Positions 1 to 64,000 of a stretch of DNA of 64,000 bases are shown piece after piece; position 1 is the stretch's first letter, and each line of letters begins with the position of its first letter. The stretch lies in assembly GCF_047495875.1 (NCBI RefSeq), contig NC_092497.1:27161889-27225888 (forward strand), read 5' to 3'. Under the pieces are notes generated by a model. That model was given only the letters and a program-made list of their open reading frames with translations, had not been told where the DNA came from and did not search any database. The stretch comes from Pithys albifrons albifrons. Lineage: Eukaryota; Chordata; Aves; Passeriformes; Thamnophilidae. The position numbers were made by a program, and so were the translations under genes.

Positions 1-1308
1 TTTGCATACAAAGTGCAAGTTTTAACTTTAGATACTTGCCTATGGGTATTACAATGAAAGACAGCACTGCAAACTCAATGTTTTGTTGTCATTTGAGGTT
101 TTATTTAGGTTTTATTTAGGGGTGGATGAGTGGTTGTAGATGAATATATTTTTCTCAGAAACTTCTATTTCCAGCTGTATTTTTAAAGTTTCAAGCTGTG
201 ATCCCATTTTGATAATAAACTACCATTTTCAGATTAGCTCAATATGCAAACAACCACTCCTGGTTTGTTTACAAGCAGATGCCTGTCTGCATTAAGTGAG
301 TATTGAGTAATTGATCCATTTTTATTTCAGTAAGGTTTCAATTTGAGACATCTACTATGAATTTAATTTCCAGAATAGAAAATCAGATAATTTCATTTAG
401 ACCAATAGGCCTTCCATTATGGGGACTCTTTGCATAAATGACTCAGTCAGCCTGAGGGATAACAGCCCCTAACAACACCATCAGAAAGGCAGAGATTTTT
501 TTCTATCCATTCACAGGTATGATGGTGACAAAGGAAGTCTGACAGTTGAAACTCTTCCATGAAACATTTCAATTCAAATTAAAGCATAGTGAGATGGCAC
601 AAGGTGCAGTGAGGGACAGAGGATGTGGGGGTGGATCTTTTTCTGGGATGCTTTTCTGCGTAATTAGATACATTCCTCTCTCCTGCAACCAAATCTGTCA
701 TTATATTTTTGACTCTTTCTGTTCAGAGATTTTCCCCACCATTGTGAGAGAAAGGTTCTCTCTCAGCTCCTGGATTTCTGCTGGGGTCTTGGTGTCCTTC
801 TCAGCCAGAATCATAACCTACTTGGGTAGTTCCATCCTAAGTAGCTTCTGCAATGGAAAAAGGGGTGATTAGTGACATGTTTGAAGGTCCAGCAACTCTG
901 TCCAAGGCCAGAGATTCTTCATACAGACCTTTTCTCCTTCTAGTGAGATCCCTTTCCCTCAGGCACTCAGCCATTCAGGCTTTCCTACCATCAAGGTGTG
1001 ACAAGAACACTTCAGTTGGCATTACTGTAGCTTGTGTCAGAGGGCAAGCCAGCAGAAGTTCATCTCCAGTGAATGAAACCAAGTTTAATGGGGCAGAATT
1101 GATTAAGCTAAGAAGTGTGAGAGTTGAGATCTCTGTGGGATGCAAAACAAAATAACCAGCTTCTGCTCTCTGATCCAAGGTCCACAACTATTTCAGATAA
1201 AGAAAGCTCAGTGCTAAGCAAAATAGCTCCAGCTTTGCTAATTGGATCTCTGAGGAGTTAAAAGTTTCTTTCTATATCCTATAATAGCATTTTCTACTTT
1301 CCTTTCAG
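1..1308. other. No recognisable gene; unassigned sequence
   Basis: AT-rich sequence with no domain, RNA gene or repeat I can name. A short open stretch on the minus strand at about 700-815 has a coding-like composition (it includes AEIQELRENL) but lacks a start, has stops on both sides and matches nothing I recognise. It lies downstream of the minus-strand ERV ORF at 1309-2043, so it could be decayed ERV interior, but this is not shown. Confidence 0.4.
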
Positions 1309-2043
1309 TTATGCTTCTGGATACATATAACCTAAAGAAACCGAATGAATTAAAACAAACACAATTAACACCAGCCAGGCCCCAACACAAAGCAGAGACT
1401 CGCGTATACGGGTCCTCATAGGAAAGACACTCTTCTGATAAACAGCGGGCCACCTCAACAGAGTCACACACTTGTTCTGACATACAGAGGGTGAGATACG
1501 CCCTAGCATTTTACCAAGAACCAACCAAGCCCCATCCCACTCAGGGACTGGCCTGTCCAAAGCTCCTTCCAAAGTTCCAGTGAGTCCCCCAGAGGCATAG
1601 CCTTTCTTAGGTCTGAAACAAGGGAAGCACCGAAGTGCCAGCATTCTTCCAATCTTATACAACAGTTTCATTACCTTTATAAACACTAGTGCTGTCCCAA
1701 TACAATTTAAGTAATAACTGGGACCAATTGTAACAGTAGGGATCTCTCTTAATAGGCCGTTAATTTCATATTTTAACAGGCCTTTAATGTCACATGTCAA
1801 CAAGTCTTTAATGCCAAGATTCAGGAGGGCCTTACATGGATGACAAGTATCAGGCAGACCTAGGTATGTCCCTAGGAGACCTCTCAGAGTGGGAGTAAGC
1901 ATTAGCACCATTAGTATGTAAAAGAATAGAAGGACACTTAACAGGAGGCCTTTCACTACAAGAGACTGCCAGGACATGCCAGCATGGTTGGAGTGACCTC
2001 CTCTGGTACCTCTCAGGTATTTGCTAAAAAGGGTGAAAACCAT
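1309..2043 (-). pseudogene. ERV 5' ORF, 244 codons, membrane-segment rich
   Basis: Open reading frame lying about 180 bases downstream of a tRNA-Gln primer-binding site on the same strand, which is where a retroviral gag should begin. The predicted protein has three hydrophobic segments, at about residues 27-52, 108-130 and 218-241, and a tryptophan-bearing stretch (PEWDGAWLVLGKML) between the last two. No capsid major homology region, CCHC knuckle or protease motif is visible, and no further ERV gene can be followed below 1309, so the element is probably truncated. The final segment is encoded by a 40-base sequence that recurs in the LTR at 2517-2556. It could be a Gag leader, an accessory protein or a chance ORF. 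Its position is the main support for calling it ERV-derived. Confidence 0.5.
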
Positions 2044-2225
2044 TCTTTTTATTGTCTACCTTATGCCTGAGTCCTCTGTTCCCAAACAAAAGACCTTGTT
2101 TATATCAACAATGTATTCTTGGCTGCCTTCACGGTGATTGTTTTGAAAATACTACTTCAGTTGGCAGTTCTCCCGGACACTGTTCTCTAAACAGAGAGCT
2201 ATTTACAAAACAATCCAAGGTCAGT

Positions 2226-2243
2226 ATCTCGGTGGAACCTCCA
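2226..2243 (-). promoter_or_regulatory. Retroviral primer-binding site, tRNA-Gln
   Basis: On the minus strand this reads TGGAGGTTCCACCGAGAT, which is complementary to the 3' 18 nucleotides of vertebrate tRNA-Gln (acceptor end plus CCA). Four bases separate it from a TGTGACA terminus that fits the CA end of an LTR. This is the strongest evidence that the neighbouring minus-strand sequence is a provirus. The tRNA match is from my knowledge of the tRNA-Gln 3' end and was not searched. Confidence 0.8.
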
Positions 2244-2247
2244 ATAA

Positions 2248-2760
2248 TGTCACAGGTTAGGCCTAGCTGTTGCCAACTTTGGACTGGCCCCCCTTCCCTC
2301 TCTCAGAACCTTCCCAGGAAAGGAAAGGGAAAAGAAAAAAAAACAGAAAAGACACACACTCTAAAGAAACTGAACTGAATAAAAAGAATAAATTACATTT
2401 ACTAACATTTACAAATTACACTGTATACACAATACATAGGATCCCACCCCCCCCCGGGGAGAGGGGAAGGGAGAAAAGGGGATTGATTAGCCGGAAAATA
2501 GGGAAGACACCAACTCAACCTAAAGAAACAGAATGAATCAAAACAAACACAATTAAAAACTTCAAGGAAGGGGAACAAGAATGAAAAAATTTCACCCAGG
2601 ACAGGAGAACCACCAGGGACCGGAGGGACCAGACTTTAACCACCTCCCTCCAGCTCCTCAGCCCAGGAGGGGAAGACAGGAACCAAACCACTCCCCCCCT
2701 GCTACGTGGAAGACACGTGTGGAATACTTGTAACTTCCTTAGATACAATGGTTACTGAGG
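2248..2760 (-). repeat. 5' LTR of the tRNA-Gln-primed ERV (outer limit uncertain)
   Basis: The inner end is placed at the CA just before the primer-binding site. Read on the minus strand the region is GC- and CT-rich upstream, then AT-rich toward the primer site, as in an LTR. The outer TG end and a target-site duplication could not be fixed, so the 2760 limit is approximate and the LTR may extend to about 2.9 kb. A homopolymeric C run at about 2447-2455 and an A run near 2335-2342 lie inside it. Confidence 0.5.
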
Positions 2761-5700
2761 AAGCCATGGGTCAAACCATTACGCTAATGTTGTTGACATC
2801 CAAGCAGATGCTGACCTCACCTTTGTGCTTCTGCTGGCCTATGTTATTCACTAATCCTAGTTCCCAAGAAGAAAGCCCTCTGAGCATCAAACCAGTAGCA
2901 AAAAAAATTCAGGAGTTCTCCTAAAGCATGCAAAAAGTTGAGGAAGGGATCAGCCATGCCCATGGTCAGTAAAGATGGCCTGTGCTTGAATCCTGACTGC
3001 ACTGGTTCTGTGATTTCTCAGATAAGTGGACCTGAAGCAGAGATGAACCCACCCTACCATTCATTGTGCTGCTATCCCTGCTGCCATATGAAAGCTCTAA
3101 GTATAATTTACATGCTGGCAACTAAACAAGAGACTAGCTTTTACTTAAACTGTAAGATCAAAACCACCCAATATAGAATGTTAATGAGGTTGGGTGGAAG
3201 AGATAAAGACACATTAGAGATGCTAACTGTCTTTTAAGATACTTTGTAAGCTTTTTAGCCTTTTAGTTTCCTTTGACTGTAACAGGAGTCATGCAGCTAA
3301 ATGCTTCCACGGTGCTTTATAAAATTACTCTACTGGATTTAGACTGAGTCTTCCATGGCTTTTCCAACATTAGTTGTCCTAAATGTTTTTTTTCTTGCAG
3401 AACACTGGCATCACCTTGTTCTGCATGCTTCTTTTCTATATAGACATGTGGGTTTTTTTAATTTTGGGGTTGATACTAAAGTGATTAATATCTTAGTAAA
3501 AATCTTCCTTGACTGACTTTTTCTGATATTGTTGGCTCTTTAAGCTGTTCAGTTCATGTCCTGCAAATCCAGGAGAGATTTCCAGCTTTACTTTGTCTTA
3601 TTAGGGAAGGCAGATTAGTACCTTGTGGAGCTGTTCACAGAGCAGGTCAGGAATCATTACAGAAAAACACTAAGAAGTAGGATATGAAGCCAGACTGCAT
3701 TATTTAGACACTAAGAAGTTAGAATGCACTGGATGATGCTAGAAGCAGGAGAAAATCAAGATACATTTAAAAGGAAATACATAATGTATGTATTTCAAGA
3801 GCAGAAGATTTCACAGTTCTGGTCAGAGTCATGAGAAATTCTGTGATATCTTTGACTGTTCTACTGACAAGGTAAAAGATGGAGGGAAGGCAGGTAGCAG
3901 GGGATTTCTACCTGTTTGTATTTTTTCCTTTCTTATTTTCTAAATTGTCACATGAATTAAGAGTTGCAGTTACTGCTTAAATCTCATACTGATAGTAATA
4001 AACCATTAAAAATTAAGAATCTTCTGCTGATGCTCTCTGTCTGAAAGGTAACTGCATTTAAATCCTGTGAGTTTATCAAAGTAGCTCCCAGTTACCCAAA
4101 GAGATGAAGTCATTCTTTTTCTGGTAGATATAAATATCAGTCGTCACATTGCCTGGATTAGCACTTGCTAGTGACATGGACACCACAGTAATCATCCTAG
4201 AAATATCCTGACAGGTCTGGAATAAGTGGTAATCTCTTAGCTGTTAATATTTTCCTGTAATAAGGACTGATAATGAGCACACCCTGGAAGCTCATTGCAG
4301 TCTAGTTTGGCAATAGATGTAGCCAGATAATTAGAGTAACAAGTTAATGGTGTTATTTTAGCAGGTTGGGGGAAGATTGGAAAACTAATAGGGACACTTA
4401 AAATATTATTTTTTGTAGACAACATATTGGAGACAGACTTAAAAATACATTCTTTAAAATTATTTGTTGACAGTCAGAGTTTCTTGATGTTCCTGTGAAG
4501 CAAAATAAATTTTAAAAATCAGGGTAAAGAAGACATCCATTTCAATTTATATAAAATGAGGTAAATGTTACACCCAAAGCAAGAATTAGGAAGGGTTAAT
4601 ATGAGACCTTAAGTGATAGCCTATTTCATGTCAAGTACCAGGAAGTAAAGATATCATCAGTGTGTCCCAACAAATGCAAAAACTCCTGCACATGAGTGGA
4701 ATGTCTTTGCTGCATTACCACATCCAAACAGGCGGGTTTTTATCTAAATCCCTAGTGCCTCCTAGTTTCGGATCCTAAACAGGAGGCAGACACCTTCCAA
4801 GTTTTAGATCTGGGCTGTGATCTATCTACACTTGATACCAATATTTTTCAAACAGACAATGGATGTGGAAAAAGAAAGGCATATGTATTATACGTATGTA
4901 CATATGTACGCGTGGTCAGCTCACTTCAGGTCTTTCTATCTCTATGTTTCTACATCTAAGCTTTTATTCGTAGGGTCAAATTTCACAGCACTAGTAAACA
5001 ATTTTAGTGAGTGAGGTAGAAGAGTGAGGAAGGACACAGGGAGCCATCAAAAAAGAGACAAGGATCTGGCAGTTACTGTGGCAATGGCAGACAGATGGGA
5101 AGGCATGTCTAACCACAGACCAAAGCTCAAATCAACCATCTTGCCCTTGACTGACGGTTACAATGAAGGAAAAGTTGGCAATAACCAATGCCATCAGTTT
5201 CCTTCACTTCAGAATAGTTTCAGGAGGATTTGGAGACAAATACTGAAAAAGGTAATGGCAGATGCCTTTGTAGAGGTAAATAAATTATTTTTTATCTTGC
5301 TGTTCTTTTTTGCCTTACTAGTTCCATTTTGACTTGGCTCAAGAGGGTAAATGTTGACATATTGGGCTTGAACAAAGGTCTGCCTTATCCAGCATCCCAT
5401 CTCTGCTGATGGTGGTCAGTATTTGCTCAGTATATGCAAAAGGCATACACAGGGTAAACCTTCCCCTGGTACATTCTTACAGCTCCTAGCAGCCAGAGGC
5501 TCAGATTCTTTCTCAACACTCTTGGCCTCAACAGGCATATAATTGACTGTTTGCACCATTTTGGTCCAGTTTGCTTCGTTTAAGGGGAAAATTTGGGCCC
5601 CCCTTTGTCTCAGTTAACATTTTCTTTTGTTTCAGAATAAGAAAGGATATAAGCTGGGGTCTGAGCCTCTGCCCAGGTGTCTTACCTGTTGGAATCTGTT

Positions 5701-5806
5701 TGCTTGCCATTTTCAGTTGTGTAGATGATCTGTAAATTGACGTTATGGGGAAGCTCAAGGGTGCTTTTTTTAGTGTGGTATATAAAATTAAATACATTCC
5801 ATACAA
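2761..5806. other. No recognisable gene
   Basis: Three kilobases of AT-rich sequence without an ORF, RNA gene or repeat that I can identify. The first 100-200 bases may still belong to the LTR on the left. All open frames are short and unrelated to known domains. Confidence 0.5.
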
Positions 5807-5955
5807 CCTTGAGACTAGCTGAGTTGGTTAGAGTGGTGTTAATAACACCAAAGTTATGTGTTTGATCCCTATATGGGTCATTCACTTAAGAGCTGGACTG
5901 GATGACCCTTGTGCATTCTTTTCAACCCAGAATATACTGTAATTTATTCTGTGGT
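5807..5955 (+). repeat. tRNA-Ile-derived SINE with CR1-like tail (TguSINE1-like)
   Basis: The head (5807-5880) resembles tRNA-Ile over its full length, with an A-box-like segment at 5816-5827 and a B-box-like segment at about 5858-5869, followed by the acceptor-side ATATGGGTCA. The tail (5881-5955) has the CR1 3' UTR pattern GAGCTGGACTGGATGACCC and ends in degenerate ATTCTGTG repeats. tRNA-Ile plus a CR1 tail is the known architecture of passerine TguSINE1. Several B-box and stem changes show it is old and not a functional tRNA gene. The RTE-like LINE begins 13 bases after it. Confidence 0.8.
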
Positions 5956-5967
5956 ATGTAATATGTC
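5956..5967. repeat. Target-site duplication, left copy, of the RTE-like LINE
   Basis: ATGTAATATGTC occurs here and again at 9943-9954, exactly bracketing the LINE. The leading ATG of the right copy may belong to the ATG-repeat tail, so the certain duplication is the 9-base TAATATGTC. Confidence 0.85.
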
Positions 5968-6724
5968 TTCTCTGGGGACACCCCCTTGTCGCGGGGGAGA
6001 AGCTTGCGTGCCCTCATGAGGTTGAGAGCTATGCTGGAGGTGGTTTGTGCCACCAGTAGGGTCTCTCATGCCAGACAGGTCTCACCTGAAGGGTCAGACA
6101 AAGTGTGTCCACGGGCAGGATGGGCTCGCTAGCCGTCTGGCAACCATCCTAGGAGAAGGACAACTCCAACCCCAAACCCGGGCAGATGGGTCTCGCTTAG
6201 CCCTGTAAGGCCATCCATCTAAGAGAAGGATACTCTAACCAAACCTATGTCCTGAGGTATTCGCTGTCACCGTCCAAGCTCGCTGGGCCATGGCAGATGA
6301 ACCTTAGGAGTAAAAGGTGGGGCCAGTTCTGCGCACGCTGTGCCTCACCTAAAAAATCCATTGCGCAGGCCTGAAGGGTTCACCCACATTGCAAAGCCCT
6401 GTAGCGACAGGTGAGGGTCGAAAACGGCAGGTGATAGGAAGCAGCTGGAAGCCGCAGACCCAACCCTGCATGCAGGCGGTTCAGGATATGGGTCATTAGA
6501 GACTTGACCCCGGAGATGACAGTCTCTTGCGGCAGCATCCTGAATGACCAAGCAGCCTTTTCTAGGGACAGCACTGCTTGCTCCACATGGAGAGGGGCCT
6601 AGCAAAGGTGACCTAAACAAAGCTCATCTCCACACCCGGTTGGATAACCGCGGCCAACCGGCATCTTCCATGCGGTCAAACAAAAACAAAGAGATTTCAA
6701 AGGCATACACCTGCCTGCAAAGTT
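5968..6724 (+). other. 5' UTR of the RTE-like LINE
   Basis: GC-richer than the surroundings, with no long ORF in the endonuclease frame. The segment 6250-6383, including CCATGGCAGATGAACCTTAG and CTGTGCCTCACCTAAAAAAT, is shared with the SINE on the minus strand at about 58115-58243. The true ORF start is not obvious. Several RTE elements carry an HDV-like self-cleaving ribozyme at the 5' end, but I cannot demonstrate that fold here. Confidence 0.6.
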
Positions 6725-7480
6725 GTGCTCAAACTAACACTCGCATGTTGGAACATCACAACCATGCTTGATACTGGGGATAGTGGACGTCCTGAGCGTC
6801 GTTCTGCTCTAATTGCCCACGAACTGACAGGGCTCAACATTGTCATTGCTGCTTTCAGTGAAATTCGTCTTCATGAGGAAGGCAGCCTTAAAGAACATGG
6901 TGCTGGCTACACACTCTACTGGTCAGGCAAACCCAAAACCGAAAGACACCTTTGAGGAGTTGGCTTCATGATTAAAAACTCCATTGCCTCCAAACTTGAA
7001 AATCTGCTGACAGGTCATTCCCATCGCATTATGTCCTTACGCCTCCCTCTACACAACAAGCAACATGTTGTTCTTTTTAGCGTATATGCCCCAACTCTCC
7101 AAGCTGACCCAGTGGAAAAAGACAAATTCTACACCGACCTGCACTGCCTCACCCAAAATGTTTCTGCAGATGATAAAATAATAATCCTTGGTGACTTCAA
7201 CGCCAGAGTAGGTAAGAATTCTGAAGCCTGGAAAGGAGTCCTGGGCATGCATGGCGTTGGAAACTGCAACAACAACGGACACTTCCTGCTAGAGTTTTGC
7301 GCAGAACGGCAGCTCACCATCACCAACACTATCTTTTAACAGAAAGACAGCCTGAAGACAACCTGAATGCATCCTCGATCCAAGCACTGGCACCTCATTG
7401 ACTATATCGTAGTACAACAGAGAAATATCAGTGATGTCCGTCATACTCGAGTGATGCCGAGTGCAGAATGTCAAACAGAC
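6725..7480 (+). pseudogene. LINE endonuclease (APE-type), inactivated
   Basis: The frame encodes an exonuclease-endonuclease-phosphatase domain that would nick target DNA to prime reverse transcription. Recognisable blocks in order are ACWNITTM, the SEIRLHEEGS block with the catalytic Glu, LFSVYAPT, ILGDFNARVG with the Asp/Asn pair, and HLIDYIVV near the end. In-frame stops occur at 6953-6955 (TGA, probably a CGA Arg codon lost by CpG decay) and 7337-7339 (TAA). After about 7480 the coding continuation moves to another frame, indicating an indel. The order endonuclease then RT matches RTE and related LINEs. Confidence 0.85.
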
Positions 7481-7895
7481 AAACCGCCTTGTGTGCTGCA
7501 AACTTAACCTCCACTTCAAGCCCAAACCTAAGAGAGGCAGCATTCTAAGGAGGAGGCTTCAAGTCAGCAATCTTCAAGCAGCCACAGTGAGAGACAGCTT
7601 CCAGGGAAACCTTCAAACTAGACTTAAAGATAATCCCATAGATCCCTCTCCTGAAGCACTTTGGCAACATATTAAAAGTTGCATCCTGCAGTCCTCTGAA
7701 GAGTCCCTAGGGTTCTCCTCCAAGAAAAACAAAGAATGGTTTGATGAGAACAATCAAGAGATCCAGGAATTGCTGAAGAAGAAGAGAACTGCTCACCAAG
7801 CACACCTTGCTCAGCCATCTTGCCATATAAAAAAAGCCGCCTTTCGTCTTGCATGCAGCAAGCTCCAACAGAAACGTCGAGACATCCAGAACTAG
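7461..7895 (+). pseudogene. LINE ORF linker between endonuclease and RT
   Basis: The coding continuation of the same LINE in a shifted frame. The 144-codon stretch is rich in Lys, Gln and Arg (for example LLKKKRTAHQAHLAQ), the usual basic linker between endonuclease and RT in RTE-type proteins. It ends in a TAG at 7893-7895, after which coding similarity resumes in the frame used by the RT. It overlaps the endonuclease segment by about 20 bases because the exact frameshift point is uncertain. Confidence 0.75.
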
Positions 7896-9895
7896 CAGAA
7901 AAGACACAACTATGCACAGATTTGGGTGACCAAAGAGGATTCTATGAGGCCCTGAAAGCAGTGTACAGACCCACACACCAGGTTCAAAGCCCCCTACTCA
8001 GTGCAGATGGTCAACTGCTTCTAACAGATAAAACCTCCATCCTGAACTGATGGTCTGAGCACTTTCAGACTCTCTTCAGTTCCAACCGTGTAGTCCAAGG
8101 CACAACAATTCAGCACATTACACAGCAACCGGTGAAACATGAATTGGATGCAGCCCCTACTATGGGAGAGATACTCAAGGCCATACAACAGGTGAAAACT
8201 GGCAAGGCAGCTGGGGTCGATGGAATTCCACCTGAAATCTGGAAGCATGGAGGTCAAGCACTCCATGCCAAATTCCACAAGCTTCTTGTGCATTGCTGGG
8301 AACAAGGAGAACTACCACCAGATCTCCGTGATGCAGTCATTATCACCCTGTACAAGAAGAAAGGAGAAAAATCAGACTGCTCAAATTACCAAGGTGTTAC
8401 TTTGCTCTCCATTGCTGGTAAAATCCTTGCAAGAATACTTCTGAACAGATTAGTACCCACTACTGCAGAAGATCTTCTACCTGAAAGCCAGTGTGGTTTC
8501 AGAGCCAATAGGAGCACCACAGACATGGTGTTTGTTCTCAGACAACTGCAAGAGAAGTGTAGGGAACAGAAGAAAGGTCTCTATGTAACCTTCGTTAACC
8601 TCACCAAAGCTTTCGACACTGTGAGCAGAAAAGGCCTGTGGCAGATCTTGGAATGTTTAGGATGTTCCCCCAAGTTCCTCAAAATGATCATCCTGCTACA
8701 TGAGGATCAGCGTGGACAAGTCAGATATGGCGATGCACTCTCTGAGCCCTTTCCAATAACCACTGGTGTGAAACAAGGTTGCGTTCTTGCACCAACTCTA
8801 TTCACAATCTTCTTCAGCATGATGTTCCAAAGAGCCACAGCAGACCTCGATGAAGAAAACGGCATCTACATCCGATATCCTACCGATGGAAGCCTCTTCA
8901 ACCTAAGGCGACTGAAGGCCCACACCAAGACCCTGAATCACCTTGTCCGTGAGCTGCTTTTTGCTGATGATGACACCCTCGTTGCTTACACAGAAGCAGC
9001 TCTGCAGCGCTTAACATCCTGCTTTGCAGAGGCTGCTGAGCTTTTTGGGCTGGAAGTCAGCCTGAAGAAGACGGAAATTCTCTACCAACCTGCACCTCAA
9101 GAAGTCTTCCATCATCCTCACATCACCATAGGCAATTCAGAGCTTAAGTCAGTTCAGCAGTTCACCTATCTGGGAAGTATCATTTCCTCAGACGGTAAGA
9201 TTGACAAAGAGATAGACAACAGGCTAGCAAAGGCATACAAAGCCTTCGGAAAACTCCATAAAAGAGTCTGGTCCAATAAACACCTGAAGAAAAGTACAAA
9301 GATTAGTTTCTACAGAGCCATTGTACTGTCTACTCTTTTATATGGGTCTGAATCATGGGTCGTCTACCACCACCACCTGCAGCTTCTCAAATGCTTCCAT
9401 CAGCGCTACCTCCATTCAATCCTAAACATCCACTGGTCTGATTACGTGACCAATGTGTCTGTTCTTGAACAGGCAGGGGTCAGCAGTATCGAGGCCATGC
9501 TGACGAGAACTCAGCTGCGCTGGGCAGGGCACGTCTCCATGATGGAGAATCACCACCTTCCAAAGATTGTGCTCTATGGTGAACTCGCCACCAGCTGCCG
9601 CAAGGGAGGAGCCCCGAAGAAGAGATACAAGGACTCCCTGAAACAACATCTCAGCCTTGACCAGATTGACTGCCACCAATGGTCCACTCTGGTCTCCAGT
9701 CAGGATTCATGGAGACACACCATTCACGACACTGCTGCTTCCTTTGAGAATGCACAGAGAGTCAGTCTTGAGGAGAAAAGACAATGCAGAAAGAACCGTT
9801 CCTTGCCAATGTCACCTAGGGAGACGTTCTGCTGTGCCTTTTGTGACCGGATCTGCCTTTTTAGCCACCAGCATGCTTGCAGCAAGCGTGGGTAG
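7896..9895 (+). pseudogene. LINE reverse transcriptase with C-terminal zinc finger
   Basis: The RT domain of the RTE-like LINE. From 8132 it is open for 587 codons, and the same frame reaches back to 7896 with one stop at 8048-8050 (TGA, again likely from CGA). RT blocks in order are GKAAGVDGIPPEIWK, QCGFRANRSTTDMVF, TKAFDTVSRKGLW, TTGVKQGCVLAPTLF and the catalytic LFADDD at 8957-8974 (FADD at residues 277-280 of the open part), then FTYLGSIISSDGKID. The C-terminus has a CCHH finger-like CAFCDRICLFSHQHAC. The finger spacing looks short, so it may carry a small deletion. All catalytic aspartates remain, so the insertion is old but not ancient. Confidence 0.9.
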
Positions 9896-9909
9896 TGCCC
9901 TTCTCAAAT

Positions 9910-9923
9910 CTTCGTTCGCGAAG
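9910..9923 (+). other. 3' terminal hairpin of the RTE-like LINE
   Basis: CTTCG-TTCG-CGAAG forms a 5-bp stem with a UUCG loop, immediately before the CATGATGATG tail. The SINE at 58050-58364 has the same hairpin with one pair changed on both sides. This is a plausible recognition site for the LINE RT. Confidence 0.6.
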
Positions 9924-9942
9924 CCTAGCCATGATGATGATG

Positions 9943-9954
9943 ATGTAATATGTC
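9943..9954. repeat. Target-site duplication, right copy, of the RTE-like LINE
   Basis: ATGTAATATGTC, matching 5956-5967. Confidence 0.85.
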
Positions 9955-12157
9955 ATTATGATTTATTATAGTTATTGACAAATTGAAAAAAACACCTGGT
10001 TAAAGCTTGTGTTAAGCTTTCTGATCAACTTTTGATGGGTAATTTTCCTAACATTTTAAAGCTCAATATCATAAGCGGACTTCTTGAATAACTGAAGTTA
10101 AGTTATATATGGAACTGTATATGTATATATATATATATGTTTGTGCATACAAGTATACACACATGTATGCTTACATGTGTAAAGAGATGGAGAATGTACT
10201 CATCTAGTTTGGAATTTCTAGTATTTTAATACTAAGAAGCAGTGAAATAAAGAACAAAACCTAGATTTGTTTTTGAGATTTTAACCTAATCGAAGCACCT
10301 TTTTCTTTTTTCTTTAAGGCAATGAAAGACAAAATCTCATGGATGTGTGACACGGAGTACACTTGCAGCTAAGTTTGTCTGGTTAGAAACCGTTATCTAT
10401 GTTACTGTTGTAATTATTGACCTGAAAAAATATGCTATTTAACTTGCAGTATCACACTGATTTGCTCAAGAAAAATTACAGTATTAATTTACTTAAAATA
10501 CAATACCAGTCTTCCCTTTTGGTTTTTGATCACTCTGTAACAGTCCCTACCAGTTTGAAACAAATAGGATGACATCTGTACAAACTGAACAGGAGTATAT
10601 GTGATAATAGCTCATCGTTTGCCATTACTTGTCTCCCTGGAATTGGCCTTCATTCAGAAAGCTCAGCGTTCTATGATTTAGTGCAAAAGCTGTACAAGTT
10701 GGCCAGATCCTGAAGCCTTGCTGGTTTCTCAGGCATTATTAATAGCTTTCTTTATAGGTTCTTATCCACATGACTTGCTTTTAATGAACTTCAGATACCC
10801 GCTTTGCTCATGTCAGTCTCCCTGGCTAAAGAAATACCAGAGTTTCAACTACAGGCAGTCTAAAAACTTCCAGAAAAAAAGGAATTAAACTGATGAAGAT
10901 TTTTGTAAAACTCTCTAAAGGAAGGAGATTGATGAATTTGGCACTGGGGAACTAAAGGAGGACTTTGAAATGTTACAGTTAAACATTAGCCCTAGAGTTA
11001 TGTTCTAGGATCTGCAATGCTTAAAACTGGAGGCAGTTTTCTCAGCATTCCTTACTGTGACAAGAGTTCAGTAAATGGTCAAAAAGACCAAAAGGAAAAA
11101 CTGATCTTAAAAACAGACTCCTAAATATGGTTTCTATCAGGTAGAGAAGATGTCTTTCGAGCCTCAGCCATGACTGTTTTCTGTTAGTCTTACAGATATG
11201 GCACTGACAATGCCACTTTACTCACCATTCATATTCACATATCTATAGATACAGAATTAGGCTTAAAATTGTGTGAGTGCAACTGAATTCCAGACGTTGT
11301 GCAATTTACAATGAATGGCACCTTTCAGCATCACATATGTGCAGATGGAATTCACAGTGCTGAATTTGACTTCAGATATTATTTGAGGAGAGCTAAAAGA
11401 ATTTTCTAACAGTTTGATATTTTGGGAGACAGTGGCTATTGCAACTGGATAAACCTCCTTCAACTTGTTGCTTACAAACTGTGTATAAGGTATCTTTTGT
11501 TGTGCAAGCCATCTGTGGTGGCCATCTCTGGAAAAAAAAGGCCTGTGAAAGCAGTCTCTACTCTTCCCAGTAGTTTAAATAATACCAATGTCACTTGTAA
11601 TTCTTTTCATATCTGTTTTGTTCAGTACTGTCTAATTAGTAGCTTTATAAGATGGTTTTTGAATTCTTGAAAAGTTCTATTATCTCCATGCCATAGTTGA
11701 GGGGTATAAAGTTTTGGGGAACACGGCATTTGGGCTAAGGAAGTCCCCAGATTCATACAGACAGAAGGGAAGAGTTATAACTGAGGGAGTAGGAAGAGTC
11801 TCTGTGGCTCAGCTTTACCACATTTTCACAGTCTTGGTGTCGATTCCTTTCCACCATAGTTCTGTCCTGTGGCATATAAAGCCAAGAGCAGCGTTGTCTG
11901 GAGGAGCTGCCATGGCCTGTGATGCTGTGTTGGGCCGTGTACAAGTATTGGGCTGTCAAATTCCAGGCTAGGCTGATCTACACCAAAACTGACTTTCTTT
12001 TCCCATATCTTTTTCCCCTCTGTCTTTCTGGATAAGCATTTATCCATAATTTCTGCTACTTCTCGACTCTCACAATGCATTTTCTTCTTCTGCAGATGAT
12101 CTCGTTCTTTTTTTACTCCATTAAAAATACTATGGCTAAAATAATTCTCTTTTCCTA
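9955..12157. other. No recognisable gene; short TA microsatellite at about 10116-10140
   Basis: AT-rich unique-looking sequence. A TATATG/TA tract lies at about 10116-10140. Nothing else could be assigned. Confidence 0.5.
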
Positions 12158-12255
12158 TGACTTTTACTTAGTCATTTCTCTTTGAATCAGCATCTTCTGG
12201 ATCACCTCAACCTGTGATTTTTACTCAGTCATTTCTCTTTGAATTGGCATCTTCT
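12158..12255 (+). repeat. 57-bp imperfect tandem duplication
   Basis: The block TCATTTCTCTTTGAAT...GCATCTTCT occurs twice with a period of about 57 bases (around 12161-12198 and 12218-12255), with a few substitutions between copies. A local duplication with no evident function. Confidence 0.7.
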
Positions 12256-13911
12256 AGTTAAGATTTCAGGCTGGATCCCTCACTTCCAAGGTCTCTGCCC
12301 AATCTCAGGTTTCATAACCCATCTGACCTCTACTCCACTGTTGTTCTGCCCATTGCAATCCATCTTTTGATCATGTCTTCCCCCATAAACCCCTACATTA
12401 TCTTGTTTTCTCTGCCACTCACTGAATCTGAAGATAGAAATAGGTCAGTAATTTGCACATCAATATTTAACATGAGAGAAGAGTCACAGGAAATATTTCA
12501 CAATAATCTGTAACTTTTACTTCTCTGACTTATGTCCCTTTCTAGCTTCTGTTTTGACTGGCTGGTTCCAGGGCTTAATTTCCATTAGAGTGCAAACCAG
12601 GATCTCCCAGTTTATTGCTCTTTTAACTCATGACTACCATCACTGAAAGAATGCCTTAGTAAAGACCATACCAAGTAAGTGTTAAAACACAGGCTTGCCC
12701 TCCTCATAAGACCTCTCCCATCAATGTAAGCATAAAATTAATGATGGCCTCCTCCTGCTACTTCTGCTGTCCAGCAGGAAAAAAGCTTGCATCACAACCA
12801 ATGGTACTGTAAACTGGTCTGCAAAGAAGTACTTTTGCATGCATATGTGTGCATGAGTGCAAGACTGTGTGTCCAAATATACCTTTATTCATTGAGCTGA
12901 TCATTGTATACACAAAGAAAGAACCTGAGCTCATTATTTTATTAAAATACCATTTTTTTCTCCATCAAAACCACATAGCTCTTGTTTGCATGAGCCTTTA
13001 TACCCCCCACCCTGGATGTTTCTGTAATAGTAGCTGTGGTAAAGAATTCCAGTCATTTTATATTGATGACTAAAGGGTTAGCAGCCGTCTAGGGGAAGAA
13101 AGAGGGGCAAAATTTCTTAGTAGACTTAGACTAGTCAGTTGACGTAATAGCTACTTGGGTGGTATAAGGTTTCTAGGATGTATATGACCGTTTAGTACTT
13201 TCTCTTGCCAAAACATCTGGAATCCAAAATCCAGTCATTAGACAATGACATATGTTAACAAAACAACAGGACAGAGAAAACAGGCTGAAGGGAAAAAAAA
13301 CTATAATAAGGCATCATTGTTATCACTGGGAAATTAGACATTTAAGGTTGTACTTCAAAGCAAGTATTTTTATTACTTCATAATTGAATGATTTGATTTA
13401 TTGTGCATCAGAGCAGTACTGTAGCAGATCCTCCCTCCTCACGGGGGAAAATACATTCATTGTTCAAGGAAGTTGCATACTAAGTTGTTTCAAAAGCAGC
13501 GTTCAGATAAGGAGAGAATCTTGTTCCTCCCTGCAACACTTCTCCTTACACACACAAAGCACTGGAAGAGGCTTCTTTTAGAACCACAAAGTATGATTTC
13601 TACTCTCTGGTACTACACCATTTGGACTTGAAAGCAAGCAAAAGATATCATGGTTTTCACTGCAGAGTTATAAAAATAAGAGCAAAAGATAATGCCTATG
13701 GCATCCACAGGGATGATTCTATCCAATGTGGCAAGCATAAAAAATGGCTTTCTCTCCATTAGTACTGACCCATATTGCACATAGATAATCACAGAGCCAG
13801 CCTTCACCACATCCTAACAGACTATGTTTATGCTAACCCTGACACATTGTTATAGTTTCAAAATCTTTCAGGGAATTTTTTCTCTCCCTTACCAATACAG
13901 CAGTTTGGGAG
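12256..13911. other. No recognisable gene
   Basis: Only short open frames and no repeat signature that I can name. Confidence 0.5.
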
Positions 13912-14665
13912 TTGAAGAGCCTGGCCCCCCACTACATGCTCTCAGAACTAGGTAACAAAGGGATGTCTGATAGCTTTGCACTCCAACTTGATGACTGGGG
14001 GAGGTGGAGGTGGGAGGGAGAGAGGTTTTTCCTGGTACTGTACAGACTTCTCTCCTTGGTCTGTGTGGGTGCTGGCTGCCATTTTCTAAGCTGGTGGAGA
14101 CACTGCGTGGGGGTCTTCTTTCTGCTTGCCCTCTGACTGCACACCCTGTGCCGTTCTTCAGAGAACCACTTCCACGATTTGCTGGACACTCCTGGAAGGG
14201 CCAACACCACCTGCAGAGGAGTTGCTACCTCTTTTCCCCCCCTTCCTCCCTGCAATGCTTTTTCAGACAAAGGACAGTAGAAGAGGGTCTTTGTGCTGCC
14301 CACAAGGAAGGGTTTCATCCCACCCCTGTGGCCATCATTCCCACATAATTTTTCAGAGTCAGTGCCTCTCCCTGGTTGCCATCTTTGCCTTGCTGGAGCC
14401 CATGAGTGACTTTTGTGGGTGCTGTCCCCCACGGTGCGGCATCACTTCCCACTGTCTGTAAATACAACTGCACTGAGGGGGCAGAGATAGGACTTATTTG
14501 TTTGAAAGTTTTGGTTATGGTGTTGCTGGCTGTTCTGTTATGGTTTGGGCATTTTTTTATATATATACATTTGTAGTAAAGAACTGTTATCCTTTTCTAT
14601 ACAGTTTCTGGTAAAAGTCTTAATTTAAAATGTTGTGGTGGTTTTGGGGAAGAGGCCCCCTTCCT
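13912..14665 (+). repeat. Probable ERVL-type LTR
   Basis: GC-rich at the left, T-rich at the right. The right part carries GAAAGTTTTGGTTATGGTGT, a TTTTTTATATATATAC TATA-like run at about 14551, and TAGTAAAGAACTGTTATCC, a series I associate with the U3/R end of avian ERVL LTRs. Ends and target-site duplication were not resolved, and the two overlapping ORFs on opposite strands (166 and 114 codons) are not convincing proteins. Assignment is from general resemblance. Confidence 0.45.
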
Positions 14666-16659
14666 AGTCCAGATACACATCTTAGTTTTCTTTCAAACTG
14701 AGACATGCATGTTCTGCATTCAGTCAGTATTGGCATTTTAAGAATGCCTAGCAGACTCAGGGATTGTGCTTCATACAGCTTTCAGCCTTTGCTGAAATGA
14801 GAGAAGATGCAGAGTGAGCTTTGAGGATATGGAGCTGTAGGATCTTGCCTTCACTGCTTCCAGAATCTCATCACTTGGCAGCTATAATGCTTAAATGTAA
14901 TCTTAAAAAATATTTTGAAAATGTTGTTAAACAGGTTTCTAAATAATTTTGTGTAGTTGAAACAATTTTATAAGATGAAAATGTGAGGAAAACTGGCACA
15001 AAAACTGTTTGAACAAGTGTGCTTGTGATTTCTTTTCCTAAGGTAAGTACGTATAAGATTAGGGAATTTAACAACTGTGTTGGTGAGTTCTAGGTGTTTC
15101 TTTGAGAACATGAACATGTAGCTTACAAAGCAAGGAACTTTGGAAGATTGAAAAACTGGAATCTGAGATAATATAAACTGAGAAGAAATGAAAAACGTAG
15201 ATAGTGCTGTAGAGGAAATTGAGGCAGAGCATGTTTTCTGAAGGAGATCTGGGATGCTCTGCTTCATTCTCTACTTGAGCTACTGACACCCTCTGACCTT
15301 TGGATGAATCAATTAGCTTTTCTCTACTTCACTTAACATTCTTTTAAAAGGTGACTTCCTGCTTCACAGCAGGAGCAGGAGAGAAAAGGAGGTGGGAAAT
15401 GAGGTTTAATTATTTTGGAAAGAAAAAAGAAAGCAGATCCTTAGAGAAAAGTGTCTTTGTTGTATAAGTATTATTATAACACCAGCAAAAATGAAAGATA
15501 GCTTAAAACACTAATTTTTATGCCAAATTAGAAAGAGAAAGAAAGCCCCGGAATGTGAAAGTTTAGCCTAGCTGGTGCTTGCGCTGCTTGGAGAGGTTCG
15601 GAGACTACTTCAACAGTCCTGGTGTAAGAGAGCCTGCCCAGGAAGAAAGGACAGAAAGCTCCACACTTCCAAACACACAGAGCTGGCAGGGCAAAGACAA
15701 GAGCCCTTTTTTTTTATGGTTATAAATTTCTTCGACTTCCTCATTGCCAAAAGTATCAAAAGGTCACTAACATGTCTCATGTTACTGTGAGGGGGTAGAT
15801 GGAGACTGATCAGCTTTGGGGTGGTATGTTTATAAAATCTGACCCTCAGTTTCAAAATCAAAGGCATTCCTCTCAGCCCATGCATCAGATATTTCCTTGG
15901 AGTCAAAAGTCTCATCGTATGGCAAGAGAACCTTTGAGGGATTGTTTTATTGCAAGAAGGACAAGGGGGGAAAAGCAGGTGATTTATTTAAGTAGCAGGC
16001 CGTCAGTCTCCCAGAAGAGAGAGCCTATCTTAGCATTCACATTCTCAGCTAATGAATCAGCCTGGGAAACTGGAGCAAGATCAAAGTTTCTTTATGACAA
16101 ACTTGCTGACATTCCTGAAATAGCTGAGAGTTCCTCTATTCATAGTAAGTATGAATCAAGTTCACTGACATACAAAGAGCTCACAATAGGATGGTCAGCC
16201 ACATTGTTACCTTGACTCTCATCTTATCACCCTGCCTGACCTCTGCCTAAAGCAGTTAAGAAATTACTGCTTCTTCACCCATTGTTCTCTTCCATATGAA
16301 GATGTCAAAGGTCAAGATGTGTAGCCACATAAAAAGGGGAAACTTTCAAAATGCTAACTCAAGACCACAGGGTAGAATGTTTATGTTGCCATAGCATGAC
16401 AGGGTAAATGATCTTAAAAGAAAAAAATAGATGCAGTGGACTTCCAAATTTAATGGAGAGGTGTGTCAGAAAGGTGAGGCTAATTTCTGAAAGGAACTAC
16501 TATTAATCTTAAATCCATTTCATATAGGAGGTTGCAAGCTGATGCATGACCCCCTTTGAAGGGGAAAACTGCTCCAACTCCCCATCAGTGGTCCTATAGC
16601 CTGTGATGCTGAAAGGGTTTTTGTTCTGATTTTCACATTTTGTAGATTTTAGGAACACA
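14666..16659. other. No recognisable gene
   Basis: Short ORFs only, the longest 138 codons at 15799-16215 with no recognisable domain. Confidence 0.5.
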
Positions 16660-17170
16660 GTAGTTGTAGATTTTTAGAGGGTTAATATTTCTAACAGTTT
16701 AAGTTTAATGCCTTTCTATCACTACCCCTGTCCCAGAACAGGGAGCTCAAATTCCTTTAGTTAATTAATCTTGTTTAGACTCCTTTCCAAGGTAAAGAGC
16801 TGAAGGATATCAGAAGGCCTACGGAATGAAACATAAACACAGGTCAGAGTAACCCAAAAGCCAGAATTGGATGAACTCCAAGAGATCTTTGTGTGCCTGA
16901 GGAAGAAGAGCTGATGAAGACAGAGGGTCTTGACGACCCCAGACCCAATTCCAGGGAGTTGGACCAGGGGTGGGACTGGGGCTGGACTGAGAAATGTGTA
17001 AAGCAATGATTGGAAGGATCTTATTATAAAAGCCGTGGAAACAAGAACTGAGACACATGCATGTCATCCTGTATTCCTGTGGGCTGTAAGCCCTGTGTTA
17101 TTAAAGGACCTTTACTTTTTATCTTACCCTACACTAATGTGGCTCGAAGTCCTGTTTTTGGGGGGGAAGG
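16660..17170 (+). repeat. Candidate LTR (TATA box and poly(A) signal)
   Basis: Contains TTATAAAAG at about 17022 and ATTAAA at about 17100, spaced as in an LTR promoter and R region, followed by a T run and a G run at about 17153-17167. No clear TG...CA ends or target-site duplication were found, so this is tentative. Confidence 0.4.
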
Positions 17171-19156
17171 GTCATTCACGGCATCACCTGACATGTTAAT
17201 GGGGTTTAATCTAGGATATAGGTGAATGGATTCAAGTGCAGACTAAAGCTTTAAAATATGTCATGCATGTAAAAGAGTAAAACAGATATTAGCAACTAGG
17301 GGAAACTTGCCTAATTCCTTCTATTACATTTTAAAAATAATTGTGAAAAGCATATTCTGTTTAAAAGTAATTATAGTATAACTTTGAGTGTTGATATTGG
17401 ACATTTGCGTTTCCTGATGTTTAGGGATTATAGAGGTTTTACAAAACAGAGAGAGAAAAAAAAATGCACCTAACCAAAGGGCTTTCCTATGGGAGTCTTG
17501 GAACACAGTTCTGAGCTAGTCTGTCCCAGGTCAGAAAGGCTTGCTAGATACCACACATAATTGATATTACGAGTTTTTCCAATAAAGCCTTAATGACTCA
17601 GAAAATTAGAAATTAATTTTAATGGGCCTCTTGACGGTGGTAGCAGAAACACAACTGGCCCAATTCTCCCCTGGATCTCAGAGGCTGTAGTTTGTGTTAG
17701 CAGGACCCACCTTTCTCACTGCTGCAGAACTTTCTGCCCTGCATACCTGATGCCTCCTCAATAGGAAGAACTAAACTTTGCAAATTCACTCTGTGCAAAT
17801 TTATCTCCAGCTCTCAGCTGACTTGTCTACAGGTAAAAAGGACATTTTAATTAAACAGATTATTATTATTTTAAAAGGATATATTCTCACTAGAAAAAAT
17901 TCTAAGCTGCAAATCTCTTCAGGAACAAACTTGTGAATTTGGACCTCAGAAGCTGTGATTAGTCTCAAAGCACTCTCTCATTTCTCCTGTTTACCTTTAA
18001 GCATCTCACACAAGGGACGTTAAACTGTATTAAAAGCATATTGTAATGTCACTGTGTCAGTCCAAATCTGTATGAACAAGGAGGTGGCTTCCATTTTACT
18101 CTCAGGCATTGCTCAAAGGCAATTTCTTCCAAGGGCTTTGCTGAGCATTGTGGACTGGAGACCTTCCTTACACTTCTGTCATGCTCCATGCATAGTGCAA
18201 CTTTCTCAAAAGTTCTGTTCGGGTTGTAACTCATTAAACCTCCCAAGGTTAATGGTGGCTTTCAATGCATGGTGTTCTGCATTTGTACAGGCATAAATGG
18301 CAGTCTTATCTCTAATACCCTATGCCTGGCCTCAGAGTTCATTGTTAGGAAGTATTACATATCTGCTGCACTCCAAGGTCTGGTAAATGTAACCCATATC
18401 ATTTGTTCCACTTTGTGGAAGGCTTCTCGATGCTGAGGCAGAGAGCTGTGGAAAATCTGCTGTTACAATTTTCATCTCTACTCCTGTAATTGTATTTTGT
18501 GGTACAGCTAATGCAGATAATAATGATGTTATCTTTCATCCTTTTATCGTTATCCTACAATGATTTTGCATATCTCTTATTGTCATTGGTAGCAAGGCAT
18601 ATCCCAGGACAGCTGGAAAAATGTCATCTACTTAGTATCTTAAGTGACTTGAAGATGGCTATAAGGTATGCCTTTGTGAGACTGAAATGTCACACAGCAA
18701 AAGGCACACAAGGGATGATCTGATCTTCCCTTGACAGAAAATTGTCTGCTGTGTGCTGCACAGTGTCTGCATGAACAATGGATAAGGTCCTGAGTACTGT
18801 CTGGCAAAGGTACAGATGTTGGCAGGGCAGACTAAGCACGAGGTGAATTACTCACTTCTACATAGCATATTCCTGAGCAGTGGTGCAGAGGCCTTCTTGT
18901 CTGTGAACCTGCAGAACCATCCTGCTGAGATGCATCTTTTTAGAGGGATTACCTGAGTCTTGGCACTGTTGGAGATGGCTGCAAGGAGATTGAAATAAAA
19001 GGCATTGATCTGTTTTCATTGCAGTAAAGCTAATATAATGCTCGTTTTTCTCTCTTTGTCTTGCACTTTTGATCAGTAACCTGTACAGCCTAGGAGGTTT
19101 TCAGGGTGATAAGTCCTTTCCTACTAAATTTCTCACTTTGAAGAGAGACCTGAGCT
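17171..19156. other. No recognisable gene
   Basis: AT-rich sequence with short ORFs only. Confidence 0.5.
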
Positions 19157-19359
19157 GTATTTAACAGTGGAAATAATGAGAAAGCTGGGAATCATTGATG
19201 GCAGAGTCCTACTGAAGGCACCAAAAATATGTACTATGAAAAGGCAAGGGAACTTTTGAGTTATATCCCTTGCCTTTTCATAGTACATATTTTTGATGCC
19301 TTCAGTAGGACTCTGCCATCAATGATCCCAGCTTCCTCATTATTTCTACTGTTAAATAC
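19157..19359. repeat. Near-perfect 95-bp inverted repeat (hairpin) with 14-bp loop
   Basis: The left arm 19157-19251 and right arm 19266-19359 are reverse complements with, by eye, three transitions and one single-base indel over 95 positions. The loop is 19252-19265. No transposase, terminal TA or target duplication is evident. See findings. Confidence 0.95.
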
Positions 19360-22300
19360 ATCAGAACTGGACAACACTAATTGTTTCAGCAAAGAATAAT
19401 TTTCTTTTCAGCAATTGATAAAAGTTTGAAAGATATGTTCTGTGGCAGCTGAGGTATGTTACTGCATTGTCACAGGAATTTCCTACAGTGAAGTGCATCA
19501 CGGTGCAATGCAGACAGGTCTGTTTGGGAATAGTCTTGATGAGGAGACTCATGTTCAGACCCCAACCCAAACAGGCCCAGTGTCTGGGAGAGTCTCTCAG
19601 TAAACTGCAGAGTGGCAACACACAGGGTACAAGGAGACTAAAAGCCTTACATACTTCATCTAGGCATATTTCTTTCTTGGAGAAGTGAAATCTGCCATGT
19701 GTGGGATGACATTCTGATCCCACACATAATGGCCTTCATGGCTTTTGTGACAGACTCCTTAGAAGCATCTTTTCTTATAATGGAAACAGATGCTTTTGAA
19801 ATGACAGCTATTTACATACAGTATTGCTCTACTGAGTCCTTCCCAATACCTTCACAGCTGTGCAGTGCAAACACTGGGACAAAGCTGTATGATGCCTCTG
19901 ATGCCCTACCAAGCCTCTGAATGAAGCATACTGTGATCACTCTCCAATGGCAAGATACGACATAGAACTCTACAGGCTCCTCTACAGAAGAAAACATTTT
20001 TCAGGTATTAAAAGACACTGTGAAACAGTCCTAGCACTGTCTTGAAATTCATATTCCTTTGCATTGCATCAGTCCTTGAAAGAATAGTATCACTTTTAGT
20101 TTTTCAGGTTGAAATAAATCAACGGTGTAACTGATGGTCTGAAGCCCACTAATGTCAATGGAAAGACTCTGCTGCTTTCACAGTAGGCTTTGCATTCCTG
20201 CCCAGATGACGTTTTCTCCTTGTAGTGGCTTTATATGTGTTTCAATGTCAATTCCCCTTGGCAGCCCTTTGCACCAGTCCATCTTCTGTCACAAGTATGA
20301 CCCTGCACTGGAAAAGGAGGATGATTTCTCTCTATATACTGATTTTATTTTTTTACTTCTTTTTCAATCCCATGATTAGTTTTACATAGGCAGACCTTTG
20401 CAACAATAATTCTACTGATGAAAAGGGATTTGCATGCTAGGTAAGCAATCAGGGCTTTTTCTAGGGGTCTCTATACTTACCTAGGCAAGCAGTGTGAACT
20501 TTGATACTGCAAATAATTATGCATGTGATTAATTCCATCCATGTCAAAAGTTTAACTGATTTTAATGCTGCAACTGTCAGGTAAAGCTGCTATACAAACA
20601 TTCTTCATGTGCAGACCTCCATGGACCTTAACATATGCTATGGAAAAAGGATGAGAGTCTTCCTTTAGGAAGAAGCATGTAGAACTGGGGATTTTTTTGT
20701 GCTCTTCTCTTTGCCCTGCTTTAATTTTTTTTAATGTGCATTAGTATACTGATGCCCAAAGCAGGAATTTAGTAAATATAATTTAGATGTAAATGTGGCA
20801 TTTTACATGTGATCATCAGGGATAAACTGCTGCTTGTTCAATGTTATTGATCATTCAGAGATGCAAGGAGATGGAGCAGCTGAGCCTGGAGCCCAGCCAT
20901 CTGGGAGTAGGGCTGTGCTCTCTACCTGGGCTCATACTGGAGCCAATAGCAGTGCCTCCTTCGTGCTTTGCTTTGAGCAGAGTGCACATATAAGCACAGG
21001 ATTACTGAGCAAGACTGTGGAGATAATGCTACTTTTCTACAGAACAGAAGGCTCTGTCAAATACGATAGCTGCATTTCAGAACAGCACTGGAAATTTAGG
21101 AGTAGTTCGCAGAACAACAGCAAGATGCTCTAAGGTCTGGCAGGCCTGCCTTGTGGTGAAAAATGTCAGAGGGTCTACTTAGCTTATCAGGTATCAAGAG
21201 GGAGAGGATTAAGAGGTGACTTATTGCAGTTGATGCAAACCCACACAGAAAAACAATTTGCAGACAGGAGAGAGGTAGTTCTTTCATCTAGTAGACAAAG
21301 ACATAGAAAACTTCTATGGCAGGTGGTTGCTCCTGGATAAATTCATAGATGCCGAGGACAGTGGTTGACTGTTGGTCCTGTTCGTTTGAGGACATGAGAT
21401 ACTTCAAAGCTGCTAATTGAAGATCTGTTGCATTGCAGAAATTACATTGTATTTCAGCCACAAGATACGGACTTGACAAAGGAGTTACAAGTAGATATCC
21501 TTGGACTCCATCTCACAAATCAAGGTGATAATCATGTCCTTTTGTGGCCTGAAATTCTCTAAATTTCTTAAAATGGATAAGGAGTGTAATGAAGGCATTT
21601 TTTAACTTTCCATTTGACAGATCCACCAATGTGATAGAAAACCATCAGATTCCACAGTGCAATGGCAAATATTTTCTGTTCTAGCAGCTTCAGTACAGAT
21701 TTAATGAAACAAAGCACAGCCCCTTCACCATGAAAGCTGCTGACATTTTCTATTAGCTCACTTAATGGAACTGGCACAGCATTTTGCCTGCAGCTTTTCC
21801 CCACTTTGCCCACTTACTAGAAAGAGACACTGGCAGTTCTTGCAGTCTTTCCCACAATTATAATTTTTGCTTGAGGCAAAGCTTGTAACCTGGGCTCTGT
21901 TATCCTGTGGGACAGATGCAAAATTGGGGGCTATAGTGCAAGTTATTTTTAGTTACCATATAATACATCTGCATAAACAGGGCAGAAAATCTGAAAATGA
22001 AAAATGCCTTTAATTCTGAAGGAACTGATTAAGAAGTGATCTAAGCACTGAGGCAAGACTTTTCTAATAGTAAAATTGCATTCCTTACTTCAGTGCTGGT
22101 CACATCCAAGTCTACTGAAATGCTTCAAAGAGAGATCTGATGCTGCCTGTTATGGCTGCTTGGGTCATCTCAGTTAGCCTGCTTCATAGGTAAAGGATGT
22201 GCCTATGATCTCCTATTTTATAGAAATATATCTGTGTATATTTTTTCTATGCTGCTTTGTAAATCATTTGTGAGGAAAGAACTGCATGATTTTTGAAGGC

Positions 22301-25300
22301 TTGCACACTGATCTGTCTTTCCTTCTGCACTTCTGCTGCTATGTAGAAATGACAAGAAAATGAATATTGTTTATAGGATGCTGCTGGGGAAGGAGAAGGG
22401 AACAGGAAATTTGTGCTGCTCTGTCCTGACAGAATGCAAAAGTGGTAAAGAGTGAGAGTGAGAAGGGACATAAAGCTGGTGTGTGTGAACCAGCATTTCA
22501 CAGCATGTGCATTCAGCTGGGAGACATCTGCCTCTGTAGGAATGTCTGTAGAATGTGGCATTTTCATCTGGTTCAGTAAAAAGTAAGAGAATACATGCTT
22601 TAATTTTGCTTTAATTTAACAACATTTTGTTCTCTTGTCACCTTTACCATTTATCTCCAGGATAAGTTATTGAGAGAGTTATGCCAGTGTTTTAAATGTT
22701 ATAATTAATGGGAGGAAAGTACTGTTGTTGAAACAAGAAGTAAGCGTTTGCAAATACATAGCAAGCTTTGCCCACTAGAAGAAAAAATATGCAATATAGG
22801 TTGTGAGGTCATTGTGTGCTAGTATTATACAGATTTCTCACTACAGTATAGTGGAGGCAAAACATTGTTCTGTAAAAAAATTTTCCTCCTGATCCACCTA
22901 TAAGATTAGACACTTTCATGTTGAGTGCCAACGTATTGTGATTGGAAGAGCTTCTCTCGAAGTGCTGAATATATGCAACCGCTCCTTACTGTGGAGTTCA
23001 AATATTCATTTTCAAAATGGGAAACTGAGTAGGGAGGTATAGAGATGTCTCAGTAGAAGCCTCCACTGTTTGATCCCAGTTAAGAAGGACATGATTAAAG
23101 TGTGGAAGACCTGGGGCTCCTTGGCTATGAAGAAACAGTGAACAAACCATGTTGCCAGCAGTAAAAGAGAGAAAGGAAATCCCCTGAATACAAAACAAAG
23201 GTCTTAACAGATAGAGCAGTCATGCTGGAAATTTGGAGGCAAGCTGGCTAGGGCTGCTTCATTCTATATTTGTAAACAAGACAACACAAAAAGAATCTAG
23301 TAAGGCATAAGAAGATATCAGGCCTTGGTATAAAAAAGAAAATATACTTGCTGAATAGTAAGTATCAAAACAACAGAGAAAGAATTTGAGGATGTTTCCA
23401 GGGAAATATTCTGTGACTTATGGACTAGCAGCTCTTGTTCTCAAGCAAAGCTGGAAAACCTCATTACTTTTTTTAACTTTTATTGTATTTTCAGTATTTA
23501 CTGCATAACGGGGGACTTTTTCAAAGGATGTGATATCTTTTTAATAACTGTTTTGCCAAGTAATGATGACCTCATAGATTTAGAAAAAATAATTATTGGA
23601 AATTATTATGCTAAATATTCACATTTTTATAAGCCCTGGTTTATAACAACTTTTAAGATAGAATCAGACTATTTTGTATGTCCAAAAGGGCCTTTATTTC
23701 AGACTTTTTGCAAGCCTAGTTTTTCTTCATTTTCACTGTGAACATAATCTGATAGCAGTTATTCTCATTTTTTATTTGTTCTAAATGGTCTTCTCTCTCT
23801 TTTGTTTCTATTTGTAGTGCTTGTTTTAGCCAACAAAATGTTGTTTCAAAACCATTTGCTAGAACAGCAAAATTTAAGCAAGTATTGTAGACTTAAAGTA
23901 CAATGTAGAAATCCAATTCCATGAGTACCTGCAGAGGAAAGCTGAATGGAAAAGTTCCATATATCTAGTCAGAGCTTGGAAAGAAACAATGTGGCTTGGG
24001 AAACTGAGTCCTAAATATATTCAATGTTTGTATCCAATGGCTTGCTCGCAGCCTGTAAGATGAGGTTTGTCTTACAGAATCATTCTGAAAATATTTTCAG
24101 GCAGTGACTAAATTTTAGAAGTCCACAATTAAAAGAGACTTTTAAAACCACATTGTTAGTTAATTGTTCAGCCTGGAAACAGCAAGATCCCTGGCCATGA
24201 ATTATGCAATCTGAATATTCAAGTTTCCTTGTTGTTTCTGTTGGCTCTAGGACATTAAGGATTAGAGAAATAATATCTGTAATCTTTCATTACATCTGTC
24301 TTGGGATCATGAATTTCTAATCTGAGCTGGCATCACTGAGATAAGTCCCTTTTCCAGGTCTTAGGAAATAGGCCTTTAGTATTCACATCATAGAATCTGC
24401 AACCTTATTTAGAACTACTAAATGAAACCAAAGTTAACCTTCTATTAGTGACTGGGAGGGAAAGTCATTTTCTAGCACGTTTCAGTTGGCTGCTCGGAAG
24501 TCAGAGAAAAAAGTTTCCCTAAGCTATTCAAAAGGAATAACAGGTTTGTTATTGGTGGAGACAGCATTAGCTTATGCATGCGTTAAGCACTTACAGATCT
24601 GGTCTCTCAGGACTAGTAGAGCTAGTGCCCAAGGTGTTGTTGGAAAACAGATTGCAATTTGCTCTAAACAAACTCTTTCAGGTCTGGAACAAAACAATAA
24701 AACACAAATGAACAAGGTAGTTATGAGAGGTAGTGCTTTTTGGTCACACAAAAGAGATAAGCTTGGAGACACATTAACCTTTCCACATATTTGCCACCTT
24801 CTGATGCCACCTATTTTCCATGGGGAAACCTGGCATGTGAGGGATATCCAAAGTGAGCCCATAAAGCCTATTCTGTTTCTCACAGTCTCATGCTTCCCTG
24901 CTGTTGACAATCCTTCTTTCTTTTTCCATAAGCACACACACAAGACCCATGTCTCATTAAATCTTTTGAACAAGCAAAACCAGACTCTGTGAGCCTTGCC
25001 AGAGGGTGAAACTGCAAAAAGGTTGTTAGTTGCCTCATTTCATCATTAGAGACTCAAATTAAGTACCCACCAGTGTCTTCAGTTCCTACAGGAAGCTTTA
25101 TCTTGTACCAGGAATAAAAGCATGAACAAACTTACATGAGTAAATAGAGCAATACTGCTGTCTTAGATTATTTTCACAATTATTTAGTGCATCAGTGTAG
25201 CTGTATCAGTTCAACAGTCTACAGAAAGTGTGAATAACTTAAACAAAATCATAGAACTTAGAAGAGAATGCAAAATAAGCCAGAAATGACACAATCTGAT

Positions 25301-25444
25301 TTCAATAGGAGGCAAAAGGCAGGTTTTAACTGCAGTTGCAGACTTGAGAGTTGAAAGCTGCATCTGTGAGATGCTGCACCAGCATGGTTCTGGCTGCCTC
25401 ACAGTCTTAGGAGCCTCTTCTAGAAATCACTATGCTATTTTGTC
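19360..25444. other. No recognisable gene over about 6 kb
   Basis: Longest ORF is 168 codons (24486-24992), with a similar-length ORF on the other strand and no recognisable domain. The region has the look of non-coding host DNA. Confidence 0.5.
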
Positions 25445-26110
25445 ATGGGTTGTCCACAGCCAGCGCCACATTCACCAAAATATGGATGGCGTCACATAGA
25501 CCTCATACCACCATTTGCATTTTGATAATCCTAAGCATTTTAGATGAGTTTTCCCACTCATGTTTTATTCTAGTTGGTTACTAGCCAGTGGAGCAGGGGC
25601 AGTTGTATTTTCATGGCACGTAACATGTGTACTTTATGCCAAGCATTGAGAACCATGGGAGGGGCAAGCTACAAAAATGGAAACAGCTACTGCTAGTAGC
25701 AGCAACAGTGAAGAGATCTATGCCCAGATGTGTTACAATTGGTGTAGTGGTTTTAACTAGGCCTCAAATTAGCAGCCTCAGAGAATCTAGGTGGATTGGG
25801 AGACAGCTATCACCTGACCGGGTAACCAAGGAAATATTTCATACCAGATGACGCAAACCTAAGACAAGTGTGCAGTAGTAGGAGGTGTTCAGTTAGTTCC
25901 ATCATGGCTGAAGTAGAAGAAGGACGTGCTGCAGCTCTTCTACTGTGCTAGGCCCCTGCTCCTGCTGCTACTACTTGCATTTTGTTTGAGTTTCAGGGAA
26001 GTAGAAACATTTTGTTGTTATACTTTGTTTATTGCAAGGTGTCTTTTAGAGTGCTTATGAATCTAGAGTAATAGACTTTGTATTAACTGGGGAGTGGGAG
26101 GTTATTTCTT
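25445..26110 (+). repeat. Probable old ERVL-type LTR remnant
   Basis: Includes CACCTGACCGGGTAACCAAG then GGAAATATTTCATACCAGATG at about 25811-25850, a block I associate with avian ERVL U3 sequence. A later T-rich part resembles R/U5. Ends are not defined. Tentative. Confidence 0.4.
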
Positions 26111-27404
26111 GTTAGACATCACTTGTGTGTGTGTTATATTGTAGTTTTCTCTTAATTTTCTCTTTTCTGTATAAATACATATAGTTAGTTTCAGCATAAA
26201 CCTAGTTTGAGAGGTTTTTTCCCCCCTTCTCCCTTTTCTCAGCCAGAGGCTAACTCTGTTCTTTGGGCAGTTGGCATTTTGCCAGCTCAACCCTTAGACA
26301 ATTGGCTATATCTATGCTTGATTCCCTTGCATTTACTTCATAAAATTTTGAGATATTTTAGTAGCTACTGTTACACATTAGCATCAGCACGACCAACATA
26401 GGCTATAGCCAGCATGATGCACAGCCCAAATGTCCCTCACTGTGTCAGAGAGGTACATTACAGGCAACTGGAGAAAAACAGACTGTAGATAAATACAAAG
26501 TACTATGAAGCAAATCCAAAAATTATGGCATTGCACAGATTGATTAGCATTCCCAAACCAGATCTGTAGTTAGCCTAAAATGAGTTTGTCTTGCCATTGT
26601 ATGGGTGTGTGCTAGTTCATGACAGTAAGTTTTGCAATTGAAATGGGACTTATTCTTCATCTAGACAGCGATCCTCTAACTGCATGTCTGTTAATAACTT
26701 TGAATAATAATTTCGCTTGCAGGAGGTAAGAACGGCAATTGAAGCACAAAGCTTCTGTTTTCTCATACTTTAGTTGGTCCTGTGGGACACCTACACAGAA
26801 AAGAGTCTCTGCAGCAAACCCCAAGATAATAAAGACATCATGGGTCCACTTATTAGAACTTGCAAGTTCAAGAAGTCAGGTGTCTGGGATGTGAACTCAA
26901 TGGTTTTCATGAAAGAGTAAATAGTTTTAAAGACGAGCTAGCAAGAACCTGAAAGCTTTTCAGAATTTTATTTTCTTTAAGTTTTCTGTGGGAACCAAAC
27001 TAGAATTTGAGAAATGAGGTCTGTGTGAGAAGAGGACTATAACTAGTCACACTTAGCCTTTTTTGCCACTTTGCCCTGCGGAGCAAATGAGAGAGCATCT
27101 GGATACAATAGCCGGCACTGAGAGGCCAGCATTTGGTTTTCTTCCTCATAAATAAGAGATTACATTTAGGTTTTCAAAAGAAGATGGAAAACTATTATGC
27201 ACTATGAGTGAGGAAAGACACATGTTGAAGCAGAGTATAGTCTAGGTTGACTGTTGGATGATTTAAGGAAAACATTTAGACAAACCCATCCCTGTGGTGT
27301 AGAGTAGAACCTAAAGGAGATTTTTATTGACAGTTTCCCACAGCATTCTCTTGGAGAAACTGTTTGTTTACAGCTTGGATAGGTGTGCTCTTCTCTGGAT
27401 AAAG
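26111..27404. other. No recognisable gene
   Basis: Short ORFs only. Confidence 0.5.
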
Positions 27405-28084
27405 AATGGATGGCTGGGCGTAGAGAATGGTGGTGAATGGAGTTATATCTAGATGGCCATTGGTCCAAAGTACTGTTCTCCAGGATTCAGTACTGGGACC
27501 AGGCCTGTTTAATATCGTTATCAGTGATCTGGATAGTTAACCATCTGGATAGTCAATGATCAATCAGTTTGCAGGCAACATCAAGTTGTATAGGAGTGTT
27601 GATCTGCTTGAAGGCAGAAAAGCTCCACAGAGGAATCTGGACAGGCTGGATTGATCTGCCAAGGCCAGTGGTAAGAGGTTCAACAAGACCAGGTGACAGG
27701 TCCTGCTCTTGGGTAACAACAACACCAGGCAGCATTACAGGTTTGGGAGAGAGTGTCTGGAAAGCTGTCCAGGGGAAAAGAATCTGGGGGTGCTAGTGGA
27801 CAGAAGCTGAACATGAGCCAGAAGTATGGCCAAGAAGACCAAAGGAATCCTGGCTTGTATCAGTGTGGCCAGCAGGATCAAGGAAGTGATTGTCTCCCTT
27901 TATTCAGCACTGGTGAAGTCACACCTCAAATCCTGTGTTCAGTTTTGGGCCTCTCACAAGTACATTGAGGTGCTGGAGCATTTGCAGAGAAAGGCATCAG
28001 AGCTGGGACAGCATCTGGAGCAGCATTTATATGATAGTCCAGGAGGGATGGATGTGCTTCAAGCAGGAAGTCTTGAATGCGCAG
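27405..28084 (+). mobile_element. CR1 LINE fragment A (RT C-terminal half)
   Basis: Broken coding similarity to CR1 ORF2: a block equivalent to SVLGPGLFNIVISDL near 27490, the [12 protein letters not shown]...YSALVKSHL block at 27829-27930, and [20 protein letters not shown] at about 27935-27990. Multiple frameshifts and stops. It stops before the 3' UTR and abuts a second CR1 fragment that starts earlier in ORF2, so the two are separate insertions or a rearranged one. The junction is somewhere between 28000 and 28085. Confidence 0.8.
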
Positions 28085-29284
28085 AAACAGGCTGCCCCAA
28101 GGTGCCAAAAGACAAGCTGGTGAGGAAGATGACCAGCCTGGCTGAACAGGGAGATTTGGAAGGAAATTAGGGTAAAAAAGAGATGTTACCAATTAAGGAA
28201 AAAAGGACTGGCTACTCGTGAAGAGTTTAAGAATGTAGCTAGGCCATGTAGAAAGAAAATTAGAGACACAAAGGCACAATTTGAACTCAATCTTGACACT
28301 TCTGTTACAGATAAAAAAAAGTCTTTCTACAGATACATCAATAGCAACAGTAGGGGCAAGGAAAACCTCCATTCTTTATTGGATATGGGAGGGAACAATT
28401 ATCAAGGATGAAGAAAAGGCTGAGGTATTTAACACCTTCTTTACCTCAGTTTTCAACAGTAAGACAGGTTGTCCTGAGGATAACTGGCTTCTGGAGCTTT
28501 TAGATGAAGATAAGAAGCTGAAAAGCCCTGCTGTAATCTAGGAAGAAACAGCAACCTGCTGAGTCACTTGGATTCTCACAAGTCTATGGGATCAGATGGG
28601 ATCCATCCTAGGGTGATGAGGGAGCTGGCAGAAGAGCTCATCAAGCCTCTCTCCATCATTTACCAACAATCCTGGTTCTCTCAGGAGGTCCCAGATGATT
28701 GGAAGTTGGCAAATGTCAAGCTGGTCCACAAAAAGGGTCGGAAGGAAGACCCAGAAAACTTCAGGCCAGTCAGCCTGACCTTGGTGCTTGGCAAGGTTAT
28801 AGAGCAGATCATTCTGAGTGCAATCACACAGCATTTATAGGACAGACAAAAGATCAGACCCAGACAGCATGGATTTAGGAAGGGCAGGTCCTGTCTGACC
28901 AACCTGATCTCATTTTACGGTCTGGTGACCCACCTGGTGGATGAGGGGAAGGCTGTGGATGTGTCTATCTAGACTTCAGCAAGGCCTTTGACACTGACTC
29001 CCATAATATACTCCTGGAAAAGCTTGTAGCCCATGGCTTGGAAAGGTGTACCCTCTGCTGGGTTAGGAGCTGGCTGGAGGGTCGGGCCCAGAGAGTGCTG
29101 GTGAACAAAGCTGCATCCAGCCGGTGGCCAGTCACTAGTGGTGTCCCCCAGGGGTCAGTGTTGGGTCCAGTCCTGTTTAACATCTTTATTGATGATTTAG
29201 ATGAGGGGATTGAGTCCATCATCAGCAAATTTGCTGATGACACCAAATTGGGAGGGAGTGTCGACCTGCCAGAAGGCAGGAGGG
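28085..29284 (+). mobile_element. CR1 LINE fragment B, left part (ORF2 RT)
   Basis: Starts in the ORF2 segment [20 protein letters not shown] and continues through REKI-like basic linker, SMGSDGIHPRVMRELAEELI (about 28580), QEVPDDWKLANVKLVHKKGR (28683), FRPVSLT, HGFRKGRSCLTNLISF and [20 protein letters not shown] up to [11 protein letters not shown], the catalytic FADD. Several stops and frameshifts show it is a pseudogene. It is split from its right part by an LTR at 29285-29638. Confidence 0.9.
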
Positions 29285-29638
29285 TATAGGAATCTGAAAT
29301 CCCGCTTACAGCAAAAAGAGCTAGAAATCTTAAACAGCAAGCCCAGTTCAACAAGGCCGAGAGAAATTCCATCACCAAGAACAGAGGAGGCTTGGTGATG
29401 CTCAACTTGAAGATAAGCTGTCTCCTGCCTTAACATAAGAAAAGAGTCTAGAATGAATGTTATCAGATTGTGTTCTAATCCCCTGCTGTCTTCCCTCCAT
29501 AAATTCCTGAAATTACCATAACCCTTCCTACCTATTAGCATGTGTCTCCCTGAAACCTTTAAAAGTGGTCAAGTGTTCAATAAAGTATTCCAGTTTTCTT
29601 CCCCATAGCTGGGATCGTGTAGTTTTTTGACTGTTTCA
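29285..29638 (+). repeat. Solo LTR (ERVK-like) nested in CR1 fragment B
   Basis: The CR1 coding text breaks at GGCAGGAGGG and resumes at AGGAGGGCTCTGC, giving a 6-base duplication GGAGGG (29279-29284 and 29639-29644; up to 8 bases match if CA is counted). The inserted 354 bases end in CA, begin TA (likely decayed TG), and contain TTTAAAAG at about 29561 and AATAAAG at 29579-29585, the usual promoter and poly(A) order. Six-base duplications fit ERVK-type integrases. No internal genes, hence a solo LTR. Confidence 0.75.
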
Positions 29639-29644
29639 GGAGGG

Positions 29645-30465
29645 CTCTGCAGAAGGACCTGGACATACTGGAGAGTTAGGCTGATTCCAATGGAATGAGA
29701 TTTAACAAGGCCAAGTACTGGGTCCTGCACTGTGGCCAAAATAACCCCATGTAGTGTTACAGACTGGGGACAGAGTGGCTTGAGGCAGGCCAGATGGAAA
29801 AGGACCTGGGGGTACTAATTGACAGGAAGCTCAACATGAGCCAACAGTGTGCCCAGGTGGCCAAGAAGGCCAATGGGATCCTGTCCTGTATCAAGACTAG
29901 TGTGACCAGCAGGACGGGGGAAGTGATCCTTCCCCTGTACTCAGCGCTGGTGAGGCCACACCTTGAATATTTTGTTCAGTTCTGGGCCCCTCAGTTCAGA
30001 AAGATATTGAGGTGCTGGAGCAAGTCCAGAGAAGAGCAACGAGGCTGGTGAAGGGATCTGAACACAAGTCCTACGAAGAGAGGCTGAGGGAGCTGGGGTT
30101 GTTTAACCTAGAAAAGAGGAGGCTCAGGGGAGACCTTGTCGCTCTCTACAACTACCCGAAAAGGGACTGTACCTGAGTGGGGGTTGGTCTCTTCTCCCAG
30201 AAAACTATCGTTATGACAAGAGAGCATGATCTTACGCTCTGCCGGGGGAGGTTTAAGTTGGATGTTAGGAGGAAATTCTTTACAGAGAGGGCAATCAGGC
30301 ATTGTAATGGGCTGATCAGAGAGGTGGTTGATTCTCCATTCCTGGAGGTTTTTAAGATGAGACTGGATGTGGCACTTAGTGCCATGGTCTAGTAACTGCA
30401 GTAGTAGTGGATCGAGGGTTGGACTTCATCTCAGAGGTCTTTTCTAAGCTGGCTTATTCTATGAC
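29645..30465 (+). mobile_element. CR1 LINE fragment B, right part (ORF2 end and 3' UTR)
   Basis: Continuation of the interrupted CR1: [31 protein letters not shown] (29794), [32 protein letters not shown], then frame-broken C-terminal blocks (VGLFSQKT, RFKLDVRRKFFTERA near 30180-30300) and a 3' UTR with GGTTGGACTTCATCTCAGAG ending in TTCTATGACGCTATGA, the CR1 octamer-like tail. The element therefore reaches its natural 3' end, as usual for 5'-truncated CR1 insertions. Confidence 0.9.
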
Positions 30466-30864
30466 GCTATGAGTGGCTGAGGGATCCGGAGCTATTTAGC
30501 CTGGAGAAAAGGAGTCTCAGAGGAGATCTTAGTGCTCTCTGTAACTGAAAGAAGGCTGTAAAAAGGTGAGGATGAGTCTTTTCTCCCAAGTAACAAGGGA
30601 TAGGACAAGTGGAAATAGCCTGAAGTTGTAGCAGGGAAGGTTTATGTTTGATATTAGAAAACATTTTTTCACTGAAAGGGTGATTAAGCATTGAATCAGG
30701 CTGCCCATGGGAGAGGTTGGCCCACAGTCCCTGAAGGGATTTACAGAACCAGTAGATGTACCTCTTAGGGACACAGTTTAGTGATGGGCTTGGGAGTGCT
30801 GGGTTAATGGTTGCACTTGATGATCCTAAAGGATCTTTTCCACCTAAATTATTCTATGTTTCTT
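30466..30864 (+). mobile_element. CR1 LINE fragment C (3' end)
   Basis: A third CR1 piece directly after B. It starts in the ORF2 C-terminus (equivalent of LFSLEKRSLRGDL) and ends with GATCCTAAAGGATCTTTTCC and TTATTCTATG. It differs enough from B to be a distinct subfamily and older. Confidence 0.85.
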
Positions 30865-33800
30865 TGTTGACCTGTGAACCTGATGCCTCATGAGAGGAAG
30901 GCCTGGCCTTTGCTTTGGGTAATGGGCATTTTGTGAAGACCCAATATTGATCTTGACATCCCTCTTAACCCTCTGGGAACTCTCTGGCCTTATTCCCCCA
31001 GGTGACACTTGCCCCTGGAATACATCAGTGACACAGACTTAAGCAGCCTTCTTCCTGACTGATCAGGATGATGAGGACATGCAGTGCTCTTGACTCACTG
31101 TCTTGGTATCTGTCACCACCAGCAGAGAGTCTTGTCAAAGGTGGGAACACATTTTCCCTACCTACTTGGCTGAAATTAGGAGAAGGGTGTTTTGGGTTGT
31201 TTCTTAACTGTGCCAAGTCTGAAAAAATACTATCTAAATAAATAAATATGTAGATCTGCATAATAAACAGTAGATCACAATCTGGAACAATCTGGTTGTG
31301 CAGATGTTTGGTGTACCTGATCATATGACTTTCTCTCCGTTTTCCTCGTTCTCCAACCATTTACTTTTTCCTAACATATGTCTGGGGAGTCTTTCCTTTG
31401 CTTACACTTTTAAGCAATTTGGCACTTTAAGTGAGGCTAGTAATCTGAAGTTTGCATCATGATCTCCAATAACTGATTCCTACAGAGCATGCAGTTGTGC
31501 TTCTGTGGTGTTGGAGATTTCCCACACCTCTGGGCCCTTGGTGTGGGGCACAGCTTCTTCATATGCCTCTGTTGTATGAAAAAAATAACCTGATTTATAA
31601 CAAATTGTATTCTACATGTTTCCAATTCTTTCCACAACAAGTCACAATGATGTTCCTTCTCTTGAATAAACATACAAATGATCACTATTTTTTTCCTTTT
31701 TGCAACACAGACTTAGAAGCTCATAATTGAAACTGTAATAGTTCAAGACATTTCTGAAACTAACTATATAGAATCTTAGGAGCTCTAGAAGTTAAATGAG
31801 TTTTGCAATCTCCATTTAATTAGATTATTCCTATTGTTACAATGCATTAAAGGTACATGTTTTATGCAAGAAATAAGGGGCATGATGTTGTCCATAGAGC
31901 AACAGCACAAAGGGCTCTAAGGTCTTTGATGAGACTCCTGTGAGCCTCTGCAAAGCAGTATCCACAGTACCTCACAGGATTCAGTCTAGATTCAGTGAAG
32001 ACTGAGCTGATGCTTCAAAATGCTTTAAAATGGCAGAGAAATGTGCTTTAATATCTGGATATGCAGTAGAAAATAGCTCACGACTGCTGTCTCTCTAATA
32101 GAACTTAATCTGGGAGTCCATGAAGATGGTAGTTGAGACTTATATGCCTGGTATTAAAGTGTACTGAGAAAAAGGGGTTTTGTCATGTAGGCAAGGTAAA
32201 GTGGGGATGGGCTGAATTAAACAAGGATGTGATGGTAAATAATGTTAAAATGGTGGTCTGTGTTAATTAAAAGCAGGTGGGAAGACTTCAGCTTGATAGT
32301 CTAGTGTGAATTTATTTTCCTTCTCGGTTAATACCATTACCTCATGTTGTATTTATATAAAATACTTCATTATGATGGCAGGTGAGGACATATAGAACAG
32401 AAAAAAATAGCACATTGTAAGGGCTGTTTTCTCTTGAGAAAATATTTAGAATCTTCCCTAGAAAGCTTACCAACTGTGAGCTCACTTCCATGGGCATAAA
32501 TCCTCAGTAACACTTTTGAAATCATTGTAATTATAATGGATTTATAGTGATATAATCTGCTTTTTACAGATTATTTACCTGATAAATGCTAATGCCACCT
32601 TGGAGGTGAAAGTGGAGGGAATTTGGGATTCTACCCAAGGAATACAAAATGGAACTCCAGTGTATAAATCTGTCTTAACTTTGCAATTGTTTCCAGAGGA
32701 TAAATCCTTCCCAAGAAAATACTAGTGAAAATCTTTTCTAAATTTTATGTGTTAACAGTATAATGAAGAAAAACTCCACAGTGTTCTCAAGTTCCACCAG
32801 AGACAAATTTACCCCACACAGAATAAAAAAAAGTTTTTTATCATTTCTTCATAATTGTGATGTGGAGGATTTGAGGCACAAGCATATATACACTGCTTGC
32901 TTACCACAGTGCTGCAATGCTCTCTGTTAGGGCTGAAACAGTCCTAAGCCTCCTGATTACCTCTGATGCACAGGAGTTGTTAAATTTTGTTTTATCATAA
33001 GTTCCTGTGGCTGGCCAGAAATCAATTATCCTAAACTATTAATATGAGACCAGGGAGACTTGTAAGATTATAACAAAGCTTGTTTGATTTTGCATTCAGT
33101 TTTGTGTGTTAGTCTGAGATGTTCATGTGTTAATGAATGGCAGTATTGCTCAATCTTGTTTTAGGTCAGAATCATTACCTATGAGTAAACAATATAGAAA
33201 AGCAGGGAGGTTAAGGACAATACATTCATTCTCTACATTCCTTTCTAGAAAATTCAGAAATTATTCTAGTCAGATCAGCTGCATTATACAAAACACAATT
33301 TTATGTTTATCAATTAGTGTAATGAATCTACATTGTGGGGTTTTTTAATTGATTATCTCTAAAAATAGTTTAGGAATAAAAGACATTCTTATTTAAGAAG
33401 TGGTAGCCTGAGAGAGAGAAACGAAATGCAACTAATGTCCTCTATTTTGTCTCTTGTAGGCTCAAATAATCAGTCATTTATTAAATTAAAAATTCTCTAA
33501 GCTTAAATTTCAGCATGAAATTAATCTTGCCTAAGCATTTACAGCCTCACAGTAACAAAAGAAATAGCTAATTTTGTATCTTAAACATTTCTTTTCCTTT
33601 ACACTCACAAAAATAAAACAAGGGAGGGAGATCATCCAACTTGAGGGGGGGACCATCCAGCTCTCTCTGAAGACATATTCACAAATCATTTATTCAAGAG
33701 GCAGTTTTTTTCAAGAACTCCCTCTGTGTGTGATGGAATCACTATCATGAATAGTGACCTGCTGATAGCCTCTGGTAGAGCCCAGAACACCCACTGGGTG

Positions 33801-34800
33801 GGAAGAGGTGTGCTCAGCCATCTTACCAAACCAGCCCTGAACATGAACCCAAGTATCCCCATGCAACCACTGAAGTTGCTCCACACCTCCCATTCACAAT
33901 AGGATGCACAGGATTAGGTTTCAAATTAAACTTGCAAAGTTCCCATCAATGCTTAGAGGGAATATTCTTCTGGTTTCTATAAATTTGGAGGATTGAAATG
34001 CCAGATCTGTACTTCAAGAAGAAAACCACAAAGAACCAAGATCTCTTGCCATGCTGAAAAAGGTTAAAGAGGCGGTAGAGTTTAAAAAGGTGGTGTGCGG
34101 TGTGTTCCTTGCATTTGACATTGGGCCTAGCATTTTCCAATTTTTCTTCAGTGAGGATTACAAGTCCATTTCAAATGTGAAAACAAATAGTTGTGAAATG
34201 ACAGGGCTTTAGGAGCAGCAACAGTAAAAATCATTAGGTTTGCTAGTCAGGAATTTACATCTTCAGAAAGTACCCCTTAAGGACTGTCTTTACTGGGCAT
34301 GGTTCCTGATGTAGAAATTGTCAGTGAGTTTTTAAATGGTTTTTCCATCTCAGCAAATACTCCTGTGTAGATGCAGCTAAAGCTGTCATAACATATCCTT
34401 CTGGTATTCTGTAATATGCTTGTGTTTCTTGTTTGGCTATGACAGTGGTACTGTGCATGTGTCTGTAACAGCAAAGAAACTTCCTACATAGTAAGCATTT
34501 AGGGATCACTGATACACAAGGAGTTTGGAGCCTTGTCCCTCACCACCTTGGGTGTGAACTGTCAACCCAGTGCAGCAAGACCCCCTCTGCATCACAGCAT
34601 GCTTCAGCTTGCCTTTGCAGGACACCAGTTTCCCCCAGACCCTACTCTGGCACTAAATACAGAGCAGTCTCACTCCTCCAGTCTTGCTCATTACAGACAT
34701 CACTGTGTTCTTCTGACACTTTTCCATTAGCCTTGAAAATTTGAAAGCACCAGGGATTAGTGGTAATAAACCTATGCCTGTATTTCAGTGCAAATTGACT
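30865..34800. other. No recognisable gene over about 3.9 kb
   Basis: AT-rich sequence with short ORFs. The stretch 33640-33900, read on the minus strand, has an AATAAA and an LTR-like composition, but no ends were found. Confidence 0.45.
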
Positions 34801-36260
34801 TCAGTGATACCTACTGCACTGTGGACAGTTGTCAGATATTATTATGCTTGGTATGTCATATTTAGTTAATATGAATATCGCTGTCTGTTTGACTGCAGTA
34901 ACTTCTAGGAAGGACATGTTGGGGAAATAATTGTAACAATAGAAACAACTACAACAACAATGACAATAACGTATTTTATTTATTATTAACATAATATATA
35001 AAATAGTAAATAAAAATCACTAGAAGAGCTACACATACTTCTTTTGGAGGAAGTTGTCCTGCATTGGTAGGTCCTGCAAAGTTTGTAGGCAATAATGATT
35101 TACTGTAATATAAATGTTGATTTCTCAACAATCTTTGGTCTTTCTTTTAGAATGGCTTTCACATGCTTCTTGTTAGTACATTTAGGATTCTCCATTCAAG
35201 CTTCTTTCAAAACTCACATGTACTGTTGAGGCCTCACTGCCAAGGTACAACAATAGGCTAAAATATGGCACTGACAGCCTTGTGCCAAAGGCTGCATTAC
35301 TTTTCCCATTATCTCAAACTTGTTAGTTATACAGGCAGTAACAGTCTATGTTTTGCCTGCAGCAGGAGAGGGTTGCTTGTTTTTTTATGGGACTTGGCAT
35401 CTCCTTGATCAGTGTCTGGAAATTTTGTAAAATGGTTGTGAATTTGCCTACAATGACCAAATCATGCCCAGGCTTACTCAGTTTGTAAAACATACATTTG
35501 TAGCTGAAAAAACAATCTCTGTACTCTACAAGAGATATTTATCTTGCCTATCTTGGCAAATAGCACGATGTGGTTTATGGTCAGTTTTAGTTAACAGTGG
35601 TGTCCCATAAATAAAGGAATTTATTTTACAGTCATGGCAAAAGGCCAAAGTCTCCTTCATTGTTTCAGCATATTTACATTCAGTTTTTGTTAGTGGCCGT
35701 GATGCATTAGCCACTTGTCTCCAGCTTCAACTGTGTTATTGAAAGAGTATTGTGCCAATATTCTTCTGGGATGCATCTATGAACAAGTTACTTTTGTACT
35801 TATTGTCATAGTACTTTAGGACTGGGGCCTCTTTAATTAAATCCTTCAGTTTCTCAAGCAGTTTCTTAAGGATTGCATCTGTTGTTTTAATGTTTTTGAG
35901 CAGTCATGCTCTATGGCTGCTAGTTCAGACAACTACATAAGTCATAAATTTCTCTATGTAAAGCAGTTCCAAGAAATTATTATACCACTTCTTTCTTTGT
36001 TCAAGCAATTACTCAGTGATGGCCCCAGCATTATGATGATCTTTGCCAGTTTCCCTTTTCTCCCGTCCACACTCTTTGCATGATACCCTCTTATCATCTG
36101 CATTTGTTTAGCTTCACCCCCACAGCACCAAATCTTTCCAAAGCTGCTCAATGCCCTTGATCATGGTCTTCCATTGTGCTGAGCCTCTGGGAATATGCTT
36201 GATTCATGTGGAGCCTGACAGAGGGATACCTCATTCAAAATGAGATTTCAATACCCTGAC
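34801..36260 (-). pseudogene. Ty3/gypsy-like pol remnant (RT tail, RNase H, integrase)
   Basis: Read on the minus strand the order is correct for a Ty3/gypsy pol gene. Around 36200-36050 there are degenerate RT pieces. At about 35865-35735 comes a connection block, LKDLIKEAPVLKYYDNKY then NLFIDASQKNIGTILFQ. At 35714-35526 comes RNase H-like NASRPLTKTECKYAETMKE and NSFIYGTPLL...KTDHKP. At about 34925-34810 comes an integrase-core-like YFPNMSFLEVTAV...KYDIPSIIISDNCPQC, the segment that carries the second catalytic Asp. Many stops and frame changes separate the blocks. No YVDD box or LTR was found. The match rests on my recognition of these conserved blocks. Confidence 0.75.
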
Positions 36261-36872
36261 ACTGGCCTCTGCATAACAGAAATCTGTTTAACCAGCTCTT
36301 CAAGGATACCTGTGCTAGAGAAGTTTAACTACATAGCTTCACTGCATAGCTACATCATTCATCCTAGCAACTCATACTAGGACTTTAATAATGTACATAG
36401 TAGTGGTTCATTCGTTGATAGTTAGTTACATGAAATTCAAATACTTGTGCATTAACTTACATGCAGATCTGATCTCTTGTGTCTCTATTTTTCTTTTCTG
36501 AGCATATTAAATTCTGGACTGAACTGTAATCTCAATATAATGAAATACAAACAAAATTTGAAAAGCCATTTACTTTTATCTGAAAAGCTTTTGTTCATAC
36601 TGGAAAATACTTGTTCTATGACACCCAAATATTGTAGGTCTGGGAAGTTTGGTTGTTTTTTTTTTTTAGCTAATGACAAAGGAACATAACTCTGCGTAAG
36701 TAGTAAGCCTTTTTAGGTGAAGTCCTAGAAATTTTGATCAAAGTTTAAACCTCAGTAGCTAAACTATGCTCTGTAATTACTGATAGAATATCAAAAAGCT
36801 TCAGTTCAGTGCCATGAATACAGTCAGGTAGTCCAAGACACCTCAAGATGTAGTCTTTGGGGATTCAGATTT
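36261..36872. other. No recognisable gene
   Basis: AT-rich; may include further decayed Ty3/gypsy sequence at its left edge, but nothing is recognisable. Confidence 0.4.
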
Positions 36873-36877
36873 GTTAC

Positions 36878-37505
36878 TGTCCTAGTTCAGCAGGAGGGAC
36901 CAGCTAACCCTGTGTGGGGGTGATCAAAGCTGTGTATTCTACCCCCTCTATTCATTCCCCAAGGTCAATGGGCCATTAGCAGCAGCTGCCCAGGGAGCCA
37001 TTATCACCTTCACACCCAGCCTGAGGGGGGCGGAGCTGCTAAGGGGCCATCAACAGTTCAACACCCCCTGGCTCCCAGAGTTAATCACCCATTGTGTGAG
37101 TCCCCGCCCAGGGGGAGGGACTGAGTGCTCCCTGAGGGTACATAAGTGGTGGGTAAGAAGACCTCAGGAACTTCTCGTCGGATCCAGAGCAGCAGCAGGA
37201 CCTTGACAGGAGGAGATCACCGCTCTCGCCCAGACCACAGCCCTCGCCTGCACCAACAGGTTTTTCTTTTCCTTTTGCTCTGGACTTGAGGGAACCACAG
37301 GGGTCTCAGCACAAGGGCAAACAAACCCCCTTGGGTTTGTGCCCCAGGACACTGGGTTATACTGCTGGGGTATTGTGAGTTGAAAGCAATTTCCCTTGTG
37401 TGTCAGTGTTGTTATTGTAATATTATTATTAAATTTTAGGTCTGACTTATAATCTCTCTCGTGGTGAGTTCATTTCCCCTGCTGGTTCACCTTCAAACCA
37501 TCACT
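36878..37505 (+). repeat. Solo LTR, same family as the 61-kb provirus
   Basis: Begins TGTCCTAGTTCAGCAGGAGG and runs in parallel with the proviral LTR at 60981-61609 with roughly a dozen differences by eye over about 628 bases. It is flanked by the 5-base duplication GTTAC (36873-36877 and 37506-37510). The CA terminus reads CT here. A GC box (CCCCGCCCAGGGGGAGGG), TACATAAG and ATTAAA lie in promoter-to-poly(A) order. The high similarity implies recent activity. Confidence 0.9.
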
Positions 37506-37510
37506 GTTAC

Positions 37511-40500
37511 AGAGTGTCATCTGTGCTTGACATATTGTTCAGGTGTGGTTTGAAGGCCAACCATAATTAAATTAGTTAGTTTCCTCAGTGTTGATAATTT
37601 TAGCATACTAATTTTTAAACTGAGGTTTTTTTGATGGTCATTGATTATCAAATGATTTATGGGGTTTTTTTCAGGTAAAAATACTGACTCTAAACAAGTA
37701 TCCTACAAATTACTAGACCTCTTCTAAATTATTAACCAGCTGGACTCTTTAAATTAACTTTGAAGGCAAGCAACTCTTGAGGCAATTTGCCCATTTTTCT
37801 GCTGTAGCCAGTCAACCAGCATTTTGAAAAGCTTGTTATATTACTCTTCTCTTTTTCTATTTTAAGGCAAAAATCTTCAGGGCTTGAACTTGAGAAAAGT
37901 TCTCACTAGTTTCACAGTATGCTTTCCAGCATGACATTGTCATGATTTAGCTTGTTTTGTGGGGTAAATGTTTTTTACTCAGACACCTAAAGAGAGATGA
38001 TATAAAAAAGAACCCCAATTTTTTAAATGTCTTGGAAAATGTAGTCTGTGAATCAGAATTAGGAAATATTCCAGTGCATTATGCAGTGTCATCCAGTTAC
38101 CAGCCCATGATTCAGACTTGGAACTGAGGTAAAGGAGCCAGGGAAGCACACTATCACCCGTCTTGCCTTCTCAAGGATGTCAAAAGGTGCTACATCAAAA
38201 GTCCACTGTAGCAAAAGTGTACAGCAGCAAAGGTCTGCAGCAGTACCTCCCTTCTGCCCACCTGTCTCCTCAGCTTCCTGGACAGCAAGAGATAAAGCTG
38301 CCAAAGGAAAAACTGAGCAGGTTTGCTGAAATATAAAAAGCTGCCACCATCTCCTCTTCCTTTCTATGCCATAGCAGTTCTCATCACTGCATAGTGTCAC
38401 CTCAATGATAAGCCAACAGGATTTGGCCACACACCCCCTCAATCCTTTCACCCATGAGTCAAATATGATTGCTTTACTTCCCAGTGAAGTATCTGTTTTT
38501 CCATGGCCAACAGGATCCCAGGAGAATTTTAGCTGATCTTTTCACTAGACCACACAAGTGACCTGTGTTGGCATCTAATCCCCAGCAACAGAAAGGCTGA
38601 ATCTCCATCTAGAAGTTTTGAGGGAGCTGTTTGTGAAGCAATGAACAACTGGAAGTCATTAACTTCCCTCTGAATAAAAACAAAACAAGAAAGCCAAGCT
38701 TTGTTGTGTCTATGTGCCTTCAATTTCTCACTCTAAACAGTGTTCATATTCTTAAGATGTTGCAGAAAATAGTTTATTCCAAGTAAATACAGGAAATTCC
38801 TTTTTGGTCTTCCAATAGGTCCTGGAAAAACTGCTGCTGCGCGTTGAGGTATGTGTGCTCAGATCAGTGATCTAATAACCTCTCTTCATTAAAGAATAAT
38901 CAAATACAGTTGTGTTTTTTTCTGAAACTGGATGACTGAAAGAACAGCAGAGTTGTACTGAAAGCCCAAACAGCAGGCTCTGCTCAATAAAAACAAACCT
39001 GTAACAATTATGGGGGCATTGTGTCTTTGCCAGGTATTTTGGTGAAAGACAGGATTAAACAGTCAGCTTATCATTGTGAAATTATCAGAAGGAACAGCTG
39101 GATCTGGCCTGGACTGATTCCAACTGGCCTATTACATTATTGGACCAAAAAGAATGCAAGAAGACTTTTCTGTGTACTTGAAAGCCAGGTTGCAGTCAGA
39201 CATCAGGAAGCTTCAGAAGGTGAATTTGGTCCATTACACTAACCACAATCATCTCCAACTGCTGTGTCTCCTAACAATGACCAAAAAAACTACCTGGTGA
39301 GGGAAGGAGAGGCAAGACAAGTGGTGATTGCTGTACAAAGGAATATAATTGCATTGAAATGCATTTTGGGGGGATCAGTGCTTGATAGTTTATGTCTACT
39401 AATTTTTAGCTAGTTATTTTCAGCTTTTCCAGCCAAACTCTTGTTTTGAACTGTTTAAAACTGAAAGCAGTAAACTGGAAGTTAATGAAGTTACATAAAC
39501 ACAGAATCCCAACTGAAAAAAAAAAAGATCAGGCTCTTTTAAGCAATGTACTTTATTCTAGGGACCTTAGCATGAACTCAGATGGTGAAATCCTTGCAGG
39601 CTGATCTGTTCAAAAGTTGAAATATCTTTTTGTAAATCTCCTCTATTATACATGAAGGCTTTATTATGTACCAACGTGTATTTAATTTTTGTCTTTGGAA
39701 TGGTTTGCATTAGTGTTCCTCAGTGCACATCCAATTTAGATTTAATAAGATAGTGCTTGTCCATTAATAAAATAACAATAATTAAAAACATATTTCTTGC
39801 CTTTAAAATTCTATGCACTCAGTATATTTTCTTTATCTCTAAAAGTCTGTTTTTAATGATCAGTTGGAATTACTTTTATGCAGGAAAACTGTTTTTAATA
39901 AATGAAAATTAACTATACTTTTGTAAACTTTAATTTTATAAGAGTAAAGAGACTAAACAAATCTCACACAGTTTGAGCATAAGCATCAAGGTAGAAGCAG
40001 ATTAAAATTTCAAATACAAAATATGAAAAAATAACTTACTGGCAGAGTTAAATGCAGTCATTTTAAAATATCTCTATTTTAATCTATTTCACTCTGTGTG
40101 ATTAATTATTTCTCTTTCATATAACCCAGTTAGAGTCCTAAAAGGAAGGAGTTTATTTTGATTTCAAAGGTTTTTTTAATTCACAGCCCACAGAAATGGG
40201 AGACTGTAACTGTGAGCTCTTCCCTCAGAGCTCTGCTCTTCCTGTACATCAGAGCCCCATCAAGCCCAATTTGGAATGTTCCCCACTTTGGCTGTTCATC
40301 CCATATCCCTGGTGGAGTTTGGAAATGAAGTGTGGGTCACCCTCTTAACCTGCTGCCTTTCCTCGCAGGGTGTAACACCCTGCCACCTGTGTCTGGCCAG
40401 ACCAAAAATGGAGCAGGGGAGTTTGGAGGCAGAGGCATGAATGTGATGTAAATCCTGTTCTTTCTTCCTGAGAGGCCAGAGGGACAACTAGTGGCACAAA

Positions 40501-43148
40501 CTTTGTAAGTCACCTAGCGCTAATGTCCAGGGCTGCCCTGAAGAACTTTATTGACACAGAAAAATACTGGAAGCTCAACTGGATTTGAAGGATGTGACTA
40601 AGACACACAATGTTTGAAGATAATTCCAGATGTGTCTGGCTATGAACTTGTCCTGAAATGTATGAGGTCTAATTACCAGCTGAGTTTATCATGGGTCACG
40701 AAGCCAAAAATCATGAACTGAAATAGTGTATAGCCTATTCCCTCCCTTCACAATAAAGCCCTTTCTCTGTTACTAGCTGATTGTACACATAAGTGAAGAT
40801 CAAGACACTGTCCTGTAGATATTTTGAAACTAATAAGAAATGGTGACTACATCAAGCAAAATACTTGCAAGGAGGTTTCATTATGGTGGGATCAAAGGAT
40901 AGATAAAAGGGGGTTTTATTTATAAACCACTTCTATTCTTTAACCCACTGGGGGCTGTCATAGTATAAAAGACAACCCTTTCCTTGACCTTTCTGTGGAG
41001 CTTTATGAAAAAAAAAAGCATGAGACGAGATTATAAAAGCATTATGTGAATTTTAGAAATAGAAAAGTCATTGTACTCAGACCCATAAACCTACAAGCAC
41101 AATTAACATCACATGCAAAATGCAAGGATAACTTGATGATTAGTTTATCTTAAAATTATTAAGAGGTTAACTATGTTGCAATCTGCTCAGAGTGTAAGAT
41201 ATGTAAAAAAATTTGTCTCCTTTGCCTAAGATAATTTCTTCTTCAGTGTCAAGTTTCCAAGTTTTCTCTGACTTTCCAAAAATACTGGTATGTGTACTTT
41301 TATTGGTAGAATATGACCACATCTCACTCATAAGACATGCTTTTTTAATTTTGCTCTAAAACAATTGCTTTGCATTTTCATTAATGCCTACAGTAGCATC
41401 ACCGGTACAATTAAAATATAATTCAAAAAATATTTGCAGTCTGTTAACATTTCTTCAACTATGCACAGTTGCTAAATCCTACACTGAACTAAAACCACCT
41501 TTTTTATTCTAGTGTACATCTGATATGTAGATTTAAATTAATCTCTTTCTAGGCACCAGTAACTACATTCACAGAGACTGACACTTTAATTGTCTGTGTC
41601 CAAAATTTTGATCCTTCAGCCTCCTGTTCTGGTGCTGCCTAAATTGAAAGGAAGCCAAACTTTTTTTGCTCTTCTATTCCCCCACATAAAACCTCCAGGG
41701 TGTTTACACATTTACCACACACTCGGTACGTGTGCAATCAGACAATCCTGCCCAGTAGCCCAAAATGTGTCCTGCTCTTGCCCTGCCTGTCAAGCATCCT
41801 TCCTGCCTTAGGCAGTGTTTTGAAACTTGCCTACTAAACTGTCTCTTGTGCAAAATAACCAGGCCACACTGCTCATGCAGAACAGAAAATATAGCTGAGA
41901 ATAGGAGGGAGAAACCAGGGTGCATATTCCTACCTTGCACAGGTAGAGTAGGATTTCAACCAAACCCCACAGAGCAAGAGCATTAAACCACTGGGAAAGC
42001 CAGCAGCAGGAATGGAACTCCAGCCAAGGCTTTTTTTCTGTGTATGTTTACTGAAAACCAACAGTCTGGACAAGGTTCCAGTCACAGCTCCTGCCTCTGA
42101 ATCCAAGTGGAAGAGGTTGGATACCAATTGCTTTTGAGGCCAATGTTTGGATGGCCTCTGTTCCACACCTTGCTATTCCCTGCTTATCTCAGAAGCTCCC
42201 TGCTTCCTTATACATTTCCTTATGTGGCCTAATCAAAGGCTGAGAAGTCTACAAATGATAAGAGGCTTGGGAATAACACCAATACACAGAAGCAATGCTC
42301 CTTTAGTATGTATAGTACTATATGTTGCTTGGCCAGTTGTAATAATTGCTCTCTATTTTGTTAACTTGTTGACCTCTACCTGAAAACCCCAGTTATGATT
42401 ATGATTTAGGCTATATCCTGTTTAAAGGCGGAAGCCTGTTCAAGGGCAGTCCAATTTCTGCTCCTGACTGATTGAAGATATTCAGACATGAAGGAACAAC
42501 TGATAATATCAGGTGTTTATGGTTCAGTCTTGTAAACAGCTTTTATGTAAACAATACTTTGAGTTCAATGGGTTGTCCTGTCTGTAACATCAGACAGACA
42601 ATTCTGATTTTGCATGCCTTTTGTAACTTGGAGAATTGACATGAGCTGCTCCATTTTAGCATCAATGGGCATCTTTGTTGTTTTGGAGATGTGAAATGGA
42701 AATGCTGAACTGTCTCATGGTAGACAACTTTCTTGCTGAGAGACTGCTGCCAAAACACATTCATACAAACACACTATCCTGAGATTTCTAACTCAATTTG
42801 CCAGTCTGTCCATTCTGACAAGGTCTGAAGGAATTTGTACTTTGCCTTCTTCTTCAAGCTAGACAAAACTTCTGAGACTCACATAGCGTGTCTCCAGGCT
42901 ATAAGTCAGGGTCAACACCCTACTCAGCGCATCTCACTGAACTGAACTGAAATTGCATTTAGGGTATGTCTTCAGATGTGTTTGTTAGCAAAGACAAACA
43001 TAACTGACCGGTTTTCTGCTGACATATCCATTTATTGTAGACCTGAATCAGTGGAAAATATGCATGGCTGACATGAGAGACCCGTGGTATTTCTGTTTTT
43101 AACTCTGTCCAGAAGAGGTGTATGAAGAAACAGGGTTAAAAAGGAGAA
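37511..43148. other. No recognisable gene over about 5.6 kb
   Basis: Short ORFs only. At about 40130-40500 the minus strand has AATAAACTCC downstream of a GC-richer segment, which could be an old LTR, but ends are not visible. An LTR-free, unique-looking region otherwise. Confidence 0.45.
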
Positions 43149-44492
43149 GGGCGGGCGGGCGGGAGGGAGGGAGGAAGGGAGGGAGGGAGGAAGTGCGGAA
43201 GTGCGGACGTGTGGAAGTGCGGAAGGAAGTGCGGAAGTGCGGACGTGTGGAAGTGCGGAAGGAAGTGCGGAAGGAAGTGCGGAAGGAAGTGCGGAAGGAA
43301 GTGCAGAAGTGCGGAAGGAAGTGCGGAAGGAAGTGCGGAAGTGCGGAAGGAAGTGCGGAAGTGCGGAAGGAAGTGCGGAAGTGCAGAAGGAAGGAAGTGC
43401 GGAAGGAAGGAAGGAAGTGCGGAAGGAAGGAAGGAAGTGCGGAAGGAAGGAAGTGCGGAAGGAAGTGCGGAAGGAAGGAAGTGCGGAAGGAAGGAAGTGC
43501 GGAAGGAAGGAAGTGCGGAAGGAAGGAAGTGCGGAAGGAAGTGCGGAAGGAAGTGCGGAAGGAAGGAAGTGCGGAAGTGCGGAAGGAAGTGCGGAAGGAA
43601 GTGCGGAAGGAAGTGCGGAAGGAAGGAAGGAAGTGCGGAAGGAAGTGCGGAAGGAAGTGCGGAAGGAAGTGCGGAAGGAAGGAAGGAAGGAAGGAAGGAA
43701 GGAAGGAAGGAAGGAAGGAAGGAAGGAAGGAAGGAAGGAAGGAAGGAAGGAAGGAAGGAAGGAAGTGCGGAAGGAAGGAAGTGCGGAAGGAAGTGCGGAA
43801 GGAAGTGCGGAAGGAAGTGCGGAAGGAAGTGCGGAAGGAAGTGCGGAAGGAAGTGCGGAAGGAAGTGCGGAAGGAAGGAAGGAAGTGCGGAAGGAAGGAA
43901 GTGCGGAAGGAAGGAAGTGCGGAAGGAAGTGCGGAAGGAAGTGCGGAAGTGCGGAAGTGCGGAAGTGCGGAAGTGCGGAAGTGCGGAAGTGCGGAAGGAA
44001 GGAAGGAAGGAAGGAAGGAAGGAAGGAAGGAAGGAAGGAAGGAAGGAAGGAAGGAAGGAAGGAAGGAAGGAAGGAAGGAAGGAAGGAAGGAAGGAAGGAA
44101 GTGCGGAAGGAAGGAAGTGCGGAAGGAAGGAAGGAAGGAAGTGCGGAAGGAAGGAAGTGCGGAAGGAAGGAAGGAAGTGCGGAAGGAAGGAAGGAAGTGC
44201 GGAAGGAAGGAAGTGCGGAAGGAAGGAAGTGCGGAAGGAAGTGCGGAAGGAAGGAAGTGCGGAAGGAAGGAAGTGCGGAAGGAAGGAAGGAAGGAAGGAA
44301 GTGCGGAAGGAAGGAAGGGAGGAAGGGAGGGAGGGAGGGAGGGAGGGTAGGAGGGAGGGAGGGAAGGAGGGAGGAAGGGAAGGAGGGAGGGAGGGAGGGA
44401 GGGAGGGAGGGAGGGAGGGAGGGAGGGAGGGAGGGAGGGAGGGAGGGAGGGAGGGAGGGAGGGAGGGAGGGAGGGAGGGAGGGAGGGAGGGA
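43149..44492 (+). repeat. 1.34-kb purine-rich GGAA / GGAAGTGC / GGGA array
   Basis: A hierarchical microsatellite. Starts with GGGC/GGGA (43149-43190), then mixed GGAAGTGC and GGAAGGAAGTGC units, pure GGAA runs at about 43677-43764 and 43996-44100, further mixed units, and a final GGGA tract from about 44316. Because the units contain no stop codons, frames of over 400 codons are open on both strands; these are artefacts. See findings for the ETS-site and G-quadruplex observations. Confidence 0.98.
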
Positions 44493-45596
44493 TGGATTTT
44501 GGAGCTACCTTCTTTCAGAGACATGTGTTTCTTCTTAAGCTTGAACTCTCCTTAATACCAGCTCTTCAGATCTGAAGACGATTTGTGCTGATATCAACAG
44601 GAAATTCTGTTGTTATGTCAATGAATGTATCATGACCAAAATTTAAACTGACATGTGCTCAGCTATAAGTGATTTTGCTTTAGGGTGCCTGTAATCAGAA
44701 TTAAAGCCTTCTGCTTCAAGATAAAGTTCAGACAAAATTTCCACTGCAATTGATACCATTTACCTTAACAAGAACTATGTAGGAGTGGGCCGGCATAACA
44801 CACAGGTCTAGGATACAGTTTTGTGTAACTGGAACAGAGGATTATAGTCAATGCCAAATAACACTAAGAATTATGTCAGTGTTCTGTATTATTTTCATAT
44901 TAAATTTCATAAGATTCCAAGTAAACTAGTTCTAGCATTCCCCTAGCACTCTGAGTCTCACTCAGTCACCAGAGATGAAAATGCCATGCATCAGCATCCA
45001 TAAGGATAGGCATTGCACTTGAAAAGTCAGGTTGCTCATGGGACTGTACCAGAATTAGTTCTTGGAAAATTATAAAATATATTTTTTTCCATGTTGGCAA
45101 CTTTACTCTATTTTGAATATTTCTTTCATGTTTTCTCACAATAAACGGTTTCTCTCATTTTATACTCGAAAAGTAGCTCAGTTACGAGTTATGAGTTTAT
45201 TGGTTGCAGTAGGTAGGACAAAATCATCTGCTCACTTCCAATTCCAATGAGAATGAACAATCCTAAGAAAGGGCTGGTGACTCAAAATCTGTGATTTTGT
45301 TCTTTCTCAGCTATGTCCACTGGCTTGATATAAATCAACACCACTTCCCACAAGCTTTACCTGATGCTAATGTGTAACAGGCACTGAACAGGTCTCACAG
45401 TGCTTTGCAAGAGAAGGTGGAGTGAATTTCCACCAAGTCAGTGAGGAGTAAAGACTGGCCTCCTTAGTCCAGGGTCCTTCCATACTGTGGCTGTTTGAAG
45501 CCTACTCTGCTACCGCTCTAAATCAGATGATACTCTTGGTAGTAGTCTTCTTACTGACTTTGATCAGAAACAGTTCTTTCTCAGTGGAATCCAGGG
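44493..45596. other. No recognisable gene
   Basis: Short ORFs only. Confidence 0.5.
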
Positions 45597-45856
45597 AAAG
45601 GGCAAAGGCAGCAGGCACTATCAGAAATACAGAAAATTCCATTTCAATATAAGAAGAAACTCACTTTTTTTCAATGGTGAGAGTGGTCAAACACTGGAAT
45701 GGATGTTCCAGAGAAGTTGTGGGATCTCAGTCCTCAGAAACAGTCAAAACCCAACCAGGCATGGCTATGAGCAACCTGCTGTGATTGATCCTTTAGGGGG
45801 GTTTGATGGGTTGATCTACAGAGCTGCTTGCCAAACTCAGTGATTCTGTGTTCATA
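45597..45856 (+). mobile_element. CR1 LINE 3' end fragment
   Basis: Shows the CR1 ORF2 C-terminal and 3' UTR pattern: AATATAAGAAGAAACTC, GTGGTCAAACACTGGAATGG, AGAGAAGTTGTGGGATCTC, CAACCTGCTGTGATTGATCC, GGGGTTTGATGG and the terminal GTGATTCTGTG repeats. 5'-truncated, as most CR1 copies are. Confidence 0.85.
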
Positions 45857-48000
45857 ATCTGTCCATTTACCTAAACAAATGAAAACTTCATATTAATGGC
45901 TGTGAATCTGAAATAGGTTTTTTTCAGCTTGGATTCTGAGGAAACTGCACACTTGGGAGAGGGGTGTTTCATATAACAACCAGGTCCACATCTGAGCTCA
46001 GGATAACTAGAAAGCAGCACCAACTCTTTGACAATTAGGAATATCTTAATCTGTTGTCTTTGCTTAGTTGAAAACACACGAGTGGATGATATCAGTTTAT
46101 AGTCTGAGAATTTAGTCTGTGGTTAATCTTGCAAACCTCCCATGCTGCTGGAAGGTCACTGTCTCTTCAGCTGGGCTACCTCCTGGCTGCCTGACATGCA
46201 TAACTAGGTTTCTCAATAATTTCCAAACAAGTTTTCTTCCTGTTTAGATACAAGGCTTACATTCACCAACCAGCTGGAGAAGTTCCATTAATTTTTCTTG
46301 GTAGACCCAAATAGTTCTCTCAACCTCAAGAGGGAACCAAATAGAAATCAACATAGTGCTGGGGGCTCTACTTGATTTTCCTGTTTTGCAAGGCTGGGGT
46401 AGAGGGCAAAAGAGAAGTAACTGGCCTTTGCTCTGTAGCCCAGGGGCCTGGGCTCAGTGTGGCCATATGCATCCCTCCTGCCATGCTGCTCATGCTGCAG
46501 ACTGACAGTTGCAGATGGGTTAGATCATTTCCAAGTAAATTCTCAGTTAAATCTAGGAAAGATGGTGGGTCAGAGGCTCTGCATTCATGAACTCATCTGA
46601 ACCATTGTATTTCAAACTGAACCTGAATTGAAAATTACTTCAGTGCAAACCCCAGCTTGACTTGTGTACCTGGTACTATGTCAGAGAGTAACCATCTTAG
46701 ATTGAAAACTTGAGGCTGGGCCTGTACTTTACGGAGCAGAGATGAGGCTGAGGACCAGCCAGACTCAACAAAAAAGGACAGAAAGACTTTGAGAACTGTG
46801 AGAAACCAGACTGCTGACTCTTAGTTCACTGTCATGCAAATGCACTGCAGCGCTTGAGGGACCATCCTGGCCCGGCACTAAGTCTAAATGAGACAGTGTG
46901 CATGGAAGTGTCTGATAGGCTCTACACTTAACCAGGTGAGCCTGCCCCAGGAGGGGGCTTTAGTGCTAATCACCCTTGTTTATTTTTCATCACTTGCAAC
47001 CATGATGAACTTCCCACTATGAAATCACATTCTGCCGCCTTCTGCTGCACTAGAGAATCATCAGCTATTAGCAACTTTTCCCTTTTGATTTGTTTTCAGA
47101 TAAAGCAGATAGATTTGGTGTATCAAGCTTCCCACCACCGGGCATGTTTGATGGATCATTCATTCAGTGAATCATATAGCTCTTTTGAACTATTCCCCAT
47201 TTTACAACATCAGTTTTAAGTGGGAACATTGGATTTGGACATACTACTGCATTTGTTCACATCAAGTTACAACAGTAACTGGGGCTAGTTTGAGTGGCTT
47301 AAAGAGAAAATATCTGCTTTTTCCCTATGTTTATGTTCAGCCTAGTCAAAATAATGACCCCAGCTGAAAGAGTAAGACTGTTACTGCTATTCAATTAATT
47401 TATTTTTATTTACCAAAGGTCCAACTTCTAGACACCTGTATAAATAAGATTTGAGGAAAAGATAAATGTTCTGTCTTTATTTGTTCTGGCTCAAACACCC
47501 TAATATTTCATTGAGAAGAAAAATGTAAATGAGTGTTTTAGTTTGCTCTGCAGATCCAGAAATCTTAATTGAAGAGACGAGGTCAGGGACATGGGATCTT
47601 CCATGGTGACTTTCCCTTTTAGTGCTGCTTGAAGAAATCTCTTTTCAAGTGGAAGGAATTACTGCATTCAGAGTTTACTTTCATCTCTCCCATGATAGCA
47701 TCACAAAGGAGAAAGTGAATGATCTGTCATGATCAGCGGAAGGGATTGTACTGTTGGGAAGCAGACAGTCACCTGAATTTCCCATGTCACTGGAGGAAGA
47801 TCAATTAACACAGTTGTTTGAGTCACTGAGACCTGGAGGGAGGCCTACACAGAGGCAAATTTGCCTTCTGTTTTCTGTTGCTATAGTGTCCCATGTCACT
47901 TGAATCTCACACAAACATGCCTCTGCTGAGGACAAGCATCAAGTCATCTCTGTTGCTTACTGTCTAAGAAGGCCAGCTACATGGTTTCTATTAAATTGTT
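45857..48000. other. No recognisable gene
   Basis: Short ORFs only. Confidence 0.5.
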
Positions 48001-48277
48001 GGAAAAACCTTCTGGTGTTGTTTGGTTGGTTGGGTTTGGGGTGGTGTTTTTTGGGTATATTTGTTTGAGTTTGTTCTAGTTTGCTTTGATTTGGTTCAGT
48101 TTGGTTTGCTGGATTAGTTGTTTGGTTTTTTTCCCCTGACAGTGTAGCAAGTCTGTTTCACCCTATCTTTCACAGTTAGAGCTTTAAAAGAAGTGTGTTA
48201 GAGGAATTCTAAATAGTGAGCAAGGGGCTCTGTGTGTGTGTGTGTGTGTGTGTGTGTCTGTGTGTGTGTGTGTAGGC
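48001..48277 (+). repeat. GTTT-rich low complexity and TG microsatellite
   Basis: 48001-48137 is an irregular GTTT/GGTTT tract. 48230-48274 is (TG)n with one C interruption. ORFs of mostly Cys-Val through the TG tract are artefacts. Confidence 0.9.
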
Positions 48278-51200
48278 ACACACATGTTTGTGTGTGCATG
48301 TATATTACCCACTACAAAATCTCCAGCCAGGAGCTGTGCTGTGTATCTCCATTTATCAGGTGCATCTTGCAGAAGTCAACTGCAGAGTGGGGTCAGCTGC
48401 AGGGCTGTACACCTGCTTCTTTTCAGTGCATTAGTTACATCTCTGCTTCTGTCTTCACAAAAATATCCCACTGCTTGTAGCTATTTTGCTACCTCTGAGA
48501 GGTTAAAAGTAGCAAAATCTATACAATCACCTTGTCTATCACCTTGTCAGTCTAAATTGCTTCCTCCAGAATATCTTCTCATGTGTTGTCTGTCTTGTAC
48601 CCTTCTTACGGGTGGAGACTACAGACGATCATGAGGCCCAAGAGAGCAACTTTTTCCCCTTTCATCTACTTCAGAAAACTAATCTGTTCTGAACAAAAAG
48701 CTGGAAGTGTAAATCCATGTGTGGAGATATATATATATCCATTTATATATATATAATTAATATTTCATGTTTCTTGCATTTATTTGCAAAGAAAAAAGAA
48801 AAAAAAAGAGGCAAAGGCAGAGATCTCAGCAGAGTAACAGATTTAATTAATAAAACATATGCCTGACTGAAGTTTAGAAAAACATCTGCTATTTCATTTT
48901 CAGAAATGCCAAGTCTGCAGTATGTATGGCATCCTGATCTGCTTCCAGCCTGGGTAATTGCATTGTTCCTACCTGTGAATTTTCCTGCAATCTCAATTGG
49001 ATGCAACATTTCTTCTACACTCCTTTGCCAAAATATTCTGTGCTACTGCTGTGTGTCTGTAAATGACCGCCATGTTTCAGTCCAGAGATGGCTTTCTATC
49101 TGCTCACAAGTAGTACCTAAAGCTTTCACAGCTCAGTCTGCTAGAATACCTGTATTATAAAGGATCTAATTGTCAAATATTTGCTTTGAGACTTTGAAGC
49201 TGAAAAATTTAGAAGATGTGATCATATGGTCAGACACAGTTATTAATCCAGCTGAGCTGGAAATTTATTTTTCACAGATATTAAAAATAATAGCCATGCT
49301 AATAGGCTGTAAGAAGTATTGACACAAGAACACTGCCAGGTGTGTCCAGCTGTATTGCCTCTAGAAAACAGCTTTGCAGATGGGCAGAAGCACCCTGCGG
49401 ACCTGCATTGGGCCATGGACAGGCTTGCCTGCTGCAGGGTTTTCATTATGAAGCTTCCAGTGAAAGTGGGGTAAAACTGACCTGCTAGTGAGAAGGGTTT
49501 TCCCAGGTTCATGCAGGGCAAAAGTTGACATGTGGGCATAAATGGATTCTGTTGTAGCTGTTGAAAAGATTAAGACTTGAAAAGCAAATGAGCAAATAAA
49601 AGCATAAAAGGTCTCAAATCTTCCTCATACCTCTCTACTGTTCAGCTTCCCTTCTCCTGGTGGGCTGGATCTGTGCCTTTTGTCACTCATGAGGCTGCAT
49701 AACTCACAGACATTTTGCATGCAAAATGGCATGAGTGCTAGTTTTGGGATACGAAGTGTTGGAAACAAAATCCCTTCTGGAGGAAAGACTGGATATTCCT
49801 CAGTCATAACCTTTGACAGTGATTTTAATTTGTGTACAGTAAATAGTATAAAAAATGGATTGGATAGCATTTCACTAATTTTATTTCATGTTAGTTCTTG
49901 GTGGAAAGTATTAATTGTTAACTTAAAAAGTGGTTGTGGAAAGGAATATTTCCAACAACAAAAAAATTTCAAGTCATCAAATGAGCTCTTCTCAGAAGGA
50001 GTCCTTAATTGAAATTCCCCAGGTTCAAATGCCCTAGCTCAGGCATGATTACCCGAAGTGTGAAGATTTCTGATCTGATCCAGGCAAGAAACACAGAAGT
50101 CTTATTGGTCCCCACTTTCAGTAGCACCCATAGCAGGGTTATTTCAGAGCTACAAACCCTGGATGCCCTGCAATATTGGTTGCCTGCTGCACAGAAACTC
50201 AGGCCCATCAGCATCTTTAAAGCAGAGGTCACATGGCAGACAGTAAAACAGAGCTCCAAGCTGGAGTATTACCAAGCCAGCTGCTGCTGCAGGCAGGTGT
50301 CAGAGTCATTGCCTCTACAGCTACTGTGGGTATCACTGTGTTTTACATGACCATACTGGTGGAGCTTCACTGCACCGCACATTCTGCACAGGCAGCGGCT
50401 TCATGAGATGAAATCTGAAACCTACTTGGAGCTTGTTTTAAGTCTGTTGACTCTGCCTTTTATCGCAAATACCTACTCTTGTCAAAAATTCTGACAAGTT
50501 TTTCTGACTTTCCCTTTTCAGACCACTGAATGACAGTATGCATTGCCAGAGAGCAAGGTCAATCAGTTCATTTAAAAGCCTTGATACCTCCAGCAGAATC
50601 TCCTGGGCTCGCCTCTTCTCCACCGCCAGAAACATCAGAACAGAGGTGGGCTCTTTCAAAGTCTTTTTAGTAATTTTAAACCCAGAGAGCAGACAAAGGA
50701 CAACAGCATTCCTATGGCTTACAAAAAATGCATGAAAAGGAAATATCAGTGTTTGAAGTGAGACTGCTAATGACAAAACTTATTTTCCCTGTGAAGCAGC
50801 ATTTTTTTTGAAATGTGAATGTGTATATTCCAAAATTTTATTCCATCTGAAAGAAAAAACAATTGATCCTATTATTTCTCAGAATGTGACATATTTCTAT
50901 TCCCTTGTTATACTCTATAGGACACAAAATTTAAAAAAAAAAAGAAAAAAATACCAACCAAGCCAAAAAAAATAACCTAGTGGTCTTTACACCTTTAACT
51001 GCTTATTAGAATGTAGTAAATTGTGATAGGGATTACTTATTTAAATTCCTTTTAGATTCCTGGCTTTACATCCAGAAACATGAATGATGACAAAGCGGCT
51101 TGTAATCAGTCACTAACAAAGGTATATTAACAGACAAAGTGTGGGAAAGGTAAACTTTAGAAATGTTAAGTACCTGAGAAAGAAGGGCAGGTAGTAAACA

Positions 51201-52558
51201 GAAAAAAAAATTCCATTTCTCAATGAAGTAACAAGTTAGTCACTTAAATGGCATGAAATTGATTCTAATTTCCTCCCCTGAAATTGTGTACTGTTTTTTC
51301 TGACATACATAATAAGGACATTAAAATGTATTTCCATTTGTTGTTTTTTGGTTGGTTTTTTTTTCTTTTTCCATGTGGATAGTGTTAATTCTGTAGTTTT
51401 CAATCTGAATTACTCAGTGGTGACCTAAATATTAACAGTGCTCTTACTTCAGAGCTTTATGAATTACCAGATCTGTGCATATGTGCAGATCTATACATAG
51501 TGCTTTCCAGAAATGAAGGCTGTGGTATCCAAAGCACTTGAGTGTCTTGGGTAGTGTTTGCACAGACAGGCACACACAGACATGAAGTTTTTTGCCTCCA
51601 CTCTGCATCGGTCTGAGAAGATACTCAAAGCTGTGTTTTTGTTGTGTCAGCAGGGCTTTATCACAGCTAGTTCCCAGACTGGCTGTTGATACCTATTTCA
51701 GCGTCTCCTCTCAAAACTGCAAGTGTAAGTGTAAGTGCAAGTGTAAGTAGGCTATGAATTCCCAAGACCACTCAAAAATGAGATACAGATTCATAGCCAG
51801 TTGAATCTTAAAGGCATCTTTCCCTTTAAACATTTCTCTAGTGTTCTTTCACTCTTGTCTTCATGGTATACTCTCACTATATTATCATCTCTATAATGTT
51901 TACACAGGAAAATAAAACATGGCTTTCTATTAGAAAAATTTTGCAGATAAACTCATTTCTCTCTCTCTTCACTTATAAATGTGCCATATGCCCCATAAAG
52001 CTGTGCTCTGGGCAAGCTACGTACTTTGGACACAGAGGAGGGGCAGATGCAATAAGATAAAAGTACTTTTTTTTTTGCTTTTGATATTCTGTTTAAGAAC
52101 ATACTTCCTCATCAAAGTCTTTTGTAATTTGAGTAAGGAAGGAGACTCAGTGGGAGTGTACTTGAAATAAAAATTTCTCACTGAACACCTGAAGTAAGTG
52201 CAGATGCACACAAGGTTTGTTTAGCTTGCATCAGAGAGGGAACGTTTGGAAATAACCCTCCAAAATGGTAAATACAGTTTAGTTTATATTTTTCCTCCCT
52301 GTTTATGTGCAAATGTCAACATTATAATGGCTATTTTCCTTTGTTATTATCAATGAGAATATGGTCAATTGGGCAATATTCTTTCCAGAACCAGTTGTTC
52401 TTTTTTGAGGGTGTCTGCTTTCTCTCCCTGCTATGCACACTGGAGTATTGCAGTGAGTTCTGAAACCTACTGGCTTGCCCACCTGCCACTGTTACAAATA
52501 TATTTGTAAATCTAACTGTGGAAGTAGTTATGCTAAGGTTTACGGGGTTTAACTGGGC
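48278..52558. other. No recognisable gene; minor simple repeats
   Basis: Contains a TA tract at about 48728-48755, an A-rich tract at about 50931-50975, a T-rich tract at about 51340-51370, and GTGTAAGT repeats at about 51720-51748. The ORF at 50438-50776 (minus) has an amphipathic Leu-rich stretch, but I recognise no family. Confidence 0.5.
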
Positions 52559-53015
52559 CTGTGGTGAGGTAACTTGAAACAGTAGTGGGGGCCCAGAAAC
52601 TGTTGGGAACTTGCTAGGAACAGCAGGACATTAATTAAAGCGATTAGTGAAGTAAATAGAACCTGAGGAAGAAAACAAACTGTTGCTTAAAGATAAGATT
52701 AGAATCAACATATGTAAAAGGTTTGGTGATGGGGGCCTAATTAACCAGAATCCTGTGTTAGACGAGCGTGGTAGATTTTTAACCCTTGGAGACAGACATC
52801 AATTGTATACATATAACCTATGTAACTGATTTATGAACGAGACCGTGTGTCTTTGTGCACGTACAACGCTGTAGAAAAAGTATAAAAGCTGTCTTCGAGA
52901 ACGGCTCGTTGGAATCCTGGCTTAGGACAATAGTCCCCAGGTTTCCCGGGCCCAGCAAATAAAGCACCGCATAAACTGATACTCTGTCGGTTTGTGTTTC
53001 TGTGAACGGGCAACA
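52559..53015 (+). repeat. LTR (ERV) on the plus strand
   Basis: Promoter elements are clear: TATAAAAG at 52881-52888 and AATAAA at 52958-52963, followed by a U5-like GTGTTTCTGTGAACGGGCAACA. The left end is uncertain (TGTGGTGAGG at 52560 or TGTTGGGAAC at 52601), and no target-site duplication was confirmed. No primer-binding site or gag follows, so it is solo or truncated. Confidence 0.65.
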
Positions 53016-53083
53016 CCACTGCATCCCACAGATCCCTGTGCCTGGATATATCAAGGACCAGTGATGCAGAATTAGTTGCTATT

Positions 53084-53804
53084 TGTGCTGGTTTAAAGGT
53101 AAACTGGCAGGAGAAATGAACGCAACACAAAAGAGATTATAAGTCAGAGTTACAATTTAATAAAAATATTACAATAAATACAATCACACAAAGAGAAATT
53201 GGTTTTAATGCACAAAAACCCAGTAGTACAACCCAGCACCTTGGGGCACAAGCACAAAGGGGTTTGTTAGCCCCTGTGCTGAACCCTATGTTGTTCCCCC
53301 AAGTCCAAAGTAAAAGTCTAAAGTGGAAAACCTGTTGGTGCAGAGGACGGTCGCAGTGTGGTGAAGAATGGCGGTCTCCTCCTGTCAAGGTTCTGGTCCT
53401 CCTCTGGATCAGACGAGTAATTTCCTGAGGTCTTCAAACCCAAGATATGTACCCTCAGGTATAAGTGGGAGCACCCAGTACCTCCTCCAGAGTGGGGAGT
53501 CACACAATGGGTGATCTAAGTCTGTGAGTCATGGGGTATTTTGGAATCATTGAAGGCCTATGAGCAGACACACCCCCTCAGGCTGGGTGTGAAGGTCCTA
53601 ACGACTCCCTGGAGGGGAGTTATCACAGCTCTTTTCTCACAAGTGTCTTTCACAGCCAGCTCATAACGTGAGGGGTCAGGTGTGCTCTGGGCAGCTGCTG
53701 CAAATGGTCCATTGTTCTTGGGAAATGGATAGAGGGCATGGAATGCATAGCTTTTGGTCATTCCCACACAGTGATAAACTGGTCCCACCTGCTGAACTAG
53801 GACT
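53084..53804 (-). repeat. Solo LTR, diverged member of the 61-kb provirus family
   Basis: On the minus strand the first bases match CCTAGTTCAGCAGG and the last match ACCTTTAAACCAGCACA of the proviral LTR, with recognisable but diverged sequence between and about 90 extra bases. A 5-base duplication CTATT flanks it (53079-53083 and 53805-53809). It is clearly older than the copies at 36878 and 60981, showing the family was active over a long time. Confidence 0.85.
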
Positions 53805-53809
53805 CTATT

Positions 53810-55835
53810 AGATGCATCAGTTAAGGAAAAGCATGAGGTAAGGTCAAATGGCTTGTACAGCTTGAATCTGACCATAAAGCAGGTCCGAGGTAATCTTATG
53901 CATGGGTGCAGGTGTCCACTCAGACATAAAATAATTTAACCCTTCAAAATGCATACATGGCTGTATACAAAGGCTGTATAAAACAAAAAAACCCACAACA
54001 AACAAAGAAACAAAACAAAACAACAACAACGAAAATCAAAACAAAAAAAACCCCATGCTAAATGAGAAATTCTATTGGGAAATTCCTGTGAACTTAGAGT
54101 TTTATTTTCTCACTTCCTGATAAACAAGGGGAATTAACTGCAGACAACTGCTTGTCTTCACTGTCTTATCGAAGGAAGCGTTTGCCTGGTTATCCCCTCC
54201 CACTAGCTCTCAGCAGTTCTTCCCAGGGACTTCCCCTCCCAGTAAGCCACTTTTCCATGGTCTCCTGCTGGTGCCGGTTCAGTGCAGATGATGGATGTCT
54301 GGGCAAGTGCTATCAGCTGTCCCCGTAAGCTTTCCTGTGTTGCTCTGACTCTTCCAGGCCTCCAGTGTCCCACACCATCTTGGAAATGACAATGCAGCTC
54401 TTACCTCACTAGAGGGGAGAAGGTGACCTGCTCACAGGTGTTTGAACACACATTCAGTTAGGAGGTCTCTATTACTGTTCCGTCATGAGAGTCACACCAT
54501 CAGAGGTCCTCCAGACCCTGGCTTCTGCCTTTCCCATTAAAGCTATGTATTAACTTTGATGTTTTTGCCAAGAAAATGAAATTACTACCCTTGCAGTTTC
54601 TAATCAAGCACACCATAGATTATGTAATGTGAGTTGAGGCTAAAAAGTAGTATTTTCTTTTCATCCCTGACACTCTGTAGTAGTTCAAGGTAATGCATGT
54701 CACTTTCAGGGACAGATTTCCCTATTCCCTCCAGTCTGTTTACAAACATTTGCTGCAGATCAGTAAAAGAGCAAAGACTCTTGTCACCTTTTTTTAAGTA
54801 AGGCTTTAGTGGAAGACACGAACAGTTATTATCAGATAGTGCTCTGGAGAAAAGCTGCTTATGAAGTCACCATTTGCAGTATTTGGTTTTACATTATAGC
54901 TGGGAATCTACTAAGAAACAGCTGTGGTATTTTTTCTCTTGAAATGCAAAAAGGAAATTCCTTGCCTTAACGTCTAGTTGGTACCACTGCAGTAAACTTC
55001 TGTCAGATTTTGTAGTACACTTGTTGTTTTTTAACTCTGAAATGCTGATTTGTTTGTTATTCAAAGGGGTTACCCCAGGGTGAGCCAACAAAGTTTAGTT
55101 TTAGATCACTTTGGTCCTTAAGCCAGTAAAAATGTTGCAGACCTTTAAAGCTGCAATGGGAAACAGATTACCCAAAGACGTGTTTTACTCCCAGGTGCTA
55201 AAGAGGTTTGGGCAGAGGCAACTGATTGCACTATTTGGATACTTCAGTTTTACAGTTTTCATGCTAACTCTTATAAAACATGTGCTAAAGTCAATCACTG
55301 ATATACTAGGAAAATTCCTACTATTTGCAAGTAACAAAGTTACAATATACGCCAGAGTCCAAATAGTCAAGATGTGAAATGGAAGAAGTGTGAAACAGAA
55401 TTAAAGTCTTGAGAGTGAGACTTAAGACATCCAGAGATTTAAAGGAATTAAGGAATAAATTATGTGATTGAACTTCAAGCAATAACTTTTGCAATGGGTA
55501 AATTATCATAATGTTCAGTGATGAGCAACTTAGCTCTGCTGAAGTCTAAAAGCTTTTCAGAATTTACTCAAATGACAGAAATAGCTTATGACAAGTGATT
55601 TGAAAAAGTCTCACCAAGACTTCACTGAAATCAGCAATTGGCCTGTAGACCTGAATGGCAGTGCACATTCTATTTGTTACATGATATAAAAAGATCAGCT
55701 CTGTGTTCCTCTTTATTACACCCATGCAAAGAGTTGTTCCTTACCTACCACTATTGCCATATTGGCCTGGGGAATACCCACCTGTTATAGTACCTGAACT
55801 CTTGAGGGACAGAGGTAAAGAGTTTTCCTAAGTGA
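53810..55835. other. No recognisable gene; A/C-rich tract at about 53978-54055
   Basis: Apart from the A/C-rich low-complexity tract, nothing could be assigned. Confidence 0.5.
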
Positions 55836-55906
55836 GTTTTCTAAGTGAGTATGGACAAAAATTTCTAGCATATGTAGTGCAGCAAGTAATTGTTCAGGAT
55901 CACTTT
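55836..55906 (+). repeat. 71-bp duplicated segment, copy 1
   Basis: Identical to 58739-58809 except for one base (T here, A there). Not part of any repeat I recognise. A short tandem TTTTC(C)TAAGTGAG duplication lies at its left edge. Confidence 0.9.
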
Positions 55907-57179
55907 CTAGATTAAGTGAGTAAGCTGTGGTATGGACTGGTTACGCAGGGAGGGACAAAGCCATTTTACCCCTTCGCATTTAGGCATATCAAAATCAAGG
56001 AAATTCATAGAAATTCCAATAATGTGTGTCAGAAGGGAGGAAGCCCAGATGGACCCATAAAACACAAGTGATTAGTCACTTCCATTCCTCTCTCAGCACT
56101 CAGCATCTTGCATGTGTCCAGATGTGGCTTTGTCTCTTGTTTCTGCATCTCTGCCATTGGTCTCATAATTTCTGTGCACTCACAATTCCACTTTGCAATA
56201 CAAAACCTTAGTCTTTTAGGCTGAATACTGATACATTCACAATAATCCTGTGACTTTGTAGCTCTGAAAATGACATCCTTCATCTCAGTCCTGTATGAGT
56301 TTATTCACAGACCTCACAGTCTTTCTCCTGATGGGGGACAAAGATCTTCAGTCCTGTTTTGAGGAACAAAGGTGGGAAATTTCCCATGTTTGTGAGAGGC
56401 ACGACAATGTACAATGCAGGTGGAAGCAAGATAAGGTTTGTCAGTATATCAGAATTGCTTAATTTGTGTTGACTGTTCTTTCTCTTTCACTATTCCTCCA
56501 GGAAAAAGGCTGTCACACTAAGTTACTTAGTCTGTGGCTCTGTGTGAGGTGCTTCTGCTAATTCAGATAACTTTAAAGGAACTGTAAAATAGAGGCATAA
56601 TTTCAGCTTTTAAAAAAGAAAAGACCCTCCCTAGAAATTATCTTAGAAAAGAAGTGACACAATCAGGAGGAAAGATTTGTAAATTACATGGGCATAGATA
56701 AGGTAGTCCAAGTGAGAAAAGTCTGTGAGGAACTTTGGCTGGAGGAAAAGAAAAAGAAAGCAAGGTGGCTTGATGGTAGATTAAATTCGTTGCAGACAAA
56801 GACAAGCTAATGTAAGTTAGAAAGAAAAAGTCAGAATGCTGTATTTCTTGGCTCTAAATTAATCACAACCATACAGCCAAAAAAAATGTCACAACAAGTA
56901 TCTTAGCCAAACCATATGCATTGAGAGCAGCAGAACTGTTGGCAAACTCATAGAATGTAAGAGAAAAAAAATAGAAAACAAAATTGAAAATAATATCATA
57001 TAATTATATAACCCAGTGACATGTCCTTTCTGCTCCTTTCAGGTCAATCATCTTCAAATTAATACTGCAGAAATACTAAGGGTCCAGAGTAATACATGAA
57101 AAAAACAATGGCTAGAGAAATGGAAATGAGACTTTTTTTTTTAGAAAAGCGTGAAAAGTGTAGAACTACTTAAATTAGG
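55907..57179. other. No recognisable gene
   Basis: Short ORFs only. Confidence 0.5.
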
Positions 57180-57415
57180 GAGAAAAAGACATAACAGCAT
57201 GACAGAAGTGTACAAAATAATTAATGCTATAGGGAAGCTTGCCTTCCCCACAAAATAAAAGCATCAGGACATGAAACTGAATAACAAGACACTTACAACC
57301 AATAAAACAACCTCATTTATATCTTGTTTAATGGGTGAATTAGACATCTACATGAGTAATGGGAACAGAAGGATTTTGTTGGACAGGAAAAGAAATAGAA
57401 AATTAATTACATCTG
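57180..57415 (+). mobile_element. Ancient CR1/L3-like LINE 3' fragment
   Basis: Shows the order seen in old amniote CR1 copies: GAAGTGTACAAAATAATTAATG, then a stretch around CAGGACATGAAACTGAATAA, AACCAATAAAACAAC, and GAATTAGACATCTACATGAG followed by TAATGGGAAC. Heavily diverged, so much older than the CR1 copies at 27.4-30.9 kb. Confidence 0.65.
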
Positions 57416-57466
57416 TGTGATTTGAGTCAAAATAAAATTACAGCGTTAAGGAGCTATTTACCCCTA

Positions 57467-57879
57467 TGTAAAGTAAACAAACTTTCGTGGAGAGAAAGGA
57501 CTTCACCAACAAGCTTATGAAGTTTATAGTGAAGACCTTTTATTTCACACAGCACAGGGTTTATATAGGGTTAGAGGTACATCTTATTGGCTAAAATGGT
57601 CTCACCCCAACACCCTAGAACTTCTAATTTGTTAAAAGCCTATCTCTCACAAGTCCGGTGTTGTTTGTATTATCTCATCCTGATGTTTTGAGGTCCATGT
57701 CTGGAGATCAGGAAGGCAGTTGAGACGTTCTCATGAAAACACTTGCAAGGAGTGACCGTTGCCTACCGGATAAACAGCAGGTGTGTGTCCTTGCAGGCTG
57801 AAGTATCAGCATGATTCTCACAGAGCTGAAGCAGTTTGGATTGCTCAGAAATTAACTTTTTGCAAGCAATCTCACAACA
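57467..57879 (-). repeat. Solo LTR (ERV1-like) on the minus strand
   Basis: Read on the minus strand it begins TGTTGTGAGATTG, has CCTATATAAACCC and then AATAAAAGG in the correct order, and ends ACTTTACA. The 4-base duplication CCTA (57463-57466 and 57880-57883) fits a gammaretrovirus-like (ERV1) integrase. 413 bases, no internal sequence. Confidence 0.75.
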
Positions 57880-58049
57880 CCTATGGGCAAGTTATAATCA
57901 TAATATCCTCTATGAACTATTTTTCTGTGAAGAATTTAGGTAAGCTTTGAAACAGGGTGCTAGAATCAATTGTTCACATCTGTTCCCACACTGATCTGTG
58001 TTCTGACTGTGTGCTGCGGTAGGGAATAGGAAGACCTGCACCACACACA

Positions 58050-58364
58050 CCATCATCACCATCATGGCTCGGCTTTGCAAACAAAGATTTGGGAAGGGCT
58101 CTTCCCACATGGATGTGCCCTTCCAGCCTGCACTGTGGATTTTTTAGGTGAGGCACAGCGTGTGCAGAACTTGCCCCACCCTTTAACTCCTAAGGTTCAT
58201 CTGCCATGGCCAAGAGAGCTTGGACAGTGACAGTGAAGTTGTCAGGACTAGAACCTACAACCCCTGGTATTGCCAGGAGGTCTCCCATCCCGGTACTAAC
58301 TGAGGCTGACCCTGCTTGTCTTCCAAGATCTCATGTGATCAGGCATCAGGGTGGCATTTAACTA
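58050..58364 (-). repeat. SINE with 5S rRNA head and RTE-like LINE body and tail
   Basis: Three parts on the minus strand. Head (58253-58364): 5S rRNA-like over nearly its whole length, including GAAGACAAGCAGGGTCAGCC and the intact C-box-like GGGATGGGAGACC of the 5S internal promoter. Body (about 58115-58243): matches the LINE 5' UTR at 6250-6383, for example CCATGGCAGATGAACCTTAG. Tail (58050-58103): matches the LINE 3' end at about 9893-9945, including the hairpin and CATGATG-type repeats. Imperfect 11-base flanking duplications, CACCACACACA (58039-58049) and CACCATACACA (58365-58375), support retroposition. Pol III transcription from the head and LINE-driven mobilisation are inferred. Confidence 0.85.
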
Positions 58365-58375
58365 CACCATACACA

Positions 58376-58738
58376 AGCAACATAACTAAGGCACTGGAAG
58401 GAGCTGAGGCATCAGTGTGCCATATCTCAGATTTCTCTGACACAAACACCTGTGAATGTGCACAGTGAGACCGGTGCTGTACAGCAGCTTTGGTCTTAGT
58501 GTGCCTGTCCTGCTTTCCATAATATGTGACAGGCTATCCAGGTAGTAGGTTAAGTGTCCAAGATTTTCATCTCTACAGTGGCTCATAATTCAACAAAGCA
58601 TCCAAAATCTTGGAGAAAGAGAGCGACATCTGGAAAAGCCAGATACATGGTAGACTTATCGAGACTTGGCTGCACAGACAGCTGTATGGGCTGAAGTACT
58701 TTACTGAGAGCAGATATCTGTGGAGATGCATCCTAAGA
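58376..58738. other. No recognisable gene
   Basis: Unassigned sequence between the SINE and the 71-bp duplication. Confidence 0.5.
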
Positions 58739-58809
58739 GTTTTCTAAGTGAGTAAGGACAAAAATTTCTAGCATATGTAGTGCAGCAAGTAATTGTTCAG
58801 GATCACTTT
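58739..58809 (+). repeat. 71-bp duplicated segment, copy 2
   Basis: 70 of 71 bases match 55836-55906, same orientation, 2.9 kb away. Confidence 0.9.
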
Positions 58810-59134
58810 ACCACGTCTGACATCTTACTATAAACTACACACGTTTGTTTATATTAAAAAACATAGAAGCATTTCTTGATGACATGCTGATGCAGTAATT
58901 TTGTTCAATAATTAGAGATTATGGCTATCTTTTTTCTTGCTCCAGACAGAAAATTAAACAGTTGTTGTCAACCTCATCATCTCCTTTTCTGAAGTACAGT
59001 TATATATTAACTGGAACATTTTTGGAATTCTGACCCAACCCATTCTGTGATTCTAAGTCAAGTTTTGAGCACCTCCAAGAATGGAAGTTTTACGGCAGCA
59101 CAGTCCCCACTATGTGCCAGTGCATGGAGCTATG

Positions 59135-59290
59135 GACAGGACTTCAGATTTCCCCTTATTGAACTTCATGAGTTTCCTGTTTGCCCATTTCTCCAGCCTG
59201 TAATGGTGCCTCTTGGTGATAGCACAATCCTCTGGTGTATCAGCCACTCCTTCCAGCATTCTTGTAGCTGTACTGAAGTCTAGAGTTTTC
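59135..59290 (-). mobile_element. CR1 LINE fragment (RT region)
   Basis: On the minus strand the frame reads GVADTPEDCAI then HYRLEKWANRKLMKFNKGKS, the segment just after the RT catalytic FADD box in a CR1 subfamily different from those at 27-31 kb. Very short and truncated on both sides. Confidence 0.75.
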
Positions 59291-60980
59291 AGAAGTCCAG
59301 TGGACAAAGGTGAGGAAAGAAGGCTTTTTGGACTGATCAGGAAGGCCAATAAAGGTCTCACTACCCCACTGTCTAAGCATTAATACTCTGTAACTGCAGG
59401 AGAAATCTTGATGATAATCAAAACTGAGGTCCTTTTACCATTTCCTCCTACTAGGCCAGGCTTTTGGGTTTTCTTTTCAAACTTGATGCTTGATTTTTGC
59501 TTTTGCCATATGTATCTTAACCCCCTTTTGTTTCTCAGTTGGAGACAGAACTTTAATTGCTGAGATAAGGACACTGGATCAAATTCTTTTCATTGTTGAA
59601 TACCACTGACTGTAGTACTGTTGAAATCAATGGCTTTCTTCTAGGACTTTCCCTTCCCTTTGTAATTTTGACAGAGGATCTGAAGAATTATTGTCATTCC
59701 CATTTAGGTTGTCCACACATTTCTGGAGTGTAGGTGAACTGCTTAATTGGAAACACCTCTTCTCACCTAACAATTAAAGATTTCCTGGCTTGAAAGAAAA
59801 GTTTTGTTCAGCAAAAACAGAGCAGAAAATTGCTGCAATAGTGCCCACTTTCACATATAGTTTAATCAATTTCATAAGATTGTAGTGGTTGAATAACCTT
59901 CTTCCAAAGCAGAGAGAGCAGATTAAAACTTTGCTCTATGAAAAGACTCTCCAAAATGTCTAGCTCTCTCCAGACTCCATTAGTTATCAAATAATCTGGT
60001 CAAAAGCTTGCCTGAAATTGAGAAGAGAGCTGGAGTTCTTACCTCTCTCATTCTCTCCCTTTCTCTGTCTACACATACAAAGAACAAAGTTTAATAGATA
60101 GCATATGATGTTAGCCGAACCTTTGTTCCTGCCCCAGCAAGTCAACACAGTGCCAAGTCTCTCTGAGTTTCAGTGTGTCTTTCCACTTTTGGCTTGAGTT
60201 TCCTTCAAGCTGAAGCAGTCTCACATAAAACTCTGAAGAGTCACAGCATATTTAAATGTAAAATTTGACCCATCACTCAGAGAGTGTATTTTTCAAATCT
60301 GTCTCCTTTCAGTGACCAAAACTTGGCAGACTTGCCTACTGGCTGATAAGAATGGATGAGAGATGATTAAGTCTCCTCCTCACCTCCGTGGAAAACCTTA
60401 AGCAACTGGAAAGTGACAAGTGTCATGAAATTAATGTTGTAGAATCCTTTGCTTTTGTGGGTTTTGTTTGTTTGTTTTCTTGTGTTTTTTTTGTTGCTGT
60501 TTTGTCTAGTTTTTTATTAAACAGTGTGCTAGTATGGAAAACATTAGATCTGTTGTCAAGCTTAGGCTAATAAAAAACTATCTGGTTTGTGGTCTTAGAA
60601 AGTTCTTAGGCATGTGGAAAGATATAGTGCCTTTCCCTCAATGACTGGGTAATTTTTTAACCTGCCTCCTCCAGGGAAATTTCCCAGGTGAAAAATTCTC
60701 TGATTCTTCTATATTTGTCCTGTTGCGATTTGTTATTCTGGATCTTTTTTTTTCTGTTGATAGCTTCTTTCATTTGATTCTCTCTGATTAATTTTTGAAT
60801 TACACAGACCTTTTGCTTTATGCCAGTTACTAAAGGTCAGATTGATTATGTCATTGTGTACTGATAAATCATTGTGAAATACTGTGAAAATGTGGAGGTT
60901 AGAGATTGTAACCTGGAATGGACTGGTCCTAAAAATCCCACAGTATGCTTTTTATCATACTGCTTATCTCTTCAGTGCAG
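59291..60980. other. No recognisable gene
   Basis: Short ORFs only; flanking host sequence upstream of the provirus. Confidence 0.5.
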
Positions 60981-61609
60981 TGTCCTAGTTCAGCAGGAGG
61001 GACCAGCTAACCCTGTGTGGTGGTGATCAAACCTGTGTATTCCACCCCCTCTATTCATTCCCCAAGGTCAATGGGCCATTAGCAGCAGCTGCCCAGGGAG
61101 CCATTATCACCTTCACACCCAGCCTGAGGGGGGGCGGAGCTGCTAATGGGCCATCAACAGTTCAACACCCCCTGGCTCCCAGAGTTAATCACCCATTGTG
61201 TGAGTCCCCGCCCAGGGGGAGGGACTGAGTGCTCCCTGAGGGTACATAAGTGGTGGGTAAGAAGACCTCGGGAACTTCTCGTCGGATCCAGAGCAGCAGC
61301 AGGACCTTGACAGGAGGAGATCACCGCTCTTGCCCAGACCACAGCCCTCGCCTGCACCAACAGGTTTTTCTTTTCCTTTTGCTCTGGACTTGGGGGAACC
61401 ACAGGGGTCTCAGCACAAGGGCAAACAAACCCCCTTGGGTTTGTGCCCCAGGACACTGGGTTATACTGCTGGGGTATTGTGAGTTGAAAGCAATTTCCCT
61501 TGTGTGTCAGTGTTGTTATTGTAATATTATTATTAAATTTTAGGTCTGACTTATAATCTCTCTCGTGGTGAGTTCATTTCCCCTGCTGGTTCACCTTTAA
61601 ACCAGCACA
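60981..61609 (+). repeat. Proviral 5' LTR, 629 bp
   Basis: TGTCCTAG...CCAGCACA. Contains a GC box (about 61206-61223), a TATA-like TACATAAG at 61243-61250 and ATTAAA at 61532-61537 within the R/U5 region. The 3' partner is not in the window, so age cannot be estimated from LTR divergence; similarity to the solo LTR at 36878-37505 suggests a recent family. Confidence 0.95.
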
Positions 61610-61614
61610 TCTTT

Positions 61615-61632
61615 TGGCGCCCAACGTGGGGC
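61615..61632 (+). promoter_or_regulatory. Retroviral primer-binding site, tRNA-Lys
   Basis: TGGCGCCCAACGTGGGGC, complementary to the 3' end of tRNA-Lys (CUU type). Five bases separate it from the LTR. Confidence 0.9.
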
Positions 61633-61698
61633 CACGAGAGAGAAGTCAGAATTACAATTTCATTTTGTGTATTTGGATACAGAAACTCCCTGACTACC

Positions 61699-63720
61699 AT
61701 GTTGCTTGATGTATTCATGTGGATGGTGTATCTGGGCCTGTTCATATTTCGACACATGGGGAACCATGTGCCTATTTTGATGCTCTCTTTAATACCAGGG
61801 AGAAGGATCAAAATTGCTTTATTAATATACTATGTTTATGTTGTCATAACATCAGAAGCAATGAATTTCATTGTGAATGTATATTCAGTCTGGTGTGCCT
61901 GTCCTGGTTTGGGTTGTTACCTCTGGGGTCTCATTAAAAATAGCACCCAGACTGTGGGGAAAACAGGCGGAGATGGTTACTTATACCTTTTCACCTCTGC
62001 TACAACAATCATTGAAAATATTGAGCTTCCTTTTGATGTTAGGGACAGCATAATCCTACTGTTAGTGCTGTTAGTGTTGCTTTGTCTCCTCTGTACTGTA
62101 TACACCATGTTTAGGGTCAGAACTGGGCTTTCTAAGGAGACTTGCTGGAGGCCTGCCCTGGGAGCGGATGATGTTGAGTGGCACGGGAAGTGGGAAGATA
62201 TGGGCCAGTATTTGGAGACCTTCTCTCCTCAAATGATCTGGAAATTCACCCCAGAACAACTGCAGGACCCTGCCAAAATGCTAAGCTATGTGAAAGGAAG
62301 ATGCTCTGGTAGTCCCAGAGAGGTGCAGCTCACAGCAACCTGCTGGGCCCTGGCCACTGCCTACCGCACACTGCTTGGTGTGGTACAGCATCATCAGGAG
62401 GAGGAGAAAAGGAGCAAATCCACAGGCACCATGTCCACCCAGACCATGACTGAGCCAGAGAGGAAGAGAGATACATCAACCAGCACCATGTCCACCCAAA
62501 CCATGGCTGAGTCAGAGAGAAGAGACACATCAACCAGCACCATGCCCACACAAACCACAGCTGAGCCAGAGAGAAAGGGAAACAAATCAACCAGCACCAT
62601 GTCCACACAAACCATGGAGGAGCCAGAAGGACAACAGAAACCGATAGCAGTTGCCCCTGTCCAGAAAAGAAAATCAAAGACCAAATCAGTTCGTATAGCG
62701 CATGACGAGGAAGAGTCAGGACCTTCATCTCAAGCAGAAGAAATGGAGCCAGAAATAATCACCTGGTCCCTATCCCTGGGAGAGCTGCGTGAGCTCCGGA
62801 GAGAGTTCACACGACAGGCAAATGAGTCCATCTTGACCTGGCTACTTCGAATCTGGGATGCTGCAGCCAATGATACAATTCTAGATGGGAGTGAGGCGAG
62901 GCAGCTGGGATCCCTTTCTCGAGATGTTGTCATTGATCAGGGCATTGGAAAGAGACAGGAAACTCTCAGCCTCTGGTGGCGACTGTTGTCAAGCGTGAGG
63001 GAGAGATATCTTTGTAAGGAGGACCTCCACGTACAGCAAGGACAGTGGAACACAATGGAACAAGGTATCCGGTGCTTAAGGGAATTAGCCGTACTGGAGA
63101 TAATCTTTTCAGAGGATGAGAGATTCCCTAAAAGTCCAGATGGTGTCCAGTGCACATCCCAGATGTGGTTAAAATTTGCACGACTTGGGCCAGAAATGTA
63201 TTCTCGCTACCTTGCAACATTGCAGTGGAGAGAGGGAGAAGACAAGGTGGGTGCACTGGTCAGCAAACTCAGGATTTATGAAGACACTGTCACTGCTCCA
63301 TTACGAGCCCACGTCTCAGCTGTGGAAACAAAACTGGCTGAACTGGAAGAGAAGATTAAGGAAGGACTCTTCCATATCTCTCCAGAACAAACAAGAGTCT
63401 CTGCCATCAGAAGCAGGCGTCTTCCAGCTAAGGAGAAAGGGTACACTCCACGCGGCAATCTGTGGTTTTACCTCCATGAGCATGGAGAAGATATGAGGAA
63501 GTGGGATGGGAAACCCACCTCTTCCTTAGCAGCTCGGGTACGTGAATTGCAAAGAGGCACAACTAACACAGGGAATTCTTCAAGGTTGAAGGCTGCTCCG
63601 GTCTCTCGTGGGGAAGGCTCCAGACAGTATAGGAATGATGATGTTATGCCCGATCCTCTTGAAGGAACCTCCCGGTCATATTCACAGGGAGAGCGCAGTA
63701 AATACCATGACCAGAACTAG
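61699..63720 (+). CDS. gag: ERV Gag polyprotein, intact, 673 aa
   Basis: Starts 66 bases after the primer-binding site. Residues 1 to about 140 contain several hydrophobic segments (about 1-18, 27-62 and 117-139), unusual for a Gag N-terminus. A matrix-like segment follows (about 150-235). Residues about 236-320 hold four near-identical repeats, each with STQT or PTQT. From about 355 (SLSLGELRELRREFTRQ) to 520 is the capsid-like region, recognisable from avian ERVL-type Gags. A helical heptad segment (VSAVETKLAELEEKIKEG) lies near residue 545. No CCHC zinc knuckle is present at the C-terminus. The frame ends in TAG, and protease continues in the same frame. The actual start could be a later Met, which would drop the membrane segments. 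No disruption is visible. Confidence 0.9.
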   Translation: MLLDVFMWMVYLGLFIFRHMGNHVPILMLSLIPGRRIKIALLIYYVYVVITSEAMNFIVNVYSVWCACPGLGCYLWGLIKNSTQTVGKTGGDGYLYLFTSATTIIENIELPFDVRDSIILLLVLLVLLCLLCTVYTMFRVRTGLSKETCWRPALGADDVEWHGKWEDMGQYLETFSPQMIWKFTPEQLQDPAKMLSYVKGRCSGSPREVQLTATCWALATAYRTLLGVVQHHQEEEKRSKSTGTMSTQTMTEPERKRDTSTSTMSTQTMAESERRDTSTSTMPTQTTAEPERKGNKSTSTMSTQTMEEPEGQQKPIAVAPVQKRKSKTKSVRIAHDEEESGPSSQAEEMEPEIITWSLSLGELRELRREFTRQANESILTWLLRIWDAAANDTILDGSEARQLGSLSRDVVIDQGIGKRQETLSLWWRLLSSVRERYLCKEDLHVQQGQWNTMEQGIRCLRELAVLEIIFSEDERFPKSPDGVQCTSQMWLKFARLGPEMYSRYLATLQWREGEDKVGALVSKLRIYEDTVTAPLRAHVSAVETKLAELEEKIKEGLFHISPEQTRVSAIRSRRLPAKEKGYTPRGNLWFYLHEHGEDMRKWDGKPTSSLAARVRELQRGTTNTGNSSRLKAAPVSRGEGSRQYRNDDVMPDPLEGTSRSYSQGERSKYHDQN

Positions 63721-64000
63721 GGGGGCCCTGCCTCTAGCCAGGTAGAGGAGAGGGACAATCGGGTGTATTGGACTGTGTGGATTCGGTGGCCTGGCTCATC
63801 AGACCCACAGAAATACAAAGCTTTAGTGGACACTGGTGCACAATGCACGTTGATGCCATCAGGATACGTTGGGGCAGAATCCATCTCTATTTCTGGGGTG
63901 ACAGGGGGATCCCAACAGCTGACTGTACTGGAAGCTGAAGTCAGTTTGACAGGGAAGGAATGGCATAGACACCCCATTGTGACTGGTCCAGAAGCCCCAT
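63721..64000 (+). CDS. pro: ERV protease, N-terminal part (window-truncated)
   Basis: Open in the gag frame directly after the amber codon at 63718-63720 and still open at the window end. Contains ALVDTGAQCTLMP, the retropepsin active-site DTG with following hydrophobic residues. The aspartic protease would process Gag-Pol. In-frame placement behind a single UAG suggests expression by stop-codon readthrough, as in gammaretroviruses; followed by GGGGGGCCCTGCC. Pol should follow beyond the window. Confidence 0.85.

Follow-up and report, generated by a model that had tools for sequence, protein, structure and literature searches.

When the window, the whole 64,000-nucleotide stretch of Pithys albifrons albifrons DNA analyzed here, was searched by BLASTN with an E value cutoff of 1e-3, it contained one SINE and one LINE. 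The SINE lies on the minus strand and has the following parts.

58364-58050, minus strand: whole SINE copy of 315 bases, a 5S head followed by a LINE 5' UTR body and a LINE 3' tail
58252..58364, minus strand: 5S rRNA-derived SINE head with a predicted type 1 Pol III promoter (Rfam RF00001 at 58252-58363)
58110..58248, minus strand: SINE body, a piece of the LINE 5' UTR (BLASTN and switch-point alignment)
58050..58109, minus strand: SINE tail with ATG-like repeats, corresponding to the final ~58 nt of the LINE (BLASTN)
58365..58375, minus strand: 5' target site duplication, TGTGTATGGTG, 10 of 11 bases like the 3' copy
58039..58049, minus strand: 3' target site duplication, TGTGTGTGGTG, 10 of 11 bases like the 5' copy

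The original prediction had claimed a 5S rRNA head on this strand, and Rfam agrees. Model RF00001 (5S_rRNA) matches window positions 58363-58252 over model positions 1-120 with 41.1 bits (gathering threshold of 38, E value of 4.4e-05). It is the sole gathering-level Rfam hit in the window, and 84 of 103 aligned bases equal those of human 5S rRNA. The body and tail had been traced to LINE positions 6250-6383 and about 9893-9945, and BLASTN recovered both, the body at 6249-6400 (83.8% identity over 154 nt, E value of 4.6e-41) and the tail at 9888-9945 (86.2% over 58 nt, E value of 1.8e-14). The internal switch point shows a one-base tie: it falls after SINE position 58110 or 58109, where the LINE sequence passes from 6386 to 9887 or from 6387 to 9888. 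The limits given for the element, 58050 and 58364, were also right, as the 11-base direct repeats abut both ends directly, although for this single copy the match between them is modest (a score this high is reached by 14 of 400 random flank pairs). RNA folding gave nothing firm for the whole SINE (z score of -0.89), for LINE positions 6249-6400 (z score of -2.06, 8 of 200 shuffles as stable), or as a two-sequence consensus fold (both bases changed in 2 of 39 pairs). An ~80-bp direct repeat (55826-55906 and 58731-58809, 96% identical, 2.9 kb apart) has the SINE between its two copies.

The LINE lies on the plus strand.

5967..9945, plus strand: RTE-type LINE copy (AviRTE-type), frames interrupted by stops, 5' end placed to within one base
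6249..6387, plus strand: stretch of the LINE 5' UTR present in the SINE body (BLASTN, switch point, and family consensus)
9887..9945, plus strand: LINE 3' end present in the SINE tail (BLASTN, switch point, and family consensus)
5956..5967, plus strand: 5' target site duplication of the LINE, 12 of 12 bases; the last base may be the LINE's own
9943..9954, plus strand: 3' target site duplication of the LINE, 12 of 12 bases; the first bases overlap the ATG tail

Its frame at 8051-9892 has an RVT_1 domain (E value of 1.3e-30), and an Exo_endo_phos_2 match at 6956-7336 scores 26.6 bits, just under the cutoff of 27.4. The copy is ~3980 nt long, with the frame ending at 9895 and ~50 nt following to the element end. 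AviRTE is described, in the accessible passages of Suh et al. 2016 (PMC4844689), as having an ~800-bp 5' UTR, a 3.2-kb frame, and a 40-bp 3' UTR. The length, short 3' UTR, and ATG repeats of the window LINE fit that account, the comparison being by description only.

Several other features were seen in the window. Directly upstream of the LINE insertion, at ~5800-5967, lies an element that looks TguSINE1-like by eye, and 13 bases of a published TguSINE1 primer align at 5821 with 1 mismatch (mean by chance, 0.18); TguSINE1 has been placed in Eupasseres, according to the portion of PMC5729268 drawn on here. On these grounds the host was judged to be probably a suboscine passerine. Two ~628-bp LTR-like repeats (36878-37504 and 60981-61608) are 98.4% identical and 24 kb apart, an inverted copy of ~78 to 83% identity lies at 53084-53806, and a 727-amino-acid open frame (61537-63720) with no Pfam hit adjoins the repeat at 60981-61608; the repeats and the frame together look like an endogenous retrovirus. 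Positions 27622-30048 hold broken frames, which resemble a CR1-type reverse transcriptase by eye, and an internal 71% repeat. There is also a near-perfect palindrome of ~205 bp at 19156-19360 (91% self-inverse, with 64-nt arms that are 97% complementary and 14 nt apart) and, at ~43100-44550, ~1.4 kb of interrupted short tandem repeats that are open in several frames on both strands.

A single SINE copy in the window would suit a chance chimaera, or a stack of unrelated insertions. We searched the genome (1,144,288,329 bases or 1.14 Gb, 53 contigs) and found thousands of matches, with target duplications around the whole unit, so that we regard this alternative as extremely improbable. A pattern spanning the 5S C box and the body has 2328 exact genome matches (control, 0), and the element is therefore no lone chimaera. 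The full SINE query gave 4134 first-look candidates; the best 40 were scored, and 41 rows were returned. All 41 run contiguously from query position 5 or below to position 285 or above, that is, from the head through the body and into the tail, and among these best 40 of 4134 the identity is 85 to 90%, the window copy itself apart. Target duplications with a score of at least 8 flank 29 of the 41 copies, against 47 of 2000 mismatched flank pairs, and at a score of at least 10 the counts are 13 of 41 and 0 of 2000. The chance chimaera was rejected on these contiguous rows and duplications.

As checks, a family consensus, a count of target duplications, and alignments of the head to 5S rRNA and of the body to the LINE consensus had been proposed together with the prediction. 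The 40 fetched copies and the window copy have a mean identity of 92.8% with a 318-nt consensus (89.9 to 94.9%; window copy, 91.7%), a divergence that is biased low because the sample consists of the 40 best-scoring rows and the window copy. The consensus head equals human 5S rRNA at 92 of 104 positions and retains 14 of 15 bases of the A box, 17 of 18 of the C box, and 4 of 6 of the intermediate element. The SINE consensus is identical to the LINE consensus at 128 of 140 positions of the body and 54 of 59 of the tail. The element is short, repeated, and bounded by target site duplications, as SINEs in general are, and its 5S rRNA-derived head is that of the SINE3/5S type. The prediction of a 5S-headed mobile SINE family drawn from both ends of an RTE-type LINE was right. 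The family has a dense patch on contig C1 at ~0.3 to 4.94 Mb. Among the roughly 100 pattern matches listed, about four-fifths fall in the first 4.94 Mb of this contig and 17 in the next ~5.8 Mb, against a genome-wide density of ~2 per Mb.

The partner LINE was traced through the genome with its first 281 nt as the query. There were 1211 candidates, and the 40 that were scored all match from position 1, the 5' end of the window LINE, at 96 to 100% identity. We took 20 copies with complete 5' ends together with 4 kb downstream (L053-L072). Thirteen are full length, five are internally deleted (940|3722, 681|1304, 321|3912, 1348|1488, and 1124|3836), L068 is rearranged, and L070 matches positions 1-865 only. 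Target duplications scoring at least 8 were found for 18 of 19 copies, against 59 of 2000 mismatched pairs; this count omits two of the 20 that are without a 3' end and includes the window copy. Four of the five internally deleted LINEs have such duplications; L062 gave none. The longest open frame among the 20 copies is 836 amino acids, and there is no full-length frame in the sample. The 5' UTRs are 97.1% identical pairwise (13 copies, 78 pairs), which suggests that LINE activity was fairly recent. Since the SINE and LINE consensus sequences are less alike (128/140 and 54/59), the LINE has been active more recently than the split of the SINE from it, and on the same figures the window LINE copy is not likely to be the parent of the SINE.

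The original prediction had also derived the SINE from an internally deleted LINE RNA, and here it was upheld in part. Internal deletions occur in 5 of the 20 sampled copies, and in L062 LINE positions 1-321 are fused to ~3912 onward, a product of the kind represented by the body and tail of the SINE. The breakpoints of the SINE itself were not recovered on a LINE: an exact pattern for a LINE-headed element with them had 0 genome matches, a search that would miss diverged copies because it has 24 fixed bases. The L062 junction occurs once in the genome (1 match), giving no propagated family of that deletion. An origin through an internally deleted LINE is thus plausible and partly supported.

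A second family shares the body. Behind its tRNA-Gln-like head, the 5S segment recurs with the C box missing and leads into that body, and a pattern joining the tRNA to the body has 1564 exact genome matches (control, 0). As this pattern and that of the 5S-only family differ in stringency, the 2328:1564 ratio means little. For sampling independent of the head, we used an exact pattern for the body/tail junction, which has 726 genome matches (control, 0), and fetched 90 of the 100 matches listed; all 90 lie on contig C1 and carry the exact junction motif, and ten listed places were not fetched. The heads were 5S-only with a C box in 26 copies, tRNA headed in 54, and truncated or unclear in 10. 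Among the matches listed for the pattern joining the tRNA to the body, only 6 lie below 5 Mb on contig C1.

The C box is the TFIIIA-binding part of 5S genes. Its core was found within 2 mismatches in 25 of the 26 5S-only copies versus 0 of the 54 tRNA-headed copies, whereas the 5S A box was found within 3 mismatches in 25 of 26 and 51 of 54. The span across the C-box region is 45 nt in 10 of the 26 5S-only copies and 44 nt in 5 (other lengths, 3; unmatched, 8), compared with 19 nt in 38 of the 54 tRNA-headed copies and 17 nt in 6 (other lengths, 4; unmatched, 6); a single tRNA-headed copy has a span of 36. The deletion in the tRNA family is of 26 nt, removes the C box, and lies between TAC repeats in the consensus. 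Target duplications scoring at least 9 are located at the tRNA start in 29 of the 54 copies, against 22 of 2000 pairs, and the tRNA is therefore part of the mobile unit. The 5S-only copies were also considered as mere truncations of tRNA-headed ones. This was rejected, for they keep the C box that is missing from 54 of 54 tRNA-headed copies.

ARAGORN was run on 21 loci, 18 of them tRNA headed. For the head, it called tRNA-Gln (CTG) at L076 and L095 and tRNA-His at L083, made no head call in the other 15, and placed a tRNA-Gln elsewhere in L096. A B-box expression matched 47 of the 54 tRNA-headed copies versus 1 of the 26 5S-only copies, a count not relied on because the expression also matches a consensus site outside the tRNA. 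Seven of the 54 (L086, L089, L133, L158, L113, L156, and L120) have alternative, truncated, or oddly placed heads and were excluded from the consensus, divergence, and tree analyses. Two of these, L086 and L089, present a third head variant, in which the tRNA-like 3' half is kept and the 5' half differs (GATAGTTAGCTCAGTGATGAC...). The terminal repeats are ATG in the LINE and in many 5S-only copies and ACAT in most tRNA-headed and some 5S-only copies (L009-L048, L073-L162); a pattern search, run without a positive-control result, had 0 genome matches for a LINE with an ACAT tail. At L081, a 5S-only SINE immediately follows the ACAT tail of a SINE that has a tRNA-family body, as though it had landed next to or within an older copy of that family, so the activity periods of the two families may have overlapped.

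The two families could be independent, with a 5S head and a tRNA-plus-5S head captured separately on bipartite LINE tails. The accessible text of Suh et al. 2016 (PMC4844689) reports that AviRTE SINEs with different heads emerged in parallel and in a lineage-specific way, and an approximately unbiased (AU) test, given below, does not reject reciprocal separation. Against this, the LINE start point, the internal junction, and the unusual 5' start of the 5S segment are common to both families, as are, counted by eye on the consensus alignment, about a dozen changes from the LINE. Together with a copy in which both heads are complete, described next, these shared features already disfavor separate origins, and we consider them unlikely.

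Addition of the tRNA before loss of the C box predicts copies with a tRNA and a complete 5S segment. Such a form is absent from the 54 sampled tRNA-headed copies, none of which has the C-box core within 2 mismatches. A genome pattern for it gave 2 matches, at C10:29767035 and C17:12914957. Because the backward control also gave 2, the intermediate rests on the letters of one copy. Both matches open with a tRNA end and then the 5S segment in their first 80 letters. In the C10 copy, of which 226 bases were read, a tRNA-Gln-like head is followed by a complete 5S segment with ATGGGAGACCTCCTGGG, the GGGTGCTGTGACAGTCC junction of the tRNA family, and the start of the body. We take this copy to be the predicted middle stage, and the first 80 letters of the other match indicate that it, too, may have a tRNA and a complete 5S segment. 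A recombinant or gene-converted origin of the C10 copy is possible.

The existence of this stacked copy would also suit the reverse order, in which the form with tRNA and complete 5S came first and the 5S-only copies arose from it by tRNA loss or 5' truncation, and SINE families can lose 5' parts. Several comparisons between the families speak against this order. Measured outside CpG against the consensus of the respective family, the K2P divergence is 0.065 for the 26 5S-only copies versus 0.046 for 47 tRNA-headed copies. At the 18 sites that differ between the families, an outgroup composed of 5S and LINE agrees with the 5S-only state at 12, with the tRNA-headed state at 3, and with neither at 3. 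Exact matches to the 5S-only form outnumber those to the stacked form by 2328 to 2, and 11 of the 26 5S-only copies start at consensus position 1, with duplications in 13 of the 26. We judge the stacked-first order to be quite improbable. The three sites at which the tRNA family holds the outgroup state imply a source other than the majority 5S-only consensus itself, and several tRNA-family states are found in a minority of the 5S-only copies.

A tree of 115 rows (67 5S-only copies, 47 tRNA-headed copies, and 1 outgroup of 5S and LINE) places the tRNA family within a 5S-only grade, nearest to L161, L137, L101, and L048, with bootstrap/SH-aLRT values of 99/83, 100/73, 90/78, and 99/87, respectively. 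The tRNA family is not a clade in the free tree, since the 5S-only copy L161 falls inside it. AU tests did not reject the 5S-only copies as one clade (P = 0.358) or the tRNA family as one clade (P = 0.307), so that for the direction of change the tree counts less than the sites, the divergence, and the intermediate. It appears that a 5S (type 1) promoter gave way to a tRNA (type 2) promoter in this lineage.

The explanation that we consider probable is that an old 5S SINE, mobilized in trans by an AviRTE-type LINE, captured a tRNA and then lost its C box. The window element would be an old copy of this Pol III-type SINE, likewise mobilized in trans by the AviRTE-type LINE, and the unit consists of a nearly complete 5S head, LINE 5' UTR positions 282-419, and the last ~59 nt of the LINE. 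The 5S A and C boxes would permit TFIIIA/TFIIIC-dependent Pol III transcription of a 5S-only unit, and the LINE 3' end with its short repeat would permit reverse transcription by the LINE enzyme. The tRNA would have been captured at the 5' end of the 5S SINE, probably by template switching. An upstream tRNA promoter would turn the unit into a type 2 Pol III gene, in which the C box would be dispensable; once that promoter drove transcription, the C box could have been lost between the two TAC repeats.

We lean towards reading the copies as three stages preserved in one bird genome on one bipartite RTE tail: 5S only, tRNA with complete 5S, and tRNA with 5S lacking the C box. If this is true, the different heads of AviRTE SINEs would in part reflect one lineage capturing promoters in succession instead of several births in parallel, and the sequence of steps would be readable and testable. 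A promoter succession of this kind would matter because SINE head swaps are usually inferred from end products. With old, stacked, and decayed promoter forms coexisting, one can ask whether stacking is advantageous and whether loss of the C box comes next. One can also ask whether AviRTE SINEs across suboscines have one origin, against the published parallel emergence. As the same LINE 5' UTR segment is kept under both heads, a need of the RTE for that RNA segment is testable as well.

The original prediction had tentatively taken the layout to be unrecorded in birds, a novelty that is not supported. Suh et al. 2016, in the passages accessible (PMC4844689), describe AviRTE SINEs with different heads on a common bipartite tail made up of 5' and 3' UTR fragments, among them GymnSINE of antbirds, which has a 5S head and is mobilized by AviRTE. 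Its layout of a 5S head on a bipartite AviRTE UTR tail is that of the window element, compared by layout and not by sequence, and the window element is thus known in kind. Those passages mention neither a tRNA-plus-5S head nor a promoter succession for GymnSINE. The same source describes ManaSINE1 of manakins and tyrant flycatchers, with a tRNA-Glu head on the bipartite AviRTE tail. By description, it resembles our second family in having a tRNA-derived head on the same kind of tail. It differs in that its tRNA is tRNA-Glu and a 5S remnant is unmentioned in that text, whereas in the second family ARAGORN called tRNA-Gln in 2 of 18 loci and tRNA-His in 1 of 18. For GymnSINE and ManaSINE1, we found no literature source besides Suh et al. 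2016. No paper on a bird SINE with tRNA and 5S appeared among the titles and abstract openings listed from the open literature, so that the second family is provisionally new to the literature, its comparison with GymnSINE and ManaSINE1 being by description only.

Head exchange on an existing passerine SINE has a likeness in PittSINE, for which derivation from TguSINE1 by template switching has been proposed (PMC5729268). There, one tRNA head replaced another on a CR1 tail, and the portion of that paper drawn on mentions no stacked intermediate. AmnSINE1 and the DeuSINEs are SINEs of amniotes that contain both a 5S promoter and a region derived from a tRNA but, in the passages available from PMC3234267 and PMC5753468, have the 5S first, then the tRNA region, with a Deu domain. 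Membership in this group was considered and rejected, as the body and tail of the window element are from an RTE LINE and, in the second family, the tRNA precedes the 5S segment. Tree-shrew SINEs likewise fuse a tRNA with a Pol III RNA, but that RNA is 7SL and not 5S, according to the available text of PMC5753468. Among nonautonomous units of the RTE clade, some have a 5S or tRNA head and some have the LINE's own 5' end, although their hosts and LINEs differ from ours. In mammals, LINE-1 occurs in fusions with 5S and other small RNAs, and template switching is among the mechanisms discussed in the accessible part of PMC13174262. In those fusions the 5S is mostly antisense and truncated, whereas here it is sense and nearly complete.
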